The notes under the pieces are model-generated. The model worked only from the letters and a program-made list of their open reading frames with translations, was not told the DNA's origin and did no database searches. A stretch of DNA of 64,000 nt, taken from Shewanella dokdonensis. GTDB lineage: Bacteria; Pseudomonadota; Gammaproteobacteria; Enterobacterales; Shewanellaceae. A program made the position numbers and the translations under genes. The DNA is taken from contig NZ_CP074572.1 in NCBI RefSeq assembly GCF_018394335.1, positions 2,604,001-2,668,000 on the forward strand. Direction: 5' to 3'. Shown one piece after another: positions 1-64,000 of this stretch. Every line of letters begins with the position of its first letter. Position 1 is the first letter of the stretch.

Positions 1-63
1 CATGGCATATTGTTGACCACAGATAGCAATAAATATAATCAACGATAGTTTGTTAAATTTCAT
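1..63 (-). CDS. Exported protein, N-terminus only (ModE-controlled; possibly an outer-membrane receptor)
   Basis: This gene runs leftward off the window edge; only its first 21 codons are visible. They read MKFNKLSLIIFIAICGQQYA followed by M: a lysine-containing start and then a hydrophobic core, typical of a Sec signal peptide. A GAGG ribosome site lies seven bases before the ATG at 63. A perfect ModE operator (77-104) lies just upstream, so molybdate should control it. A TonB receptor or another periplasmic component of metal-oxyanion uptake would fit next to the molABC-type operon, but that is inference; the visible residues cannot identify a family. Confidence 0.55.
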   Translation of the reverse strand, partial: MKFNKLSLIIFIAICGQQYAM

Positions 64-76
64 AATGAACCTCAAT

Positions 77-104
77 ATCGTTATATACTTTACTATATAA
101 CGAT
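77..104. promoter_or_regulatory. ModE operator (perfect palindrome)
   Basis: ATCGTTATATA-N6-TATATAACGAT is a perfect 11-bp inverted repeat with a 6-bp spacer. It matches the ModE consensus known from E. coli modABCD (ATCGNTATATA-N6-TATATAACGAT). It lies 13 bp upstream of the leftward signal-peptide gene that starts at 63, so molybdate-bound ModE would be expected to repress that gene. A second copy precedes the molA-type gene at 3861. Confidence 0.88.
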
Positions 105-198
105 GATTATGCCAAAGAATGGCAGTAAAAGCTGCCTATCAGAGAGCTGAAAGGCGGTGATTATCACAGTGGCAATTAGAAAATTGCCTTTTTATAGT

Positions 199-229
199 GG
201 CTTGCCCGCTATCTAACCTGCGGCAAGCC
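199..229. terminator. Hairpin beyond the mol operon
   Basis: An 8-bp perfect stem (GGCTTGCC/GGCAAGCC) with a 15-nt loop lies 14 bp beyond the stop of the leftward methyltransferase gene. There is no clear U-tract, so it may serve as an RNA 3'-end stabiliser rather than a strong intrinsic terminator. Confidence 0.4.
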
Positions 230-243
230 TGATCTGGATTGCT

Positions 244-1053
244 TTACAGGGTTTGGGTTTTATCCCAATAAACCAGCGCCCAGTCTCTGGACGGCGGCAC
301 GATAGTTTCTCCCAAGCGGCGTTTGTGCTGATAGAAATCAAACAGACGTTGCTGTTCTACTTCATCCAATGTTCCCAGTGACCAACTGACAGAATCGGCG
401 AACTGTTCAAACGTATCTGTCTTGTTCTGGCAGTTGGGGCCGCGGATATAGTCAACTTTAGGGTTGATGCCCAGCTGATACAGAATATTCACAGCAAAAA
501 TGTAATTGGGAAGTTCTACTACCTGGCGGCCAATAGCGCGCTGTACGGCGACATCCACAAAAGATGTTGCCACCGTATGGGTGGTATAAATGCGCAGCCG
601 GGTGTGGTTATTTAGTTTGACCAGCGCCTGACGCAGATCTGCCACCAGCGTAGAACGCGATGCGATAGCAATGTCACATTCTGGAATTTCTGACCAGTCA
701 TCTTCCCAAGATTTGTTGATCAGCGTGACGTTGTTCAGCCCCATGCCATGGGCACGTTTGCCCGCTACTTCTAGCATGCCGCGGCTATAGTCCACCCCAT
801 ACACATGGGTGAGTGATGATGCCAGATTAAGACATACAGAACCCGGACCACAGCCAATATCCAGCAGCGTGCTAGCACCTTGCAGTGACATTTTCTGTTG
901 TAGTTGCAGCAGGTAGGGATCTTGCGGGTTAGCACATACTTCTGCCATTTTTTCTGCGCGCGCATCCCAGTGTTCCGGTGCTTTAGTGCTGCGACCGGCC
1001 TGTTGCATCTGTTGCCGATATAGTTCGGCAAAGTCTAACTCGTCCAGTACCAT
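244..1053 (-). CDS. Class I SAM-dependent methyltransferase, last gene of the mol-type operon
   Basis: The 269-aa product has a methyltransferase motif I (LLDIGCGPGSV, about residues 63-73) and a following acidic motif (VYGVDYS), which define a Rossmann-fold class I SAM-dependent methyltransferase. The substrate cannot be read from the sequence. The ATG at 1053 has a GAGGA site upstream, and the gene starts 19 bp after the ABC ATPase gene, so it is very probably co-transcribed. Its place in a ModE-controlled operon suggests a link to molybdenum or tungsten metabolism, perhaps modifying a metal-binding ligand; that is inference only. Confidence 0.75.
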   Translation of the reverse strand: MVLDELDFAELYRQQMQQAGRSTKAPEHWDARAEKMAEVCANPQDPYLLQLQQKMSLQGASTLLDIGCGPGSVCLNLASSLTHVYGVDYSRGMLEVAGKRAHGMGLNNVTLINKSWEDDWSEIPECDIAIASRSTLVADLRQALVKLNNHTRLRIYTTHTVATSFVDVAVQRAIGRQVVELPNYIFAVNILYQLGINPKVDYIRGPNCQNKTDTFEQFADSVSWSLGTLDEVEQQRLFDFYQHKRRLGETIVPPSRDWALVYWDKTQTL

Positions 1054-1072
1054 TTAGTGATTCCTCATAATC

Positions 1073-1828
1073 TTAAATTTCGATTCCCAGATGGTGTCTG
1101 ATATCGGCTTCCTGTACATCATAGAGCGCTGCCAGTTTTTGTCCTGTGAGCATGGCCGCAGCGCTGCCTTGTTGTGCTCCCTCTTGTGCCGACAATAGCA
1201 CCACCCGATCCGCGATTGCTCGGGCGTGTAGCGGGTGATGCGTGGACATCAGCAAGGTCATCCCTTCGCTTTTTAACTGGCGCACCTTCTCAAGCAGGGT
1301 GATCTGGTGACCAAAATCGAGACTCGCTGCGGGTTCATCCATTACTAGCAACTTGGGTTGTTGGATCAGTGCTCTGGCAATTAATACCAATTGTCGTTCA
1401 CCGCCACTGAGTGACGGATATTGCCTCGCCGCCAGATGCACTATGCCTAGATTTTCCAGCAGTTCCAGTGCCAATCGCCGATCCTTTGCTGCCGGGGAGG
1501 CAAATAGGTTCAGGTGGGGGCTACGTCCCATTAGCACCATATCCAATACGCTGAACGCAAACGGCCCATCGTGTGCTTGCGGGACATAAGCCATCCATTT
1601 CGCTAATTCAGGTGCTCGCCAGTCACTTATCTGACGTCGCTGCAACAGAATATTGCCGCCTTGCAGTGCTAACCGTCCCAGCAAACTGCGGATTAAGGTG
1701 GTTTTACCGCAACCGTTAGCCCCCAGCAGACAACAGACCTCACCCGCTTCGATGTTAAACGAGATTTGCTGTAGCACCGGGTGCTGTGGGTAACCGATGG
1801 CCGTATTGGCAAACTGCACTAGCGTCAC
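1073..1828 (-). CDS. molC: Molybdate-type ABC importer ATPase (MolC/BtuD-like)
   Basis: This is a 251-aa ABC ATPase of the iron-siderophore/B12/molybdate (FecE/BtuD) class. Visible motifs are Walker A GANGCGKTT (36-44), signature LSGGERQ (140-146) and Walker B LLVMDEP (160-166). It would power import through the adjacent FecCD-type permease from the cytoplasmic face. The start is a GTG at 1828 overlapping the permease stop by two bases, which indicates translational coupling. FecCD-class systems carry several cargos; molybdate or tungstate is chosen because the operon has a ModE operator, as with H. influenzae MolABC. The symbol is therefore a functional guess from context. Confidence 0.75.
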   Translation of the reverse strand: MTLVQFANTAIGYPQHPVLQQISFNIEAGEVCCLLGANGCGKTTLIRSLLGRLALQGGNILLQRRQISDWRAPELAKWMAYVPQAHDGPFAFSVLDMVLMGRSPHLNLFASPAAKDRRLALELLENLGIVHLAARQYPSLSGGERQLVLIARALIQQPKLLVMDEPAASLDFGHQITLLEKVRQLKSEGMTLLMSTHHPLHARAIADRVVLLSAQEGAQQGSAAAMLTGQKLAALYDVQEADIRHHLGIEI

Positions 1829-2811
1829 AGTCGTTCCCTCCGCATCAATAGCAGTAGGAAAAATGGGGCGCCGATCATGGCGGTAATAATCCCCAGTGGC
1901 AGTTCTACCGTGCTTACCGTCCGCGCCAAGGTATCGGTCACCAGTAACAGAATGGCACCTACTGCCATTGACATAGGTAAGAGCCGTTGGTTATTGGCAC
2001 CAGTAATGATGCGACAGATATGCGGCACTACCAGCCCCACCCAGCCGATGATGCCCGCAATGGCGACGGCACTGGCGGTGACCAAGGTGGCACTGACAAT
2101 AAAAATGACTCGCAAGCGAGTGACATTGACCCCCATAGCACTGGCTTCTTCATCTGGCAAACTCAGCAGATTCATACGCCAGCGCAGCAACCACAGCGGC
2201 AATATGCCTAATAGTGTCAGCGGTGCGGCAATCTGTAAGTCACTGGCGGTAATGGTATTGAGCCCACCAAGCAGCCAAAAGGTAATGGACGGTAGCTCGG
2301 TATAAGGGTCGGCCAGCACTTTGATCAATGAGATCATGGCGCCGCAAAGAGTACCGATGGCGATACCGATAAGCACTAGCGACAGCACAGGATCTTGGCG
2401 CCGCGTGAAACGGGCGATAACACAAACGAGTGTCACCACCAATAAGCCCCCGGCAAATGCTAATCCCTGAATAAACAGCATGGATAATCCCAGCAGTATC
2501 GCAATACTTGCGCCCATACCTGCGCCAGCGGCAACCCCTAGAATATCCGGTGATACCAAGGGGTTGCGGAACATCCCTTGATACGCGGTACCTGCTGCCG
2601 CTAACCCTGCACCAATGACTAATGCGGCCAACATGCGTGGCATGCGGATTTGCCAAAAGACAATCGACAGGCGGGGATCTTGCGGCTGATTACCCAATAG
2701 CAGTTGGCTGATATCGCTTAGACTCAGCGGATATTTACCGGCTGTCAGCGCTAATATCATGCCTGCCAGCAGTAATAACCCCACAACGGCGGCGATGGGA
2801 AAATACTTCAT
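1825..2811 (-). CDS. molB: Molybdate-type ABC importer permease (MolB, FecCD family)
   Basis: This 328-aa, very hydrophobic FecCD/BtuC-family inner-membrane permease has about ten predicted transmembrane segments. It includes the family blocks RMPRMLAALVIGAGLAAAGTAYQGMFRNPLVSPDILG (residues about 57-92) and GWVGLVVPHICRIITGANNQRLLP near residue 255. It forms the translocation pore that works with the ATPase at 1073-1828 and the binding protein at 2808-3836. It overlaps both neighbours by four bases. Length and motif order are normal. Siderophore or heme import cannot be excluded from the protein alone; the ModE operator argues for an oxyanion cargo. Confidence 0.78.
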   Translation of the reverse strand: MKYFPIAAVVGLLLLAGMILALTAGKYPLSLSDISQLLLGNQPQDPRLSIVFWQIRMPRMLAALVIGAGLAAAGTAYQGMFRNPLVSPDILGVAAGAGMGASIAILLGLSMLFIQGLAFAGGLLVVTLVCVIARFTRRQDPVLSLVLIGIAIGTLCGAMISLIKVLADPYTELPSITFWLLGGLNTITASDLQIAAPLTLLGILPLWLLRWRMNLLSLPDEEASAMGVNVTRLRVIFIVSATLVTASAVAIAGIIGWVGLVVPHICRIITGANNQRLLPMSMAVGAILLLVTDTLARTVSTVELPLGIITAMIGAPFFLLLLMRRERL

Positions 2812-3836
2812 ATCGCGGTTACCAGTGTCTGATAATCCTCATCACTGAGCGTACTATGGAAAAATTGCCGGAAAAACTGCTGCATTTCTGCTTTAAAGGC
2901 CGGACGCAAACCACTATCCAGATGGGCTTGTAGTCTTCTCAGCCCCAACAGACGATTCACTCCCGGTGGCGCATCGAGCCAACCAAACGGAAAGCGTCGA
3001 TATAACAGTACCTGTTGTTGTTTTACTGCTTGAATTCCCTGCCATTGTGGTGATTGGCGGATATACTGCCAAGTAGCTTCGTCTTGCGTAATGATCAGAT
3101 CCGGTTGCCACAGCAGCAATTGCTCCAATGACACTTGTGCCAGTCCTTTACGATCACTGTCTCCGGCCACATTTCGCAATCCCAGCAGTTCAATCGCTTC
3201 CGTGTGCAGCGAGCCCGTCAAGCCCGTTTCCAGCCCTCTGGCGCCTCGCGCAGCATAGAAACTCAGATTTTTTCCGGTACTGGCTGCGAAGGTTCTGGCA
3301 TCACTGAGGATCTGTTCTGCGGTAGCTGCTAATTGTGCTGCCTGGGAATCGACGCCAAGTACGGCTCCCGTTTGCTTCAGTTGTGCCGGCGAATCAGCCA
3401 GCTTGCCACTGACCAGCAGATAGGGGATGCCCGTTTGCGCGACTGTCCGTTGCGCGACAGAACGGAAGGTATCGCTGATATTGCCACAATCAATAATCAG
3501 GTCGGGTTTGAGTGCCAGTAACTGCTCCAGCGACAAGGTACTCGCCCGTCCGGCAAGTCGCCCTAGTTTGGGCAGGTTTCTTATCGATGGTGCTAACCAT
3601 GGTGCACCTTGGCGCAGATCAAAGCTGGAAAAACCGGTAAGCAGTTGTGGCGCTAACGCCAGTAACAACATATCCGCTGGCGCCCCGGCGCTTAGCACTT
3701 GGCGTATGCTGCCAGGGGCAGGCATGTTGCCAAAGGGTAATAACAACTGCGGGTCGGCAGTTGCCAGTTGTGGAAACGCTGCCAGAACGCCACATCCTGC
3801 CAGTCCCTGTATTAATAAACGGCGCTGAACATCCAT
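2808..3836 (-). CDS. molA: Molybdate-type ABC importer substrate-binding protein (MolA-like), possible Tat substrate
   Basis: This 342-aa periplasmic binding protein is of the type III (FecB/BtuF) fold. It shows two lobes joined by a helix and the typical C-terminal GWLDAPPGVNRLLGL block. I place the start at 3836, where the product begins MDVQRRLLIQGLAGCG; the QRRLLI pair followed by a hydrophobic stretch resembles a twin-arginine signal. A longer frame starting at 3860 would place its ATG directly against the ModE operator with no ribosome site. The gene heads the operon molA-molB-molC-methyltransferase. Molybdate or tungstate is the probable cargo, from the operator; MolA, unlike ModA, belongs to this fold family. 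Confidence 0.72.
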   Translation of the reverse strand: MDVQRRLLIQGLAGCGVLAAFPQLATADPQLLLPFGNMPAPGSIRQVLSAGAPADMLLLALAPQLLTGFSSFDLRQGAPWLAPSIRNLPKLGRLAGRASTLSLEQLLALKPDLIIDCGNISDTFRSVAQRTVAQTGIPYLLVSGKLADSPAQLKQTGAVLGVDSQAAQLAATAEQILSDARTFAASTGKNLSFYAARGARGLETGLTGSLHTEAIELLGLRNVAGDSDRKGLAQVSLEQLLLWQPDLIITQDEATWQYIRQSPQWQGIQAVKQQQVLLYRRFPFGWLDAPPGVNRLLGLRRLQAHLDSGLRPAFKAEMQQFFRQFFHSTLSDEDYQTLVTAI

Positions 3837-3860
3837 AAAACCTATCAGTCCCGAAGTCAT

Positions 3861-3888
3861 TTCGTTATATACTTCTATATATAGCGGT
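3861..3888. promoter_or_regulatory. ModE operator upstream of the molABC-type operon
   Basis: TTCGTTATATA-N6-TATATAGCGGT matches the ModE consensus at 10 of 11 and 9 of 11 positions with the correct 6-bp spacer. It lies 24 bp upstream of the preferred molA start. Together with the perfect copy at 77-104, it marks this FecCD-class transporter as molybdate- or tungstate-responsive. Confidence 0.82.
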
Positions 3889-4095
3889 ATGCTATTAAAA
3901 TAACGGTTTATGTCAAGGTAACTGAATGTGAGCTTAGTTGCATATTTAAAGTTGCGATAATGCTGATATTCGAGGCCATCTTGCTAAAATATGCGTGTTT
4001 AGTTCCACATCTGCGCCACTGGATCTGCGACTAACGACTGACGAAAGCGCTATCTTGCTCCGAAAAACCACAAATTTATGACACTGGTCGTACCC

Positions 4096-4121
4096 TGAAT
4101 ATTCCCCATAGCGAATATTCA
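4096..4121. repeat. Inverted repeat in the 3.9-4.27 kb intergenic region
   Basis: TGAATATTC-N8-GAATATTCA is a perfect 9-bp inverted repeat 150 bp upstream of the GGDEF/EAL gene. It could be an operator or a weak hairpin. Nothing else was recognised between the ModE operator and the start at 4272. Confidence 0.4.
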
Positions 4122-4271
4122 ACGGGCATGTTAGGCTGCTGTTTAAAACCTATGAATAAGTTATGGTTTTTCAATTGAATAGCGTTTGCTATCTGTGTCG
4201 ATGGACAACCAAGCCGCAGTCGTAGTAAGGAGTTTTGACCGCATAATCCACGGCAAAATTAAGGATGAATC

Positions 4272-7200
4272 ATGATTCGCCATTGGGTGGAACAACTGAA
4301 GGAATTCAGTGATAGCTCTGCGCAATTGCCAGGCATTCTTTGGCTGCTCGCCTATGGAATGCTGGCCGCAGCTTTGGGGATATTGTTTCAACAGTCATTG
4401 TTTCTGGTGCATTTAGATGCGGCCGGTGCCTTGGTTTTGGCATTAAAATGTGTAAAACCCAAGCCTGTTGGTGCTGATTTCTGGCTTATCATCGGCATAC
4501 TGCTGTTAAGCATCATCGCAAATATTATATTCTATCGTGAGCCTTTGCCGCAGGCGGCACTGATTTCGGCAACGGTCGTGATGCAAGGATTACTTGGTGC
4601 TTGGTTACTGTCATGGTTTGGTCACCAGCAACAGGAACTGAACAGTTTTGAAGGCATGATAAAGTTGCTGTTTATCGGTGCCATTCTGCCTGCTTTATCT
4701 GTAGTCATATCCCCGCATTACTGCCTTATAACGGTGTCGAGGAATATGTACTGCGCTGGTCGCGGTGGCTCAGTAACCTCGGGCTGTCGACATTATTATT
4801 CACTCCCCTGTTTGTTTATGGCGTGGTATTACCGCGTAACCGTTTTGCCAAACAGGATGCACCGTTACCGTCCTTGTTATATTGGGCTTTGGCGTTGACC
4901 GTTACCGCTTGGACTTTCAGCCAGTTTCCTTTCAGCGAACATCAAATCCCCTGCAATGCTTGTTACTGGTGTTCATGCTTGCCTTGTACGCTGTGAGTTT
5001 TTCTATCAAATTTAATAGCTTGGTACTTTGTAGCGTCGGTCTGGTGGCGCTTTGGTCGTTGCAGTTACGGGCGGCCGAGTATGATATACACCAGCGCCTC
5101 AACGATTTTGTATTGCTCGCGTTTTTTATCTTTGTCATCTTCAGTGTCAAATTGGCGGTCTGTGTGTTGATCAACGAAAAAGTGATGGTGTTTAATAAGA
5201 GTCGCCGTAGTCGTCAGATGTTTGAAGTGCTCAGCAGTGTGAATCAAAACCTGATTGGCTTTGACAGCAGTGAACAGGAAATCTTCAGTAAAGTCTGCCG
5301 TATCATTACCGAAGATATCGGGTTGGAGCAGACCTGCGTGATGGTTTTCCAGCCATATACTGGGCGTGTGGATGCGCCCCATACCTACAAGGTGGCCTGG
5401 CGCTATGTGTTCCCGGAACATGACTGTTCTCACGGTAGCGGCGTGTTTCCGATAGAGTTAAGTCGTATTTCCGAAGCCAATGGCTTCAAGGCGTTACAGC
5501 ACAGCGGTTGTTGCTCTGGCTGCGGTTGGTATCGTCAATATGAAACGATGAAATCCTTCCCTATCTATCGTTCCGGTCATATACATGGCGTGCTTACGGT
5601 ATTCGATGGCAACGGTTTTATTTTTGATGCTGATATGCACCGCTTGTTTGAGGATTTGGTGAAAGATATCAGCTTTGCGCTGACCTCTTTGGATGATCAC
5701 ATCCAGTTGAAATTGGGGTATGAAGCGTTTGAATACAGCCAGGAAGCCATTATCATCACCGACCCTCAAGGTAATATTATCAACGTCAATCCCTCTTTCA
5801 GCCGCATTACTGGTTACAGCGCAGAAGAAGCGCTGGGGCATAATCCGCGGCTCTTGAAATCTAACAAGCAGTCTGATGAGTTTTACCGCGAGATGTGGCA
5901 GACCTTGCTAGAAAAGGGCAGCTGGTCAGGTGAATTTTGTAACAAGCGCAAAAATGGCGAGCTATACGTGCAGCGCGGGACTATCTCGACCGTGACCGAT
6001 CAGCGCGGCGAGGTAAAACATCTGATTGCGGTGATGGAAGATGTGACCCGGCAGCAGCAGGCGGAAGAATACGCCAGGCGCTTGGCAAATTTTGACACGC
6101 TTACAGGGTTGCCCAATCGCAATAAACTCAATGATGTGTTTTTCAAAAGCAGTAATCAGGCCGAGAAACAACGGCGTTCGCTAGCGGTAATGTTCATCGA
6201 TCTGGATGATTTTAAACATGTTAACGACGCCATGGGGCATCAGTTTGGCGATGAAGTGTTAAAAGCGGTTGCTGACCGTTTGCAACAGCAGATAGATCTG
6301 GATGACACCTTGTTCCGTTTCAGCGGCGATGAGTTTTTGCTGTTATCGCCGTATGACAGTGTTGGCACCATAGAGCTAGCACAGTCGTTGATTGCTTCTG
6401 TCAGCAAGACTTTCACCATTGGCGGTAAGGTGATCAATATCGGTTGTAGTATTGGCATTGCCATTTCGCCCTCTGATGGCCTGACCATAGATCAACTGGT
6501 GGGCAGTGCTGATGCTGCCATGTATCGCGCCAAAGGTGCCGGCCGCGGCACTTATGCTTTTTCTCGGCAGACATGCAGACCGATGCCCTGGAAAAACTCA
6601 ACCTCAAACATGATCTGGCGCTGGCGATAGACAACAATGAACTGTGTCTGCATTTTCAACCCAAGGTCAATATCAAGGATGATGTGTTGATTGGTGCCGA
6701 AGCCTTAGTGCGCTGGCATCATCCGCAGCGGGGAGAGTTGGCGCCTGGGAGCTTTATTCCGCTGGCTGAAGAATCCGGCCAGATCGTGATGATCGACCGC
6801 TGGGTTCTGGAAGCGGTTATTCGACAACTCAGTGACTGGATGCAGGCGGGGTTTGAGCCGTTGCCGATAGCACTCAACCTGTCACTGCCTATGTTTCAGC
6901 GGCCTCAGTTTGTCGATGAGGTGATCTACTTGCTCGAGCGTTATCAGGTTCCGGCTGAATTACTGGAATTAGAGGTGACCGAGCGAGTGGCGATGGGCGA
7001 TTTAGATTATACCGTCAGCACCTTGCGGGCATTGAAACAAGTGGGCGTCAGCATCTCTATTGATGACTTTGGAACTGGCTATTCAAGTCTGGCATATCTT
7101 TATGATTTTCCTATCGATACGCTTAAAATTGACAAAGCGTTTGTCAGTGACATTACCCACAATCGTAAGAAGCAGGGGATTGTTAGCGCCATTATTTCAC

Positions 7201-7364
7201 TCAGTATCACCATGGGCTTAAAGACAGTGGCTGAGGGGATAGAAACCATTGATGAAAAAGTCTACTTGCGCAATCTTCATTGCGATTGTTATCAGGGCTA
7301 CTTGTTTTCCCGACCTGTGACTGCTGAAACCTTTTGCTTACAGTATCTTGTTGCAAAACCTTAG
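4272..7364 (+). CDS. MASE1-GAF-PAS-GGDEF-EAL c-di-GMP turnover protein (frame broken by three 1-nt deletions)
   Basis: The reading frame changes at 4711-4714 (C run), 4948-4951 (C run) and 6558-6562 (T run). Adding one base at each gives a single 1,031-aa protein starting at the ATG at 4272 (AAGG upstream). Order: MASE1-like multi-pass membrane sensor (about 1-290), a GAF-like domain, a PAS domain (VNPSFSRITGYSAEE), a GGDEF domain and an EAL domain. The GGDEF signature reads SGDEF (FRFSGDEF). The EAL domain has EALVRW, DDFGTGYSSL and LKIDKAF, so phosphodiesterase activity is likely, and cyclase activity is possible. The GAF part has an unusual cysteine cluster, HSGCCSGCGW plus an upstream HDCSH, suggesting metal or redox sensing. 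The protein is expected in the inner membrane with a cytoplasmic catalytic half. Confidence 0.8.
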
Positions 7365-7434
7365 GTTTTACGTGACATCTAACGCCCGTTTAGCTTGCAT
7401 CGCATAAAACAGCAAAAACAAAGATATTAATTGA

Positions 7435-7453
7435 AATGATAACTACTATCATT
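7435..7453. promoter_or_regulatory. Fur box
   Basis: AATGATA-ACTAC-TATCATT is a 19-bp site with perfect 7-bp arms, matching the Fur consensus arrangement. It lies 47 bp upstream of the siderophore receptor start at 7500, so iron-Fur repression of that gene is expected. Confidence 0.82.
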
Positions 7454-7499
7454 TACGATTTTGCAAAATTTCATTTCCCCGCTGTTTTTAAGGTGTCAA

Positions 7500-9599
7500 A
7501 TGCAGTTTCCTTCACTGATTTCTGTTGCTGTACTCAGTGCGTTATACGCTACCCCTAGTTTGGCTGATGAGATGGCCAAAGCGTCTGATAACAATATTGA
7601 ACGTGTTACTGTGGTTGGTCGGGCGCAGTCTTTGTATCGTAGCAATGATGGTTCGTTGGCTACCCGCACCAACACGCCGATCGAACGCACCCCACAATCA
7701 ATCCAGATTTTGCCGGAAAGCCTGATTGAAGATCAGGCCGCACTTGAAGTCACCGATTTATACCGCTCTATTAGCGGTGTTAGCCAGTATGCTTATTCGG
7801 CGGTGACGTTTCGCGGATTTCGTCAAGATGAGATCCTCTACGATGGTGTGCGTGGCGATCCGTTTAATGGTTTTGCCATCCCGCAACTATTCAATATTCA
7901 ACAAGTACAGGTGCTTAAAGGGCCTAGTGGCGCTATTTATGGCGCGGGTTCTCCTGGTGGCTTGATCAACTATGTCACCAAGAAACCAGCATATCAGCAC
8001 AATAACAGCATCAAGCTGGGCTTAGGCAATGATGATTTTACCAATGGCAGTGTCGAGCTGACTGGCCCGGTGACTGAGAAGGGTGATCAACGTTATCGAT
8101 TAGGCGTTTATCAGGATCATGAAAATCCGTATCGCTACAACACCGATGTGCGCAACCGTATTATCGATGCTGGCTACGCGTTTGACTTAGGTGATAGCAC
8201 TACGCTGACATTACAACTGACGGATGTAAAACAGAATTATGGTGGTGCGCGGTTACGAGGTATCCCAGCAGATCGCGCCGGGAATTTCCTCGCCAGTATG
8301 CGTTGGAACAGCAATGAAAAATCCGACTATCAGCGGCTGGATGCCACTGTTTATCAGGCACGGTTGGAGCAGGATATCAACAGTTGGCTCAGTGGTAATG
8401 TGACGCTGCGTTATTTCGAAAACACCGAAGAGCAGAAATATCATGAGCCAACGAGCATGGAAGATACCGATGCTGACGGTGTCGCAGACTGGGCAGCTCG
8501 CCAGTATCGCAACCAGACGCGTGACACCAAGGCCGGATCGGTGACGGGTAATTTGGTGGCGGAATTAGGACAACATACTTTACTGCTCGGCGGTGATCTG
8601 TTCCGGCAGAAGGAAGGGTTTTATTATCTGCGCGCCACCGCATCCGGCGGGGTGCTGGGGCTGAGTTACACTGATCCGCAGTATGGTGTAACGGATGTGG
8701 CCAGTTATCAGCAAAAGCTGAATACAGACTCTGATACCACCGCGTTACGTTATGGGGTGTACTTCCAGGATCAATGGCGCATTACCGAGGCTTGGGATGT
8801 GCTGACCGGGGTGCGTCTGGATGGTTTTGATGACAAAGTGGTCGACAATCTCCAGGTCAGCCGGGATGACTATGATGACAGCGGTATCAGTTACCGCATT
8901 GGCAGCACCTACAAGATCAATGAACATCTGCATCCGTACGTGACTTGGGCCACGGGCTTTGTGCCGCAGGATGCTGCCAGCCAGCTCAGCAGCAAGGGCG
9001 GGCCGTTTGATCCAGAGGAAAGCAAGTTGGCGGAAGCGGGGGTTCGTAGCTTCTGGTTTGATAATGCGATAAATATCAATGTTGCGGCCTATCACATAGT
9101 GCGTGAAAACATTCTGCAAACCAATCCATCGGATACCGACAAACTGGAGGCTTTGGGGAAGGTGCGCAGTCGTGGACTGGAACTCGATGTGCTGGGGGAT
9201 CTGACCGAGCACTGGGTACTGAATCTAAGCTATGCCTACAATGATACCGTGGTAAAAGATGCCACCAATGGTATCAGCCGGGCGTATAGCGATCGCTTTT
9301 CCAACGCGCCGCGCCATCAGTTAGGCTTGTGGAGTCGTTACGATATTACCGCGCTCAATTCCGCCATTGCCTTTGGTGCTGACTATGTCAGCGAGCAGTT
9401 TGATCAAGAAGGTGGCCGCATCAAACCTTACACAGTATTTGATGCCTCATGGCAGAGCCACTGGCAAAACTGGCAGTTCCAGCTCAACATCAAGAATTTG
9501 TTTAACAAGGAATATGCCGTCAGTGGTCTGATCAATCGCACTGGACAATTCCCCGGTGAACATCGGCGGCTTTACGCGTCGGTCACTTATCATTTCTAG
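7500..9599 (+). CDS. TonB-dependent siderophore receptor
   Basis: This 699-aa outer-membrane receptor has a signal peptide ending about SLADE, a TonB-box-like VTVVG stretch, a plug domain (TPQSIQILPESLIEDQ; VLKGPSGAIYGAGSPGG, about 60-170) and a beta-barrel closing with aromatic Phe (SVTYHF). These are the marks of TonB-dependent ferric-siderophore receptors; the exact ligand is unknown. I chose the ATG at 7500 (AAGG site) over an in-frame upstream start at 7461 because the signal peptide then begins correctly. A Fur box at 7435-7453 indicates iron control. It ends at a strong hairpin shared with the convergent gene. Confidence 0.9.
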   Translation: MQFPSLISVAVLSALYATPSLADEMAKASDNNIERVTVVGRAQSLYRSNDGSLATRTNTPIERTPQSIQILPESLIEDQAALEVTDLYRSISGVSQYAYSAVTFRGFRQDEILYDGVRGDPFNGFAIPQLFNIQQVQVLKGPSGAIYGAGSPGGLINYVTKKPAYQHNNSIKLGLGNDDFTNGSVELTGPVTEKGDQRYRLGVYQDHENPYRYNTDVRNRIIDAGYAFDLGDSTTLTLQLTDVKQNYGGARLRGIPADRAGNFLASMRWNSNEKSDYQRLDATVYQARLEQDINSWLSGNVTLRYFENTEEQKYHEPTSMEDTDADGVADWAARQYRNQTRDTKAGSVTGNLVAELGQHTLLLGGDLFRQKEGFYYLRATASGGVLGLSYTDPQYGVTDVASYQQKLNTDSDTTALRYGVYFQDQWRITEAWDVLTGVRLDGFDDKVVDNLQVSRDDYDDSGISYRIGSTYKINEHLHPYVTWATGFVPQDAASQLSSKGGPFDPEESKLAEAGVRSFWFDNAININVAAYHIVRENILQTNPSDTDKLEALGKVRSRGLELDVLGDLTEHWVLNLSYAYNDTVVKDATNGISRAYSDRFSNAPRHQLGLWSRYDITALNSAIAFGADYVSEQFDQEGGRIKPYTVFDASWQSHWQNWQFQLNIKNLFNKEYAVSGLINRTGQFPGEHRRLYASVTYHF

Positions 9600-9605
9600 T
9601 TTATA

Positions 9606-9647
9606 AAGGTTAAAAGGTCGATGTCAGGGCATTGGCCTTTTAACCTT
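9606..9647. terminator. Bidirectional terminator hairpin
   Basis: A perfect 12-bp stem, AAGGTTAAAAGG/CCTTTTAACCTT, with an 18-nt loop lies just after the receptor stop. It is AU-rich on both sides, so it can end transcription of the rightward receptor gene and of the leftward gene at 9653. Confidence 0.75.
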
Positions 9648-9652
9648 ATTTA

Positions 9653-10353
9653 TCAATGGTGATGGCTACCCAGCGGATTACCGTGACTATCATAGGCGGC
9701 GTGCTCGCTATGCTCGACAAAGCCCTGATTGATCATCTTCGCCAGGAACGGATCCTGTTCATTGTCACCAACGTCGGCAAAGTCGGTGCTTTTATAAGTT
9801 TGCCACTGCTGAAAATGCTGAGTCACATCGTCAGTAGCAACAAATTGTTGTGCCTGCCAACGGCTAACTTTGCCCTGTACTGTTGTTTCTAACGACAGCG
9901 GTAATTGCAGCGCGGTGCTCCATAACATGCGGTAATGCACTTGATGATAATCGCCTTCATAGGCTTCGGCCTCTGCGCACGCTGACTGTGGCTCTTTGGT
10001 TAATACTTGACGCAAATGCGCTGCGGCGAAGCTTTCAATCTCTGTCTGCGATACCTGCACTCCTAGGGTTCTCAGATCGCCCATGTAGTAATCGATGCGG
10101 CGCTTGGCCTCGCCAAATACCCGGCTGAATTGTGGATGTTGCGGATTATCAAAGTTCCACCATTCGGCCACTTGGTTTTGCGGGTTGTAGAAGACTGTTT
10201 GTACCGCTGGCGCAGTAACAGCAAGGTGCCCTGTTTTTCGCCGCTGAGCTGGTACTGTATGCCCCAAGTGTTGGATGGCGCACTACTGGGGCAAAATTCT
10301 GCGGCACTGGCGATGGTTGGCAGCAGTAATAACAGCATTGGAAGCAATTTCAT
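9653..10353 (-). CDS. Periplasmic protein of unknown function (frame broken by a 1-nt deletion)
   Basis: Two overlapping frames join into one 233-aa protein if one base is restored at about 10204-10205. The ATG at 10353 has a GGAG site and begins MKLLPMLLLLLPTIASAAEF, a clear signal peptide. The rest has no motif I recognise. It has a YGMD-like central part (RRIDYYMGDL) and an acidic, His-rich tail ending in three histidines. It lies downstream of two alkaline phosphatase genes, but a terminator hairpin separates them. Function unknown; a periplasmic metal or phosphate-related accessory role is only a guess. Confidence 0.6.
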
Positions 10354-10374
10354 ATAAGACTCCAAAGAATAAAA

Positions 10375-10401
10375 GGAACAGCAGCTGACCGCCGCTGTTC
10401 C
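10375..10401 (-). terminator. Intrinsic terminator after the phosphatase pair
   Basis: On the minus strand an 8-bp stem (GGAACAGC/GCTGTTCC) is followed by TTTTATTC. It lies between the lipoprotein phosphatase stop (10414) and the next leftward gene (10353), so it should limit read-through. Confidence 0.7.
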
Positions 10402-10413
10402 GTTACCGATGCA

Positions 10414-12051
10414 TCAGTTTTGTGTCTGTGCCGCTTCTGCACGACCTACCAGATTGGCTGCGTAGTTCATCACATGGAACAGCATGTTCTGTTCCACTGA
10501 ACCCGTAACCAATTGCGCGCCAGGGCCCATCGCATAAACAGCAACGTCTTCCCCAGCATGGGTTTCACTGCCTAACGGCACGGTGGCTTCCTGACGGTAG
10601 TCCACATCGGTGACGTTATACAGGTTCAGGTCTGGGCGGTGGTTATCCTGGTTAATTGGATCGCTATCAAATCCAAAACCAGGGCCGTTGGCATAGCCCA
10701 AAGTGGTGTATGGCATACCGTTGCTGTCGGTGCTGTAAGTGGTTGCGGGTTCCCCACTTTCATTAACCCCACGTACCAACCCCAGAATCGGGTTTCCGCG
10801 TACTGGATAACCGGCAATGGTGAACACATGGCTATGGTCAGCGGTCACGAGGATCAGCGTATCTTTATCGGCTTTTTCCATGGCAACGCGTACAGCGTCT
10901 GACAATGCCACTGTATCTTCCAGTGCCCGAGCGGCATTACCGGCATGATGGGCGTGGTCGATACGGCCACCTTCCACCATCAGGAAATAGCCTTTATCGT
11001 TTTGCTTCAGCATTTCCAGGGCGCGGCTGGTCATCTCTGCCAGTGAAGGTTCACCAGCACCATCGCCATCAACGCGGTCAGCTTCATACTGCATATGGCT
11101 GTTTTCGAACAGTCCTAACAGATGTTTGACACTGCTGGTATCCACGCTCATAAACTGGTCGCGGTTCCAAACGTAAGCACCATCGCTGTATTTGCTGGTC
11201 CATTCGGCGGTGAGATCGCGGCCATCGTTACGGCGACCGGCGCTACCATACTCAGGATCCGTTGCAGTATTTGGCATAAAGTAAGTCCGGCCGCCGCCCA
11301 TGGCCACTTCCGGCCCATCTCCGTAAGGAAAGTCGATAAGCTGTGAGGCGATATCTTTACAACCGGCATTCAAGGCGGCTGGTGACATCTCCTTGTCAGA
11401 TTCCCAGTTACGTTCAACCGAATGGGAATAGGTTGCCGCTGGTGTCGCATGCGTCAGGCGGGCGGTAGAAATAATCCCGGTACTCATCCCTGCGATTTCG
11501 GCCAGTTCCAGCGCGGTCATCACTTCATGACCAGAACTGGTACTGCACTCATCACGGACTGCGGCATCAGATACCGAAATAATGCCATCTTTGGTCTTCA
11601 CGCCCGTGACGATTGCGGTCATGGTTGGTGCCGAGTCAGGTGTCTGCTGGTTGGCAGAATACGTCTTCACCAGCCCAGAATAGGGGAAGGTTTCAAAGCT
11701 CAGGCGGTTTTCTTCACCGCTGTTGCCTTGTTGTTGCCCCTGATAGATGCGGGCGGCGGTCAAGGTAGAAATGCCCATGCCGTCACCTACGAACAAAATG
11801 ACGTTTTTGGCTTTACCTGCCGGGTCACTGACACTGTTTTTGCTGGCGTTGGCAACGGCGGCTTGGCCGGCCATAAACCACTCGTTAGCAGCCGTGTAAT
11901 CACGGCCATCAGTGCCATTCTGGCCATTGCTGCCATCGCTTCCCGCAGGGCCGGTGGCTCCCGTATCACCTTTATCGCCATCACTGCCACAGCCGACTAA
12001 CGTCAGCGCTGACAAGGTCATCATGGCTAGTACAATTGCTTTCAATTTCAT
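10414..12051 (-). CDS. Alkaline phosphatase lipoprotein with collagen-like linker
   Basis: This 545-aa PhoA-superfamily phosphomonoesterase has a lipobox LVGC (Cys21) for membrane anchoring. The start is the ATG at 12051 (GAGGG upstream). After the lipid Cys comes a run of nine Gly-X-Y triplets (about residues 25-51), a short collagen-like spacer. Catalytic-domain motifs follow: FVGDGMG (metal ligand Asp), TPDSAPTMTA (nucleophile Ser), EGGRIDHAHHAGN and VTADHSH (metal ligands). It releases phosphate from organic esters outside the cytoplasm. It lies 16 bp after a paralogous phosphatase gene, and the two are probably co-transcribed. I found no convincing Pho box. Confidence 0.88.
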   Translation of the reverse strand: MKLKAIVLAMMTLSALTLVGCGSDGDKGDTGATGPAGSDGSNGQNGTDGRDYTAANEWFMAGQAAVANASKNSVSDPAGKAKNVILFVGDGMGISTLTAARIYQGQQQGNSGEENRLSFETFPYSGLVKTYSANQQTPDSAPTMTAIVTGVKTKDGIISVSDAAVRDECSTSSGHEVMTALELAEIAGMSTGIISTARLTHATPAATYSHSVERNWESDKEMSPAALNAGCKDIASQLIDFPYGDGPEVAMGGGRTYFMPNTATDPEYGSAGRRNDGRDLTAEWTSKYSDGAYVWNRDQFMSVDTSSVKHLLGLFENSHMQYEADRVDGDGAGEPSLAEMTSRALEMLKQNDKGYFLMVEGGRIDHAHHAGNAARALEDTVALSDAVRVAMEKADKDTLILVTADHSHVFTIAGYPVRGNPILGLVRGVNESGEPATTYSTDSNGMPYTTLGYANGPGFGFDSDPINQDNHRPDLNLYNVTDVDYRQEATVPLGSETHAGEDVAVYAMGPGAQLVTGSVEQNMLFHVMNYAANLVGRAEAAQTQN

Positions 12052-12067
12052 CTTTGCATCCCTCAAA

Positions 12068-13591
12068 TCAGTACTTGCTGCCACCCAGAGCGCCTGCCTG
12101 GTTCATGACATGGAAAATGACGTTCTGTTCAACGCTACCCTGGAACAGCCAGGCCCCAGGACCTGCGGCATAAATCGCGACATCTTCGGCCGCATGGGTT
12201 TCACTGCTCAGAGGCACTTGTGCTTGTTGCAGGAAATCCACCTCGGTGGTATCTATTGCGGTCAAGTCGTCTCTGGCTCCGGTTTTGGCGCCAGGACCAT
12301 TGGTGTAACCGAGCGTGGTGTATGGCAGGTTGTCAGCAGCCATCGCAGGTGTGGTGCTGATGGTTTCGTCATTAGGCTCATGCACCAACCCGAGGATTGG
12401 GTTACCGCGAGCTGGGTAACCGGCAATGGTGAAGGTATGGCTGTGGTCAGCAGAAACAATGATCAAGGTGTCCTGCAAATCCACTTTATCCATGGCGGCC
12501 TGTACGGCGTCAGACAAGGCAACGGTATCTGCCAGTGCGCGCGCCGCATTACCCGCATGGTGCGCATGGTCGATGCGGCCACCTTCTACCATTAGGAAAT
12601 AACCTTTGTCATTTTTCTTAAGAATATCAATCGCCTTACTGGTCATTTCAGCCAGTGATGGCTCGCCAGCGGTATCGTCAGCACGATCGGCTTCATATTG
12701 CATATGTGACGCTTCAAACAGCCCCAGCAAGTGGTCAGTGGTGCTGGCATCTACCGCATCAAAGGCTTCTTTGTTCCAGACATATGCTGCATTGGTGAAT
12801 TTCTCACCCCAGGCTGCTGTTAGATCATTACCATCGGCACGGCGCCCTTTTGCACCTTCACCGTCGATTACGGTATTGGGCAGGAAGTAACTGCGACCAC
12901 CGCCCAAGGCGACTTCCAGACCATCACCTGGCGCGTCCATCACCAACTGGTAGGCGATGTCGTGACAACCATTGGCAACGGCTTCAGCGGTGAGATTGCT
13001 GTCGGCTTCCCAGTCACGTTCTGGCGTGTGGGCATAGGTTGCCGCGGGAGTGGCGTGGGTGATCCGGGCGGTAGAGATAATCCCAGTGGATTTGCCCAAG
13101 TCTTCTGCCAGTTCCAAGGCGGTTTTCAGCTCATTGCCTTTGCTGGACAGGCAGTTACCGCGAATGGATTCGGAGGATACCGACAGCATGCCATCTTCCG
13201 TTTTGACGCCAGTGATCATGGCGGTCATGGTTGGCGCAGAATCTGGAGTCTGCTGATTCACTGAGTAAGTTTTTGACAATGCACTGTAGGGGAAGGTCTC
13301 AAAACTCAAACGGTTTTCTTCGCCGCTGTTACCGGCAACCTGTCCCTGATAGATACGGGCTGCGGTGAGGGTTGATACCCCCATACCATCGCCAACAAAG
13401 AAAATAATATTTTTAGCGGTACCAGTATTACGTGCTTCGGCGACTTTGGCCGCGACAGCTTCCGCACCGGCGGTGAACCAGCTGCTTTGCGTTTGTGAAG
13501 CGGGCAAAACGGCGGCATTGGCCACACTGCTCACCAACGCGGTTGCGACAGCCGTGGTCAACACGGCCAGAACCTGGGGTAGGGTTTTCAT
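12068..13591 (-). CDS. Alkaline phosphatase, secreted
   Basis: This 507-aa alkaline phosphatase is closely similar to its downstream neighbour but has a cleavable signal peptide (cleaved around VANA|AVLP) in place of the lipobox and linker. Motifs are FVGDGMG, TPDSAPTMTA with the nucleophilic serine, EGGRIDHAHHAGN and VSADHSH. The start at 13591 has GAGG six bases upstream; a longer frame from 13633 adds residues that would bury the signal peptide. The side-by-side pair, one soluble and one lipid-anchored, indicates a tandem duplication with changed location. Substrate range is unknown. Confidence 0.9.
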   Translation of the reverse strand: MKTLPQVLAVLTTAVATALVSSVANAAVLPASQTQSSWFTAGAEAVAAKVAEARNTGTAKNIIFFVGDGMGVSTLTAARIYQGQVAGNSGEENRLSFETFPYSALSKTYSVNQQTPDSAPTMTAMITGVKTEDGMLSVSSESIRGNCLSSKGNELKTALELAEDLGKSTGIISTARITHATPAATYAHTPERDWEADSNLTAEAVANGCHDIAYQLVMDAPGDGLEVALGGGRSYFLPNTVIDGEGAKGRRADGNDLTAAWGEKFTNAAYVWNKEAFDAVDASTTDHLLGLFEASHMQYEADRADDTAGEPSLAEMTSKAIDILKKNDKGYFLMVEGGRIDHAHHAGNAARALADTVALSDAVQAAMDKVDLQDTLIIVSADHSHTFTIAGYPARGNPILGLVHEPNDETISTTPAMAADNLPYTTLGYTNGPGAKTGARDDLTAIDTTEVDFLQQAQVPLSSETHAAEDVAIYAAGPGAWLFQGSVEQNVIFHVMNQAGALGGSKY

Positions 13592-14081
13592 TGCTATCCT
13601 CGCGTTATTCCTGTTGTGATTTTGTGCCGACAATCATGTCGGTCAGCGCCGATTCTGGGCGATTCAGATGACACTAATGTTGCTGCAAAGTTAAACATTT
13701 TTGTGTTTATCTTTACCCAGGTTATGCAACTGTGCTGATAACAAAATCTGCCCTCAGTGATATCCCAATGAAAACTATTCAACTGTGGTTGATTAGTTTG
13801 CTTAGCGCAGTGCTATCTTTGGAAAAGTCGTATGTGGAATGTATTGTTTATGTACTGTTTTTCGTAATGATGCGGTTTATAGCGAAAAAATCTTGACTTG
13901 TTGAACTCATTGTTCTCAAATATGGACTTTCCTTGAACGCACCATAATGTTACAAAAGTGTTCAGTTAATTTGCCACTACCGCGGATCGCAGATTTATTC
14001 TGTTGCTATCTTTTTATGCAAAGTGGTGACTAAAATAGCACTTAAAGTGAAAAATTAATCATTATAATAAACGGTGTTTTC
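13592..14081. other. Divergent intergenic region, phosphatase/YitT
   Basis: These 490 bp separate the leftward phosphatase operon from the rightward YitT gene and must hold promoters for both. I looked for a Pho box (CTGTCAT repeats) on both strands and saw none convincing. No RNA gene or repeat was recognised. Confidence 0.5.
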
Positions 14082-14694
14082 ATGGAATCTGTTACGGCTC
14101 CCAAGCAAGGTCATTCCTTGCTCGAGGATATTACTGCCCTGTTTATCGGCAGTTGTTTTGTGTCGCTTGGCGTGTTTTTTACGTCAGGCAGGTTTGCTCA
14201 CCGGTGGAACCGCGGGTCTATCGTTGCTGCTGACTTATCTGACCCCTTTGTCTTTCGGGCAATTATTTGTGTTACTGAACTTGCCGTTTTTCTGGCTGGC
14301 ATGGCGCAAGATGGGGCGGAGTTTTACGTTAAAGACCTTTATCTCGATAGTGGTGGTATCGGTCATGAGTGATCACCTAGAGGCTGTGCTGGGATTCACT
14401 CAACTCAACACCTTGTACGCTTCATTAGTGGGTGGCTTGCTGTTGGGAATGGGACTGCTGATTATGTTCAGGCATAAATCCAGTCTCGGCGGATTTAACA
14501 TTTTTGCCCTGTATATGCAGGACAAGTTTAATATCCGTGCTGGCAAGTTACAGATGGTTCTGGATTGTGCCATCGTCATTGCCTCGTTCTTTATTATCAG
14601 TCCATGGTTGCTAGCGCTGTCAGTGTTTGGCGCCGTGGTCACCAATTTTGTACTCGCAGTTAACCACAAACCTGGTCGTTACTGCGTGTCCTGA
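14082..14694 (+). CDS. YitT-family membrane protein (frame broken by one extra T)
   Basis: The frame switches in the six-T run at 14175-14180. With five Ts the protein reads on into RQAGLLTGGTAGLSLL and is 203 aa. It has about five or six hydrophobic segments and the YitT/YczE-type glycine-rich block LVGGLLLGMGLLIMFRHKSSLGG. Members are inner-membrane proteins of uncertain function; this one lacks the C-terminal DUF2179 domain of longer YitT proteins. A strong terminator follows at 14731, so it is probably monocistronic. The single extra base in a homopolymer suggests a sequence error. Confidence 0.75.
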
Positions 14695-14730
14695 ACCCTG
14701 AGTTTCTCAATCTCTGAGAAGTTCATTCCG

Positions 14731-14754
14731 GCCCTTCATTTGAAGGGCTTTTTT
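14731..14754 (+). terminator. Intrinsic terminator after the YitT gene
   Basis: GCCCTTCA-TT-TGAAGGGC followed by six Ts: a compact GC-rich stem with a U-tract 36 bp after the YitT stop. Confidence 0.88.
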
Positions 14755-14948
14755 ATGCCTTAATAGAATCCATAGCTATATCCATATAAAAACTTGCCCT
14801 AATAGTGCATAAATTTGATCTTGCGCACATTTTTGAAGCGAGGGATGATATGTTTTGTAAGAAAATTTCAATTTATTCAGCTATAAATTAGCGAGTCACT
14901 GAATTAATAAACTGCTATCAGTGATTAAAAACAGTGGAGTGTATTGTT

Positions 14949-16673
14949 ATGGGGCAAAGTATTGCGTATTTCATCGCTGACACCCTGAGTAAAGCGGGTG
15001 TCAAGCGCATGTGGGGTGTTACTGGCGACTCGCTGAATGGTATCAGCGATAGCTTGCGAAAAATCGGCACCATCGAATGGCTTGGTACTCGTCATGAAGA
15101 AACAGCGGCCTTTGCTGCGGGGGCGGAAGCCAGTATCTCCGGTGAATTGTCTGTCTGTGCCGGTTCCTGCGGCCCGGGTAACTTACATCTGATCAATGGC
15201 TTGTTTGACTGTCACCGCAACCGCGTTCCCGTACTAGCGATTGCCGCCCATATCCCTTCCGCTGAAATCGGCACCAACTATTTCCAAGAAACCCACCCGC
15301 AAGAATTATTTAAAGAATGCAGCGTGTTCTGTGAACTGGTGTCTAATCCAGAACAGATGCCTTACTTGCTGGAAACCGCCATGCGACAAGCGATACTGCA
15401 TCGTGACGTAGCTGTGATTGTGCTGCCCGGCGATGTAGCGTTAAAACCGATGCCGGAAGGGGTTGACCCCAAGTGGAGTTTGCCAAAGCCCGCCACCTAT
15501 CTTCCTGCTATGCCCGATATTGAAACACTGGCGCAGCGGTTGAATGGCAGCAGCAAGATTACGCTGCTTTGTGGTGCTGGTTGTGCTGATGCCCATGATG
15601 AAGTAGTGGCGCTGGCCGCCAAACTGCAAGCGCCTATTGTCCATGCGCTGCGCGGTAAGGAATATCTGGAATACGATAATCCCTACGATGTGGGCATGAC
15701 TGGGCTTATCGGTTTCGCTTCCGGTTACCATGCGATGCGCCAGGCCGAGACCGTGCTGTTGCTTGGCACCAGCTTCCCTTATCGGGCATTTTATCCAGAA
15801 AAAGCCAGCATATTGCAGGTGGATAACAACCCGGCATCGCTTGGTCGTCATTGCCAGATTGATTTCGGCGTGTTGGGCGATATCAAACACACCATTGATG
15901 AATTGTTGCCGCTGATCGATGAGGGTCGCTCCCGTAGCCATCTGGATCAGTGTTTGAAAAACTACCATGAAGCCAGAAAAGATCTGGACGACCTAGCCAG
16001 TGGCAAAACCTCCCACAACCTCATACATCCACAATATCTGGCACGGCTGATCAGTGAAACTGCCGCCGAAGATGCGGTGTTCACTGCCGATGTGGGCACG
16101 CCGACGGTTTGGGCTGCGCGTTATCTACAGATGAATGGCAAACGGCGGCTGATAGGTTCCTTTAACCACGGCTCAATGGCCAATGCCTTGTCACAAGCGA
16201 TGGGCGCTCAGGCCGAAAACCGTCAACGGCAAGTGGTTGCCATGTGTGGTGACGGTGGTTTCTCCATGCTGATGGGGGATTTACTGTCGCTGCGGCAGTT
16301 GAAATTGCCAGTGAAAATCGTGGTATTCAATAACCGTTCGCTAGGATTTGTGGCGATGGAAATGAAGGCGGGTGGTTACCTCTCCAACGACACTGACTTG
16401 CAAAACCCCAGCTTTGCCGCGATTGCAGAAGCTTGCGGGGTTCGCGGTATTCACGTGGACGATCCTAAAGCCTTGCCGCAAGCGTTGCAGGATGCCTTCG
16501 ATGATGAAGGGCCGGTCGTGGTGGAAGTGGATACTGCCAAGCAGGAACTGGCCATGCCGCCACAGATCAAGTTTGAACATGCCAAAGGTTTTAGCCTGTA
16601 TATGATGAAAGCCATTATCAATGGCCGTGGTGATGAAATTGTCGAATTAAGCAAGACTAACTGGTTCCGTTAA
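14949..16673 (+). CDS. poxB: Pyruvate dehydrogenase (quinone) / pyruvate oxidase
   Basis: This 574-aa ThDP- and FAD-dependent enzyme converts pyruvate to acetate and CO2 and passes electrons to quinone at the membrane. Visible parts are the N-terminal ThDP-PYR domain with the catalytic glutamate in [14 protein letters not shown], a central FAD domain, and the C-terminal ThDP-PP domain with the metal-binding [15 protein letters not shown] block and NN pair. The length equals that of E. coli PoxB (572 aa). The start at 14949 (GGAG upstream) is preferred over an in-frame ATG at 14934. It has its own terminator at 16715. Other ThDP enzymes such as acetolactate synthase are less likely, as the end lacks ALS features. 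Confidence 0.9.
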
Positions 16674-16714
16674 GCGTTTATCGTCTGTCTCTATCAGTTA
16701 ACGACAACTTAGAT

Positions 16715-16742
16715 AATCCGGTGCAGTCACCGGATTATTTTT
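16715..16742 (+). terminator. Intrinsic terminator after poxB
   Basis: AATCCGGTG-CAGT-CACCGGATT (9-bp stem, 4-nt loop) is followed by ATTTTT, 41 bp after the poxB stop. Confidence 0.88.
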
Positions 16743-16971
16743 GTGTTCGCTATTACGGAATACATGCCAACATGTTTTACCCCGTGCCGACCTTGAATAA
16801 TCACTCCTTATTCCTTATCAATGGCGGTCTTAGGCACAAGGCTCGCGGTGGTCGTCTATAACACATACGCGCGAGGGGCGGATTTGATGGGACTAATCGC
16901 TAACTTCATTTCTGCATAAAAAACTGGTTACACTGCTGGGCACATTTACCGCCTGGTTCAGGGAGTTCTAG

Positions 16972-17956
16972 ATGTTCAACGCATTGATAATCAATAAAGA
17001 TGAACAAGGTTACCGCTGTGAATTACAACAGCTTGCAGACGCGCAATTGCCCCCGAAAACGTGTTGGTACAAGTGGCTTACAGCACACTCAATTACAAGG
17101 ATGGCTTGGCGATTACCGGCCAAGGGCCGGTGGTGCGTAAATTCCCGTTAGTGCCGGGGATCGATCTCGCAGGGACTGTTATCGAAAGTGCCCACCCAGA
17201 TTATCAGGCGGGTGACAAAGTGCTGCTAAATGGCTGGGGCGTTGGTGAAAATTACTGGGGCGGCTTAGCACAGTTTGCCCGTCTTAACGGCGATTGGCTG
17301 ATCCCATTGCCAGAGGCTTTCTCGGCGCGCGATGCTATGGCGATTGGCACCGCCGGTTACACCGCCATGCTATGTATCATGGCGCTAGAAAAACACGGGC
17401 TAACCCCGAAAAAGGTGAGGTGCTGGTGACCGGTGCCAACGGCGGTGTCGGTACTTTTGCCATCGCCTTGCTGGCTGCCAAAGGTTATCAGGTGGTGGCG
17501 GCCACCGGGCGCCCTGAACTGGCAGATTCTCTGCAAGCCTTAGGTGCCAGTGCCATCATAGACCGCAGTGAACTGAGCCAACCGGGGAAACCTTTAGCCA
17601 AAGAACGCTGGGCGGCGGCGGTGGATTCGGTCGGCAGTCACACGCTGGCTAATGCCTGTGCTGCTACCAAAGCCGATGGTGCCGTGGCTGCCTGTGGTCT
17701 GGCGCAGGGCATGGATTTCCCGGCAACGGTCGCGCCGTTTATTTTGCGTGGTGTTAGCCTGCTGGGCATTAACAGCGTCACCCGTCCCAAGGCTGAGCGC
17801 ATTGCCGCTTGGCAGCAGTTAGCCCAGTGGTTGCCTAATAAAGCCATGCTCGATCACAACACCCGTGAAATTGGCCTGAGCGAAGCCATTGCCACCGCCA
17901 GTGATTTGTTAGCCGGTAAAGTTCAGGGACGGGTGCTGGTGGACGTTAACCGTTAA
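16972..17956 (+). CDS. acuI: Acryloyl-CoA reductase / quinone oxidoreductase AcuI/YhdH family (two 1-nt deletions)
   Basis: The frame breaks at the C runs 17050-17054 and 17404-17407. Restoring one C at each gives a 328-aa medium-chain dehydrogenase/reductase, the normal length for AcuI/YhdH. Key blocks are [43 protein letters not shown], the NADPH-binding [15 protein letters not shown] and the tail [15 protein letters not shown]. Known members reduce acryloyl-CoA to propionyl-CoA with NADPH, which detoxifies acrylate from DMSP. The neighbours poxB and a methyltransferase do not add to this. Both breaks lie in homopolymers and look like sequence errors. Confidence 0.82.
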
Positions 17957-18075
17957 GCCTGTGCGCTTGTTCGTGGTTTATGATACATTAGAAAAAATTT
18001 ATAGAAGGCGGCGGTGGCCGCCGCTGTTGTTGTCGTAACCCTTGTTATGAGTGTTACAAAAACCAAGGAAGTAGT

Positions 18076-18660
18076 ATGTGGGATGATGTCTACAATGCCG
18101 AACACTATGTGTATGGCAGTGAACCCAACGAATTTTTGCGGGCGCACAGTGCCGATCTGCCCCAAGGGCGGGTGTTGTGTATTGGTGATGGCGAAGGCCG
18201 TAACTCTGTGTATCTGGCACGACAAGGCTACCAAGTCACCGCCGTCGATCTGTCCGCTGTTGGTATTGCTAAAGCGAAGAAACTCGCGGCGCAATATGAG
18301 GTCAATGTTGACTATATTCAGGCCGATCTGGCGGATTTTAGCTTTGGCAACAAGCAGTGGGATGGCATCGTCTCTATTTTTTGTCATCTGCCAGCTGCGC
18401 TACGTAAACGTGTGCATCAGCAGGTGATTGATAGCTTAAAACCGGGCGGCGTATTCCTGTTGGAAGGCTATACAGCCAGACAATTACAATTCGGTACTGG
18501 CGGCCCCAAGGCCGTAGAAATGCTGTTGGATAAAGATGAAGTCGCTAGCGAATTAGCGGCGCTGAATATCTTGCATCTGCAAGCGTTAGATCGGCAGGTG
18601 ATTGAAGGTGTTAAACACACAGGCACTGGTGCAGTGTTGCAGCTGTTAGCACAAAAGTGA
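18076..18660 (+). CDS. Class I SAM-dependent methyltransferase (TehB-like)
   Basis: This 194-aa cytoplasmic methyltransferase has motif I VLCIGDGEGRNSVYLA (about 33-48), the acidic VTAVDLS (about 54-60), and LKPGGVFLLEGY late in the domain. The N-terminus, beginning with WDDVYNAEHYVYGSEPNEFL, is typical of small TehB/thiopurine-type methyltransferases common in gammaproteobacteria. The substrate cannot be told. AAGGA lies before the ATG at 18076. A GC hairpin at 18006-18024 (GGCGGC/GCCGCC) precedes it, of unknown role. It is followed directly by the repeat-rich accessory region. Confidence 0.8.
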   Translation: MWDDVYNAEHYVYGSEPNEFLRAHSADLPQGRVLCIGDGEGRNSVYLARQGYQVTAVDLSAVGIAKAKKLAAQYEVNVDYIQADLADFSFGNKQWDGIVSIFCHLPAALRKRVHQQVIDSLKPGGVFLLEGYTARQLQFGTGGPKAVEMLLDKDEVASELAALNILHLQALDRQVIEGVKHTGTGAVLQLLAQK

Positions 18661-18756
18661 GTGTGTGTTGTGAGCTTGTGTGCTCACGCAACGACTAAAT
18701 AGGCTGCACCTATGCAAACTGCGTTTGCGGAAAGTCGTGATGGCTTGCGCCATACC
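18661..18756. repeat. Truncated copy of the 370-bp repeat
   Basis: This stretch resembles the start of the following repeat units: a GTGAGC...GCTCAC hairpin, ACTAAATAGGCTGC, then GCAAACTGCGTTTGCGG. It breaks off before the remainder of the unit. It lies right after the methyltransferase stop. Confidence 0.7.
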
Positions 18757-19126
18757 AAGCTGGCGTTTGTGAAAGTTGTGAGCTTTCGTGCTCACACTAC
18801 GGCTAAATAGGCTGCGCCTACGTGCAAACTGCGTTTGCGGAAAGTCGTGGAACTACTCGTTCCACACCTGAGGACAAGGGGACTGGACGGCCTCATCCCC
18901 TTGTCAAACCCCATGCCGCCCCACGTCGCTGAAAACTCCGCCAGCTTATGCTGAAAATCTGGCTATGCTCAGGACTCACATCCTTGTTCGACCTTCGCGC
19001 CTCGACATCCATGTCTCGGCTACGCCATTTTCAGCAACGCTTGCGGCAGCGCCGAAGGGGAATTTTGTGTTGCCCGAATATTCAGTGTGTTAGCTGGAAT
19101 TAAATTAGTGGCTGTCCCCACTTTTG
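18757..19126. repeat. Long direct repeat, unit A
   Basis: This is the first of two adjacent direct repeats of about 370 bp. Each carries a series of small palindromes (GTGAGC/GCTCAC; GCAAAC-TGC-GTTTGC; GTGGAAC-N5-GTTCCAC; CGCCAGCTTATG...AATCTGGC) and ends in TGTGTTAGCTGGAATTAAAT followed by GTGGCTGTCCCCA. It has no conserved coding frame. The serial hairpins and constant end resemble composite REP/MITE-type elements that RAYT transposases mobilise; that assignment is inference. Confidence 0.8.
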
Positions 19127-19132
19127 CTCACT

Positions 19133-19500
19133 AAGCTGGCGCTTGTGAAAGTCGTGAGCTTGCGTGCTCACACTACGGCTAAATAGGCTGCGCCTACGTG
19201 CAAACTGCGTTTGCGGAAAGTCGTGGAACTACTCGTTCCACACCTGAGCCAAAGGGCGATGCTCGTCCCTCGCCCTTTGGAAACCCGACGACGCCCCACG
19301 TCGCTGAAAACTCCGCCAGCTTATGCCAGAAAATCTGGCTATGCTCAGGACTCACATCCTTGTTCGACCTTCGCGCCTCGACATCCATGTCTCGGCTACG
19401 CCATTTTCTGCAACGCTTGCGGCAGCGCCAAGGGGAATTTTGTGTTGCCTGAATATTCAGTGTGTTAGCTGGAATTAAATTGGTGGCCGCACCCATTTTT
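19133..19500. repeat. Long direct repeat, unit B
   Basis: This is the second unit, in the same orientation and largely identical to unit A apart from the segment after the GTTCCAC hairpin (unit A has a GACAAGGGGA/TCCCCTTGTC stem; unit B has CCAAAGGGCGA/TCGCCCTTTGG). The different but still self-complementary stems show compensated divergence, so RNA or single-strand structure may be under selection. The unit ends at the FRG gene's upstream region. Confidence 0.82.
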
Positions 19501-19589
19501 TAGCCTCCATTTTTTTATGTTATTAATAAGTGATTTATCCATGCTATAGTTATTAATTCTAATATCTATAGAAATTTAAATGGATTTTT

Positions 19590-20522
19590 ATGGTAGAAAT
19601 TAATAGTCTTTCAGATGCTATAGATGTAACGAAAAACATAGGTGGTAACTTATGGTTTAGAGGACACTCAGACATCAGTTATAAGCTAATACCAAGTGTG
19701 TTAAGAAATATGGATGGAAAGCTCTATGATGAATCAAGGCTAATTAAGGAGTTTATTAGAAGAAATCCAGAAGCTAAAGATAAGCATAATAACATACTAG
19801 AACTTCTCACTTATGCTCAGCATTATGGGCTACCTACAAGATTATTAGACTGGACAGAAAACCTTTTAGTTGCATTATATTTTGCATGTTCATCTAAAAA
19901 TCACAAAGATGGCAACCTATTTATTTTAGATTCTAAAAAAAGAAAATTTGAAAACTTTGAATATTTAATTTCAAATATTGATTTCTGGGAAACCTTAGTA
20001 ATATTAGATGGAAATGAAATTGTATTTTCGTTTCTTAGTGCTAAAGAGATGCTAATTAACAAGATAATTGAGTTGCAAATCAAGGAAGACAAGGTAAATA
20101 GTAAGATACATACATACTTTAATGATTTAAAATTTGACGAAATAGTTAAAATTAAAGGCAGTCTTGAGAATCATTATTGTACAAATGACGATCCCGTAAA
20201 TCTAACTTTTGAAGTGGGCGATTCAATTAGTAGATTAAATGACTCTATCTTTTTATATCAACCGCCAATGATTAATAAGAGACTTATTAGTCAGGCTGGA
20301 TGCTTTACTATACATACAGGAAAATACATTTATAATCGCGATCTAATACCCACTGTAGATGCTCAAGAAGCATGTCCAGAAATGATAAAATCATATACCA
20401 TTCCAGCCACATCTAAAGAAAACATTCTTTATGAATTAAGGATGTGTGGCATTCATCATTCAACAATATTTCCAGAACTGGAATATCTAACAGCTGATAT
20501 TAAATCTTACTGTATGTTTTAA
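19590..20522 (+). CDS. FRG-domain protein
   Basis: This 310-aa protein carries the FRG domain, named for its Phe-Arg-Gly motif. Visible here are LWFRGHSD (about 22-29), YAQHYGLPTRLLDWTENLLVALYFAC (about 74-99) and a late SQAGCFTIH. The function of the family is unsettled; members are common in phages, mobile islands and defence regions. The gene is visibly more AT-rich and uses more A/T-ending codons than its neighbours, so it was probably acquired. It lies between repeat unit B and a fragment with the same repeat end (20890-20920), as if carried as a cassette. Poor SD; the ATG at 19590 is the only reasonable start. Confidence 0.8.
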   Translation: MVEINSLSDAIDVTKNIGGNLWFRGHSDISYKLIPSVLRNMDGKLYDESRLIKEFIRRNPEAKDKHNNILELLTYAQHYGLPTRLLDWTENLLVALYFACSSKNHKDGNLFILDSKKRKFENFEYLISNIDFWETLVILDGNEIVFSFLSAKEMLINKIIELQIKEDKVNSKIHTYFNDLKFDEIVKIKGSLENHYCTNDDPVNLTFEVGDSISRLNDSIFLYQPPMINKRLISQAGCFTIHTGKYIYNRDLIPTVDAQEACPEMIKSYTIPATSKENILYELRMCGIHHSTIFPELEYLTADIKSYCMF

Positions 20523-20641
20523 TTTAACAAATGGGCATAAAAACTTTTTTCGTGGTACTTTCAAATTCAGTCTTCAACTGGGAAATTGTGCTCATTCTCA
20601 TTTCATTGATCAGATTTTTCAGGGAAATAGCGTAATTCCCA

Positions 20642-20731
20642 GCACAGATGAACCAGTGACCGTCCGAGGCAGGACGCCGAGGATCGAGCGCCCATGGATG
20701 GGTTCACAGCGTGTCACTGGATCATCTGTGC
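20642..20731. repeat. Structured inverted-repeat element
   Basis: Outer 19-bp arms (GCACAGATGAACCAGTGAC and GTCACTGGATCATCTGTGC, one mismatch) enclose two smaller hairpins, CGTCC-N6-GGACG and CCCAT-GG-ATGGG. This gives a multi-branched fold in the non-coding stretch after the FRG gene. It could be a recombination site, a mobile repeat or a structured RNA. I could not name the family. Confidence 0.6.
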
Positions 20732-20889
20732 ATGCGCCCGCTGCAGGCGATTTAGTACGACAGAGCATATTGGTAATAGCCATATCGTCAAGGCAACACC
20801 TTTATGGCTGCAAGCCATAAACAAAAAGATCAAAACGAGGTTTTGACTAACCTCACTAATCCTAGATATAAAAGATGCTTCAACCACTT

Positions 20890-20920
20890 GGGATTAAATT
20901 GGTGGATGTCCTCATTTTTC
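20890..20920. repeat. Repeat-end fragment
   Basis: GGATTAAATTGGTGGATGTC followed by CTCATTTTTC repeats the constant 3' end of the 370-bp units in the same orientation, with the rest of the unit missing. Confidence 0.65.
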
Positions 20921-20940
20921 TTCTGAGTCACAGCGATTAC

Positions 20941-20973
20941 AAAAACGCTGGTCAACGCAAGGCTGACCAGCGT
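20941..20973 (-). terminator. Intrinsic terminator of the di-heme lipoprotein gene
   Basis: On the minus strand ACGCTGGTC-N11-GACCAGCGT is followed by TTTTTG, 10 bp after the stop at 20983. Confidence 0.85.
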
Positions 20974-20982
20974 AAGAAGCCA

Positions 20983-23900
20983 TTACAAAGATTTAAGGAA
21001 AGCCAGCAAGTCTTGTCGCTCCTGTGCGGTGAGCGCGGCGAACCGTTGTTTACTGGCTTCTCCCTCGCCGCCATGCCATAGGATCGCTTCGGTGAGATTG
21101 CGTGCGCGGCTGTCGTGCAAGTAGCCCACAGGTGTACCCGCGGCGACATATTCAGTGTAGCCGATCCCCCACAACGGTGAGGTACGCCACATGTTGCCGC
21201 GTGCCAAACCTTCTTCAAAGTCATCAGCTAGCTCGTCACCCATATCGTGCAGTAGCAGATCGGTATAGGGTTTGATGGTTTGATTACGCACCTCGGCGAA
21301 CTCGGACGTGGCACCGGTTTGTAGCTCCACCACGTGGCAGCTGTTACAACGGATATCACTAAACAGTTGCTGCCCTTTGGTAATCGACTCTGGATTGACA
21401 TCCAGATAGGCCAGCGGCGCCACGCCTTTGGGGAAACCACTAACAAGGCTACGTTGTGCTGGAACCCCCAACAGCTGCAAATACTGCGTCATACGCTCTA
21501 CGGCTTCCGCAGAAAGACCCACTTCAGTACCGGCTGCGGCGTTGCAATGTGCCGAGCCTGCCAGACATTGCCGATTAGGATAAGCCGCTGAGGTGACTGA
21601 CATATCCAGTAGTGCAGCATTGGTGACCTGATGGCGCAAGCTCACTTTACTGGCTTTCCAACCATAACGGCCAAGATGTACCGCGCCAGTTTCTGGGTCA
21701 TAGCCATAGTTGGCGACACCTTGCACGCCATCTTCATCAGGCGTGCTGCGCACGCGGGATAAAATCTCCGCATCGGGGATAGCTTCCAACAGCCCCATGC
21801 CGATCATCGGCTGCGCCGAACGCACCGAATACACCGCCGGGGTGGGGCCTTCAAACGCCACTTTGGGTTTACGCAGTTCTACCACAGTACCGTCGCCCAG
21901 TACGGCGGAGGAATACTCAAATCCCGCTAGCCACACCGCATTACCCCAGTTTTCGACTGCGCCAGAAGTGGTCGAACGGGCGTTCATCTGCACCGCAACA
22001 CCATAATGGCTATCTGGCCAGTAGGTGCCAGCGGCGGTTGACTCAGCCGTGCGCACTGCCATGGTATCGAGCCGTTGATTGATTACGGTTGGCGCGGCAC
22101 TGCGGCCGTTATTGATGTGGCAGCCAAAACAGGACGATTGGTTAAAGCGTGGTCCTTGCAGCTGCATGCCGGCATCATTGCGATCGTTATCCGCCTCATT
22201 ATGTTCGCCAGTCCATAAATTGGTGTGGATCCAGCGGCGCCCCTCAACAAAGCGCTGCATGTTTTCCATCGCAATGGTGGTGTGCGGTTGTTGGAACATA
22301 AATGCGGCGTTATCGGCGTAATCATAGGAGATGGAGCCCGTGCCACCTTGCAGGGTTTCCACTGGTAATGGTTGGTTTTTCAGGCGTGGCTGCACGCCAT
22401 ACCAAGGACGCAATCCTTGGCCCATCACGTAGGTCATTTCGTTGGTGTAATAGCGATAGCCGTGACGGTCACCCGCCGCATCCATAATCTCACGGGTGGT
22501 AAAAAACGAACTGGAGAACTCCAACACATCGCCTTTGACCAATGGGCGAGAGTCAATGGTGTTGCCATTTGGTGCCATGACACCGTTGGCATCGGGCGAA
22601 TTGTCGCGGTGGCCGGGAAAGGTATCGAACAACACGCTACAACCGTCGTTAGCGCCAATAACATCGTTGTAGCCGCTGTCAGGGCGTAGCAGTGCGCCAT
22701 TGGCGGGCTTAGCAACGACCGGACAGGGCGCGCCATCGGTGAGATAGGTGGAATCATCCAATAAATCACCGGGGCTCATCCAGCCATATCCGGTCACATA
22801 GGGATTATCAAAACCGCGGACAAACACGTGTCCGCCACCTTTTGCGGTTGCTGAAAGTATTGGTTAACCACTAACTTAGGATGGAGCACACCTGCGACAT
22901 TGCTGTCGTCGATGATCTCTACGCCCCAAGTGCGCAACTGAAAATAGTTAGCTACAAAATTGAGATGTGCCCCGGGCCCTTTATCGCGCGGATTACCTGC
23001 TGCATCGACGGTATCATTCACGCCATAGCCCATTTCGTTCCAGTCTTCACCACGTTCCCGCGCATGACGAGAGCGGCCCACCATGCCAAAACGCGTCACT
23101 AAACGGCCATCAGGCAGCGAAAACTGTGTTGATTCGATTGGTTCAGCAAATTGCGGCAGTGGCGTTAGCCCCGCGCCAGACATCGGAAACGCTATCGCAG
23201 AGGTTGCCAGCGGCAGCAGCGAATTATCGGCCGCAGGCGCGCGGAACTCCGCCTCAAATAGCGAATAGCCATATTGCGTGGCGCGGCTTATTCCCTGCAA
23301 ACGGAGATAACGGGCATAAATGCCCAAATTGTAGAACTGCTCAGTGTCGCCTTGAGCATCGACCACATAACGCAGTTGATACCAAGTCTCGGCATCATCA
23401 GAGATGTAGATGGCATACTCCGTTGCATGGGCGCGTTCCCACAGCAGCTTCATATAGCCAATCGCGGTTTTACTGCCAAAATCAAACTGTAACCACGCCG
23501 CGTCAGGGTCAATGGCGGTGTTATTCCACGCACTCTCCCATCGGCTTTGCAGGTCGCCATCAATGGCTTTGGCGGCGGTATTGGTGTCATTTTCATCGCC
23601 CGAAGAGGTCGCTGCCACTGGCGTGATCAACGCTGCCTCGGTCGCGGCAATCACCGCACTGCGGGTCGATTTAGCTGCTTGGCGCTGCTGACCCACTTGG
23701 AAGTCGGCGGGCAAGCGTAAGCTCGCGGGCGGTGGTGGTAATGAGGGCGCATCTGCGCGAGGCAAGGGTACGGCGCTGGTCAGTGCTGGAGCCTCCAATG
23801 GCGGCAGATTTTCATCTTCGGGGACTGGCGTCACCGGTGTATCACCCGGTTCAGGATCTGGCGTCTCACCCGGTTCAGGTTCCGGTGTTGTCACCGGTGG

Positions 23901-24041
23901 TGCGGGCTGCGGTGCAACCTCGGCGTTATCATCACCGCCACCACAACCCGTAAGTAGGCTGCTGAGTAAGGGCAACATGATTGCCCAACGTATTTTCGAG
24001 CGAAGGTAAACTTGGTTTTCGGTCAGCAAATGCAGTTCCAT
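20983..24041 (-). CDS. Discoidin-domain di-heme (DUF1111-type) oxidoreductase lipoprotein (one 1-nt deletion)
   Basis: Two frames join at the A run opposite 22840-22843; one added base gives a 1,019-aa protein. It begins with a signal and lipobox (LLTGCGGGDD), then a Pro/Glu-rich low-complexity linker, an F5/8 type C (discoidin) carbohydrate-binding-like domain (AIDGDLQSRWESAW...WLQFDFG), and a long C-terminal DUF1111-type domain with two heme-binding motifs, CFGCH and CNSCH. The order suggests a lipid-anchored periplasmic or surface redox enzyme targeted to a polysaccharide or another surface ligand. DUF1111 proteins are MauG/peroxidase-related in heme arrangement, but substrates are mostly unknown. 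It has its own terminator and no operon partner. Confidence 0.78.
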
Positions 24042-24707
24042 TGTTATTGTTCCTTCCCAGTAAAATCAGCGGGTGTATATAGGCTTACTTCATCAGGTGG
24101 TGAGTGACTGCAATTGGCGATGACGCTCACCGTACTCCTCATTTCGTCGCAATCTCTGCTTAGCAGCATACAGCAGTGCTCACACTAATATTAGCGACAT
24201 AAAATGTAGGTTTATTGATTTATGGAGCGAGAAATTTGTTTTTGCGGCTGGAGACAATCAAAGACGGTGGCATTTGAGTACGCGAAAGGGTTTCGCGCTT
24301 TTCTCTTGTCATAAGTAACGCCATAAATCGCTCAGATTTGCCTTTGGATATCCATTCTTCTTAGAGCCAGGGATTGCTCTCTATTACCCTTTTACGTTCA
24401 TAATTTTGAGCTTAAAAACTAATAATTATCATATATGTATATAATTTTGATGTTTTTATATTGAAAATTTATAATTTTGAACAAATTAATAAATTTATAT
24501 GTTTTTGTATAAAATATTTATCATTTGACTATCTGTGTATATAATTTTATATATTTTAAGATAAATATTGGTTATATGTTCATTTTTTGTGCACGAAAGC
24601 GCCTTAATATGAACGAGCAGCTACCTTGCTTGTTACTGCTTTAGTCACAAACAGGCGTTCAAGCAATTCATCAGACGGCGGCATTCAATCAGCACGTTGG
24701 GGACAGC
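24042..24707. other. AT-rich intergenic region before hipBST
   Basis: A hairpin CGCGAAA-GGG-TTTCGCG followed by CTTTTCTC lies at 24281-24304. The stretch 24400-24590 is extremely AT-rich with repeated ATAATTTT and TATATAATTTT words and no gene. A similar hairpin (CGAAACGGTTTCG then CTTTT) occurs just after hipT at 26397. The AT tract probably carries the hipB promoter. Confidence 0.5.
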
Positions 24708-25040
24708 ATGAATAACGACGCATTAGAGAATATTGAAAGGCTACAGCGGCAGTTGCTTGAGTCTGTGAAGCAGTTGGACGAAATGAAGCGAGAGTTAACC
24801 CGCTCCATTGATCAACATAAGTATCAATCGCTCTATGAGATTTCCAATACATCGGAGCTTGGCAAACTGTTGGCAGAATTCCGCATCAAGGAGCGGATAG
24901 AAGTGTCAGATCTTGCGCTACAGTCAGACGCTTCAAGAGGCACGATTACCCGTATCCTTGATGATCCCAAAGGCACATCCATCGCCACGGTGCTAACGGT
25001 TGTCGAGGCGCTTGGAGGCAAATTATGTATCGCAAAGTGA
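24708..25040 (+). CDS. hipB: HipB-like antitoxin/DNA-binding protein (XRE-type HTH)
   Basis: This 110-aa protein has an N-terminal coiled-coil-like part (ENIERLQRQLLESVKQLDEM) and a C-terminal HTH of the HipB/XRE type (VSDLALQSDASRGTITRILDDPKGTSIATVLTVVEALGG, about 66-105). In HipBST systems HipB binds the operator and autoregulates the operon. The stop overlaps the next gene by 16 bp. A GGGGA sequence lies upstream of the ATG. It is longer at its N-terminus than classical HipB. The gene order hipB-hipS-hipT supports the assignment. Confidence 0.82.
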   Translation: MNNDALENIERLQRQLLESVKQLDEMKRELTRSIDQHKYQSLYEISNTSELGKLLAEFRIKERIEVSDLALQSDASRGTITRILDDPKGTSIATVLTVVEALGGKLCIAK

Positions 25041-25333
25041 TGGTGTTGCTGCATGGCGTTCATGCGGGAGATCTTACCCAGCAGGACGATCAGTATTCAT
25101 TTCAGTATCTTGCCGACTACGCCGGCCCCCGCATTTCCCTCAGCCTGCCCGTAAGAACTGAACCCTATGTTTCACAGGGGGCACTGCATCCCTATTTTTC
25201 ATCTTTAGCACCTGAGGGATGGCTGCGCCGGGTGTATAGCAACCAACAAAAAATTGATGAAAACGATTTGCTGGGCATATTGATGGAAAACGGTGACAAC
25301 CTTTTGGGTGCAATCCAGATAAAAGGGTACTGA
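25025..25333 (+). CDS. hipS: HipS antitoxin (N-subdomain of HipA as a separate protein)
   Basis: This 102-aa protein corresponds to the N-terminal subdomain of HipA (GVHAGDLTQQDDQYSFQYL; LPVRTEPYVSQGALHPYFSSLAPEGWLR; LLGILMENGDNLLGAIQI). In the tripartite HipBST family this part is a free protein that neutralises the kinase HipT. The ATG at 25025 has GGAGG six bases upstream and overlaps hipB. The stop is one base before the hipT ATG at 25335. This could in principle be a frameshifted hipA, but the separate ribosome sites and the complete short HipS match a natural three-gene operon. Confidence 0.82.
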   Translation: MYRKVMVLLHGVHAGDLTQQDDQYSFQYLADYAGPRISLSLPVRTEPYVSQGALHPYFSSLAPEGWLRRVYSNQQKIDENDLLGILMENGDNLLGAIQIKGY

Positions 25334-25334
25334 C

Positions 25335-26372
25335 ATGTCTAACTGTCGCATTACGCTGCAAACGTTGTTGACCCCCGCCGAGCAGAAAACCGGCTTCTCC
25401 AAAGCGGGGATGAAGGCGTTAGCGGGGGCATCCCGTATTAGCTTTGAACTGCCGTTCACCGCTGCCGAATTTGTACAACAAAAACCAGCGAAGCAGAAAG
25501 GCATGAGCATTTCTGGCGCGCAACCCAAATTACAGTTAACACTCGATGTCGCCAAGCGACACTTTGATATTATCGACAGCCAAGGCGACTTCATACTTAA
25601 GCCCTCACCACCCGAATTTCCTTATTTGGCAGAGAACGAGCACTGCATTATGTCGGTGATGAAACAACTTAAGTTTGTTGTGCCGCCGTTTGGTATGTTG
25701 CAATTTGCGCCTGAGGCGGGCAAAGCAGTTGAGTATGCGTTTGTCATCAAGCGATTTGATCGTGCCGCAGATGGCAGCAAAATTCATCAAGAGCAGTTAG
25801 ATGGGGCCATGAATATAGCGGAAAAATATGGCCGAATTGATGCGGGCAAGCAGATGGTTAGCTATGAGACCATTGGCCGATTTTTAAAAGACCACAACGT
25901 AATAAAAACCTTGGTCGATGTGCGCGATTTCTTTCGTCGGGTGGCCTACGCATATTTACTGGGTAATAACGACTTACACCTGCGTAATTTCGGCATTGTG
26001 GCGCTCAATAGACTCGCTCCTGTTTATGATTTTGTCAGTGTTGCGCCATATCCCACTTACTTCGCTTCTGGTTACCTTGCTTTGCCACTTTTAACCATCG
26101 AAGAAGGTGAGCAGCAACTGGCGCCAGGGTTTGAAACTGCCTATGGCGAATACCTCGGGATCGACTTTTTGCAGTTTGCCAAAGGCATCGGCTTAAGCGA
26201 GAAATTCGCTTTGGCCATTATTCAGCGAGATTTTCCTAAAGAGGCTGACAAGGTGCTGTCAGTTATCAATGACTCGCATATGCCAGAAGAGATGAAAGCT
26301 GTTGTCAGCAATTGCTTTAGACAACGCTCCAATCGTATGCAGATAGTTAGCACAGAGCAAATTGATGTGTAG
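25335..26372 (+). CDS. hipT: HipT serine/threonine kinase toxin
   Basis: This 345-aa HipA-like kinase lacks the N-subdomain 1. It has the Gly-rich loop KGMSISGAQPKLQL with Ser58 and Ser60 in an S-I-S arrangement, as in E. coli O127 HipT where these serines are autophosphorylated. It also has a conserved lysine in ILKPS (89), the catalytic GNNDLHLRN (210-218, Asp213) and the metal-binding Asp232 in VYDFV. Known HipT phosphorylates tryptophanyl-tRNA synthetase; the target here is unproved. AAAGGG precedes the start. With hipB and hipS it forms a tripartite toxin-antitoxin operon inside the repeat-rich region. Confidence 0.85.
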   Translation: MSNCRITLQTLLTPAEQKTGFSKAGMKALAGASRISFELPFTAAEFVQQKPAKQKGMSISGAQPKLQLTLDVAKRHFDIIDSQGDFILKPSPPEFPYLAENEHCIMSVMKQLKFVVPPFGMLQFAPEAGKAVEYAFVIKRFDRAADGSKIHQEQLDGAMNIAEKYGRIDAGKQMVSYETIGRFLKDHNVIKTLVDVRDFFRRVAYAYLLGNNDLHLRNFGIVALNRLAPVYDFVSVAPYPTYFASGYLALPLLTIEEGEQQLAPGFETAYGEYLGIDFLQFAKGIGLSEKFALAIIQRDFPKEADKVLSVINDSHMPEEMKAVVSNCFRQRSNRMQIVSTEQIDV

Positions 26373-26558
26373 CACATCTAAGGCCGTTTGGGGGCGCGAA
26401 ACGGTTTCGAGCTTTTATCGCAAACGCTGTTTGCGAATGCTGCTTGAAGTTTCCGTGTTTAGAATTCTCGGCGTACTCCTGCCAAGTCTGTGTTGTTCTT
26501 AGTTATTACACGGCGAATGGCTCGACTGCTCGATGTTTGCCCAACGCACCTGTGCCGC

Positions 26559-26632
26559 GCCAAGGGAAATTGGTGTTGCCTGTAAATTCGGTGTGTTAGT
26601 TGGATTAAATTGGTGGCTGTCCTCATTTTTAG
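26559..26632. repeat. Repeat-end fragment downstream of hipT
   Basis: GCCAAGGGAAATTGGTGTTG, then GGTGTGTTAG and GGATTAAATTGGTGGCTGTC, reproduce the last 70 bp of the 370-bp units; the final CTGTCCTCATTTTT is duplicated in tandem just after. Confidence 0.7.
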
Positions 26633-26677
26633 CTGTCCTCATTTTTACCGCGTTTTATCTAGCAAAAACTATCTAAC

Positions 26678-26881
26678 TCATAAAAACATCAGTTTAAATA
26701 AGAAAGCTAAAGCTATTAGATTCATAGCAATTTTCCAAGATTTTCTAAATCCAGCCAAAACAATTGCCATATACACCAATAAAAAGGCCGAAGAAAAAAT
26801 GATGTTGCTAGAAATCATGTAGCATAAGAAAACAACTAATATATAAATAAAATCCAACATGCTAGCACTAAATTTCACCAT
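26678..26881 (-). CDS. Small hydrophobic protein, possible bacteriocin immunity protein
   Basis: This 67-aa product (start ATG 26881, GGAG close upstream; an in-frame ATG at 26908 lacks an SD) has two or three hydrophobic segments and a basic middle (AGFRKSWKIA). It is 35 bp downstream of the bacteriocin-like gene at 26917-27120 and read in the same direction. A small membrane protein in this place is the usual position of a class II bacteriocin or microcin immunity protein. No sequence family was recognised, so the role is inferred only from position and size. Confidence 0.5.
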   Translation of the reverse strand: MVKFSASMLDFIYILVVFLCYMISSNIIFSSAFLLVYMAIVLAGFRKSWKIAMNLIALAFLFKLMFL

Positions 26882-26916
26882 AAACTCCGTCACAAGGAGG
26901 GGGGACATTATATCAA

Positions 26917-27120
26917 TTACTTAGTTGCCATTTGATTCATTGCTGAACCAAGCCAATAGCCCGAGGTAAATGCAGCAGCAACTGCTAACGCCGGAGCCGC
27001 TGCTGATTTAGCAAAAGCACCACCTAATGCACTAACAGCCCCCATAAAACTAATGGTATTCTCGGCATTAATCTCACCACCAGATACACAGTTCAAATCT
27101 TCAGAAGTTAACAATTCCAT
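26917..27120 (-). CDS. Double-glycine leader bacteriocin/microcin-like peptide
   Basis: This 67-aa precursor has the leader MELLTSEDLNCVSGG, a textbook double-glycine type ending where C39-peptidase ABC transporters cut. The following 52-residue peptide is rich in Ala, Gly and Ser with a hydrophobic helix and an AxxxG/GxxxA-like spacing, as in pore-forming class II peptides. GGAG lies six bases before the ATG. A second truncated peptide gene lies directly upstream and a small membrane protein downstream, so this may be the surviving half of a two-peptide bacteriocin. No export genes are in the window. Confidence 0.72.
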   Translation of the reverse strand: MELLTSEDLNCVSGGEINAENTISFMGAVSALGGAFAKSAAAPALAVAAAFTSGYWLGSAMNQMATK

Positions 27121-27132
27121 GGTTTACTCCAA

Positions 27133-27275
27133 TTATTTTTGTGTCAGATAATAAAGACCAACAGCTGCTATTACAAACACTCCACCAGTAAATGCGGCGG
27201 CACCACCGAGAGCTACAGCCATAGAAGTTGTGCCAATAGTTGCGAGTCCAGTAGCCATTCCGAGGGTGTTCAATA
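27133..27275 (-). pseudogene. Truncated companion bacteriocin-like peptide gene
   Basis: The minus-strand frame ending at the TAA 27135-27133 reads GMATGLATIGTTSMAVALGG and continues to a C-terminal GLYYLTQK. This is a Gly/Ala-rich hydrophobic peptide of the same character as the next gene 12 bp downstream. Its start and leader are missing: upstream the sequence runs into the end of an IS256-family transposase. It is therefore a decapitated peptide gene. Confidence 0.6.
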
Positions 27276-27291
27276 TTCTGAGTCAGCTTGG

Positions 27292-27471
27292 TCACAGATC
27301 GATATGAGGATCTAAGCGCCCCCGAAGTGTATCGACAACAGTGACAGATTCCGATTTTGTACTGGGTGCGCCAATGCTCTGATGCCCGCAAGATACCGGC
27401 ATAAAGCAGCTTAAGCAAACTGTTTTCATTTGCAAATCCACCCTTGGTTTTGGTCAGCTTACGGAACTGGC
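27292..27471 (-). mobile_element. IS256-family transposase remnant (C-terminus)
   Basis: The minus-strand sequence encodes FRKLTKTKGGFANENSLLKL, then LYAGILRASEHW, and after two single-base corrections VQNRNLSLLSIHFGGRLDPHIDL. That is the C-terminal end of mutator-type (IS256-family) transposases. The rest of the transposase is gone; its place is taken by an inverted copy of the 370-bp repeat. Both required corrections lie in C/G runs. The remnant borders the truncated bacteriocin gene and probably caused the truncation. Confidence 0.75.
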
Positions 27472-27488
27472 GAAAAATGGGACTGGCG

Positions 27489-27920
27489 AAAAATGGGGAC
27501 AGCCACCAATTTAACCTCGGCTAACATACTGAATTTTCAGACAACGCCAATTCCCCCTTCGGCGCGGCGAAGGAGCGTTGGGCAGCCATTGAGCAATCGA
27601 GATATGGCCGCTCTTGGACATCCATGTCCTTCGCGACATTTGGGCTTCCTGCCCGGCAGATATCGAGAAGCAACGTTGAGCCATGGAGGGCGAATCGGTG
27701 CGATTTGCGAAAATGGCAAACCATAAGCCCGTAGCGTTTCGCGGCGTGGGGCGTCGTCGGGGTTATAAGGGCGAATACTCATCTACGATGAGTGCGCTTA
27801 TGAGCGCGAGCCATGGATGGCGAGCTGGCCGTTAAACATGGATGTTGTTGCGGGACGAGCATCGCCCTTTGGCTCTGGTGTGGAACGAGCAGTTCCACGA
27901 CTTTCGCAAACGCAGTTTGC
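27489..27920. repeat. Inverted copy of the long repeat (unit C)
   Basis: Starting with AAAAATGGGGACAGCCACC and ending with CGCAAACGCAGTTTGC, this segment is the reverse complement of units A/B in outline, with a longer divergent middle. It includes the GTGGAAC-GAGCA-GTTCCAC hairpin and the CGAGCATCGCCCTTTGG segment shared with unit B. A and B point one way and C the other, so the units bracket the whole 19-28 kb accessory region. Confidence 0.72.
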
Positions 27921-28037
27921 CATCAATCCAATCACGCAGTGATAAACTCCGCGCAGGATGACCTGAGTCATCCACCCACCAATGTGACAAGTCCGCCGCA
28001 CAAGCAAACTCAACTGACCCAGCAGACCCAACAAACT

Positions 28038-28053
28038 TGTTTCAAACACGACA
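28038..28053 (+). promoter_or_regulatory. NifA upstream activator site 1 (nifH)
   Basis: TGT-TTCAAACACG-ACA is an exact TGT-N10-ACA NifA enhancer, about 110 bp upstream of the sigma-54 promoter of nifH. Confidence 0.82.
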
Positions 28054-28086
28054 ATTCCCTTGGGTTTTGTTGTCTGCCACTCCCAT

Positions 28087-28102
28087 TGTTCGTTAACTAA
28101 CA
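28087..28102 (+). promoter_or_regulatory. NifA upstream activator site 2 (nifH)
   Basis: TGT-TCGTTAACTA-ACA is a second exact TGT-N10-ACA site, centred about 55 bp upstream of the -24 element. Confidence 0.8.
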
Positions 28103-28147
28103 AAAATAAAACCTTTTAAATTCAATAGTATGTTTAAATTTTGTTAA

Positions 28148-29089
<942 letters not shown>

Positions 29090-29137
29090 GGTCAGTGGTT
29101 TTCAGCCTCTCCTGCATCAGTTAATGAGGAATCAGCG

Positions 29138-30604
29138 ATGTCGATGAGCAAAGCAGAAACCCAGGCCTTGATTGACGAGGTACTGGAAGTTTATCCGGCG
29201 GCGGCGAAAAAGGATCGCGCTAAGCATTTGGCGGTAAACGACCCAGAGCAAGCCGGTAGTAAATGTGTCACCTCTAACCGTAAATCCCTGCCCGGGGTGA
29301 TGACCATTCGTGGTTGTTCTTACGCCGGTTCTAAAGGGGTAGTTTGGGGGCCAGTAAAAGATATGATCCATATCTCTCACGGGCCTATCGGTTGCGGTCA
29401 GTATTCCCGCGCCGGTCGTCGTAACTACTATTCTGGCACTACTGGGGTAGACAGTTTCGGCACCCTTAACTTCACTACCGATTTTCAGGAACGCGACATC
29501 GTGTTCGGTGGCGACAAGAAACTCGCCGCTGCCATTGATGAGTTGGAACAACTGTTCCCGCTGTCTAAAGGCATTTCGGTTCAATCTGAATGTCCGGTTG
29601 GGCTTATCGGTGACGATATCGAAGCGGTGGCCAAAACCAAAAGCGCTGAAATCGGCAAAACCATTGTGCCGGTGCGTTGCGAAGGTTTCCGCGGAGTATC
29701 GCAGTCGTTAGGGCACCATATCGCCAACGATACCATCCGCGATCACGTGTTGGAAAAATCCGCTGACAAAGCGTTTGAATCCACGCCTTATGACGTTGCC
29801 ATTATTGGTGATTACAACATCGGCGGTGACGCTTGGTCTTCCCGCATCATTCTGGAAGATATGGGGTTACGCGTGGTGGCGCAGTGGTCTGGTGACGGTA
29901 CGTTAGCCGAGATGGAAAACACCCCGCATGTCAAACTCAACCTGGTGCATTGCTATCGTTCTATGAACTATATCGTGCGCTACATGGAAGAGAAAAACGG
30001 TATTCCGTGGATTGAATACAACCTGTTTGGCCCCACCAAAATTGCCGAATCGATGCGCAAGATTGCCACCTTCTTTGACGACAAGATCAAGGCGCAAACG
30101 GAGGCCGTCATTAAGCGCTATCAGGCACAGTGGGATCAGGTGATTGCCAAATACCGTCCACGTCTAGAAGGCAAAACCGTCATGTTGTACGTCGGTGGTT
30201 TACGGCCACGTCACATCATCGGTGCCTATGAAGATCTGGGCATGGAAATCGTCGGTGCGGGTTATGAATTTGCCCACAACGATGACTATGTCAAAACCGC
30301 GCCTGAATTGAAGGAAGCTACCTTACTGTTTGACGATGCCAGTGCTTACGAACTGGAAACCTTCGTCAAAAAGCTGAAACCCGATTTAGTGGGTTCCGGC
30401 GTTAAAGAAAAGTATGTGTTCCAGAAAATGGGCTTTCCGTTCCGCCAGATGCACAGCTGGGATTATTCCGGCCCTTACCACGGTGTGGATGGTTTTGCCA
30501 TTTTCGCCCGCGATATGGATCTGACCATCAACAATCCATGCTGGAGCAAGATGCAGGCCCCTTGGGTTAAGGCGGAAGCTGACAGTTTGCAACAGTCAGC
30601 ATAA
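29138..30604 (+). CDS. nifD: Nitrogenase MoFe protein alpha chain
   Basis: This 488-aa alpha subunit of the MoFe protein carries FeMo-co and shares the P-cluster with NifK. P-cluster ligands are Cys60, Cys86 and Cys152. FeMo-co ligands are Cys272 (VHCYRSMNY) and His439 ([12 protein letters not shown]). The active-site pair Gln189/His193 (SQSLGHH) is present. These match Cys62, Cys88, Cys154, Cys275, His442, Gln191 and His195 of Azotobacter. GAGG precedes the ATG at 29138; a second in-frame ATG is two codons on. It lies 48 bp after nifH in the same operon. The sequence is intact. Confidence 0.97.
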
Positions 30605-30678
30605 GACAGGCTGAGTTATGTTCAGCCCGGATAACCGAGCCGGGGTTCACGGATTAGTGGCACGGCAGGAGAAGAGTC

Positions 30679-32250
30679 ATGACGCAAAAAGTTGAAGATA
30701 TCAAAACCGGTTATGCCCTGTTCCGGCAACCGGAATATCAGGAGCTACTCGCGGGTAAGCGGGATGCTTTTGAAGAAAGCGTAGATGCCGACAAAGTCAA
30801 AGAGGTGTTTGACTGGACGACAACCAAGGAATACCAAGAGCTTAACTTTAACCGTAAGCACATCACCATCGACCCCGCCAAGGCGTGTCAGCCATTGGGG
30901 GCGGTACTCTGTGCCCTGGGATTTGAAAATACTCTGCCCTATGTGCATGGGTCCCAGGGTTGTGTGGCTTACTTCAGAACCTATTTCAACCGTCACTTCA
31001 AAGAGCCGGTCGCCTGTGTTTCCGACTCCATGACTGAAGACGCTGCGGTATTCGGCGGCCAGAAAAACATGTTTGCTGGTCTCGAAAACGCTTATGCGCT
31101 CTATAAGCCGGAAGTGATCGCGGTATCCACCACCTGCATGGCCGAAGTGATTGGTGATGACCTTAATGCGTTCATTGGTAACGCCAAGAAAGAAGGTCAT
31201 CTGCCGGAAAGCGTGCCAACCCCGTTTGCCCATACGCCAAGCTTTGTGGGCAGCCATGTCACCGGTTGGGATGGAATGTTTGAAGGTTTTCTACGCTATT
31301 TCACGCTCAACGAGATGGCTGACAAGACGGTCGGTAGCAACGGCAAAATCAACATTGTGCCGGGCTTTGAAACCTATCTTGGCAACTATCGCGTCATCCA
31401 TCGCATGCTGAAAGAGATGGATGTGGACTACTCCTTCCTGTGCGACCCCTCAGAAGTGCTAGATACGCCTGCCGATGGCGAATATCGCATGTATGCCGGT
31501 GGCACGCCGCTGGCTGAGCTGAAAGATGCACCCAATGCCATTACCACGTTGTTGCTGCAACCCGATCAGTTGTCAAAAACCAAAAAGTTTGTCACTGACA
31601 CCTGGAAGCAGGAAGTCCCAGACCTGCAAATCCCAATGGGGCTGGAATGGACGGACAACTTCGTGATGAAAGTGGCGGAGTTGACCGGCAAGCCCATTCC
31701 GGCGTCCATCACCAAGGAACGTGGCCGGCTGGTGGACATGATGACCGATTCTCACACCTGGCTGCACGGCGTGACTATCTCGCTGTTTGGTGACCCAGAC
31801 TATCTCACCGGGATGTGCAAGTTCCTCACCGAGTTGGGCTGCGAAGTGAAACACGTACTGTGTCATAACGGCAGCAAGCGCTGGCGTAAGCAGATGGAAG
31901 CCCTGCTGGCGGAAACCCCTTACGGCCAAGATGCGCAGGTGTTTACTGGCAAAGATTTGTGGCACTTCCGTTCGCTGATGTTTACTGAAAAACCGGATCT
32001 GATGATCGGCAACTCCTACGGTAAATTCATCGAGCGTGATACCAAAGCCAAGGGGGCCGAGTTTGAAGTACCCTTGGTCCGTATCGGCTTCCCGATCTTT
32101 GACCGTCACCACCTGCATCGTCAATCGACTCTGGGCTACGAAGGAGCCATGTACATCCTCACTACCTTGGTGAACGAAGTGCTGGCCAAGCTGGATCGCG
32201 ACACGATGGAACTGGGCAAAACAGATTTTGCCTTTGACCTGGTGCGTTAA
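30679..32250 (+). CDS. nifK: Nitrogenase MoFe protein beta chain
   Basis: This 523-aa beta subunit contributes Cys70, Cys95 and Cys153 and Ser188 to the P-cluster, at exactly the Azotobacter positions. It is the long (gammaproteobacterial) form with the extra N-terminal region that wraps the alpha chain. AGGAGAAG lies before the ATG. The 74-bp gap after nifD holds a small hairpin (GGCTGA/TCAGCC). The frame is intact. With nifD it forms the catalytic tetramer in the cytoplasm. Confidence 0.97.
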   Translation: MTQKVEDIKTGYALFRQPEYQELLAGKRDAFEESVDADKVKEVFDWTTTKEYQELNFNRKHITIDPAKACQPLGAVLCALGFENTLPYVHGSQGCVAYFRTYFNRHFKEPVACVSDSMTEDAAVFGGQKNMFAGLENAYALYKPEVIAVSTTCMAEVIGDDLNAFIGNAKKEGHLPESVPTPFAHTPSFVGSHVTGWDGMFEGFLRYFTLNEMADKTVGSNGKINIVPGFETYLGNYRVIHRMLKEMDVDYSFLCDPSEVLDTPADGEYRMYAGGTPLAELKDAPNAITTLLLQPDQLSKTKKFVTDTWKQEVPDLQIPMGLEWTDNFVMKVAELTGKPIPASITKERGRLVDMMTDSHTWLHGVTISLFGDPDYLTGMCKFLTELGCEVKHVLCHNGSKRWRKQMEALLAETPYGQDAQVFTGKDLWHFRSLMFTEKPDLMIGNSYGKFIERDTKAKGAEFEVPLVRIGFPIFDRHHLHRQSTLGYEGAMYILTTLVNEVLAKLDRDTMELGKTDFAFDLVR

Positions 32251-32257
32251 GCAAAAC

Positions 32258-32281
32258 GCCGGTGACAGCGATGCCACCGGC
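32258..32281 (+). promoter_or_regulatory. Hairpin between nifK and nifT
   Basis: GCCGGTG-N10-CACCGGC forms a 7-bp GC-rich stem right after the nifK stop with no U-tract. It is better placed to protect the 3' end of nifHDK message or reduce downstream expression than to terminate fully. Confidence 0.5.
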
Positions 32282-32313
32282 AATATTTCTGGTAACGGCT
32301 TGAGGAAAACACC

Positions 32314-32535
32314 ATGGCAAATGTGATGATCCAGTACAACGAGCAGGGCGCGCTGTGTCTGTACCTGCCGAAAAAGGATTTGGAAGAAGCGATCACCCAC
32401 TTTGAATTCGACACTGCCGAGCAATGGGGCGGAGAAGTCCATCTGGCGGGCGGCGCTATTTACTATATCGATCCCATCCCGGCACCGGAAAGGTTGCCGA
32501 TTACCGTGCGTGCCAAACGGCTCCAAGCCGCGTAA
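32314..32535 (+). CDS. nifT: NifT/FixU family protein
   Basis: This 73-aa protein has the NifT/FixU pattern (MANVMI-R/Q-Y; LYLPKKDLEE; WGGEVHLAGGAIYYIDP). It is always found after nifK, and its role in nitrogenase maturation is unclear; mutants elsewhere have little phenotype. It has normal length and lies in the nifHDKTY operon, 63 bp after nifK and 14 bp before nifY. Confidence 0.92.
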   Translation: MANVMIQYNEQGALCLYLPKKDLEEAITHFEFDTAEQWGGEVHLAGGAIYYIDPIPAPERLPITVRAKRLQAA

Positions 32536-32549
32536 AGGAGGAATGGGCG

Positions 32550-33256
32550 ATGATGCAACAACCTTTGATTTCCGATGAAGCCGCGCTGCGCATTGCCCTG
32601 GCAGTACGGAACTTGCCGGATGTGGGATTAGGCGCGCTGTTGGATCTGCTGTTGCAGCATCTGGGCGAACCTTTATCGGCAGAAAAACTGGCGGCTATTT
32701 CACCTAAATCGTTTCGGGTGATGGTGTCTTCACTTAGCGAAGCGCCCACTCGCCGCGATGTGTCATCGGCGTTGGCAATCCTTACCAATAGTGAGGTGGA
32801 GGAACTGGATGCGCCACAACTGCGGCTGTTACCGCCGTTAGTCGGCCCCAAGCTCACGGTGGCGATTACCTCCAATCAGGGGAAATGATCAACGGTCATT
32901 ACGGCTCCTGTATGCGGGTGCTGGTGTACGAAGTGAATGCCTATGCTCATCAGTTGGTGGATGTGCGCAATATTGATGGCGGTTTGCAGGGCGAAGCCCG
33001 CGCCGAATATATGCTGAACCAGCTCAAGGGGTGTCAGATGCTGTTTACCCTATCCATCGGTGGCCCAGCCGCAGCCAAAGTGACCCGTGCCAATATCCAC
33101 CCGGTGAAAAAAATGATGCCAGTCGCCGCCGCTGAAGCATTAACGGAACTGAGCCTGGTGCTCAGCCACAATCCGCCACCTTGGATCTGCAAGCTGTTGG
33201 GGATCACCTCCAGCCAGAATGAACTGCAATTCGAGGAGCAATGGGATGACGCTTGA
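32550..33256 (+). CDS. nifY: NifY/NafY nitrogenase cofactor carrier (one 1-nt deletion)
   Basis: The first part (about 110 aa, helical, LISDEAALRIALAVRNLPDVGLGALLDLLL) is the NafY/NifY N-terminal domain. The second (INGHYGSCMRVLVYEVN...) is a NifX/NifB C-domain-like FeMo-co-binding fold. They are in different frames because the G run at 32879-32882 lacks one G; restored, the protein is 235 aa and reads AITSNQGEMINGHYGSC. NifY/NafY binds apo-MoFe protein and FeMo-co during insertion. AAAGGAGG precedes the ATG at 32550. The symbol nafY would be equally fair. Confidence 0.85.
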
Positions 33257-33515
33257 GCATGAAATAGAAACCATTGGCTCACGTATTGCGCAAGAATCAG
33301 CCATTGATGAAGCACTGCTGAGCCGGATGCGGGCCGCTTACCCGCAGTGGCGCTTCACCTTATGCAGTGAAGATGACACCGGCGAACGTGAGCCCTATCT
33401 CAGCTTCAATGGCTTCGATCTACATCTGGTACGCCTGTCAACAACCGGCTGTGCCAGCCTCACTCCCTGGCCGGAACAGTGTTCTGGCATTTTGATTGCG
33501 CTACATAGCGCCTGA
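33246..33515 (+). CDS. Small nif-associated protein, unknown function (possibly DUF6129-like)
   Basis: This 89-aa acidic protein overlaps the nifY stop by 11 bp (ATG at 33246 after GAGGAGC), so it is translationally coupled. No catalytic motif is visible; notable parts are PQWRFTLCSEDDTGE and FNGFDLHLVR. Small unnamed genes in this place are known between nifY and nifE in Azotobacter-type clusters, from memory annotated DUF6129; I cannot confirm the family. It is the last gene before the terminator at 33544. Confidence 0.7.
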   Translation: MTLEHEIETIGSRIAQESAIDEALLSRMRAAYPQWRFTLCSEDDTGEREPYLSFNGFDLHLVRLSTTGCASLTPWPEQCSGILIALHSA

Positions 33516-33543
33516 CATATTGTCGCTTTGGGCTGTAAGTGTT

Positions 33544-33577
33544 CGCCTTTGTCGCATATACGACAAAGGCGTTTTTT
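33544..33577 (+). terminator. Intrinsic terminator of nifHDKTY-orf, containing a NifA site
   Basis: CGCCTTTGTCG-CATATA-CGACAAAGGCG is a perfect 11-bp stem followed by six Ts, 29 bp after the last stop. The centre of the same palindrome (33550-33565) reads TGT-CGCATATACG-ACA, an exact NifA enhancer, 64 bp upstream of the nifE -24 element. The element seems to end one nif operon and help start the next. Confidence 0.88.
33550..33565 (+). promoter_or_regulatory. NifA upstream activator site inside the terminator (nifE)
   Basis: TGT-CGCATATACG-ACA, an exact and fully palindromic match to TGT-N10-ACA, embedded in the terminator stem-loop. Confidence 0.72.
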
Positions 33578-33592
33578 GTTGGTTAGCTGACA
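33577..33592 (+). promoter_or_regulatory. Second NifA upstream activator site (nifE)
   Basis: TGT-TGGTTAGCTG-ACA is an exact TGT-N10-ACA site starting at the last T of the terminator tract. It is only 36 bp upstream of the -24 GG, closer than usual. Confidence 0.65.
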
Positions 33593-33626
33593 AACTAACA
33601 ACATAAATAAAACAATGGCTTAGTTA

Positions 33627-33643
33627 TTGGCTTCGGATTTGCA
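33627..33643 (+). promoter_or_regulatory. Sigma-54 promoter of nifENX-fdx
   Basis: TTGGCTTCGGATTTGCA is a strong -24/-12 match with GG (33629-33630) and GC (33641-33642) ten bases apart, 70 bp before the nifE start. Confidence 0.88.
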
Positions 33644-33713
33644 CTGTTACCTGTAACCCCGTATCCGACTAACAATCTGTGCGGATGATACGGTAACCGA
33701 GTAGGGAGGGAGC

Positions 33714-35128
33714 ATGAAACTATCTGAGATCCGGCTGCTACAGGACGAGCCAGCCTGCGAACACAACAGTGGTAAAAAGAGTGGTTGTTCCCGTCCCAAG
33801 CCCGGTGCCACATCCGGTGGTTGCTGTTTTGATGGCGCGCAGATCAGCCTGTTGCCGATTGCCGATGTGGGCCACATAGTGCACGGCCCTATCGCCTGTG
33901 CCGGTAACAGTTGGAACAACCGCGGTACTCGCGCCATCGGTGCTAACCTGTTTCGTTTAGGCTTTACCACTGACCTCAATGAGCAAGACGTGATTATGGG
34001 CCGCGCCGAAAACGCCTGTTACACGCTATCAAGCAGTTGATTGAACAACATAATCCGCCAGCAGTATTTGTGTATATGACCTGCGTGCCCGCAATGGAGG
34101 GCAACGATATTGCCGCTATCTGCAAACTGGCGCAGGAACGTTGGGGCATTCCGGTGGTGCCGGTCGATGCCGCCGGATTCTATGGCAACAAAAATTTTGG
34201 TAACCGCATTGCTGGCAGTGTGATGATGAAATATGTCATCGGCACCGCCGAGCCTCCGGCCAAACCCTTAATGAAACATGACCCCAGCCGCCATGTGCAC
34301 GACATAGTGTTGATTGGTGAGTACAACATCGCCGGCGAGTTTTGGCATGTGTCGCCGCTGTTGGAAGAACTGGGGTTGCGGGTGTTGTGCTGTATGGCGG
34401 GCGATACTCAATTTCACCAAATTCAGACCATGCACCGCGCCGATGCGGCGATGGTGGTGTGTTCCAGAGCGCAAATCAATGTCGCACGACTGCTGCAAGA
34501 ACAGTGGGGCGTACCTTGGTTTGAGGGCAGCTTCTACGGTATATCCGACACCTCGGCTGCGCTGCGTCACTTTGCCGCGTTACTGCATGACGACCAACTC
34601 AGTGCTCATGTTGAACAAGTGATCGCCCGTGAAGAAGACCGGGTGCGCGCCGCGTTACGGCCATATCGCGAGCAACTCGAAGGCAAAAAAGCGCTGCTCT
34701 ACACCGGCGGCGTTAAGTCTTGGTCAGTGATTTCCGCGCTCAATGAACTTGGCATTGAAGTGGTGGCTACTGGCACTAAAAAATCCACCCAGGCCGATAA
34801 ACAACGTATCACCGAGATCATGGGCGAAAACGCGCTGATGCTGGACGAAGGTGGTGCCCGCTTACTGCTCAATACCTGTCGGCAGCACAACGCTGACTTG
34901 ATGATTGCTGGTGGCCGCAACATGTACACCGCGCTGAAAGGCCGCTTGCCGTTTCTCGACATCAACCAAGAACGGCACCACGCCTATGCTGGCTACGAAG
35001 GCATGATCACTCTGGCAGCCGAATTGGTGCGTACTCTCAATAGCCCGATTTGGGGCGCGGTACGCAGTCAGGCGCCTTGGCAACAAAATTCTGGTGCTGA
35101 GCCAGTCGCAGCACTTTACGGTCAATAA
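33714..35128 (+). CDS. nifE: FeMo-co scaffold protein NifE (one 1-nt deletion)
   Basis: The frame breaks in the A run 34009-34012; one more A gives [18 protein letters not shown] and a full 471-aa protein. NifE is a paralogue of NifD and with NifN forms the tetramer on which the NifB-cofactor matures to FeMo-co. P-cluster-like cysteine positions are visible in [17 protein letters not shown] and [19 protein letters not shown] precedes the ATG at 33714. It heads the second nif operon, and nifN begins 12 bp after its stop. The repaired length is normal. Confidence 0.92.
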
Positions 35129-35140
35129 GCGGAGGCGGTT

Positions 35141-36511
35141 ATGGCGACCATCATTAAACAGAACACGCCGCTGGTGACTCAGCCGCTGAAAACCAGCCCG
35201 GCCACCGGCGCGACCCTTGCCAGCATGGGACTGAAGAAAACTATTCCGCTGCTGCACGGCTCGCAAGGCTGTGGCGCTTTTGCCAAGGTTTACCTTATTC
35301 AGCACCTGCGTGAACCCATTCCATTGCAGAACACCGCTATCGATCAGGTCGCGGCAGTGATGGGTGGTGACGACAACCTGTTTGCCGCGCTGAAAACTCT
35401 CTGCGACAAAGAAGCGCCGCAGTTAATCACTGTGATGACCACCGGCCTTACCGAAATGCAGGGCACCGATACTTATCGGGTAATTCACGATTTTCGCAGT
35501 CAATATCCACAATATGCCGCAACGCGCATCATCAATATGAGTACGCCGGATTTCAGCGGCTCGATGCAAACTGGCTATGCCAGTTGTGTCGATGCGGTGG
35601 TGCGGCAAACGGTACTCGCCCCCAGTGGCCGCCAGAAAAAACGGCAACAGCTCAATGTGTTGTGCTCTATCGGTATGACCGCCGCAGATATTGAAACCCT
35701 TAAACGTTATCTGGAAGCTTTTGAGCTGGACGCCATTATGGTGCCGGATTTATCGCTGTCGCTCGACGGGCATCTGGATGACAGTGATTACGCGGCTTGT
35801 TCCACTGGCGGCACCTCCATTTTAGAAATTGAACTGATGGCCGACAGTTGTGCCACGCTGGTGCTTGGGCGCTCATTACTGCCCACCGCAACTTGGCTAC
35901 AGCAACGCTTCGACATTCCGCTGATCAGTTTGGATATGGGCATGGACATGGCGCAAATGGATGCCTTGGTGCTGGCTTTGTCACAGTTAAGCGGCAAGCC
36001 CGTGCCAGACTGGATTGACCGCGCTCGCCGCCGTTTGCAAGATGCCATGCTTGATTGCCATTTTGTGTTGAGTAATGAACAGATTGCCATCGCGCTAGAA
36101 CCTGATCTCGCCATCGGATATGGCAAGCTGTTAGCCAGCATGGGCATTCGGTTGCCGCGGATTGTTACCACGGCCGATGCGCCGGGGTTAGCCGAACTCA
36201 GCGCCGCCGAAGTGGTGATTGGTGATTTAGCCTCTTTGAATGCCGTGGCCGGGCAGGTTTCTACCATTATCAGCAACAGCCACGCCGCCGCCATGTTTGA
36301 ACCGCAAGTGCCAGTGCTGCGGGCGGGGTATCCGTGTCACGACCAGTTCGGCAACATGGATATCCGCCAGTTTGGTTACGAAGGCTGCCGTGAGCGGCTG
36401 TTTGCCCTTGCTAATCTGCAATTGCGGCAGCATCACGATGAAGTGGCACCGCATATCAGCGCCTATCGCTTTGGCGCCGATGCAGTGCAGCCTAAGGAGC
36501 GTGCGTCATGA
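35141..36511 (+). CDS. nifN: FeMo-co scaffold protein NifN
   Basis: This 456-aa NifK paralogue partners NifE. It shows SPATGATLASMGLKKTIPLLHGSQGCGAF near the N-terminus, where the cysteine binds the scaffold [4Fe-4S] cluster, and the family block TTGLTEMQGTD. The C-terminal part keeps the third domain (VLRAGYPCHDQFG). GGAGG lies before the ATG. The stop overlaps the nifX start by four bases. It is not the NifN-NifB or NifN-NifX fusion seen in some groups. The frame is intact. Confidence 0.94.
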   Translation: MATIIKQNTPLVTQPLKTSPATGATLASMGLKKTIPLLHGSQGCGAFAKVYLIQHLREPIPLQNTAIDQVAAVMGGDDNLFAALKTLCDKEAPQLITVMTTGLTEMQGTDTYRVIHDFRSQYPQYAATRIINMSTPDFSGSMQTGYASCVDAVVRQTVLAPSGRQKKRQQLNVLCSIGMTAADIETLKRYLEAFELDAIMVPDLSLSLDGHLDDSDYAACSTGGTSILEIELMADSCATLVLGRSLLPTATWLQQRFDIPLISLDMGMDMAQMDALVLALSQLSGKPVPDWIDRARRRLQDAMLDCHFVLSNEQIAIALEPDLAIGYGKLLASMGIRLPRIVTTADAPGLAELSAAEVVIGDLASLNAVAGQVSTIISNSHAAAMFEPQVPVLRAGYPCHDQFGNMDIRQFGYEGCRERLFALANLQLRQHHDEVAPHISAYRFGADAVQPKERAS

Positions 36512-37005
36512 GTGCGACTTTCCCCAAATCTAACAGTGAACGCAAACTGCATGTGGAGCCGCTGCCCGATGCCAAATTTCAGATAAAAGTTGCCTTTGCC
36601 ACCTTAGATCGTCGCCATGTGGATCAGCACTTTGGCAGCGCTCGTAGCGTACTGGTATACGGTGTCGGGCATGAGCAATGGAGCATTTTGGAAGCCATTG
36701 AATATCCACAGGATGACAGCCGTACCCACGACCGACTGCCCGCGCGTATCCGCGATCTGAGCCACTGCGCAGCTATCTTCTGCAACGCTTGTGGCGCCTC
36801 GGCCATTCGGCAGTTGCTGGATCAAGGCATTCACCCGGTCAAGGTGGCAGAAGGCTGCGACATTCATCAACTGCTGGAAGATATCCGTCAGGAACTCAAC
36901 GGCACCCCGATGGGCTGGCTGGCCCGTTCACTGAAACAGTTGGAGGCTCCGCCGCAACAAGATGGCCGTGAGCGGTTGCAGGCATTAATGGATGAAGAGT
37001 GGTAA
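36508..37005 (+). CDS. nifX: NifX FeMo-co precursor carrier
   Basis: This 165-aa protein contains the NifX/NifB-C/VnfX cofactor-binding fold (IKVAFATLDRRHVDQHFGSARSVLVYGV, about 27-54) and the tail block NGTPMGWLARSLKQL. NifX carries NifB-co or VK-cluster intermediates to and from NifEN. The segment HCAAIFCNACGASA has more cysteines than I expect in this family, where a Gly-Gly-Pro segment is usual. It overlaps nifN by four bases, and the ferredoxin gene begins 34 bp downstream. Confidence 0.92.
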   Translation: MSATFPKSNSERKLHVEPLPDAKFQIKVAFATLDRRHVDQHFGSARSVLVYGVGHEQWSILEAIEYPQDDSRTHDRLPARIRDLSHCAAIFCNACGASAIRQLLDQGIHPVKVAEGCDIHQLLEDIRQELNGTPMGWLARSLKQLEAPPQQDGRERLQALMDEEW

Positions 37006-37039
37006 GCATTTTTACTAATGATAATAAGAGGATGGCGTG

Positions 37040-37318
37040 ATGAGCAATATCGTGGGCACAACCCGAGGCGGTAAAAACTGGGAGCCGCAATTTATTCAGG
37101 CTGTGGATCAAGCGAACTGCATCGGCTGTGGCCGCTGCTTCAAAGTCTGTTCCCGTAATGTGTTCGATCTGGTGGAACGCGAACCAGAAGATGATGACTA
37201 CGGCGAAGAGGTGATGATGGTGATGGACATCGCCGATGGTGGTGATTGCATCGGCTGCCAATCCTGCGCCAAAGTGTGTCCCAAAGGCTGCCAGAGCTTC
37301 GCCGCGGTTGCCGCTTAA
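37040..37318 (+). CDS. fdxB: Nif-associated ferredoxin III (2[4Fe-4S])
   Basis: This 92-aa low-potential ferredoxin has CIGCGRCFKVCSRNVF and, after an acidic insert, CIGCQSCAKVCPKGCQ. That gives two [4Fe-4S] sites with the long spacer typical of the nif-specific ferredoxin III next to nifX. It probably supplies electrons for cofactor assembly or nitrogenase. I chose the ATG at 37040 over the adjacent GTG at 37037 (GAGG eight bases upstream). It is the last gene of the nifENX operon. No clear terminator was seen in the 240 bp that follow. Confidence 0.9.
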   Translation: MSNIVGTTRGGKNWEPQFIQAVDQANCIGCGRCFKVCSRNVFDLVEREPEDDDYGEEVMMVMDIADGGDCIGCQSCAKVCPKGCQSFAAVAA

Positions 37319-37559
37319 GCAATTTTACGGCGTGTGGACGGCTATGATATTTCTGTACCTATGAATTGCCTACAGCATGTTTATACATCGACGTTTTTAT
37401 GGCTTGCCGGGCAATACATTTTGGTAAACTCGACGTCAGCTAATTACATCCATGTAATTGGTCAGCCCCTAATCGTAAGTATATCGTTTGGCACGTGTCA
37501 GAGATGTCCTTAAGCACAATATTCGCCAGGAGACTTGAAGTGGGACTAAATTATAAAAA

Positions 37560-38273
37560 TTATTTCTCTGATAAGAACTTGTCGATAAATTTAAGACCTT
37601 CATCCATGTTATAACCTGTTCGGGCGACTAGTAGCTTTCCGGCATTATCCGCCAACATAATTGTCGGGTAGGTCTTTACTCCAATATCATCTAACCAAGG
37701 TTTTGCCTTGCTAATGAAATTAGCTTTTATATGGTATTTTTTAACAAAATCTCGAGTCTGTGCAGGACCTTCGAATGTAATATAATACACGCTCACATCT
37801 GGATGATGGTTAATAAAATCTTTAATAGCAGGAATTTCTTGAATACAGGCGACGCATTCTGCAAAGAATGTTGTAATAAGCGTAAAATTATTTTTCGAAA
37901 AATCATTAACTATGCTATTCCCTAATAAATTAGCTCCACTAACTGAAGGAATTAAATCACCAGGATTTAAATTGGTTACTTTCTGTTTCTCTTCAAAAAC
38001 AACCTTAACTACTGCAATATGCTTATTATCATCCTTGATGGTTTTTAAACTTATTGTTTTTTCTTGTTTTTCTGCTTCGAGATAGTCTTGTTTTAAATGC
38101 GTAATAAAGTCTTGCCCAGAGATATACTCCCCTTTCATGTTTTGGTATTTTACATCATAACCTTGCAAATGAAATGTATTGACTATATAACTTTCAGTTA
38201 ATTCTGAAGCTTGAGTTTTTATGCTGGTTAAGATAAAAAATATACATAATATCCACCATGGTTTGAGTGTCAT
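37560..38273 (-). CDS. Periplasmic thioredoxin-fold protein (TlpA-like)
   Basis: This 237-aa protein has a signal peptide (cleaved about QA|SEL), an N-terminal region of unknown fold (about 25-100) and a C-terminal TlpA/thioredoxin domain. The domain starts LNPGDLIPSVSGANLLG, has the redox pair Cys140-Val-Ala-Cys143 in FFAECVACIQEIP, and the cis-Pro in VKTYPTIML. It should reduce or isomerise disulfides in the periplasm; partners are unknown. It is AT-rich compared with the nif genes and read against them, so it marks the left edge of the non-nif insert. AGGAA precedes the ATG. Confidence 0.78.
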   Translation of the reverse strand: MTLKPWWILCIFFILTSIKTQASELTESYIVNTFHLQGYDVKYQNMKGEYISGQDFITHLKQDYLEAEKQEKTISLKTIKDDNKHIAVVKVVFEEKQKVTNLNPGDLIPSVSGANLLGNSIVNDFSKNNFTLITTFFAECVACIQEIPAIKDFINHHPDVSVYYITFEGPAQTRDFVKKYHIKANFISKAKPWLDDIGVKTYPTIMLADNAGKLLVARTGYNMDEGLKFIDKFLSEK

Positions 38274-38626
38274 GCTTATTTCCTATTAATGTTATTTAAT
38301 CTTAAATTTTTAATGTTTTTGTCATTATAAGTCAAGAGTTAAGGGTCTTTGTTTTCTCTGAGTTGAATGAACGGGAATACTGGTAACTGCACATTTGGAC
38401 AGTATTTTACTGTTAATAATACAAGAAATATTACAACATAAATAACTGGAGTCTACATAATTAAGTTTTGACAATCTAAGAGTTACTTATCTATTGGATT
38501 GATGATTAGTTATTTTTGATTATATTATTGAAAATGTAATGAATGATAATTAGTGGGCATCTTTTTAAAGTTTGTTACTCCATTGGAACACTAGTAAGCT
38601 TTAAATAGATGCCCTGTATATAGATA
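38274..38626. other. AT-rich intergenic region with imperfect long hairpin
   Basis: At 38555-38614 GGGCATCTTTTTAAAG and CTTTAAATAGATGCCC can pair over about 15 bp with a small internal mismatch and a 28-nt loop. This may be a 3'-end structure of the small membrane protein gene or a relic repeat. Nothing else is recognised. Confidence 0.4.
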
Positions 38627-38824
38627 TTAGGCTTGTTGATTACTATTTTTGTTTAGGTATGTCGTGGCGATTAGAAATATTGCATATCCTACCCACGAAA
38701 AAACAATCACTAAAATGGCCCAACCAAGCTTTGCAGCGCCTTTGGTTCGTTTTGAAAATACTGTGAGCAGAAGTGGAGCCAAAACAGTGACAAGCATTAC
38801 GCTATAGATGCTGATACCACCCAT
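38627..38824 (-). CDS. Small two-helix membrane protein (PLDc_N-like)
   Basis: The 65-aa product has two hydrophobic helices (YSVMLVTVLAPLLLTVF and LGWAILVIVFSWVGYAIFLI) joined by a basic loop SKRTKGAAK. The second helix resembles the PLDc_N/cardiolipin-synthase N-terminal two-helix module found in many tiny bacterial proteins. Function unknown. It has an acceptable start at 38824, AT-rich context and no operon partner. Confidence 0.55.
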   Translation of the reverse strand: MGGISIYSVMLVTVLAPLLLTVFSKRTKGAAKLGWAILVIVFSWVGYAIFLIATTYLNKNSNQQA

Positions 38825-39413
38825 TAATTCATTCCCTTAAATTGCAGTAGTTGTGTGTTCCACTATGTAGTTTTGTAAAAGATTAGTCAAGTTTTGTGGG
38901 GTGGCAGTTAGCTGCATATTTTGATGTTAACTTCTAATCCGCTGAAAAGTGTTGGTATGGAATTACAGATAATTCTAATTCCTCCTGTGATGCAGTAGGT
39001 TGAACATCACTCTTGTTTGGGTAGTTTCACATTGTTCACCAATCCAAATGTAACAAAATTCAGTCTTGATTTTATCCAAGATCTCTTACCGCCTCGTTCA
39101 CAAATTCTTAAAAAATGGCTATTAGCCCTTAGTCTATAGGTAATGAACCTCGCGGTTTGAGCGTCTATAACTTAGTTCACTACGCATGCACAAAATGTGG
39201 AAGTTGTGGTGTGTATTCGGAGTATTGCTGTGTTGTGGGCATTGGTATCGGCTGTATAGCGTTGACGTCTTAATGGCGTGATTTAGCACAAGCCTGAGTG
39301 TTGCTGAAATGCTTGTTGCCGCCGTCGTTTATGCCTGTGGGCACAAATGTACTTAATTTGACGACAATTTCTCATGTTATTAGCGAGTTCAGCTGCTGAT
39401 TCCTGGAGGATAT
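38825..39413. other. Intergenic region without recognised features
   Basis: About 590 bp between the leftward small membrane protein and the rightward lipoprotein. It must hold promoters, but no coding frame, RNA, repeat or clear operator stood out. Confidence 0.5.
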
Positions 39414-39827
39414 ATGGCGCTAAGTAAAATTTGGGTTGCACTTTCATCATTAACGGTCGCACTGGTGATGGTCGGATGCGATGATAATGTGCAGACTCAA
39501 AACAAGTTTTCTGCCACCGAGATCTGCAAAGCCACTATGGCAACGGCGTTACAGCATGATGTTTCCACCATTAGCCTGGTGGATAAAAACGGCAAGCTGG
39601 TTTACGTGTCTTACACTGATCCCACTGATTCATCACAAAATATTTATCGTTGTCGGCTCGATGGTGACCATGTGTTATGGGCGCCAAACAAAGGGCAGTG
39701 GCAAAACCAAACAGAAGGGCAAATCTCCTTTATAGCCAATTACAATCAGCTCACTATCACTGAGACCAGCGGTAATGGTCAGCAGCATACCAACCAATAT
39801 AAGTTGTCAGAGTTAAAAAGCTCCTAA
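39414..39827 (+). CDS. Small lipoprotein of unknown function (paralogue 1)
   Basis: This 137-aa product has a signal and lipobox (LVMVGCDD). The mature part shares a pattern with the gene 360 bp downstream: F-S-A/D-A-T/E-EICKA-ATAL-H/K-D, then VD-NGKLVYVSY, IYRC-L/I-G, W-K-GQW and TI-ET-S-GQQ. The fold should be a compact beta-rich domain. I recognise no family. GGAGG precedes the ATG. A strong terminator follows, so the two paralogues are separate units despite their closeness. Confidence 0.72.
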   Translation: MALSKIWVALSSLTVALVMVGCDDNVQTQNKFSATEICKATMATALQHDVSTISLVDKNGKLVYVSYTDPTDSSQNIYRCRLDGDHVLWAPNKGQWQNQTEGQISFIANYNQLTITETSGNGQQHTNQYKLSELKSS

Positions 39828-39849
39828 GCTAAATGGCCGTGGTTTACTG

Positions 39850-39879
39850 GGCGCAAGTGGCAGCATTTGCGCCTTTTTT
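39850..39879 (+). terminator. Intrinsic terminator after lipoprotein 1
   Basis: GGCGCAA-N10-TTGCGCC followed by six Ts. Confidence 0.85.
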
Positions 39880-40183
39880 GTGTGAGTAACGGCTATGACA
39901 ACCTTCTTATGCTTGTCATCTGTGCCCATTTCGAGCTATCGAGTGATAAAGCAGTGAGTGAGCACTTCTATTAGATAGTAGAACCGGTGCGGGTGAGTAC
40001 GAGTGTGGCGATACAGGTGAGCATTCTTTAGCTGGCATAAACATGAACAAAAAGACATGTTTCTCTGATTTATTTTGACGGCGGATAGGTAGAGACTAAA
40101 AAATCAATGTTCTTGCTGCAATGTGGTTGCTGCCTGCCATCTCTGAAATGACGCACTTCATTGTGGTATTTTATGGAGGAGTT

Positions 40184-40618
40184 ATGTTCACCCGTGCAAC
40201 TTTGGTTGTGTTGCCATCGCTGTTACTGGCGGGTTCTCTAGCCGGTTGTGGTAACAACAAAGGCCAATTCAGTGATGCCGAAATCTGCCGCGCTTCTGTG
40301 GCTACGGCGCTACATAAAGACCCGTCAATTTTTAATGTGGATGATGTTAACGGTAAGCTTGTTTATGTCTCTTATCATGAACAGGATAACTGGAAGCACG
40401 ATATCTACCGTTGCAAAATTGAAGGCACTAAAGCCATTTGGGCAACTGAAAAAGGCCACTGGAAAACCAGCAGTAAAGATGCGCAACTTACCTTTGCGGC
40501 CAATGAGGATAAGTTGACCATTGTGGATACGTCGGCTGATGGCCAGCAGATCAACAAGCATTACAAGCTTGAGCAGTTGAAAGTTGATGTGCCCAGCAAA
40601 CCTGGGCTGAAAGGCTAG
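40184..40618 (+). CDS. Small lipoprotein of unknown function (paralogue 2)
   Basis: This 144-aa lipoprotein (lipobox LAGCGNN) is clearly related to the preceding one: EICRASVATALHKD, VNGKLVYVSYHEQ, DIYRCKIEG and TADGQQINKHYKLEQLK-like segments. The ATG at 40184 has GGAGG upstream; an upstream in-frame start at 40121 would add residues before the signal peptide. It is a tandem duplicate that has diverged. The 300 bp between the copies shows no gene. Role unknown. Confidence 0.72.
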   Translation: MFTRATLVVLPSLLLAGSLAGCGNNKGQFSDAEICRASVATALHKDPSIFNVDDVNGKLVYVSYHEQDNWKHDIYRCKIEGTKAIWATEKGHWKTSSKDAQLTFAANEDKLTIVDTSADGQQINKHYKLEQLKVDVPSKPGLKG

Positions 40619-40829
40619 CTCATCATGCAGGCAGCCGTTTGCACTACTATTGGTGCAATTGCTGCCATGTAAAAGCTATCAGTTGTTGCGTTAACGACCT
40701 CGATTATTCCTGGGGCCATTATCCGGGGCGCGGCCATTTTTACTGGCTCATAACCCTATAATCTACGGTCGTTAAGTCCATCACTTTACTATTTTTATCA
40801 CCCAATCCATGGGTGAGGTGTGTAAGCGG

Positions 40830-41561
40830 TTATTCGGTCAAGTTGCGCTTTTTTAGCTCATCAAGGTAGTTGTAAATGGTATAGCGCGTGACCCCAAGCG
40901 CTTTGGCTGCCCGGTTAACGCCGCCACGAACCACAAACATCCCATTGCTTTGCATGTGTTCAACTGCGGCAATTTTCTCTTCACGGGTCAACAGATTGAT
41001 TGGTTTCCCCAGCGTAGTTAAGGAACCTGCCACTATGTCATCCATCAGGTTGCCGACTTTGGCGGGCTGATGATCACTCGGGGCTGGCTGCTTGATATCT
41101 TTGCCCAACATGCGGCTTAACCAGGCATGGGCCATATGGGGAATAGTCATATCGGAGTTAAAACATAAGGCGGCAAATGGCATCCCATCGCTATCGCGGA
41201 AAATGGCGGTAGAGGAGTGCAGCGTTACCCCGTTTTTAGTCACCGTATTGTAGCTAGCAATAATGCTGTTTTGTTCACCAATGGCATCGGCAACATCGCG
41301 AGCCGCCGCAAACCCCGCATCACCTTTGGGGCCGGCGAGGATTGAATCACCAACACCGCGACCGGTCACATGTCCATGAGTAATGGCGATCACGGAATTT
41401 TCTGGACGGGTCATGTCGTGCAGCACAACCTCAACATTATCGCTCAGCACTTCATTCAACAAATCAACCACTGTCATCAACACATTGATCACTAACTGTC
41501 TTTCGGTAAGGCAAAACTGCGTTCGAAAGTTCAGTGGCTCAGTTTTTGTTTTTGTATTCAT
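40830..41561 (-). CDS. YheO/DauR-family transcriptional regulator (PAS_6 + HTH_22)
   Basis: This 243-aa DNA-binding regulator has an N-terminal YheO-like PAS domain (LNEVLSDNVEVVLHDM; NSVIAITHGHVTGRGVGD; HSSTAIFRDSDGMPFAALCFNSD, about 28-135) and a C-terminal HTH (VEHMQSNGMFVVRGGVNRAAKALGVTRYTIYNYL, about 204-237). DauR of this family represses D-arginine catabolism, and RidA genes are common neighbours. It is divergent from the TonB receptor at 41998, and the shared intergenic region has repeated palindromes, so it probably controls that cluster. Ligand unknown. Confidence 0.82.
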   Translation of the reverse strand: MNTKTKTEPLNFRTQFCLTERQLVINVLMTVVDLLNEVLSDNVEVVLHDMTRPENSVIAITHGHVTGRGVGDSILAGPKGDAGFAAARDVADAIGEQNSIIASYNTVTKNGVTLHSSTAIFRDSDGMPFAALCFNSDMTIPHMAHAWLSRMLGKDIKQPAPSDHQPAKVGNLMDDIVAGSLTTLGKPINLLTREEKIAAVEHMQSNGMFVVRGGVNRAAKALGVTRYTIYNYLDELKKRNLTE

Positions 41562-41997
41562 TGAGTTTTTCCATAAAACAGCACTTAAGGTGAATGTTTA
41601 AAAACAAGGCTGTTTGTATTTTTTAGGCCGATTTAAACCCCCAAAAATCATGCCTGTTATATTGGCCTATTTTACAAATTTAAACAAATTGTTTATCCAA
41701 TCAACATAAAAGTGTTGATCGCATACACAAAATGTGTAATTTATAAACGGACGTTAAGAAATTGTTGAGCGATAAAGCTGCTGGTTTCGCCTGGGGGCGC
41801 GTCACATGAAAACTGTCATATAACAATAATAGTGGCAATTTTTTTTATAAAACTATTAAAAATAAATGGTTGCTAGCTTTGTGGATGTTTGTTGCATGGA
41901 TTGCTGAGACTCAAGCGACCAGAAAAATGCAAAGCGGACAGATGTAATTAACATCTTTCTAAATAAATTCAACAAATTGTTAATTGGAAGAATGTGT
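41562..41997. promoter_or_regulatory. Divergent control region with repeated palindromes
   Basis: The identical 11-bp palindrome AACAAATTGTT occurs at 41683-41693 (extended to TAAACA-AAT-TGTTTA) and at 41971-41981, the second just upstream of the receptor ribosome site. Also present are ATCAACA-N6-TGTTGAT (41700-41719) and TACACA-AAA-TGTGTA (41724-41738). These are the likely operators for the YheO-type regulator and perhaps CRP or another factor. The region is strongly AT-rich. Confidence 0.6.
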
Positions 41998-44271
41998 ATG
42001 CTGCCTTTACCCTCATCTCTGGAAAAGAAAAGCCCTCTGGCCAAAGCAATCGGTCTGTCGCTTGGCCTAGTGGCGTTGTCATTATCCACTCAGGCGCTGG
42101 CCGATGAAGCCGTGCCTGACCAAGACCCAAGCGCTAGCGATAACAAAAGTATTGAAAAGATTGTTGTGACGGCAACCAAACGTAATGAACGTTTGCAGGA
42201 TGTACCGCTGTCGATGGAAGTGTTGGATGCCAAGCAACTGGCTGAAAACGGTAAGAATAAACTTGCGGACTATTTTGCTGAAATCCCTGGCCTGAGTTAT
42301 GTGTCCAGTGCCATGAGCAGCACGATTGTAATGCGTGGTGTTGGCACCGATGCTGGTATTGGTACTCGCCCCACCTCAGGTGTGACCATTGATGACGTGC
42401 CCTATGGTTCAGCGACCAATACCGGGGTAATTCCTGATTTAGACCCGTCTGATATCCAACAGATTGAAGTGCTACGAGGCCCGCAAGGGACGCTGTATGG
42501 TGCCAGCAGCATGGGCGGGTTGGTGAAGTATGTTTCTGTTGATCCCAACGCCAGTTATGCCACAGGTCGGCTAGAAGTCGGCGGTTCTTCTGTGGCTCAT
42601 GGTGGCAATGGTTACAGTGTCCGGGCCTCTGGCAATGTGCCTGTTTCGGAGGATTTTGCACTGCGTGCCAGCGCCTTCAAACGTGAAGACCCTTCATTTG
42701 TTACCAACACCCGTGATGGTTCCGATAACAGTGTTAAAAGTAAAGGTGGCCGGGTGGCGATGATTTGGTATCCGTCAGAAACAGTCACTATCCGCTCATC
42801 GGCGATGTTCCAGAATACCACTCAGGATAATACCGCCACTGTTGATGTAACCCCTGAACTGCAACCCGTGTACGACGATTATCAACATAATCGGATGGTG
42901 GGCACTGATAGTTACGAAGGTCAGACGCGTTTTTATACCACTAAGATCACGGGCGATCTGGGCTGGGGAACACTGGACTCCATTACCGGCTATACCGAGC
43001 ACCGGGCGGCGGCCAAGCAGGATGTAGGCTATACCTCTATTGGCATTTTGGCGCCAATGTTTGCCGGTATGATGGGCCTGGATTATGAAGAAGCCGGGGC
43101 TTTTATTGATAACCGCTATGACGAGGATAAGCTGAGTCAGGAATTCCGTCTGTCTTCAAAAGATGATGTGCGGCTGCAATGGCAGGTGGGGTTGTTCTAT
43201 ACCCGTGAGGATGTGAACAGCACCCAGAACTTCTATCTGGGCGACAATGTGACGGGCAACTACTTCGCGGCGTCACCATTGCTGATCTCTATGGGCGATG
43301 ATCGTTATCGTGAAACGGCGGTATTTGGCAATACCACCTACAAGATTACCGATAAGTTGGATGTCACTATCGGTGGTCGTTTCAGTAAATACAAGATGGA
43401 CGGTGATAGCACCACAGGTGGCATGTTGGTCGATGCCGATGAAACTTATGAAAGCTACGATGACAACATATTTACCTATCTGTTATCCAGCCGTTATCAC
43501 TTCGATGAAGAGATGATGATGTACGCTCGCATTGCCTCAGGTTATCGTGCTGGTGGCAGTAACGGCAACTTGGTGCCAGGTATTCCCGCGGGTTATGATT
43601 CCGACAAACTGGTCAGCTATGAGCTGGGCTTTAAGGGCGGGTTCTTTGACAGTGCGTTGACATTGAATGCAACCGCTTATTATATCGATTGGTCAGACTT
43701 GCAGATCAGCCAGGTTGATTTGACTTATGGTTCCAACTACACCACCAATGCCGGTAAAGCCGCCAGTCAGGGCTTAGAGCTCAGCTTGGGTTATAACTTC
43801 CTGGAAGATTGGCAATTCAATGCCAGCTACGCTTATACCGATGCTTCATTGGCTGAGGATATCCCAGGGTATGTTGACGGCTCTACCGCTTACGGTAAAG
43901 ACGGTGATCGCATGCCATTCTCAGCGAAAAATTCAGGTACAGCATCGCTGAGCCACAACTTCGACCTAGGTAATGGCATGTTGTTGTCCTTCAGTGGCAA
44001 CGTAACCTATATGGGCGACCGTTACATGCAGTTTACCCAGTCATCCGCTATCTCTCGTATTCATCTACCCAGCTATACCACTGTTGGGCTCAGTTCTACA
44101 CTGAGTTATGACAACTGGGCGCTGACACTGTACGCCAACAACCTGTTTGATAAGGAAGGCTATATCAGTGCTAACCGCCGTGGTACCGCTACTGCCACCG
44201 ATGACGTTAACTATGGCGCAGTGGTTATTCAACCACAGACCGTAGGTCTGACATTGTCCTGGCAGATGTAA
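41998..44271 (+). CDS. TonB-dependent outer-membrane receptor of the peptidase cluster
   Basis: This 757-aa receptor has a signal peptide (about MLPLPSSLEKK...LSTQALADE), a TonB box EKIVVTATKR, a plug domain (LQDVPLSMEVLDAKQL; IEVLRGPQGTLYGASSMGG, about 60-180) and a 22-strand-type barrel. It belongs to the broad CirA-like TonB receptors that take up non-siderophore substrates in Alteromonadales and Caulobacter-type bacteria. No Fur box is seen. The ATG at 41998 has GGAAG eight bases upstream. Its cluster of exported peptidases suggests that the ligand is a peptide or amino-acid conjugate. A GC hairpin separates it from the next gene. Confidence 0.88.
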   Translation: MLPLPSSLEKKSPLAKAIGLSLGLVALSLSTQALADEAVPDQDPSASDNKSIEKIVVTATKRNERLQDVPLSMEVLDAKQLAENGKNKLADYFAEIPGLSYVSSAMSSTIVMRGVGTDAGIGTRPTSGVTIDDVPYGSATNTGVIPDLDPSDIQQIEVLRGPQGTLYGASSMGGLVKYVSVDPNASYATGRLEVGGSSVAHGGNGYSVRASGNVPVSEDFALRASAFKREDPSFVTNTRDGSDNSVKSKGGRVAMIWYPSETVTIRSSAMFQNTTQDNTATVDVTPELQPVYDDYQHNRMVGTDSYEGQTRFYTTKITGDLGWGTLDSITGYTEHRAAAKQDVGYTSIGILAPMFAGMMGLDYEEAGAFIDNRYDEDKLSQEFRLSSKDDVRLQWQVGLFYTREDVNSTQNFYLGDNVTGNYFAASPLLISMGDDRYRETAVFGNTTYKITDKLDVTIGGRFSKYKMDGDSTTGGMLVDADETYESYDDNIFTYLLSSRYHFDEEMMMYARIASGYRAGGSNGNLVPGIPAGYDSDKLVSYELGFKGGFFDSALTLNATAYYIDWSDLQISQVDLTYGSNYTTNAGKAASQGLELSLGYNFLEDWQFNASYAYTDASLAEDIPGYVDGSTAYGKDGDRMPFSAKNSGTASLSHNFDLGNGMLLSFSGNVTYMGDRYMQFTQSSAISRIHLPSYTTVGLSSTLSYDNWALTLYANNLFDKEGYISANRRGTATATDDVNYGAVVIQPQTVGLTLSWQM

Positions 44272-44278
44272 TCCTTTA

Positions 44279-44305
44279 AGCCGCCCGGTGTTATGGCGGG
44301 CGGCT
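44279..44305 (+). promoter_or_regulatory. GC-rich hairpin after the TonB receptor
   Basis: AGCCGCCCG-N9-CGGGCGGCT, a 9-bp stem directly after the receptor stop with only a weak U-tract (GTTTA). It is likely a partial terminator that sets receptor message above the downstream enzymes. Confidence 0.6.
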
Positions 44306-44324
44306 GTTTACCCAAGAGGTGATG

Positions 44325-46017
44325 ATGAAGTTATATTCTCCCTTCGCGGTACTTTCCCTGTGTGCCCCAGCGATACTTGCAAGTTCGATGGCAGCACAGG
44401 CGGCGGAACCGCAGCTTTTTATTAAACTCACCCCAGTTGTTGAACATGGTCAGGCCGTTGCGCTGGATGTCACTGAAGTCTATCAATTGGACGGCACGTT
44501 ACCGCCATTGACGATTGCGCAAACACTGGGGCCGCTGCAACATATTGATCAGCGTATTCATAGCATTAAGGTTAGCGATGCGGCCGGAGCCGTCATGCTC
44601 CAACCGACCACCACAGATATTCCTGATACGCTGGGTAAACTCCCTCGCGCTTGGAAGACCAACCGTGCGACCAAGGGGCGGTGACCGTAAGTTATCGCGC
44701 GGATATTTCGCGAGAAACTACCCCTGGCCCGACTTGGGAACTGCGCAGTGAACCCCGCGGGATCAGTGCCGCCGGTAACACCTTCCTGTTATTACCGCAG
44801 GTAACTCAGCCTTATCAGGTGCAACTGAGCTGGGATCTGACCGCCTTAGGTCAAGGTGCCAGCGCCATTGACAGTTTGCCCTTTGATGGTGTGGCGTTAC
44901 CACAACGAATTGCCGCCACTTATTATATGGCGGGGCAGTTGCACCGTTATCCGGCCAATGGCGATACCAAAGGGCCATTTCGTGCCGCATCTACTGCCGA
45001 TAGCAATCAATTTACCCAAGAAACGCTGCTGACCTGGGCACATGATGCCTATGTGAAATACAGCGATTTCTTTGGCTTCCTGAATTGCCGCCTTTTACTG
45101 TGACCTTCCGTAGCAATCCAATGATCTCCAAAAGTGGAACCGAATTGCCGGATGCCTTGATGGTCGCTGCCAATAACGATATTTCGCTGAAAGAGATGAC
45201 GCAGATCCTCTCTCACGAGATGGTGCATGTGTACCTGCACGGTTTGGAGGGCGCGAGTTGGTTTCAAGAAGGCTTAGCGGTGATGTATGAGAATCGGGCG
45301 CCTTATGCGTTGGGGCTAACCGACAGTGCCACCTATCTGCAAGCGGTCAACAACACGCTGCTGACTTACTACAGTAATGTGCGTAAAGACATGGATATGC
45401 AGGCCGCAACCGCCGCATTCTGGACCGATGCGCGGGCACGTTTGCAGCCTTATTTTCGCGGGGCGCTGTACTTCATAGTGACCGATTCGCGCATTCGCCA
45501 AGCGTCTGCCGGTAAACATAATCTCGACCAACTGCTGGTGGATTTTCTGGCACAGGAACGCGCGGGTAAAGCCGTTACGGCGGCAGATTGGGTAGCACTG
45601 GTGCGCCGTTACATTGGCGATGCTGCCGATAGCGATTATGCCGCGATGCAAAACGGTGGTTTTTTAGTGCCAGAACCAGAAGCCTTCGGGCGTTGTTTTA
45701 CCCGTGAGCAGGTAACTATGCCACTGTTTGAACTCGGTTTTGATATCAGCAGCCTGATGCAGACTCCGCGAGTTATTCATGGGCTTGACCCTAACTCACC
45801 CGCCGCCAAAGCGGGCATTAGAGAAGGTGACAAGGTGTTGAAGTCCGTTGGACTGGATGAACAGCAGTCAAAACCCTCGTCACCACTGACTCTGCTAGTG
45901 GAACGTAATGGCGTACCAACCTCGATTGCGTTTGTGCCCACCGGCAAGCTGACCAAGGGCTATCAGTGGCGCTTGAAAACCGATGTCAGTGGTAAGGAAG
46001 CACAATGCCGCGAATAA
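44325..46017 (+). CDS. Exported M61-like metallopeptidase with PDZ domain, copy A (two 1-nt deletions)
   Basis: The frame breaks at 44671-44672 and 45077-45078; restored, the protein is 564 aa, close to the 560-aa paralogue at 51793. It has a signal peptide (SSMAAQA|AEP), an N-terminal beta-rich domain, a gluzincin catalytic domain with HEMVH and, 16 residues further on, WFQEGLAVMYENR, and a C-terminal PDZ domain (RVIHGLDPNSPAAKAGIREGDKVL). M61 enzymes are glycyl- or broader aminopeptidases. The expected place is the periplasm. It overlaps the next gene by 13 bp. Identity with M61 rests on motif and domain order only. Confidence 0.75.
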
Positions 46018-47456
46018 CCTGTCATTTGCGTGCGCTGCTGAGCTTGGCATTGGCCGTTGCCGTGGTGCCTTCTGCCGTTGCCGCCACGGCTAACCCATGG
46101 TCGAGTCACTGTGGCCGTGAGTTGCAACTGCCCGATGGCCAGCTCAGTTACCATCCCTGCTTTGAGGCGTTAGCACTGGAAGGCGCGAGTATCAGTGCCA
46201 CCGCTTATGTGGCACAACAGGCAAAACCGCGTCCGGTGCTGTTTTTATTCAACGGCGGGCCAGGTGCTTCCTCATCGTCACTGCATTTTGCGGGGTGGGG
46301 CCCAAACTCAAAGCACGCGATGCCCAGGGCGAGGAACATCTGCAAGATAATCCAGAGACCTTGTTAGCGGTTGCCGATTTGGTGTTTATCGATCCGCCGG
46401 GAACGGGTTTCAGCGAGAGCCCGCAAGATGAACAGGCGCAAGCCGCTTACTGGTCGACTGCCGGAGATGCCAAAGCCGTTAATCAGTTTATGCATCAATG
46501 GTTAGCGCAACACCAGCGCCAAGACGCCAAGGTATTTATTGCCGGGGAAAGTTATGGTGGTTATCGCTTGGCTACGCTGGCTGGGCAGCTTGATGACTTG
46601 AATATGGGGGGACTACTGCTGGTTTCCCCGCTGCTGGATGGCAGCGCTGCGGAAGACGCCAAAGGTAATGACTTGCCTTTTGTGATGGCGTTGCCGTCTT
46701 TGGCGGTTGCTGCCGCGACCCAAGGCAAAGGTGCATACTCCAAGATGCCAGTGGCCGAGCTATTTCAACAGGCGAAGCAGTTTGCCATAACGCAGTATGC
46801 GCCAGCGTTGATGCTAGGCAATGCGATACCCGCGGAGCAAGCAACCCAACTGGCACAAGCGCTTGCCCGTTATACCGGGTTAGCGGCGAGCACTTGGTTG
46901 CAACATAACTTGAGGATCAGCGCTGAAGACTTTCGCAATATGCTGCTGGCGGAGGATAACCAGGTGTTTGGTCGGCTCGACAGTCGGGTGTTAGCCGCCA
47001 AGCCAACGCCTAAAAAGATCGTCCTTCCGCCCTTGATGATCCCGCGCTGGGGCTTAAAGGTGGCTTAGTGATCAAGTCGCCAGCTATTGCTCATGAGTTA
47101 CAGCAACTGACCGGGATTAAGATGTCGCGCGATTATCTGGCGCTAAACCTCAATGTCAATTTTCACTGGCAGTATGTGGACAAACGTCCGCCGGGTTTCA
47201 ATACGCCGATTTTCTACTTCAATCCCACCCCAATATCGCCGCATTGCAGCAGCAACAGCCGACGATGAAAATTATGGTGCTCAGTGGTTATTACGACTTA
47301 GCCGTGCCCGCATTAGCCGCTTGGTATGCCTTGGTTCATGCCGGTGTATCGCCCGCCCAGATGCAGTATGAAATATTGCCTGCGGGGCATTCGATCTTTG
47401 CCGATCCCTCGGTGCGGAAACAACTGCAGCCACAACTGACGGAGTTTTTGAAATGA
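46005..47456 (+). CDS. Exported S10-family serine carboxypeptidase-like protein, copy A (three 1-nt deletions)
   Basis: The frame shifts at about 46298-46304, 47012-47016 and 47224-47231. Restored, the product is 484 aa, equal to the 487-aa paralogue at 53488. It has a signal peptide (VPSAVAATA), the oxyanion block FLFNGGPGASSSSLHFAGWGP, the nucleophile serine in AGESYGGYRLA, the acid in SGYYDLAVPA and the His in LPAGHSIFA, which together form an S10 alpha/beta-hydrolase catalytic triad. It should remove C-terminal residues from peptides or act on acyl conjugates in the periplasm. It overlaps both neighbours, which suggests tight coupling. Confidence 0.78.
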
Positions 47457-49474
47457 AAAGTTGGCGTTATCTGTTGCCACTTATTACCGCCACCATGTTG
47501 GTGATCCCTGCCCTGCGTGCCGCCGAGCCGTTATCTGTGGTGGCCAATGGCGAAGTGGTAGGCAGTGTGGTTGTGAGCGAACAGCAGGGCAAAACCCAGA
47601 TAGTCTATCGCGTCGATGACAATGGTCGCGGCCCTAAACTGACCACTGAACTGCAACTCGGGGACGCGGGTATTCCGCTGTCGCTGTCGGTAACGGGCAC
47701 CTCTTTGATGGGCGGTCAGGTGGCAGAACATTACCGTTATCATCAAGGCGTGGCCGAATGGCAAAGCCAAGCGGATAGTGGCAAGCAGTCATTGACGGCA
47801 CCTCGGCTATATATTGTCAATGACAGTAATCCTTGGTTGTTGGGCGTTTACGCCAGAGCCTTATTGGCGCAGCCTCAGCATCGGCTCAAGGTACTCCCTA
47901 GCGGTGAGTTGTCGTTGCAGTCTTTGCCGCAGCAGGTGTTGGGCACGGGGGCGCAGCAACTCACCTTACAGGTTTACCGTTTAACCGGATTGTCGTTGCA
48001 GCCATCGTATTTGATGTTAGATCAGCAACAGCAGTTGTTTGCGGTGTTTTCAGCAACTGGTGTGACGCTGCGCCAGGGCTATGAAGCGCAAGCCGGATGG
48101 TTGCAGTCTCTGGCCGGAGACTTAGAAACATCGCGGATGCGAGAACTGCAACAGCAACTGGCGCATCAGCCGTCAGCGCAACCCTTGCGATTGGTCAATG
48201 TACATGTGTTACAGGTACAACAGGGGCAGCGCACTGGTTTGATGTCGCTACAAATCAAAAATGGTTTGATCAGTGCAATAGAACCTTGGCACGCCGGTCA
48301 GCATTATCCCGGTGAAACGGTATACGACGCTAACGGTGGCACGCTGATCCCTGGCCTGCATGATATGCACTCCCATTCTACGCTGGACTCCGGCCTTTGG
48401 TATCTGGCAGCGGGGATTACCAGTACCCGAGATATGGGCAACGATAATCAGTTTCTGTTGGATTTGATCCCCAGAATTGATAGCGGTGAAATTGCGGGCC
48501 CTCGCATTGTGCGCAATGGCTTCCTGGAAGGGCGTAGTCCCTATTCTGCCCGTGATGGCTTTGTGGTCGACAGTGAACAAGACGCCGTGGCAAAGGTGCG
48601 CTGGTACAAGAAACACGGTTACTGGCAGATCAAAATCTACAACTCCATGAATCCGGCATGGGTGCCCGCCATTACTCGTGAAGCCCACCGCTTGGGAATG
48701 ACAGTTACCGGCCATATCCCCGCGTTTACTTCGCCGGATCAGATGATTGCGGCGGGTTATGATGAAATTACTCACGCTAACCAATTGATGCTGGGTTGGT
48801 TGTTGCACGCCGATGAAGACACCCGTACACCTTTACGTTTGACCGCGATGGTGCGCGCAGCTGATCTCGATCTTAACAGCGAGCAAGTGCAACGCACGTT
48901 GTCATTGATGCAGCAGCATCATATTCCGCTGGACCCCACTGCGGTGATTTTGGAGCGGCTGATGTTGAGCCGTGCAGGCGCGGTTACGGCGGGGGATAAA
49001 CCGTACCTGTCGCACATGCCCATAGGTTATCAACGTTACCGTCAGCGCACCTTTGTTCCGGGATTAACTCCAGCATTGGATAAACAGTATCACGCAGCCT
49101 TCAACAAAATGATCGCGCTGTTAGGCATGATGCATGACAAGCAGCTCCAGCTGTTGCCGGGAACGGATGACACCACTGGGTTTACGGTATTGCGGGAGTT
49201 AGAACTCTATGTGCAAGCTGGGATGACACCCGCCGAAGCTGTGCGTGCCGGAACCCTCGACTGCGAACGCTATTTGGGCCGCGAGCAGCAATTGGGTAGT
49301 CTGGAGGTCGGCAAACGGGCGGATATGGTACTGCTGCGGGATAACCCGCTAGACAATATCAGCAACATTCGTAGCGCACAGATGGTGATCAAGGATGACA
49401 GTTACTACTTTCCGGCAGAGATCTATCAGGCATTGGGAGTGAGCCCGTTCGCCCTGCCACCAAATAAATTATAA
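47453..49474 (+). CDS. Exported amidohydrolase
   Basis: This 673-aa protein has a signal peptide (ATMLVIPALRA|AEP), an N-terminal beta-rich part of about 240 residues seldom seen in the family, and a metal-dependent amidohydrolase domain. Metal and active-site motifs are LHDMHSHST (HxH), the lysine in IKIYNSM, VTGHIPAF, THANQ, the catalytic Asp in LPGTDDT and the closing GSLEVGKRADMVLL. Related enzymes split dipeptides (Xaa-Pro or Xaa-Arg), N-acyl amino acids or imides. Overlap of four bases with the S10 gene. The substrate is unknown; the cluster suggests an amide-linked amino-acid compound. Confidence 0.8.
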   Translation: MKSWRYLLPLITATMLVIPALRAAEPLSVVANGEVVGSVVVSEQQGKTQIVYRVDDNGRGPKLTTELQLGDAGIPLSLSVTGTSLMGGQVAEHYRYHQGVAEWQSQADSGKQSLTAPRLYIVNDSNPWLLGVYARALLAQPQHRLKVLPSGELSLQSLPQQVLGTGAQQLTLQVYRLTGLSLQPSYLMLDQQQQLFAVFSATGVTLRQGYEAQAGWLQSLAGDLETSRMRELQQQLAHQPSAQPLRLVNVHVLQVQQGQRTGLMSLQIKNGLISAIEPWHAGQHYPGETVYDANGGTLIPGLHDMHSHSTLDSGLWYLAAGITSTRDMGNDNQFLLDLIPRIDSGEIAGPRIVRNGFLEGRSPYSARDGFVVDSEQDAVAKVRWYKKHGYWQIKIYNSMNPAWVPAITREAHRLGMTVTGHIPAFTSPDQMIAAGYDEITHANQLMLGWLLHADEDTRTPLRLTAMVRAADLDLNSEQVQRTLSLMQQHHIPLDPTAVILERLMLSRAGAVTAGDKPYLSHMPIGYQRYRQRTFVPGLTPALDKQYHAAFNKMIALLGMMHDKQLQLLPGTDDTTGFTVLRELELYVQAGMTPAEAVRAGTLDCERYLGREQQLGSLEVGKRADMVLLRDNPLDNISNIRSAQMVIKDDSYYFPAEIYQALGVSPFALPPNKL

Positions 49475-49587
49475 CAAACAATATGTTGGTAGCAGGGGGC
49501 CGGCCTGCTGCCGTTGTAGCATTTTCAGAGTCAGGTTGCTTTGTTCTTTTGCCGGCAGCAATTGTTGACTCTGATGTGAGGAAAAAC

Positions 49588-50094
49588 ATGGATTCAATTG
49601 AACAGCGGTTAAAGGAACTCGGATTGTGCTTGCCGCCTGCTATTCAAGCCCCGGCAGGTATTGTGTTGCCGTTTGTTATGGTGCGGGTTCTGGGAAACCG
49701 GGCATTGATTTCTGGTCATGGGCCACAGGCGGCTGATGGCACGATGACCGCCTATGTTGGAAAAATTGGTGTCGAGTTGACGGAAGCTGAAGGGTATCAG
49801 GCGGCGCGCTTGACCGCTTTGTCAATTTTAGGCAGCCTCAAACGGACACTTGGCAGCTTGGATCGGGTCAGTCGCTGGGGGCGCATCTTTGGCATGGTGG
49901 CCGCCAGCAGTGATTTTGCCAGGCAGCCAAACGTGATTAATGGTTTTTCTGATCTGATCATTGAGTTATATGGTCAAGAGCGTGGACAACACAGTCGCAC
50001 AGCGGTGGGCATGACCTCCTTACCCTTTGGGATCCCGGTGGAAATCGAAGGGGAAGTGGAACTTTATCCCGCCGATGAGATGGGGAATTACTGA
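49588..50094 (+). CDS. RidA/YjgF-family protein, cytoplasmic form
   Basis: This 168-aa YjgF/RidA-fold protein (NRALISGHGPQAADGTMTAYVGKIGVELTEAEGYQAARLTALSILG; VEIEGEVEL) is of the longer subfamily near class V aminotransferase genes. RidA proteins hydrolyse reactive imine/enamine intermediates made by PLP or flavin enzymes. No signal peptide is visible, so it is probably cytoplasmic, unlike the second copy at 51365. The start at 49588 has GAGGA. Its stop overlaps the next start by one base. Confidence 0.78.
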   Translation: MDSIEQRLKELGLCLPPAIQAPAGIVLPFVMVRVLGNRALISGHGPQAADGTMTAYVGKIGVELTEAEGYQAARLTALSILGSLKRTLGSLDRVSRWGRIFGMVAASSDFARQPNVINGFSDLIIELYGQERGQHSRTAVGMTSLPFGIPVEIEGEVELYPADEMGNY

Positions 50095-51368
50095 TGAGCA
50101 AAGAGAATCCCAATAACTTACGGCAACTTGATTGTTCCCGGCGCCAGTTATTAACCGGCATCGCGGCGATGCCAGTAGCCATGATGGCTGGTAATGTGCT
50201 CGCCAGTAATCCAGTTAAGCCATTGACAGGTAAAGGCTTGATGGGGTCGCGTGATGATTTTGCCTTGGCATCGACTTACCTTAATGGTGCCTATATGCAT
50301 CCGGTCACTATTGGTGCGGCAGATGCTATCAAGCATTATCTCAATGCACGGTTGATGAATAGTGCCGCCGCCGAGGTTGATATGGGCGGTGATCGTCATA
50401 AAGCGATAACGCTGTTTGGTGAATTATTCCATGCCGATGCAGATGAGCTGACCTGGGTGCCCAGTACTACAGTGGCTGAAAATCTGGTGGTTTCAGGCTT
50501 GGGGCTGCACCAGCAAGGCCATGTGGTGACCGATGTTTACCATTTCAGCGGTTCGCTGTTCATGTACAACGAGTTTGCCAAACAAGGGCTGCAATACTCA
50601 CTGGTAGCTGCCAGAGATAACCGTATTCATATCGAAGATCTGGAGCGCGCCATCACCCCGGCAACCAAGCTGATCGCCTTGACGCTGGTGTCAAACGTGG
50701 GCGGTTTTCAACACGATCTTAAAGCCGTATGCGATATGGCCCACAGCAAGGGCGTGCTGGTATTTGCGGACATCATTCAAGCGGCGGGTAACACCCCGAT
50801 TGATCTGCATGGCAGTGGCGTCGATTTTGCGGCTTGTTCCACCTACAAATGGCTGATGGGTGACTTTGGTATTGGACTGGTTTATGTACGCCGAGACCGC
50901 CAGCATTTGTTACAACGCAGCCAGATAGGTTTCCGCCAAGAAGGCCAAGTGGTGACCCATTATTTGCCATTTGATAAGCCGGGCACTCCGTTAATTGAAA
51001 CGCAGGCAACTTCAGGCCTGGCGGGAATTATCGGCGTTGGTACGCTGGGGAACGGTGCGGTATCGGCCTTAGCCTATTCCTTGGGCTATCTCAAAAAGCT
51101 CGGCATTGACAATATCCAAGCCTGGCGCCAGCCATTACTCAAACGATTACATGAAGCCTTGCCCCCGCTGGGGTTTGCCAGCATGACGCCAGTTGATTCC
51201 AAGTCCGCGATCATCTCGTTTCAATATGAACATGCGGCTGACAAAATTTATCCGAAACTGCAAGCTGCCGGAGTTGAGGTTACTGTCTACCGCCACTATT
51301 TCCGAATTTCGCCATCCTTTTACAACACGCTAGATGACGTGGAACAACTGATTGAGGCATTGTCATGA
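50094..51368 (+). CDS. Tat-exported class V PLP enzyme (isopenicillin-N-epimerase/cysteine-lyase-like)
   Basis: This 424-aa PLP-dependent class V aminotransferase-fold enzyme has the Schiff-base lysine in CSTYKWLMGDFGIG, the PLP-ring Asp in VFADIIQAAG and the phosphate-site ATSGLAGIIG. The N-terminus, SRRQLLTGIAAMPVAMMAG, is a good twin-arginine signal, so the folded, cofactor-loaded enzyme would go to the periplasm. That is rare for PLP enzymes. Members include epimerases, desulfurases and C-S or C-N lyases. Flanking RidA genes suggest that it releases an enamine or imine. The start ATG overlaps the previous stop. Confidence 0.8.
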   Translation: MSKENPNNLRQLDCSRRQLLTGIAAMPVAMMAGNVLASNPVKPLTGKGLMGSRDDFALASTYLNGAYMHPVTIGAADAIKHYLNARLMNSAAAEVDMGGDRHKAITLFGELFHADADELTWVPSTTVAENLVVSGLGLHQQGHVVTDVYHFSGSLFMYNEFAKQGLQYSLVAARDNRIHIEDLERAITPATKLIALTLVSNVGGFQHDLKAVCDMAHSKGVLVFADIIQAAGNTPIDLHGSGVDFAACSTYKWLMGDFGIGLVYVRRDRQHLLQRSQIGFRQEGQVVTHYLPFDKPGTPLIETQATSGLAGIIGVGTLGNGAVSALAYSLGYLKKLGIDNIQAWRQPLLKRLHEALPPLGFASMTPVDSKSAIISFQYEHAADKIYPKLQAAGVEVTVYRHYFRISPSFYNTLDDVEQLIEALS

Positions 51369-51796
51369 AGGCGCTCATCGCCATGTTAGCACTGCTTGGC
51401 AGTTGCAGTGCCAGTGCTGCTTCGCCAGTGTTTTATCCCGCGCCTGGCGCCCCATTTTCGAAAGCGGTGCGGGCGGGCGATACTCTATATTTGTCGGGAA
51501 TGATTGGCGCTACTGCCGATGGCAAGCTGCCCAGTGATTTTGCCAGCCAAATCCAGCAGTTGCTGGAAAATATCAAGGCTCGTACAGCCGCCTTGGGTCT
51601 CTCAATGGATGACTTGGTGAAGTGTACCGTCATGCTGGATGACATGGGTAACTGGTCACAATTCAATAAAATCTACATGACGTATTTCAAACCGGATCAT
51701 CTTCCCGCCCGCAGTGCTTTTGCGGTTAGTGGCTTAGCACTTGGCGCCGCCGCTGAAATGGAATGTATTGCTTATGTCCCCGCGGAGGCCAAATGA
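51365..51796 (+). CDS. RidA-family protein with signal peptide
   Basis: This 143-aa RidA protein has an N-terminal signal peptide (MLALLGSCSASAA|SPV). The mature part has the family pattern APGAPFSKAVRAGDTLYLSGMIG, TVMLDDMGNWSQFNKIYMTYF and LPARSAFAVSGLALGAAAEMECIAYV. RidA normally has the catalytic arginine in P-A/x-R; the PARSA here fits. Export suggests that it removes imines formed in the periplasm by the neighbouring PLP enzyme. It overlaps both neighbours by four bases. Confidence 0.82.
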   Translation: MKALIAMLALLGSCSASAASPVFYPAPGAPFSKAVRAGDTLYLSGMIGATADGKLPSDFASQIQQLLENIKARTAALGLSMDDLVKCTVMLDDMGNWSQFNKIYMTYFKPDHLPARSAFAVSGLALGAAAEMECIAYVPAEAK

Positions 51797-53475
51797 GAGC
51801 GTTGCGTATCACCGGGTGTTTGCTGTGGTGCTTGTGCCAACCGGTATTTGCCAGCGGACAGCCGCCGCATTTATGGCTACAGCTAGCGCCAACTATGGTG
51901 GCCGGTACTATCGAAGATGTGGCGGTTAGCCTCAATGTAGAAAGTCCCAGAGTGGCGGCTGGGGAAACGCTGTTAACTATGCCTATCACGCTGGTGTCTA
52001 CCCCGACAGCTGCCTATAGCGCCGAGCAGATCAGCGCATCGGATGCCAGCGGGAGTTTGCCACTGCAAAGTGAAGATCTCCCGGCAACACCTTCTGGGCA
52101 ATATCGCCGTTATTATGCGGCGCGGGCCACTCAAGGCGTTATCAAGTATCACTATCACACGGCCCCTAGAGTGGTGGATGCCACTACCCGCAACGGCCCG
52201 TTATTTGACCTGCGACGTCAGCAACAGGGGATGATGGGCGCTGGCGTGTATTTCTTGGCGTTACCCGCAGGGACTCAACCCTATTCGATTGAGCTTGGTT
52301 GGGATCTGAGTGCCATGCCCAAGGGCAGTTTGGGCGTTTGGAGTGGTGGTGAACATACTCAGCAGCAGATAGCCCCGGCCGAGTTACTGCGTTTTTCCTA
52401 CTACGCTGCTGGTTTACTGCATCGATGGTCGGATAACGCGGCGCATTTCAGCATGTACTGGCTGGATAAACCACCGTTTGACATGCAGCAGTTGCCAATG
52501 CAGACCGCAAAATTCTATCGCTATATGGCACAGTTTTTTGGCGATCAAAACGATTACCGGGTCTTTGCCCGTTCGAATCCTTATCCAGCGGGCGGTGGTA
52601 CTGGGTTGGCGCATTCGTTTATGTTTGGCTACGGCAGTGAAGGGCAGACCATCGCCGAAGGTGTGCAAATTCTGCTAGCCCATGAAATGTCCCATACTTG
52701 GCCGACTCTTAATGGTGATGAACCGCATGCAGAAACTGCCTGGTACACCGAAGGTACGGCTGAATACTATGCCATTGTGATGTCACAGCGTGCGGGGATA
52801 TCTAGCGCTGAAGAGCTGTTGCGGCAGATTAATCTGCGGACGACTGCCTACTATGCCAACCCTTATTTGCATCTGAATAATCACGCTGCGGGTGGGTTGT
52901 TCTGGAAAGATGCCAGAGCGCAGAAAGTGCCTTATGGCCGTGGCTTTATGTATTTCTTCAAGCTGAATCAACAGTTGTTACAATACTCGCAAGGGCGGCG
53001 CAGCGTGGACGATCTGGTGCTGGAGGTTTATCGGCGACAGCAACAAGGCGAAATCATAGGTCTGGCGCAATGGCGCGAGATACTCAAGCGTGAACTGGGT
53101 GACGCCGCTGTCAGCGACTTTAATGCCATGACTCAAGGCGAGGTACAGGTGCCACCCGCTACGGCCTTTCACTGTTTACAGGCTCAGCCAGTCAGTTATC
53201 GACCATTTGACTTAGGGTTTGATGAGATGCGTTTGGGGGAAGTGACGAAACTGCGCCCAGACAGCGAAGCCGCCAAAGTTGGCCTGCAAAATGGTGACAC
53301 CATTCTCAAGCTGACGGCTCTTGATGAACTCAGACGTGACGCCAGTAAACTGATGGTTATCAGTGTCAGTCGGCATGGTAAGACCTTGTCTTTTCACTAT
53401 CTTCCCCGTGGCCCATTGGTGGCTGGCTGGCAATGGCAGTTCAGTCCACAAGGCCCAGCGGCATGTCATATCTGA
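51793..53475 (+). CDS. Exported M61-like metallopeptidase with PDZ domain, copy B
   Basis: This 560-aa intact paralogue of the protein at 44325 starts at 51793, overlapping the RidA stop (ATGA). It has a signal peptide (CLCQPVFA|SGQ), an N-terminal beta-rich domain, a catalytic domain with LLAHEMSHTWPT and the glutamate helix WYTEGTAEYYAI (M61 pattern), and a C-terminal PDZ domain (VTKLRPDSEAAKVGLQNGDTIL). It probably acts in the periplasm as an aminopeptidase. Having two diverged copies in one operon suggests different residue specificity. Confidence 0.8.
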   Translation: MRALRITGCLLWCLCQPVFASGQPPHLWLQLAPTMVAGTIEDVAVSLNVESPRVAAGETLLTMPITLVSTPTAAYSAEQISASDASGSLPLQSEDLPATPSGQYRRYYAARATQGVIKYHYHTAPRVVDATTRNGPLFDLRRQQQGMMGAGVYFLALPAGTQPYSIELGWDLSAMPKGSLGVWSGGEHTQQQIAPAELLRFSYYAAGLLHRWSDNAAHFSMYWLDKPPFDMQQLPMQTAKFYRYMAQFFGDQNDYRVFARSNPYPAGGGTGLAHSFMFGYGSEGQTIAEGVQILLAHEMSHTWPTLNGDEPHAETAWYTEGTAEYYAIVMSQRAGISSAEELLRQINLRTTAYYANPYLHLNNHAAGGLFWKDARAQKVPYGRGFMYFFKLNQQLLQYSQGRRSVDDLVLEVYRRQQQGEIIGLAQWREILKRELGDAAVSDFNAMTQGEVQVPPATAFHCLQAQPVSYRPFDLGFDEMRLGEVTKLRPDSEAAKVGLQNGDTILKLTALDELRRDASKLMVISVSRHGKTLSFHYLPRGPLVAGWQWQFSPQGPAACHI

Positions 53476-53487
53476 GCTGAGGTACTT

Positions 53488-54951
53488 ATGACGTTTTCCA
53501 TAAAATGGGTCATGTTGCTGGCACTGACGTTGCCGCTGACACTGGCGGCACAAACACAGTCGCCTGAAGTGCTAACGCTGCCAGCCCCCTTGGTAAAAGA
53601 CCATCACGGCACCTTTAATGGCAAATCGCTGTCTTACCGTTCAGTCGTGGAAGCCTTTACGCTGACACCGTTGCCAGGCAACCCGCTGACACTTATCAGT
53701 AGCAGTTATCTGGTCGGCAATAACCCGCAGCGGCCTGTCTTATTTGCTTTTAACGGTGGCCCGATTTCACCCTCGGTATATCTGCATATGCTGGCATTGG
53801 GCCCTAAACGGCTGGCAATACCCGATGATCTGCATGCCGATCCTGCCAGCTTTCAACTGACCGATAATCCAGACAGCCCTTTGGATAAAGCAGATTTGGT
53901 GTTTTACGACCCAGCGGGCACCGGTTACAGCCACTTTGATGCTCCGGCAAAGTCTGCCGAATATTTCGGTAACACCAATGATGCCAAAGCGTTTGTTGCC
54001 TTTATGCATGCGTGGCTACAACGTCATCAGCGCAGCTCATCGCCCGTCTATATTTTGGGAGAAAGCTACGGCACCATGCGCGCCGCTGCGGTGGCGCAAC
54101 AACTGAGTGCCGAAGCGCAGCCGGTGGATCTGAAAGGCATTTATCTGTTTGGTCAGGCTCTGAATATTGTAGAAACAGCGCAACGCCCCGCCAACATCAT
54201 GACTTACGTTGTATCACTAAAAACCTTGGCAGCCTTAGCTTGGTATCACGGAAAAGTTGCCCATAACGGCCGCAGTTTTAAGGCGTTTATGGATGAAGTC
54301 GGCCAGTTCGCCGAAGGGGATTATCTCAAGGTGTTGCTCGCGGGAAATCGGGCATCTGCCGCTGAAAACCAGGCCGTTGCTGACCGTTTAGCCGCGTTGA
54401 CCGGGGTTCCTGCTAAGGTGCAGCAGCAATACCATCTGCGCATGAGTAAAAACCAGTTCAGGGTTGAATTGCTGAAAGCGGATAATTTGATCTTGGGCGC
54501 GTCAGATGGCCGCTATACCGCTAAGCCAGAGCGTGCTGGCGATGTGCCGGATGGCTCGGCGACCATCTATCCCGCCATATTTAACGCCTTTGCGAGTTAT
54601 AAACAGACCATGCTGGGAATTAACAGTGATGCGCCTTATGTCGTGTCGTCCCCGGTATCGAGTTTGGCGCAATGGGACTGGGGCTCTAAAGCGGGGCCTT
54701 TTGGTAATTGGCCTTATGCCGAAGGGATTAGCGCGGCACTCACGCGTTTTCCAGCAATGCAACTAGTGTTGGGCGTGGGGTATTACGACACGCTGACCAC
54801 CACCGGCGCCACCGAATACCTGTTACAGCAGAACGACTGGCCTGCATCTCGGGTGCATTTGCATTATTACGCCGGCGGACACATGGCATACACAGTGGCG
54901 GCCAATTTGCAGCAATTCTCGACAGATCTGCGACAATGGCTCTCAAAATAA
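53488..54951 (+). CDS. Exported S10-family serine carboxypeptidase-like protein, copy B
   Basis: This 487-aa protein has a signal peptide (LTLPLTLAA|QTQ), the oxyanion block FAFNGGPISPSVYLHMLALGP (differing from the usual NGGPGASS), the nucleophile serine in LGESYGTMRAAA, the acid in GVGYYDTLTT and the His in YYAGGHMAY. This copy is intact and supports the repair of copy A. GAGG lies upstream of the ATG at 53488, 12 bp after the M61 gene. It is the last gene of the cluster before a hairpin and the nifU control region. Confidence 0.82.
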   Translation: MTFSIKWVMLLALTLPLTLAAQTQSPEVLTLPAPLVKDHHGTFNGKSLSYRSVVEAFTLTPLPGNPLTLISSSYLVGNNPQRPVLFAFNGGPISPSVYLHMLALGPKRLAIPDDLHADPASFQLTDNPDSPLDKADLVFYDPAGTGYSHFDAPAKSAEYFGNTNDAKAFVAFMHAWLQRHQRSSSPVYILGESYGTMRAAAVAQQLSAEAQPVDLKGIYLFGQALNIVETAQRPANIMTYVVSLKTLAALAWYHGKVAHNGRSFKAFMDEVGQFAEGDYLKVLLAGNRASAAENQAVADRLAALTGVPAKVQQQYHLRMSKNQFRVELLKADNLILGASDGRYTAKPERAGDVPDGSATIYPAIFNAFASYKQTMLGINSDAPYVVSSPVSSLAQWDWGSKAGPFGNWPYAEGISAALTRFPAMQLVLGVGYYDTLTTTGATEYLLQQNDWPASRVHLHYYAGGHMAYTVAANLQQFSTDLRQWLSK

Positions 54952-54994
54952 GCGGCTGACGTCGAGACAGCGCAAGGTTGTTGCCAGATAACCC

Positions 54995-55023
54995 AAGCCT
55001 GCGCCAATAACGGGCAGGCTTTT
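54995..55023 (+). terminator. Terminator hairpin at the end of the peptidase cluster
   Basis: AAGCCTGC-N11-GCAGGCTT runs into TTTT (55020-55023): an 8-bp stem with a short U-tract, 43 bp after the last stop. Confidence 0.65.
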
Positions 55024-55062
55024 ACTTGTGACGAGCACTCATGCGTCATGGCGGTGTCGCTT

Positions 55063-55078
55063 TGTTATGAGTGCGACA
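55063..55078 (+). promoter_or_regulatory. NifA upstream activator site 1 (nifU)
   Basis: TGT-TATGAGTGCG-ACA, an exact TGT-N10-ACA site about 140 bp upstream of the nifU -24 element. Confidence 0.72.
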
Positions 55079-55097
55079 AAACGCTGGCTGACAAAAT

Positions 55098-55113
55098 TGT
55101 CATCTTTGATACA
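55098..55113 (+). promoter_or_regulatory. NifA upstream activator site 2 (nifU)
   Basis: TGT-CATCTTTGAT-ACA, a second exact TGT-N10-ACA site about 105 bp upstream of the -24 element. Confidence 0.75.
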
Positions 55114-55215
55114 AACCTCCGACAAATGTCAGCCACAACCGACAACTCCTCTGTATTATCACCATAAATTTTGACTAATCTCGCACTTTTTCAATAGCTT
55201 AAAAATCACACACTG

Positions 55216-55232
55216 CTGGTGTGACATTTGCA
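55216..55232 (+). promoter_or_regulatory. Sigma-54 promoter of nifUSVWZM
   Basis: CTGGTGTGACATTTGCA has GG (55218-55219) and GC (55230-55231) ten bases apart, with a good TTTGCA -12 element. It is 84 bp before the nifU start and lets this arm be expressed independently of the other nif operons. Confidence 0.82.
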
Positions 55233-55315
55233 ATCCCTAATACACAAGCTGGATTTGAGGGCTTCTGCTAAGGCAAGTGCCAAGCACTTGCTGATGGAGA
55301 ACGCGAGGAGTGTAT

Positions 55316-56256
55316 ATGTGGGATTATTCCGAAAAAGTGAAGCAGCATTTTTCAATCCGAAAAATGCCAAACTGCTCAGTGATGCCAATGCCAGAGGCGA
55401 TGTGGGCTCCATCAGTTGCGGTGATGCACTGAGTCTGAGTTTGAAGATCAATCCCGACAGCGAAGTGATTGAAGATGCCGGTTTTCAGACCTTTGGCTGT
55501 GGCAGCGCCATCGCCTCCTCTTCGGCACTGACTGAAATCATTATCGGCAAAACCCTCAATGAAGCGCTGCAAGTCACCAATCAGGATATCGCCGATTATC
55601 TTGATGGCTTGCCACCGGAAAAGATGCACTGCTCGGTGATGGGCATGGAAGCCTTACATGCCGCCGCGGCGAATTATCGCGGGGAAAGCCTAGAAGATGA
55701 CCATGAAGAGGGTGAGCTAATCTGCAAATGCTTTGCAGTCGATGATTTGATGATCAAACGGGTGGTGAAAGCCAATGGCCTTTCCACCGTGGCTGAGGTG
55801 ATCAATTACACCAAGGCTGGCGGCGCCTGCACCGCTTGTCATGAAAAAATTGAATGGGTACTGGATGCCTGTCTGGCGGAAATGGCGGGTGAAGCATCGG
55901 CCAAACCGTTGCAAGTCGCGGCGCAGGCATCTGCGGTAGTGCAAGACATTCCAGTAGAAGACATTCCTATGGAATTTGATGCCGCGCTGGCCGAAAAAAT
56001 CACGGTGATTGAACAGGTGATTGCCGAAGTACGTCCGGCGGTGCAGGCCGATGGCGGCGATATTCGCTTGGTGGATGTGGAAGATAATCTGGTGTTTGTC
56101 AGCATGTCGGGCGCTTGCACCGGTTGCGGTTTGTCTGGGCTGACATTGGCCAATGTGGAAGTGAAAATCTCCAAAGCCTTAGGCGAGCCTTACACCGTTT
56201 TCCCGGTACAGGAGACTGCACCCGTTGCCAAAAAGGAGGCCACTTATGACTGTTGA
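55316..56256 (+). CDS. nifU: NifU Fe-S cluster scaffold (one 1-nt deletion)
   Basis: The true start is the ATG at 55316 (GAGGAG upstream), reading [12 protein letters not shown]. The T run 55348-55352 lacks one T, after which the frame continues [13 protein letters not shown]; repaired length 313 aa. The three-domain NifU order is clear: an IscU-like domain ([35 protein letters not shown]), a central [2Fe-2S] domain ([20 protein letters not shown]) and a C-terminal Nfu-like domain ([12 protein letters not shown]). NifU receives sulfur from NifS and delivers [4Fe-4S] clusters to nitrogenase components. It overlaps nifS by 11 bp. Confidence 0.93.
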
Positions 56257-57490
56257 AGCATTCATCCGCAAACCGGAAAGCGCTATTGAGATGGTGTATC
56301 TGGACAATAACGCCACCACCAAACTAGATCCGCAAGTGCTGGAAGCTATGTGGCCGTTTCTGGCGGAATACTATGGTAACCCGTCATCGATCCACCAGTT
56401 GGGGGCTAAGGTCGGTCACGCACTGGAAGATGCCCGCGAAAAAGTCCAGACGCTGCTAGGTGCCGAATACAGCACCGAAATCGTGTTTACTTCCTGCGCC
56501 ACCGAAGCCACCAGTACCGCGATTTTGTCGGCCGTTGAGGCCATGCCGGAGCGGCGGGAAATCATCACCTCAGTTGTGGAACATCCGGCCACCTTACAGT
56601 TGTGCCAGCATCTGGAGCGTAAAGGTTACAAGGTGCACTGGATTGGGGTTGACCGTAAAGGTCGGCTCGATGTGGAGGCTTATCGCCGGGCGCTGAGTGA
56701 GCAAGTGGCGCTGGTATCTATCATGTGGGCCAATAACGAAACTGGCACCTTGTTTCCGATAGAAATGCTGGCAAAGCTGGCGAAAGAAGTTGGCGCGCAG
56801 TTTCATGTCGACGCGGTGCAGGTGGCCGGGAAGTATCCGATCAACGTACAGAATAGCGATATCGACATGCTGTCGATCTCTGGTCATAAATTCCATGGGC
56901 CTAAAGGTGTTGGCGCTTTGTATCTGCGCCGCGGCACCCGTTTCCGGCCATTGCTGCGTGGTGGGCATCAGGAACGCGGCCGTCGTGCTGGCACAGAAAA
57001 TGTCGCATCGATTATCGGCATGGGCGTTGCGGCAGAACTGGCGTATCAAGCCTTGCCACAACAGATGACCCGCTTGGCGATGCTGCGTGACCGATTAGAG
57101 CAGGGGATCCTCGCCCGGATCCCCAGCACTTTTGTGACTGGCAATCCGCAGCAGCGGGTGCCCAATACCAGCAATATTGCCATCGAATATATTGAAGGCG
57201 AGGCATTGCTACTGATGCTCAATCAAGTGGGGATTGCCGCTTCATCCGGCTCGGCCTGTACCTCTGGTTCGCTGGAACCTTCGCATGTGATGAAAGCGAT
57301 GCAGATCCCGTTCACCGCCGCCCACGGCACCTTGCGCTTCTCGTTGTCGCGCTTCTCCAGCGACGATGATGTGGATTATGTGCTGGCGCAGTTGCCGCCG
57401 ATTGTCGAACGGCTGCGGATGTTGTCCCCCTATTGGGATAACGCCAATAACTGCGGCTCTGCCGAAATGTTTACCCCGGCGTATGCTTGA
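56246..57490 (+). CDS. nifS: NifS cysteine desulfurase
   Basis: This 414-aa PLP enzyme frees sulfur from cysteine for NifU. The N-terminus [14 protein letters not shown], the PLP lysine in [10 protein letters not shown], the [10 protein letters not shown] block and the active-site cysteine in [17 protein letters not shown] are all present. The start at 56246 has AAGGAGG eight bases upstream and gives about a 19-residue N-terminal extension before the usual family start. The gene overlaps nifU. The C-terminal tail after RLRML is slightly longer than usual. Intact frame. Confidence 0.95.
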
Positions 57491-57497
57491 GGTGTCT

Positions 57498-58649
57498 ATG
57501 GGTGATATCAAGCCGCTAACTGTGATTATCAACGATACTACGCTGCGTGATGGCGAGCAGTCACCCGGGGTGGCGTTTACCACGGATGAAAAGGTGCGCT
57601 TAGCGCAGTTGCTGGAAGCGGCTGGCGTGCCAGAGCTGGAAGTGGGAATTCCGGCAATGGGGGCGCAGGAGCAGGAAGCAATTGCGGCTATCACCTCGTC
57701 GCTGACACAAACCCGCACCATGGCCTGGTGCCGGATGTGCGAACTGGATATCAGTCAGGCGCTGAATCTGGGGCTGGACTGGGTCGATTTGTCGATCCCG
57801 GTATCGCGGCAACAGCTCAGCCACAAACTGAACATCAGCCCAGAGCAGGTACTGGCCCGTTGTGATCGCTACATTAAACAGGCGCTGGATTTGGGGTTTC
57901 AGGTGTGTGTCGGGATGGAAGACGCTTCCCGCGCCGATGCCGATATGCTGCATTCGGTGGCGGCCGTTGCGCAAGCTGCTGGGGCTAGCCGTTTACGCTT
58001 TGCTGATACGCTGGGGATCCTCGAACCATTTCGCACCCGCGAGATGATCACCGGTCTGAGACAACACACAGATTTACAGATTGAAATGCATGCTCACAAC
58101 GACTTGGGGTTAGCGACCGCTAACACACTGGCCGCTATTGATGCTGGGGCCACCTCCGTCAATACCACGGTTAACGGTCTCGGGGAGCGGGCCGGTAATG
58201 CACCGTTGGAGGAGGTGGTCGTGGCACTTCAAGTGCTTAACAAGGGCAATAGCGGAATTACGCTCCAACAACTCCCCGCCATTTGCCAGTTTGCCTTGGC
58301 AGCTTCTGGGCGTCTGTTGTCACCCCAGAAAGCCATTGTCGGCGAGGCGGTATTTACCCACGAATCTGGCATTCATATCGATGGCTTGCTGAAAGATGTT
58401 AATAACTATCAGGGCTTTGCGCCGGCATTAGTGGGGCGCCAGCATACCTTGGTACTTGGCAAACATTCTGGCGTCAGTGCCATTCTGGAAGTGTATCACC
58501 GCTTAGGAATTGAACTTAATGACCAGCAGTGCGAGTTGCTGCGCAGTCAGTTACGGCAATGGTCAGAAAGCCGTAAATGCTCACCTTGCGAAGCCGATTT
58601 GCGGGCGCTGGCGCAGCCATTGATGCAGGCTCTTTATGCCGATGCTTAA
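57498..58649 (+). CDS. nifV: Homocitrate synthase NifV
   Basis: This 383-aa enzyme condenses acetyl-CoA and 2-oxoglutarate to homocitrate, the organic ligand of FeMo-co. Signatures are [16 protein letters not shown] near the N-terminus and [17 protein letters not shown] (metal and catalytic His) near 195, with [16 protein letters not shown] and GIHIDGL. The ATG at 57498 has GAGG five bases upstream, 7 bp after nifS; an in-frame ATG at 57483 overlaps nifS. The normal length separates it from the longer 2-isopropylmalate synthases. Confidence 0.94.
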
Positions 58650-58663
58650 CTCAGGAGATCTTC

Positions 58664-58996
58664 ATGGAAACCATTCAGGCAGAAACTATCACGGTAGAAC
58701 CGGCAGCCTCTTGGCATGACCGTCGCGGCCCAGCAGCAACAGTGTTGCCGGAATCCTTACTGACGGCAGAGGATTTTCTGGACTACTTTAACGTCAAGTA
58801 CGACCCGGAATTAGTCAGCATCAAACGGGTGCAGATTTTGCGGCTGTATCACGCCATTCTTGAACGCTACGATCCACCCTTGACCAAGGAGCATCATCGC
58901 AAAGCGGTACGTATCGCTTACGGTTCATTAGCAATGGGGCAGGAGTTAGCGTTTGCTGACATGGGCTGCGGCGATTGCAGCGGCTGTAACGTCTGA
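58664..58996 (+). CDS. nifW: NifW nitrogenase-stabilising protein with cysteine-rich tail
   Basis: The 110-aa product has the NifW core SLLTAEDFLDYFNVKYDPELVSIKRVQILRLYHAIL (about 31-66). NifW binds the MoFe protein during maturation and protects it from oxygen. Here the C-terminus ends MGCGDCSGCNV, giving Cys102, Cys105 and Cys108 in a CxxCxxC arrangement that I do not know from NifW proteins of Azotobacter or Klebsiella. There is also a 25-residue N-terminal extension. AGGAG precedes the ATG at 58664, 14 bp after nifV. Confidence 0.85.
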   Translation: METIQAETITVEPAASWHDRRGPAATVLPESLLTAEDFLDYFNVKYDPELVSIKRVQILRLYHAILERYDPPLTKEHHRKAVRIAYGSLAMGQELAFADMGCGDCSGCNV

Positions 58997-59009
58997 CGGG
59001 AACTCGCGT

Positions 59010-59537
59010 ATGGCAACTCCGGCAATGTTTGACACCATTATCGACAGCGAAGTGCACCGTTTTGCGGCGGGTAGCGAAGTACGCGTGGTGCGCGATGTGC
59101 GTAACGATGGCAGCTTCTACGGCCTAGAAAAAGGTGAACTGCTGGTGGAAGAAGGCGCCGTAGGCATGGTGCGCAGCTTTGGCTGGTTTTTGCAGGAGCA
59201 GATCATCTACGAGGTGTTCTTTCCTCATAATGGTCGGCAGATTGGCTTGCGTGATGTGGAAGTGATCGATGCGGCATTGCCATGGCAACCGTGCCGTTTC
59301 CGCTCACTGGATATGGCGCAACTGGCGTTATCGTTGAGTATTGATGGTGACCTGGTGGCACAAAAAGGGGCGAGGGTTCAAGTGCAGTGGCCGCAGCGGG
59401 ATCTCGACAGCGGCAGCATCAGCTATGACATTTTGCTGGATAACAACATGCAAGTGACTGTGCCGGATCGGGCGCTGTTACAACCGGATTCAACCGCAGA
59501 GGATTTACGATGGAGACGCAAAAGCAACGCTATCTGA
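59010..59537 (+). CDS. nifZ: NifZ
   Basis: This 175-aa protein starts the NifZ domain at FAAGSEVRVVRDVRNDGSFYGLEKGELLVEEGAVGMVRSFGWFLQEQIIYEVFF. NifZ helps form the second P-cluster of the MoFe protein. The C-terminal extension of about 90 residues is of normal size for gammaproteobacterial NifZ. The ATG at 59010 follows a weak GGGA sequence, 13 bp after nifW. It overlaps the nifM start by 28 bp. Confidence 0.9.
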   Translation: MATPAMFDTIIDSEVHRFAAGSEVRVVRDVRNDGSFYGLEKGELLVEEGAVGMVRSFGWFLQEQIIYEVFFPHNGRQIGLRDVEVIDAALPWQPCRFRSLDMAQLALSLSIDGDLVAQKGARVQVQWPQRDLDSGSISYDILLDNNMQVTVPDRALLQPDSTAEDLRWRRKSNAI

Positions 59538-60356
59538 CCGCCAAAGTCGCCACCGAGCGCTTCAACCTGAATCCAGAATTTCTGTCAGCCGCTCAGCCAG
59601 GCCGAGGTGCAGTTGCAGGTAAAGCAACTTGGGCGCTTACAACAGGCGATCATCGGTGCGCCAGAAGCGGCCGAGGTGGTGTTAGCGCCACAACAACTGG
59701 AGACTGCCGTGGCTGAGTGTGCTGCGCGTTTTGAATCCGTTGCGGCATTTACTGCTTCATTGGCAAAGCAGGGGCTCTCGGAACCGGGGCTGCGCAGTGC
59801 GTTATATGATGAATTATTGTGCGAGGCGATCTTGGATAAAGTTACTGCCGATTTGCCGCCGTTGCCGCGCCAACAAGCTTATGAATATTACCTGACGCAC
59901 CCGCAACAGTTTAGCCGCAGCCGCTTGTGGTATCTAAAGCAGATTTTGATCACGGTAAATAACGACTACGCCGAAAATAGCCAAGAGGTTGCTTATCGCC
60001 GTATCTGCCAGGTGCGCGAACTGACGGATAGTCAGGATTTTGCCGAGCTGGCGCTGCGGTATTCTGAATGTCCCAGCGCCATGGAGCAGGGATTGCTGGG
60101 CTGGTGTGAAGAGGACAAGTTGTTTCCACAAATTGCAGCGGTATTGCCTTTATTGCAGATAGGAGAAGTGAGTGCTCCCATCGAAACGGAACTGGGCTTT
60201 CATCTGGTACAGTATAACGAGATGAAACCCGCTAAAATCGCCTCCTTTCATGAAGCATGGCCACTATTGGTGCAACGCCATAATGAACGTGCCAAGAAGT
60301 ATCTGCAAAAACAGTGGCTGTCTCGTTTACTTATGCCAGAAGCTGTGCTCACTTAA
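59510..60356 (+). CDS. nifM: NifM parvulin-type peptidyl-prolyl isomerase (one 1-nt insertion)
   Basis: The frame changes near 59587-59590; removing one base gives LSPLSQAEVQLQVKQLG and a 281-aa protein. The N-terminal helical part is followed by a parvulin-type rotamase domain (SRLWYLKQILITVNNDYAENS; FAELALRYSECPSAMEQGLLGW; ELGFHLVQYNEMKPA, about 135-255). NifM is needed for NifH to reach an active, cluster-loaded form. It overlaps nifZ and ends the operon. Unlike the others in this window, this break is not in an obvious homopolymer. Confidence 0.88.
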
Positions 60357-60444
60357 GCCGCAGAACGTGACTTCTTTAAATAAATCATCAGGCAAAAACC
60401 GTTAGATTAGCTAGCACATTGGTTGATGATGACAAGGCGTCGAT

Positions 60445-60887
60445 ATGAAATCTTGGTTAACAGGCTGCCTGCTTTTTGGGCAACGGTAAGTCCAGCAATG
60501 GCGGCGACAGTTACACCGGAAGCGACCATTATCGCCCATGAACAAGCGGCGCTGGCTTTATGGGAAAGTGGCGATCCATCTGGATTCCTGCAACTAGCGG
60601 CTGACGATGTGGTGTACTTCGACCCCTTCTTGTCGCAGCGGCTGGATGGTAAAGCGGCGCTGACCGCTTACTATGAAACGCTACGCGGCAAAATTCATGC
60701 AGATCATTATCAGATGCTCAATCCCAAAGTGCAGTTGCTTGGCACTGCCGCCGTGCTGACGTTTAACTTCATCTCAACCAATGCCAAAGGTAGCCATTAT
60801 TGGAACTGTACTGAGGTTTATCAACAAACAGCCAGTGGCTGGCAGATCATTCAGACACACTGGTCGTTTGCCAAAGCACCGCAGTAA
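60445..60887 (+). CDS. Exported SnoaL/DUF4440-like protein (one 1-nt deletion)
   Basis: The ATG at 60445 (AAGG upstream) begins MKSWLTGCLLF; the T run 60473-60477 is one T short, after which the frame reads WATVSPAMAATVTPEAT. Repaired, it is a 147-aa protein with a signal peptide and a SnoaL/NTF2-like fold (ALWESGDPSGFLQLAADDVVYFDPFLSQRLDGKAALTAYYETL; SGWQIIQTHWSFAK). Such proteins bind small ligands or act as scaffold domains; the role here is unknown. It is 88 bp after nifM with no terminator seen between, but nothing links it to nitrogen fixation. Confidence 0.65.
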
Positions 60888-60988
60888 CCGACAGTGGCTC
60901 GGGGCGGTACCTATCATCGATGCCGATGACGGTTTATGTATCGCCTCTTCACTGGTTTGGGCTGGCAATGGCCGCTTGCTAAGTTCGT

Positions 60989-61882
60989 TTACTTTAAAGG
61001 TGAGAAATACTTGGCTCGTATTTTGGGAAACATTACATCGGCGAGGAACTTTAAGCGCTGATTATTAATCTGTGTTCTTTTATAGATGGGAATCTTAATT
61101 GGATCGAAATTATCTAATAAAGATAATTCATTAGTGATATCATAATCTTTTAAAAATACCTCAGCCATATGCGCACGGATCAACTCATTCCACTGCGATT
61201 TATTCCCCCAGTAATGTAAAATAGACTTATCTGCAAATTGATAATCTAATTTTCCCTGGGCAACAACAGAAATGGCTAACTGTTCTACTACACCCTTTAT
61301 TTTCAATTCAGGGCACATCTGATCACATACATTGATAGCATGTTGTAGTATCTCTTTAGCTTTTGATGCAGGTAATCCTATCACTCCTGAATTGAACATA
61401 TAAGTATTATGATTAATTTCAATACCCGAAAATTCCTTATATTTAAGAGGGGCCCAAAGGGAATTGTCACGGTTCTTTACCAGTTTCCCCTCATTGCAGT
61501 GAAAAACGGCTACCCCTTGCTGAAGCAGTGTAATCAAAGGATCAGGTGCGGCGTAATGAAAGGTATCTGTATCAACAAAAAGAATATCATTTTCAGGATA
61601 TCTCTCAGTTAACAGCGTTAACGCTTTTAGTTTGATACGAAAGTGATAATCATATTGCCCTTTCCAGTCAGATATATTTTGTGCAGTTATCATATGAATA
61701 ATACAATATTTTGAAAGCCTGGAGAAATGTTCTGGGCTGTCTGTCAAAATATGAATATCAAATTTATTTGTATCATATTTTAGCAAAGATAATATTGAAA
61801 AATATAATTGCTGACATATTTCAAGCTTTCTACCATATGCAACATAGCAAATAATAACTTTACTATTCACAATTATCTCCAT
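60989..61882 (-). CDS. Glycosyltransferase-like protein (GT-A type, DxD motif)
   Basis: The 297-aa product begins MEIIVNSKVIICYVAYGRKL; I prefer the ATG at 61882 to one 12 bp upstream. The pattern of an N-terminal Rossmann part, DTDTF (the DxD metal and sugar-nucleotide motif, in ILFVDTDTFHYAAPDP) and YMFNSGVIGLP fits GT-A-fold nucleotide-sugar transferases. The acceptor is unknown. It is AT-rich compared with nif genes and isolated on the minus strand, and was probably acquired separately. Confidence 0.7.
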   Translation of the reverse strand: MEIIVNSKVIICYVAYGRKLEICQQLYFSILSLLKYDTNKFDIHILTDSPEHFSRLSKYCIIHMITAQNISDWKGQYDYHFRIKLKALTLLTERYPENDILFVDTDTFHYAAPDPLITLLQQGVAVFHCNEGKLVKNRDNSLWAPLKYKEFSGIEINHNTYMFNSGVIGLPASKAKEILQHAINVCDQMCPELKIKGVVEQLAISVVAQGKLDYQFADKSILHYWGNKSQWNELIRAHMAEVFLKDYDITNELSLLDNFDPIKIPIYKRTQINNQRLKFLADVMFPKIRAKYFSPLK

Positions 61883-62376
61883 ATAAAATAGCAATCATGT
61901 GTCATTGCTAATCATTTATTTCAAGAAAATACCAACTATTTAAGGCCTATTCCATCTATATATCTGAAATATTGTACTGACCTACAAGCTAATATTCTAG
62001 CCAGAAAGTACTGGTGCAAGCTATCCTCAGCAACAAACTGTGCGAATGTTGACCTTCTGTTGTTTTCCCTTTGCCAAACAATAGTCTGGTATCCATTTAT
62101 TACAATACTTGCGTGATTGTCACAATTTTTCGCGGCGCTAGCTTACGCAACGAAAAAGTGCTTATCAAGAATAAGTTATGTGAATTTACCCGTTGTGAGC
62201 ATGTCTCACGTAGCCAGTTTTTTCTTTTCAATTGTTGTAAGTTGTTAATTGCCAATAGCAGGTAACATCAAGCCACATGTAACAGTACAGAGAAAAGTCA
62301 TGTCAAAGTCGGTTGTCTATCGTGTTGTCTTTGCAAAATTTGTGATAACTCAACGTATAACGGCTGTTTTTTTCCG
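61883..62376. other. Intergenic region
   Basis: About 490 bp between the leftward transferase and the rightward methyltransferase gene. A 64-codon frame at 62071-62265 has no ribosome site or protein-like composition and was not called. No RNA or repeat was recognised. Confidence 0.5.
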
Positions 62377-63069
62377 ATGATTAACAGCAGAAAGGTGCAC
62401 AAATATCTGAGGTGGCAGTTGGACACTATTCTAAATGCGCAGCGACAGCATTGGGACAACAGCTTTTGTAATAACGGCGATATGTTCGGTGCTGCTGCCA
62501 GCGCGCCTGCACAATGGGCGGCGGTACGCTTGCAACAAGAAGGCAAATCGCAGTTATTGGAACTGGGCGCAGGTCAAGGGCGCGACACCTTATTTTTTGC
62601 GGCTAATGGCTTCGTTGTCAATGTGTTGGATTACTCTTCGAGTGGGTTAGCGGCTATCCAAGCCAAAGCGGAGCACAGTGGGTTGGCATCGCGGATTAAC
62701 CTGACATGTCATGATGTGCGCCAGCCATTGCCGTTAGCCGATAATAGTGTCGATGCATGTTTTTCGCATATGTTGTTTTGTATGGCGCTGACGACGGCGG
62801 AGCTGCAACAGTTATCCCGCGAAGTACTGCGGGTGCTGCGTCCTGGCGGTTTGCACATTTATACCGTGCGCCACACCGGCGATGCGGATTATGGAAAAGG
62901 CATCCATCGCGGTGATGATATGTATGAAAACAATGGTTTTATTGTGCACTTTTTCAGCCGCGATAAAGTCGCGCTGCTGGCGCAGGGATACCAGGCTGCG
63001 GCAGTAGAGGAGTTTACCGAAGGACGTTTGCCGCGGCGTTTGTTTCGGGTGACGCAGCGTAAAGCCTGA
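62377..63069 (+). CDS. Class I SAM-dependent methyltransferase
   Basis: The 230-aa product has motif I LLELGAGQGRDTLFFAANG (about 61-79), the acidic motif VNVLDYSSSGLAAI, the motif IV-like DNSVDACFSHMLFCM, and VLRPGGLHIYTVRHTGDADYGKG. This matches small cytoplasmic class I methyltransferases annotated as TehB/UbiE-like, with unknown substrate. The exact start is uncertain, as no strong SD precedes the ATG at 62377. It is convergent with the RHH gene, one base apart. Confidence 0.75.
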   Translation: MINSRKVHKYLRWQLDTILNAQRQHWDNSFCNNGDMFGAAASAPAQWAAVRLQQEGKSQLLELGAGQGRDTLFFAANGFVVNVLDYSSSGLAAIQAKAEHSGLASRINLTCHDVRQPLPLADNSVDACFSHMLFCMALTTAELQQLSREVLRVLRPGGLHIYTVRHTGDADYGKGIHRGDDMYENNGFIVHFFSRDKVALLAQGYQAAAVEEFTEGRLPRRLFRVTQRKA

Positions 63070-63345
63070 TCATAGCGTTAACCGTTTGCCACCATTGAGA
63101 TAAGTGGTGCAAGCAACACGCAACAGTGAGGTGAAATTCCCTATGTCGCCGCGTTTTAGCAGCACTTCACGGTGGATGCGGGTGAGAAATTCCGCCACCG
63201 AAATGCTGGCATCTTTGGCAATATCTTCAATCACTTTCCAAAAGACCGCTTCGAGGCGAATGCTGGTGACCACGCCATCAATCCGCACCGAGCGGGATTG
63301 CAGTTCAAACAGTTCGGCTTCTGTGCCGGAATAGATTTCACACAT
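63070..63345 (-). CDS. Ribbon-helix-helix domain protein (RHH_4 type)
   Basis: The 91-aa product beginning MCEIYSGTEAELFELQSRSV has the RHH_4 pattern: RSVRIDGVVTSIRLEAVFWKVIEDIAKDASISVAEFLTRIHREVL. Members of this family usually start MC-x-I, so I chose the ATG at 63345 with GGGGG upstream; a frame from 63402 adds 19 residues. It probably binds DNA as a dimer, though functions are not established. It follows the DJ-1/PfpI gene closely on the same strand and may be co-transcribed. Confidence 0.75.
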   Translation of the reverse strand: MCEIYSGTEAELFELQSRSVRIDGVVTSIRLEAVFWKVIEDIAKDASISVAEFLTRIHREVLLKRGDIGNFTSLLRVACTTYLNGGKRLTL

Positions 63346-63414
63346 ATTGCGCCCCCACGCTGGTTGGTAGTCCCAGCCTAATCCGGGGGCGGCAAATGTC
63401 ATTACCTCTTTAGT

Positions 63415-63975
63415 CTAAGCCAGCAGTTTGTTGAACTGCGCTAGCCAGGCGGGATGTGCGGGCCAAGCTGGCGCGGTTACAAATAAACCGTCAGTAACGG
63501 CCTGGTCGACTTCGATATCGGCATATTCGGCGCCAGCCAATGCTACTTCTGGTGCGCAAGCGGGATAGGCGGAGATTTTCTTGTCTTTTATCACCTTGGC
63601 CGCAGCCAGTAACTGTGCCCCGTGGCAGATGGCGGCAATCGGTTTCTGCTGCTGAGCAAATGCCTGTACCAGCGCGATGACTTGGGCATTGAGCCGCAGA
63701 TATTCTGGGGCCCGGCCACCGGGTAGTAATAGTGCATCAAAATCATCGGCGTTGCTGCCAGCAAAATCAGCATTCAGGGTAAACAGATGCCCCGGTTTTT
63801 CGGTGTAGGTCTGGTCGCCTTCGAAATCGTGGATGGCCGTTTTTATTTTGTCTCCGGCTGATTTGTCGGGGCACACCACACTCACCTGGTGTCCCACCAT
63901 GCTAAGCGCCTGAAATGGCACCATAAGTTCATAGTCTTCTACAAAGTCACCGGCAATAATCAATACCTTAGCCAT
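63415..63975 (-). CDS. DJ-1/PfpI-family protein
   Basis: This 186-aa protein has the DJ-1/PfpI fold: [22 protein letters not shown], the acidic residue in [17 protein letters not shown], and the nucleophile cysteine in [11 protein letters not shown]. Members act as glyoxalases, deglycase-like enzymes, chaperones or amidases; the exact activity cannot be told. GGAGAAAAC precedes the ATG at 63975. The gene is whole within the window, and the RHH gene follows on the same strand. Confidence 0.85.
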
Positions 63976-64000
63976 GTTGTTTTCTCCTTGCGGTTGCAGT

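Follow-up and report, generated by a model that had tools for sequence, protein, structure and literature searches.

A Shewanella dokdonensis operon that may encode peptide uptake and breakdown outside the cytoplasm, with a class V PLP enzyme of Tat-type export and a RidA that carries an export signal

A gene cluster of Shewanella dokdonensis (contig NZ_CP074572.1) places a TonB receptor ahead of peptidases, an amidohydrolase, RidA-like proteins and an exported PLP enzyme, and raises the question of what such a set takes up and how it is broken down. In the window (the whole stretch of 64,000 nucleotides that was analysed), all genes of the operon lie on the forward strand. They begin with the TonB-dependent receptor (41977..44271; a TTG-opened ORF with plug and barrel domains, Pfam 1.6e-18 and 9.7e-40), followed by a first M61-like metallopeptidase gene (M61a, 44319..46017), a first S10 serine carboxypeptidase-like gene (S10a, 46005..47456) and an amidohydrolase with an export signal recognised by eye (47453..49474; Amidohydro_1, 6.6e-15). 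Next are a YjgF/RidA-like protein of family PF14588 (49588..50094), the class V PLP enzyme (50094..51368), a RidA protein (51365..51796), a second M61-like metallopeptidase (M61b, 51793..53475) and a second S10 protein (S10b, 53488..54951). Pfam confirmed the receptor, the amidohydrolase, the PF14588 protein, the PLP enzyme, RidA (PF01042), one intact M61-like protein and one intact S10 protein.

The genes are tightly packed, although the claim of the initial annotation that nearly all of them overlap by 1–13 bp proved an overstatement. When the ORF coordinates are taken with the most probable starts, five junctions overlap: M61a/S10a by 13 bp, S10a/amidohydrolase by 4, PF14588/PLP enzyme by 1, PLP enzyme/RidA by 4 and RidA/M61b by 4 (34 if counted from the first ATG of M61b, whose ORF begins at 51763 although 51793 is the likely start). 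The other three junctions (receptor/M61a, amidohydrolase/PF14588 and M61b/S10b) have gaps. Of the two M61 and two S10 genes described initially, M61b and S10b are intact while M61a and S10a are interrupted. When compared by tblastn with the intact proteins of S. mangrovi, M61a shows two apparent frameshifts, leaving three ORFs in three frames with HExxH in the third piece, and S10a shows three, giving four segments, of which the piece at 46295–47068 matches S10 (Pfam, 3.4e-12). In S. mangrovi all 10 genes are present in identical order, every one intact. With five apparent frameshifts between them, the two neighbouring genes could be true pseudogenes in an operon that is decaying in this strain, leaving the line only partly functional, which would be compatible with every other reading given below. 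This is nonetheless improbable: all seven segments keep 39–83% identity to the S. mangrovi proteins, and the genome completeness of 96.6%, compared with 99–100% in 21 listed relatives, fits sequencing errors. Two further genes of the window that are unrelated to the operon, one nafY-like and the other alcohol-dehydrogenase-like, look split too, so the interruptions are likely to be assembly errors rather than decay, as judged from the sequence.

The peptidases carry the catalytic residues of their families. The HExxH motif and the further Glu of M61 were found in 54 of 56 aligned rows, with gaps in the other two, and the best solved folds for the predicted structure of M61b include two named M61 peptidases, so that both motif and modelled fold point to this family (PF05299, 25.2 bits against a cut-off of 22). 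The four Bacteroidota M61 proteins in the alignment are just 15–18% identical to M61b. The case for PDZ domains in both M61 proteins is weak, PDZ_6 scoring below its cut-off in M61a (23.1 against 27 bits) and no PDZ being listed in M61b. S10b belongs to peptidase family S10 by its PF00450 match (2.6e-15; 57.1 bits, above 21.9) and its Ser-Asp-His triad, S193 being present in 145 of 145 relatives and D434 and H465 in 143, with two gaps. Residues K394, H421, H441 and D572 of the amidohydrolase are conserved in 50 of 50 aligned relatives, and H306 and H308 in 41, with nine gaps; we take the conserved residues to be metal ligands. The N-terminal part of this protein has no Pfam match. Its matches to Xaa-Pro/Xaa-Arg dipeptidases are weak (NF051886, 103.3 bits; 3mtw, 4.7e-12), and membership of the Xaa-Pro dipeptidase family NF051886, with its cut-off of 500 bits, was rejected. 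It thus resembles the Xaa-Pro/Xaa-Arg dipeptidases (Cc2672 and relatives) in its amidohydrolase core and metal-ligand pattern, but falls far under the cut-off, has a long N-terminal part and occurs fused to RidA in Hyphomonadaceae.

The PLP enzyme is predicted to have a SufS-like fold, and among solved structures its closest match by sequence has an E-value of 3.1e-19. Residues K252, D226, H150 and R404 are conserved in all 83 aligned rows, including the PLP lysine (K252) and PLP-ring His (H150) typical of SufS/IscS. The catalytic Cys loop of SufS, however, is a gap in the PLP-enzyme profile in all three printed alignments that reach the loop (of four printed), and the SufS model scores 99.4 bits against a cut-off of 475.1. 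A cysteine desulfurase was rejected on account of the missing C-terminal Cys loop. The enzyme differs from SufS/CsdA and the C-S lyase C-DES in this loop, in being exported and in its gene partners. Membership of PvdN was ruled out by score (NCBIfam NF051467, 21.8 bits where the cut-off is 650), and among the NCBIfam matches listed no cut-off was reached; PvdN and PtaA chains are absent from the 50 VIA-align rows listed for the enzyme, an absence that excludes nothing. The class V assignment of the initial annotation agrees with Pfam, and its Tat export agrees with a twin-Arg motif followed by a hydrophobic stretch in 75 of 83 rows (SRRQLL in the window protein), export being judged here by motif only. 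The fold is compatible with elimination, oxidation, transamination or racemisation and cannot tell these apart, and R404 and H150 would suit any class V reaction whose substrate is an alpha-amino acid. In a class-wide search, the enzyme was found at E ≤ 1e-80 in one of 369 genomes, that of the window itself, so the family is rare outside the selected relatives.

The two RidA proteins of the initial annotation turned out to be unlike each other. The PF01042 protein (9e-28) has an N-terminal export signal by eye, and its R116 matches the Arg of both solved RidA/UK114-type relatives printed in the alignment. A conserved catalytic Arg is the criterion for the arginine-bearing Rid groups in the text available from PMC4433059, and domain and Arg together place the window RidA there; the residue is Arg in 18 of 21 relatives and, by sequence, Cys in two (Asticcacaulis L043 and L045). 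The PF14588 protein lacks an export signal: its ORF reaches back to 49483, but the proteins of S. mangrovi and others begin at the position of an internal Met near 49588 and have no signal, suggesting that the protein is probably cytoplasmic. In 17 of 21 loci RidA appears to be exported, either through its own signal or fused behind one (by eye). In the two Asticcacaulis loci it has no signal although the PLP enzyme is exported, and in Duganella L021 the RidA abutting a signal-less PLP copy likewise has none. An apparent PLP-S10 single ORF in the latter locus was set aside, its second half carrying an apparent signal peptide of its own. Amidohydrolase and RidA are fused in one ORF behind a single export signal in five of 79 loci, and by Pfam in 33 of 120 listed homologues, including those of Hyphomonas neptunium and Hirschia baltica on contigs of 3.5–3.7 Mb; in L064, whose PLP enzyme falls into one clade with those of the fusion loci, the amidohydrolase is unfused.

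The neighbours of the PLP gene in 79 loci of relatives, delimited by a codon-scored gene call, included S10 in 56, a TonB receptor in 54, the amidohydrolase in 51, M61 in 42 and RidA in 21, and in 59 loci two or more of S10, M61 and amidohydrolase were present. In a control around a different class V gene, covering 20 of the genomes, the same counts were 0, 1, 0, 0 and 0, with the qualification that the HMMs used for linkage had been trained on these very loci and the control genomes picked after the maps had been seen, both of which favour a positive result. Among 15 chosen genomes, 37 of 64 S10 genes were inside the fetched locus (contigs matched by position). The set, whole or partial, occurs in Shewanella, Xanthomonas, Sphingomonas, Asticcacaulis, Burkholderiales and some Bacteroidota. 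Co-occurrence beyond this strain, on which the initial annotation had staked its case, was therefore found, and together with the near-zero control it supports the proposed line of uptake and periplasmic breakdown, in which both the PLP enzyme and a RidA are exported. The PLP family is also found without these partners, since S10, M61 and amidohydrolase are all absent from 14 of the 79 fetched stretches, most of which come from Bacteroidota and Acidobacteriota. Fifty-eight fetched stretches contain no RidA, which is thus not obligatory or is located elsewhere.

Further neighbours in the 79 loci were a permease (44), a second aminotransferase (40), an Lrp-type regulator (32) and an OCD imine-reductase-type protein (31). 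Two Nitrospirillum two-domain OCD proteins exceed the cut-off of 322 of PRK06141, the model used to compare them with Pyr2C/Pip2C reductase (454 and 447.5 bits), while that of Sphingomonas L049 reaches 239.1. The window genome has no OCD match, so an OCD step cannot be general.

Gene content and its conserved linkage, the conserved catalytic residues, the folds predicted for the PLP enzyme and M61, the lost Cys loop, the motifs for export and the amidohydrolase-RidA fusion form the basis for reading the operon as an exported peptide-catabolism line, a reading to which we give an even chance; peptide uptake, the order of steps and the imine product we infer. The receptor would admit a peptide, or a conjugate resembling one, to the periplasm, where the S10 carboxypeptidases would trim it from the C-terminus and the M61 metallopeptidases from the N-terminus, or cut internally, and the amidohydrolase would split the leftover small amide. 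The PLP enzyme would then convert, in the periplasm, the released free amino acid, with its open carboxylate, to an enamine or imine, by elimination or oxidation rather than SufS-type desulfuration, and exported RidA would hydrolyse the imine to a keto acid and ammonia. The products would enter the cytoplasm, in many relatives probably via the linked amino-acid permease, and in part of the relatives (mainly Alphaproteobacteria) the OCD protein and second aminotransferase may continue the pathway there. Imine and enamine chemistry, and RidA with it, are mainly viewed as cytoplasmic. We advance more tentatively, at somewhat below even odds, that this is a widespread and undescribed form of periplasmic nitrogen harvesting, in which a new family of class V PLP lyases or oxidases, exported by Tat and lacking the Cys, deaminates a specific amino acid without any step in the cytoplasm, RidA having been recruited as their exported catalytic partner and, in Hyphomonadaceae, fused to the amidohydrolase to hydrolyse the enamine once freed. 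If so, reactive imine chemistry would be done outside, keeping 2-aminoacrylate-like products from the cell's own PLP enzymes. With the set spread over many genera and no NCBIfam cut-off reached among the matches listed, identifying a single substrate would supply the annotation of a large family.

The PLP enzyme might instead carry out transamination or racemisation in the periplasm, in the manner of PtaA or of an epimerase, as part of general peptide scavenging, with RidA a housekeeping protectant against occasional 2-aminoacrylate. The compatibility of R404 and H150 with any class V reaction and the 58 loci without RidA suit this, and PtaA shows that periplasmic transamination exists (PMC6206403, as far as its available text goes); an operon-borne exported RidA and its fusion to the amidohydrolase nevertheless exceed a housekeeping need, and we consider this explanation unlikely. 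Lasso-peptide loci combine a TonB receptor with a dedicated isopeptidase, and the same logic could apply here to a system that takes up and destroys one particular natural peptide (an antibiotic, or a siderophore-like or dehydroamino-acid peptide), RidA handling a dehydroamino acid freed by the fused amidohydrolase. The likeness lies in a receptor paired with a dedicated peptidase for an imported peptide; the receptor heads the operon, its best NCBIfam match is a siderophore subfamily, below cut-off (177.7 against 223.5), and the fusion fits enamine release through amide cleavage. Receptor type, however, changes among lineages (TBDR1 in 20 loci, TBDR2 in 35) while the enzymes stay, making a single conserved ligand less likely, and this possibility appears rather remote. 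Pfam found no S9 domain (that of Atxe2-type isopeptidases) among the operon ORFs, and the S9 protein of Nitrospirillum L058 scores 96.5 against 400 for the lasso-peptide isopeptidase family.

PvdN and PtaA, in the portions available of PMC6206403, are Tat-exported periplasmic PLP enzymes, so the present enzyme resembles them in being exported folded by Tat for periplasmic action, and PvdN is a weak sequence match. By analogy with PvdN and the other periplasmic enzymes of pyoverdine maturation, the operon could be a biosynthetic tailoring set. This is very improbable given the PvdN score already cited, which indicates another family, and partners (peptidases, receptor, permease, Lrp or YheO regulators) that read as catabolism; that text describes tailoring in pyoverdine biosynthesis and mentions no peptidase or RidA partners. 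Closer in chemistry are the predicted Tat-exported LAAO of Gluconacetobacter, in an operon with cccA and ridA, and the periplasmic LAAO-RidA complex of Chlamydomonas cited in the same source (PMC5053998, in the text available). As proposed there, amino acids are deaminated outside the cytoplasm and RidA hydrolyses the imine, but by a flavoenzyme with cytochrome c instead of a PLP enzyme, and that text does not mention a TonB receptor. No flavin amine oxidase domain was found among the Pfam-scanned operon ORFs. Literature searches of open-licence PMC full text found no paper describing such a gene set, in agreement with the initial view that no named pathway has it; the sole match to gene-set queries was a catalogue of proteins released by Asaia (PMC12502724, available in part).

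The operon is presumably controlled by the divergent gene at 40830..41561 on the reverse strand, rightly assigned initially to the YheO/DauR type: it has PAS_6 (1.5e-26) and HTH_22 (8e-18), the YheO architecture of DauR-type regulators. A YheO-type regulator does not by itself show D-amino-acid chemistry, and this reading is unsupported, Lrp-type regulators occurring in more of the 79 loci (32) than YheO-type (8), and both in none; the substrate classes suggested initially (D-residue, isopeptide or sulfur-linked) are without direct support. The divergent intergenic region (41562..41976) has one sigma-70-like site (41801), below the shuffled mean. An operator search found no stretch shared with L007 or L009, but a 16-base stretch from 41730 is common to the window and S. 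mangrovi and is a candidate operator or promoter only. The YheO-type regulator occupies the same divergent position in L007, L009 and S. mangrovi (L005).

The operon at 40830..54951 lies in a genome of 4.13 Mb assembled as one contig, of which the window covers positions 2,604,001-2,668,000; among named relatives, Shewanella mangrovi (L005) is the closest at this locus. ORF calling and Pfam matches place a YheO-type regulator first, on the minus strand, followed on the plus strand by a TonB receptor, an M61-like metallopeptidase (M61a), an S10 serine carboxypeptidase-like gene (S10a), an amidohydrolase, a PF14588 YjgF-like protein, a class V PLP enzyme (50094..51368), RidA, and a second gene of each peptidase family (M61b and S10b). 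Nif-type genes flank the operon on both sides (about 28244-33253 and 55228-58649) and include nifH at about 28244 as well as nafY-like, NifU and homocitrate-synthase-like genes; those after the operon, from 55228, are NifU-, class V (NifS-like by place) and homocitrate-synthase-like by Pfam. A nifH gene scores above cut-off in 4/129 genomes of the genus, including both that carry the PLP operon, and in the second of these (G052) nifH and the operon are on separate contigs (C4 and C16). Upstream of the regulator are two small lipoprotein-like ORFs (39414-39827 and 40121-40618), alike by eye and without a Pfam match, and a HipA-like pair is found at 24965-26369, with Couple_hipA and HipA_C on adjacent ORFs.

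Of 7,997 candidates scored, 1,803 are homologous to the PLP enzyme at E ≤ 0.001. A profile (A1) built from the window protein and 22 of 120 listed homologues detected 262 encoding stretches in genome contigs, and the best 80 were kept, giving 79 loci (L005-L083) in which gene calls are our own. The fetched stretches were searched with HMMs built on window proteins and on neighbour families, and the following counts of genes near the PLP gene are lower bounds because contig ends cut some loci: S10 56/79, TonB receptor 54/79, amidohydrolase 51/79, APC-type permease 44/79, M61 42/79, class I/II aminotransferase 40/79, Lrp 32/79, OCD (an imine-reductase-type family) 31/79, RidA 21/79, YjgF-like 11/79 and YheO 8/79. 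S10, M61 and amidohydrolase occur all together in 25 loci, at least two of them in 59, and none in 14. As a control, a 20 kb region surrounding the best match to PF00266 (class V) was taken in each of 20 locus-bearing genomes; it held no S10, M61, amidohydrolase, RidA or OCD gene, and one TonB receptor and one permease, against 18, 17, 16, 9, 8, 17 and 11, respectively, for the PLP gene in the same genomes, a comparison biased towards the positive side because the genomes were chosen for diversity after the maps had been seen and HMM training used the very loci that were counted. Apart from these HMMs, Pfam S10 matches 64 genes in 15 locus genomes, 37 of them within the fetched loci by manual reading of coordinates (about 21 kb each, the shortest being 21,083 bases; one match at a locus edge), and two of the three in the window genome lie within the operon.

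The operon is read, from its gene content, as a putative route in which the TonB receptor would head an exported carboxypeptidase, aminopeptidase, amidohydrolase, PLP enzyme and RidA (export predicted by motif and by eye), so that a peptide would be degraded stepwise and the last step would be imine chemistry outside the cytoplasm. No published description of such a gene set was found in open-licence PMC papers, the literature covered.

Excerpts of one study link RidA to PLP enzymes producing 2-aminoacrylate and describe its catalytic Arg (PMC4433059). The window RidA begins with a signal-like segment and, when aligned with solved RidA-type proteins, retains the corresponding Arg. By eye, the 21 RidA matches comprise 12 stand-alone proteins with a signal, five fused and four without a signal (L021, L022, L043 and L045), and the catalytic-type Arg is kept in 18. 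At L021, the RidA without a signal is directly 3′ of a PLP copy that also lacks one. L021, L026 and L041 (Burkholderiales) and L035 each carry a pair of PLP genes, of which one copy has a Tat-type signal and the other apparently lacks it.

In five loci (L037 at 5630-8236, L048, L061, L071 and L080), from two Henriciella, HGW-Alphaproteobacteria-18, Hyphomonas and Ponticaulis, amidohydrolase and RidA form a single ORF behind one signal; in L064 they are unfused, though its PLP enzyme belongs to the same clade. Such a fusion could arise as an assembly artefact, but this is unlikely because a protein search with one fusion found PF01042 and PF01979 together in 33 of 120 listed homologues, some of them encoded on contigs of 3.5-3.7 Mb from Hyphomonas neptunium and Hirschia baltica. 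At the C-terminus, the Henriciella fusions (L037 and L048) have a stretch containing glycine and a hydrophobic tail resembling a membrane anchor.

The linked OCD protein is a predicted further imine handler beside RidA, and is cytoplasmic by the N-termini observed in relatives. The Pyr2C/Pip2C reductase model (cut-off 322) gives 454 bits for the Nitrospirillum protein and 239, below cut-off, for that of Sphingomonas. In four Nitrospirillum loci (L058, L075, L079 and L083) the OCD-family protein is about 650 aa, and both proteins scanned (L058 and L083) contain two OCD stretches. For the linked aminotransferase the nearest models are GntC and VioD, with scores far under their cut-offs.

The PLP enzyme was found in 2/129 genus genomes searched (E ≤ 1e-60) and in 1/369 genomes drawn evenly from the class (E ≤ 1e-80), namely that of the window. 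An IQ-TREE phylogeny of 84 PLP rows pairs the window sequence with that of S. mangrovi (support 100/99); Parahaliea branches beside this pair (100/92), and Xanthomonas bonasiae and X. massiliensis come after it (99/87). This patchy distribution fits either gain by transfer or repeated loss.

When the intact S. mangrovi proteins are used as tblastn queries, M61a falls in three frames with two frame changes and S10a in four segments with three; identity across the seven segments is 39-83%. Assembly errors are the favoured cause, since two other window genes also appear split: an alcohol-dehydrogenase-like gene at 17022-17953 (ADH_N and ADH_zinc_N) and a nafY-like gene at 32406-33253 (DIMCO_N and Nitro_FeMo-Co), each with its domains on two separate overlapping ORFs, which in the latter case we take to be parts of a single gene.

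The predicted structure of M61b (pLDDT 89.1) is closest in fold to 4fgm (Z 24.5; deposited as aminopeptidase N family), 7xyo (Z 23.7; Myxococcus M61) and 8j9c (Z 19.7; Xanthomonas M61), with M1-type enzymes ranking below at Z 18.1 and under, and four aligned Bacteroidota M61 proteins are remote, at 15-18% identity to M61b. Catalytic-type residues are kept in the S10 and amidohydrolase relatives, the amidohydrolase showing only distant kinship to solved prolidase and arginine-carboxypeptidase-type enzymes. In its N-terminal part (47453-48250), about 240 residues ahead of the amidohydrolase domain are without a Pfam match but are covered by the HMM match of full-length relatives, with a (D/S)NGRGPK-like motif observed in the fusion proteins.
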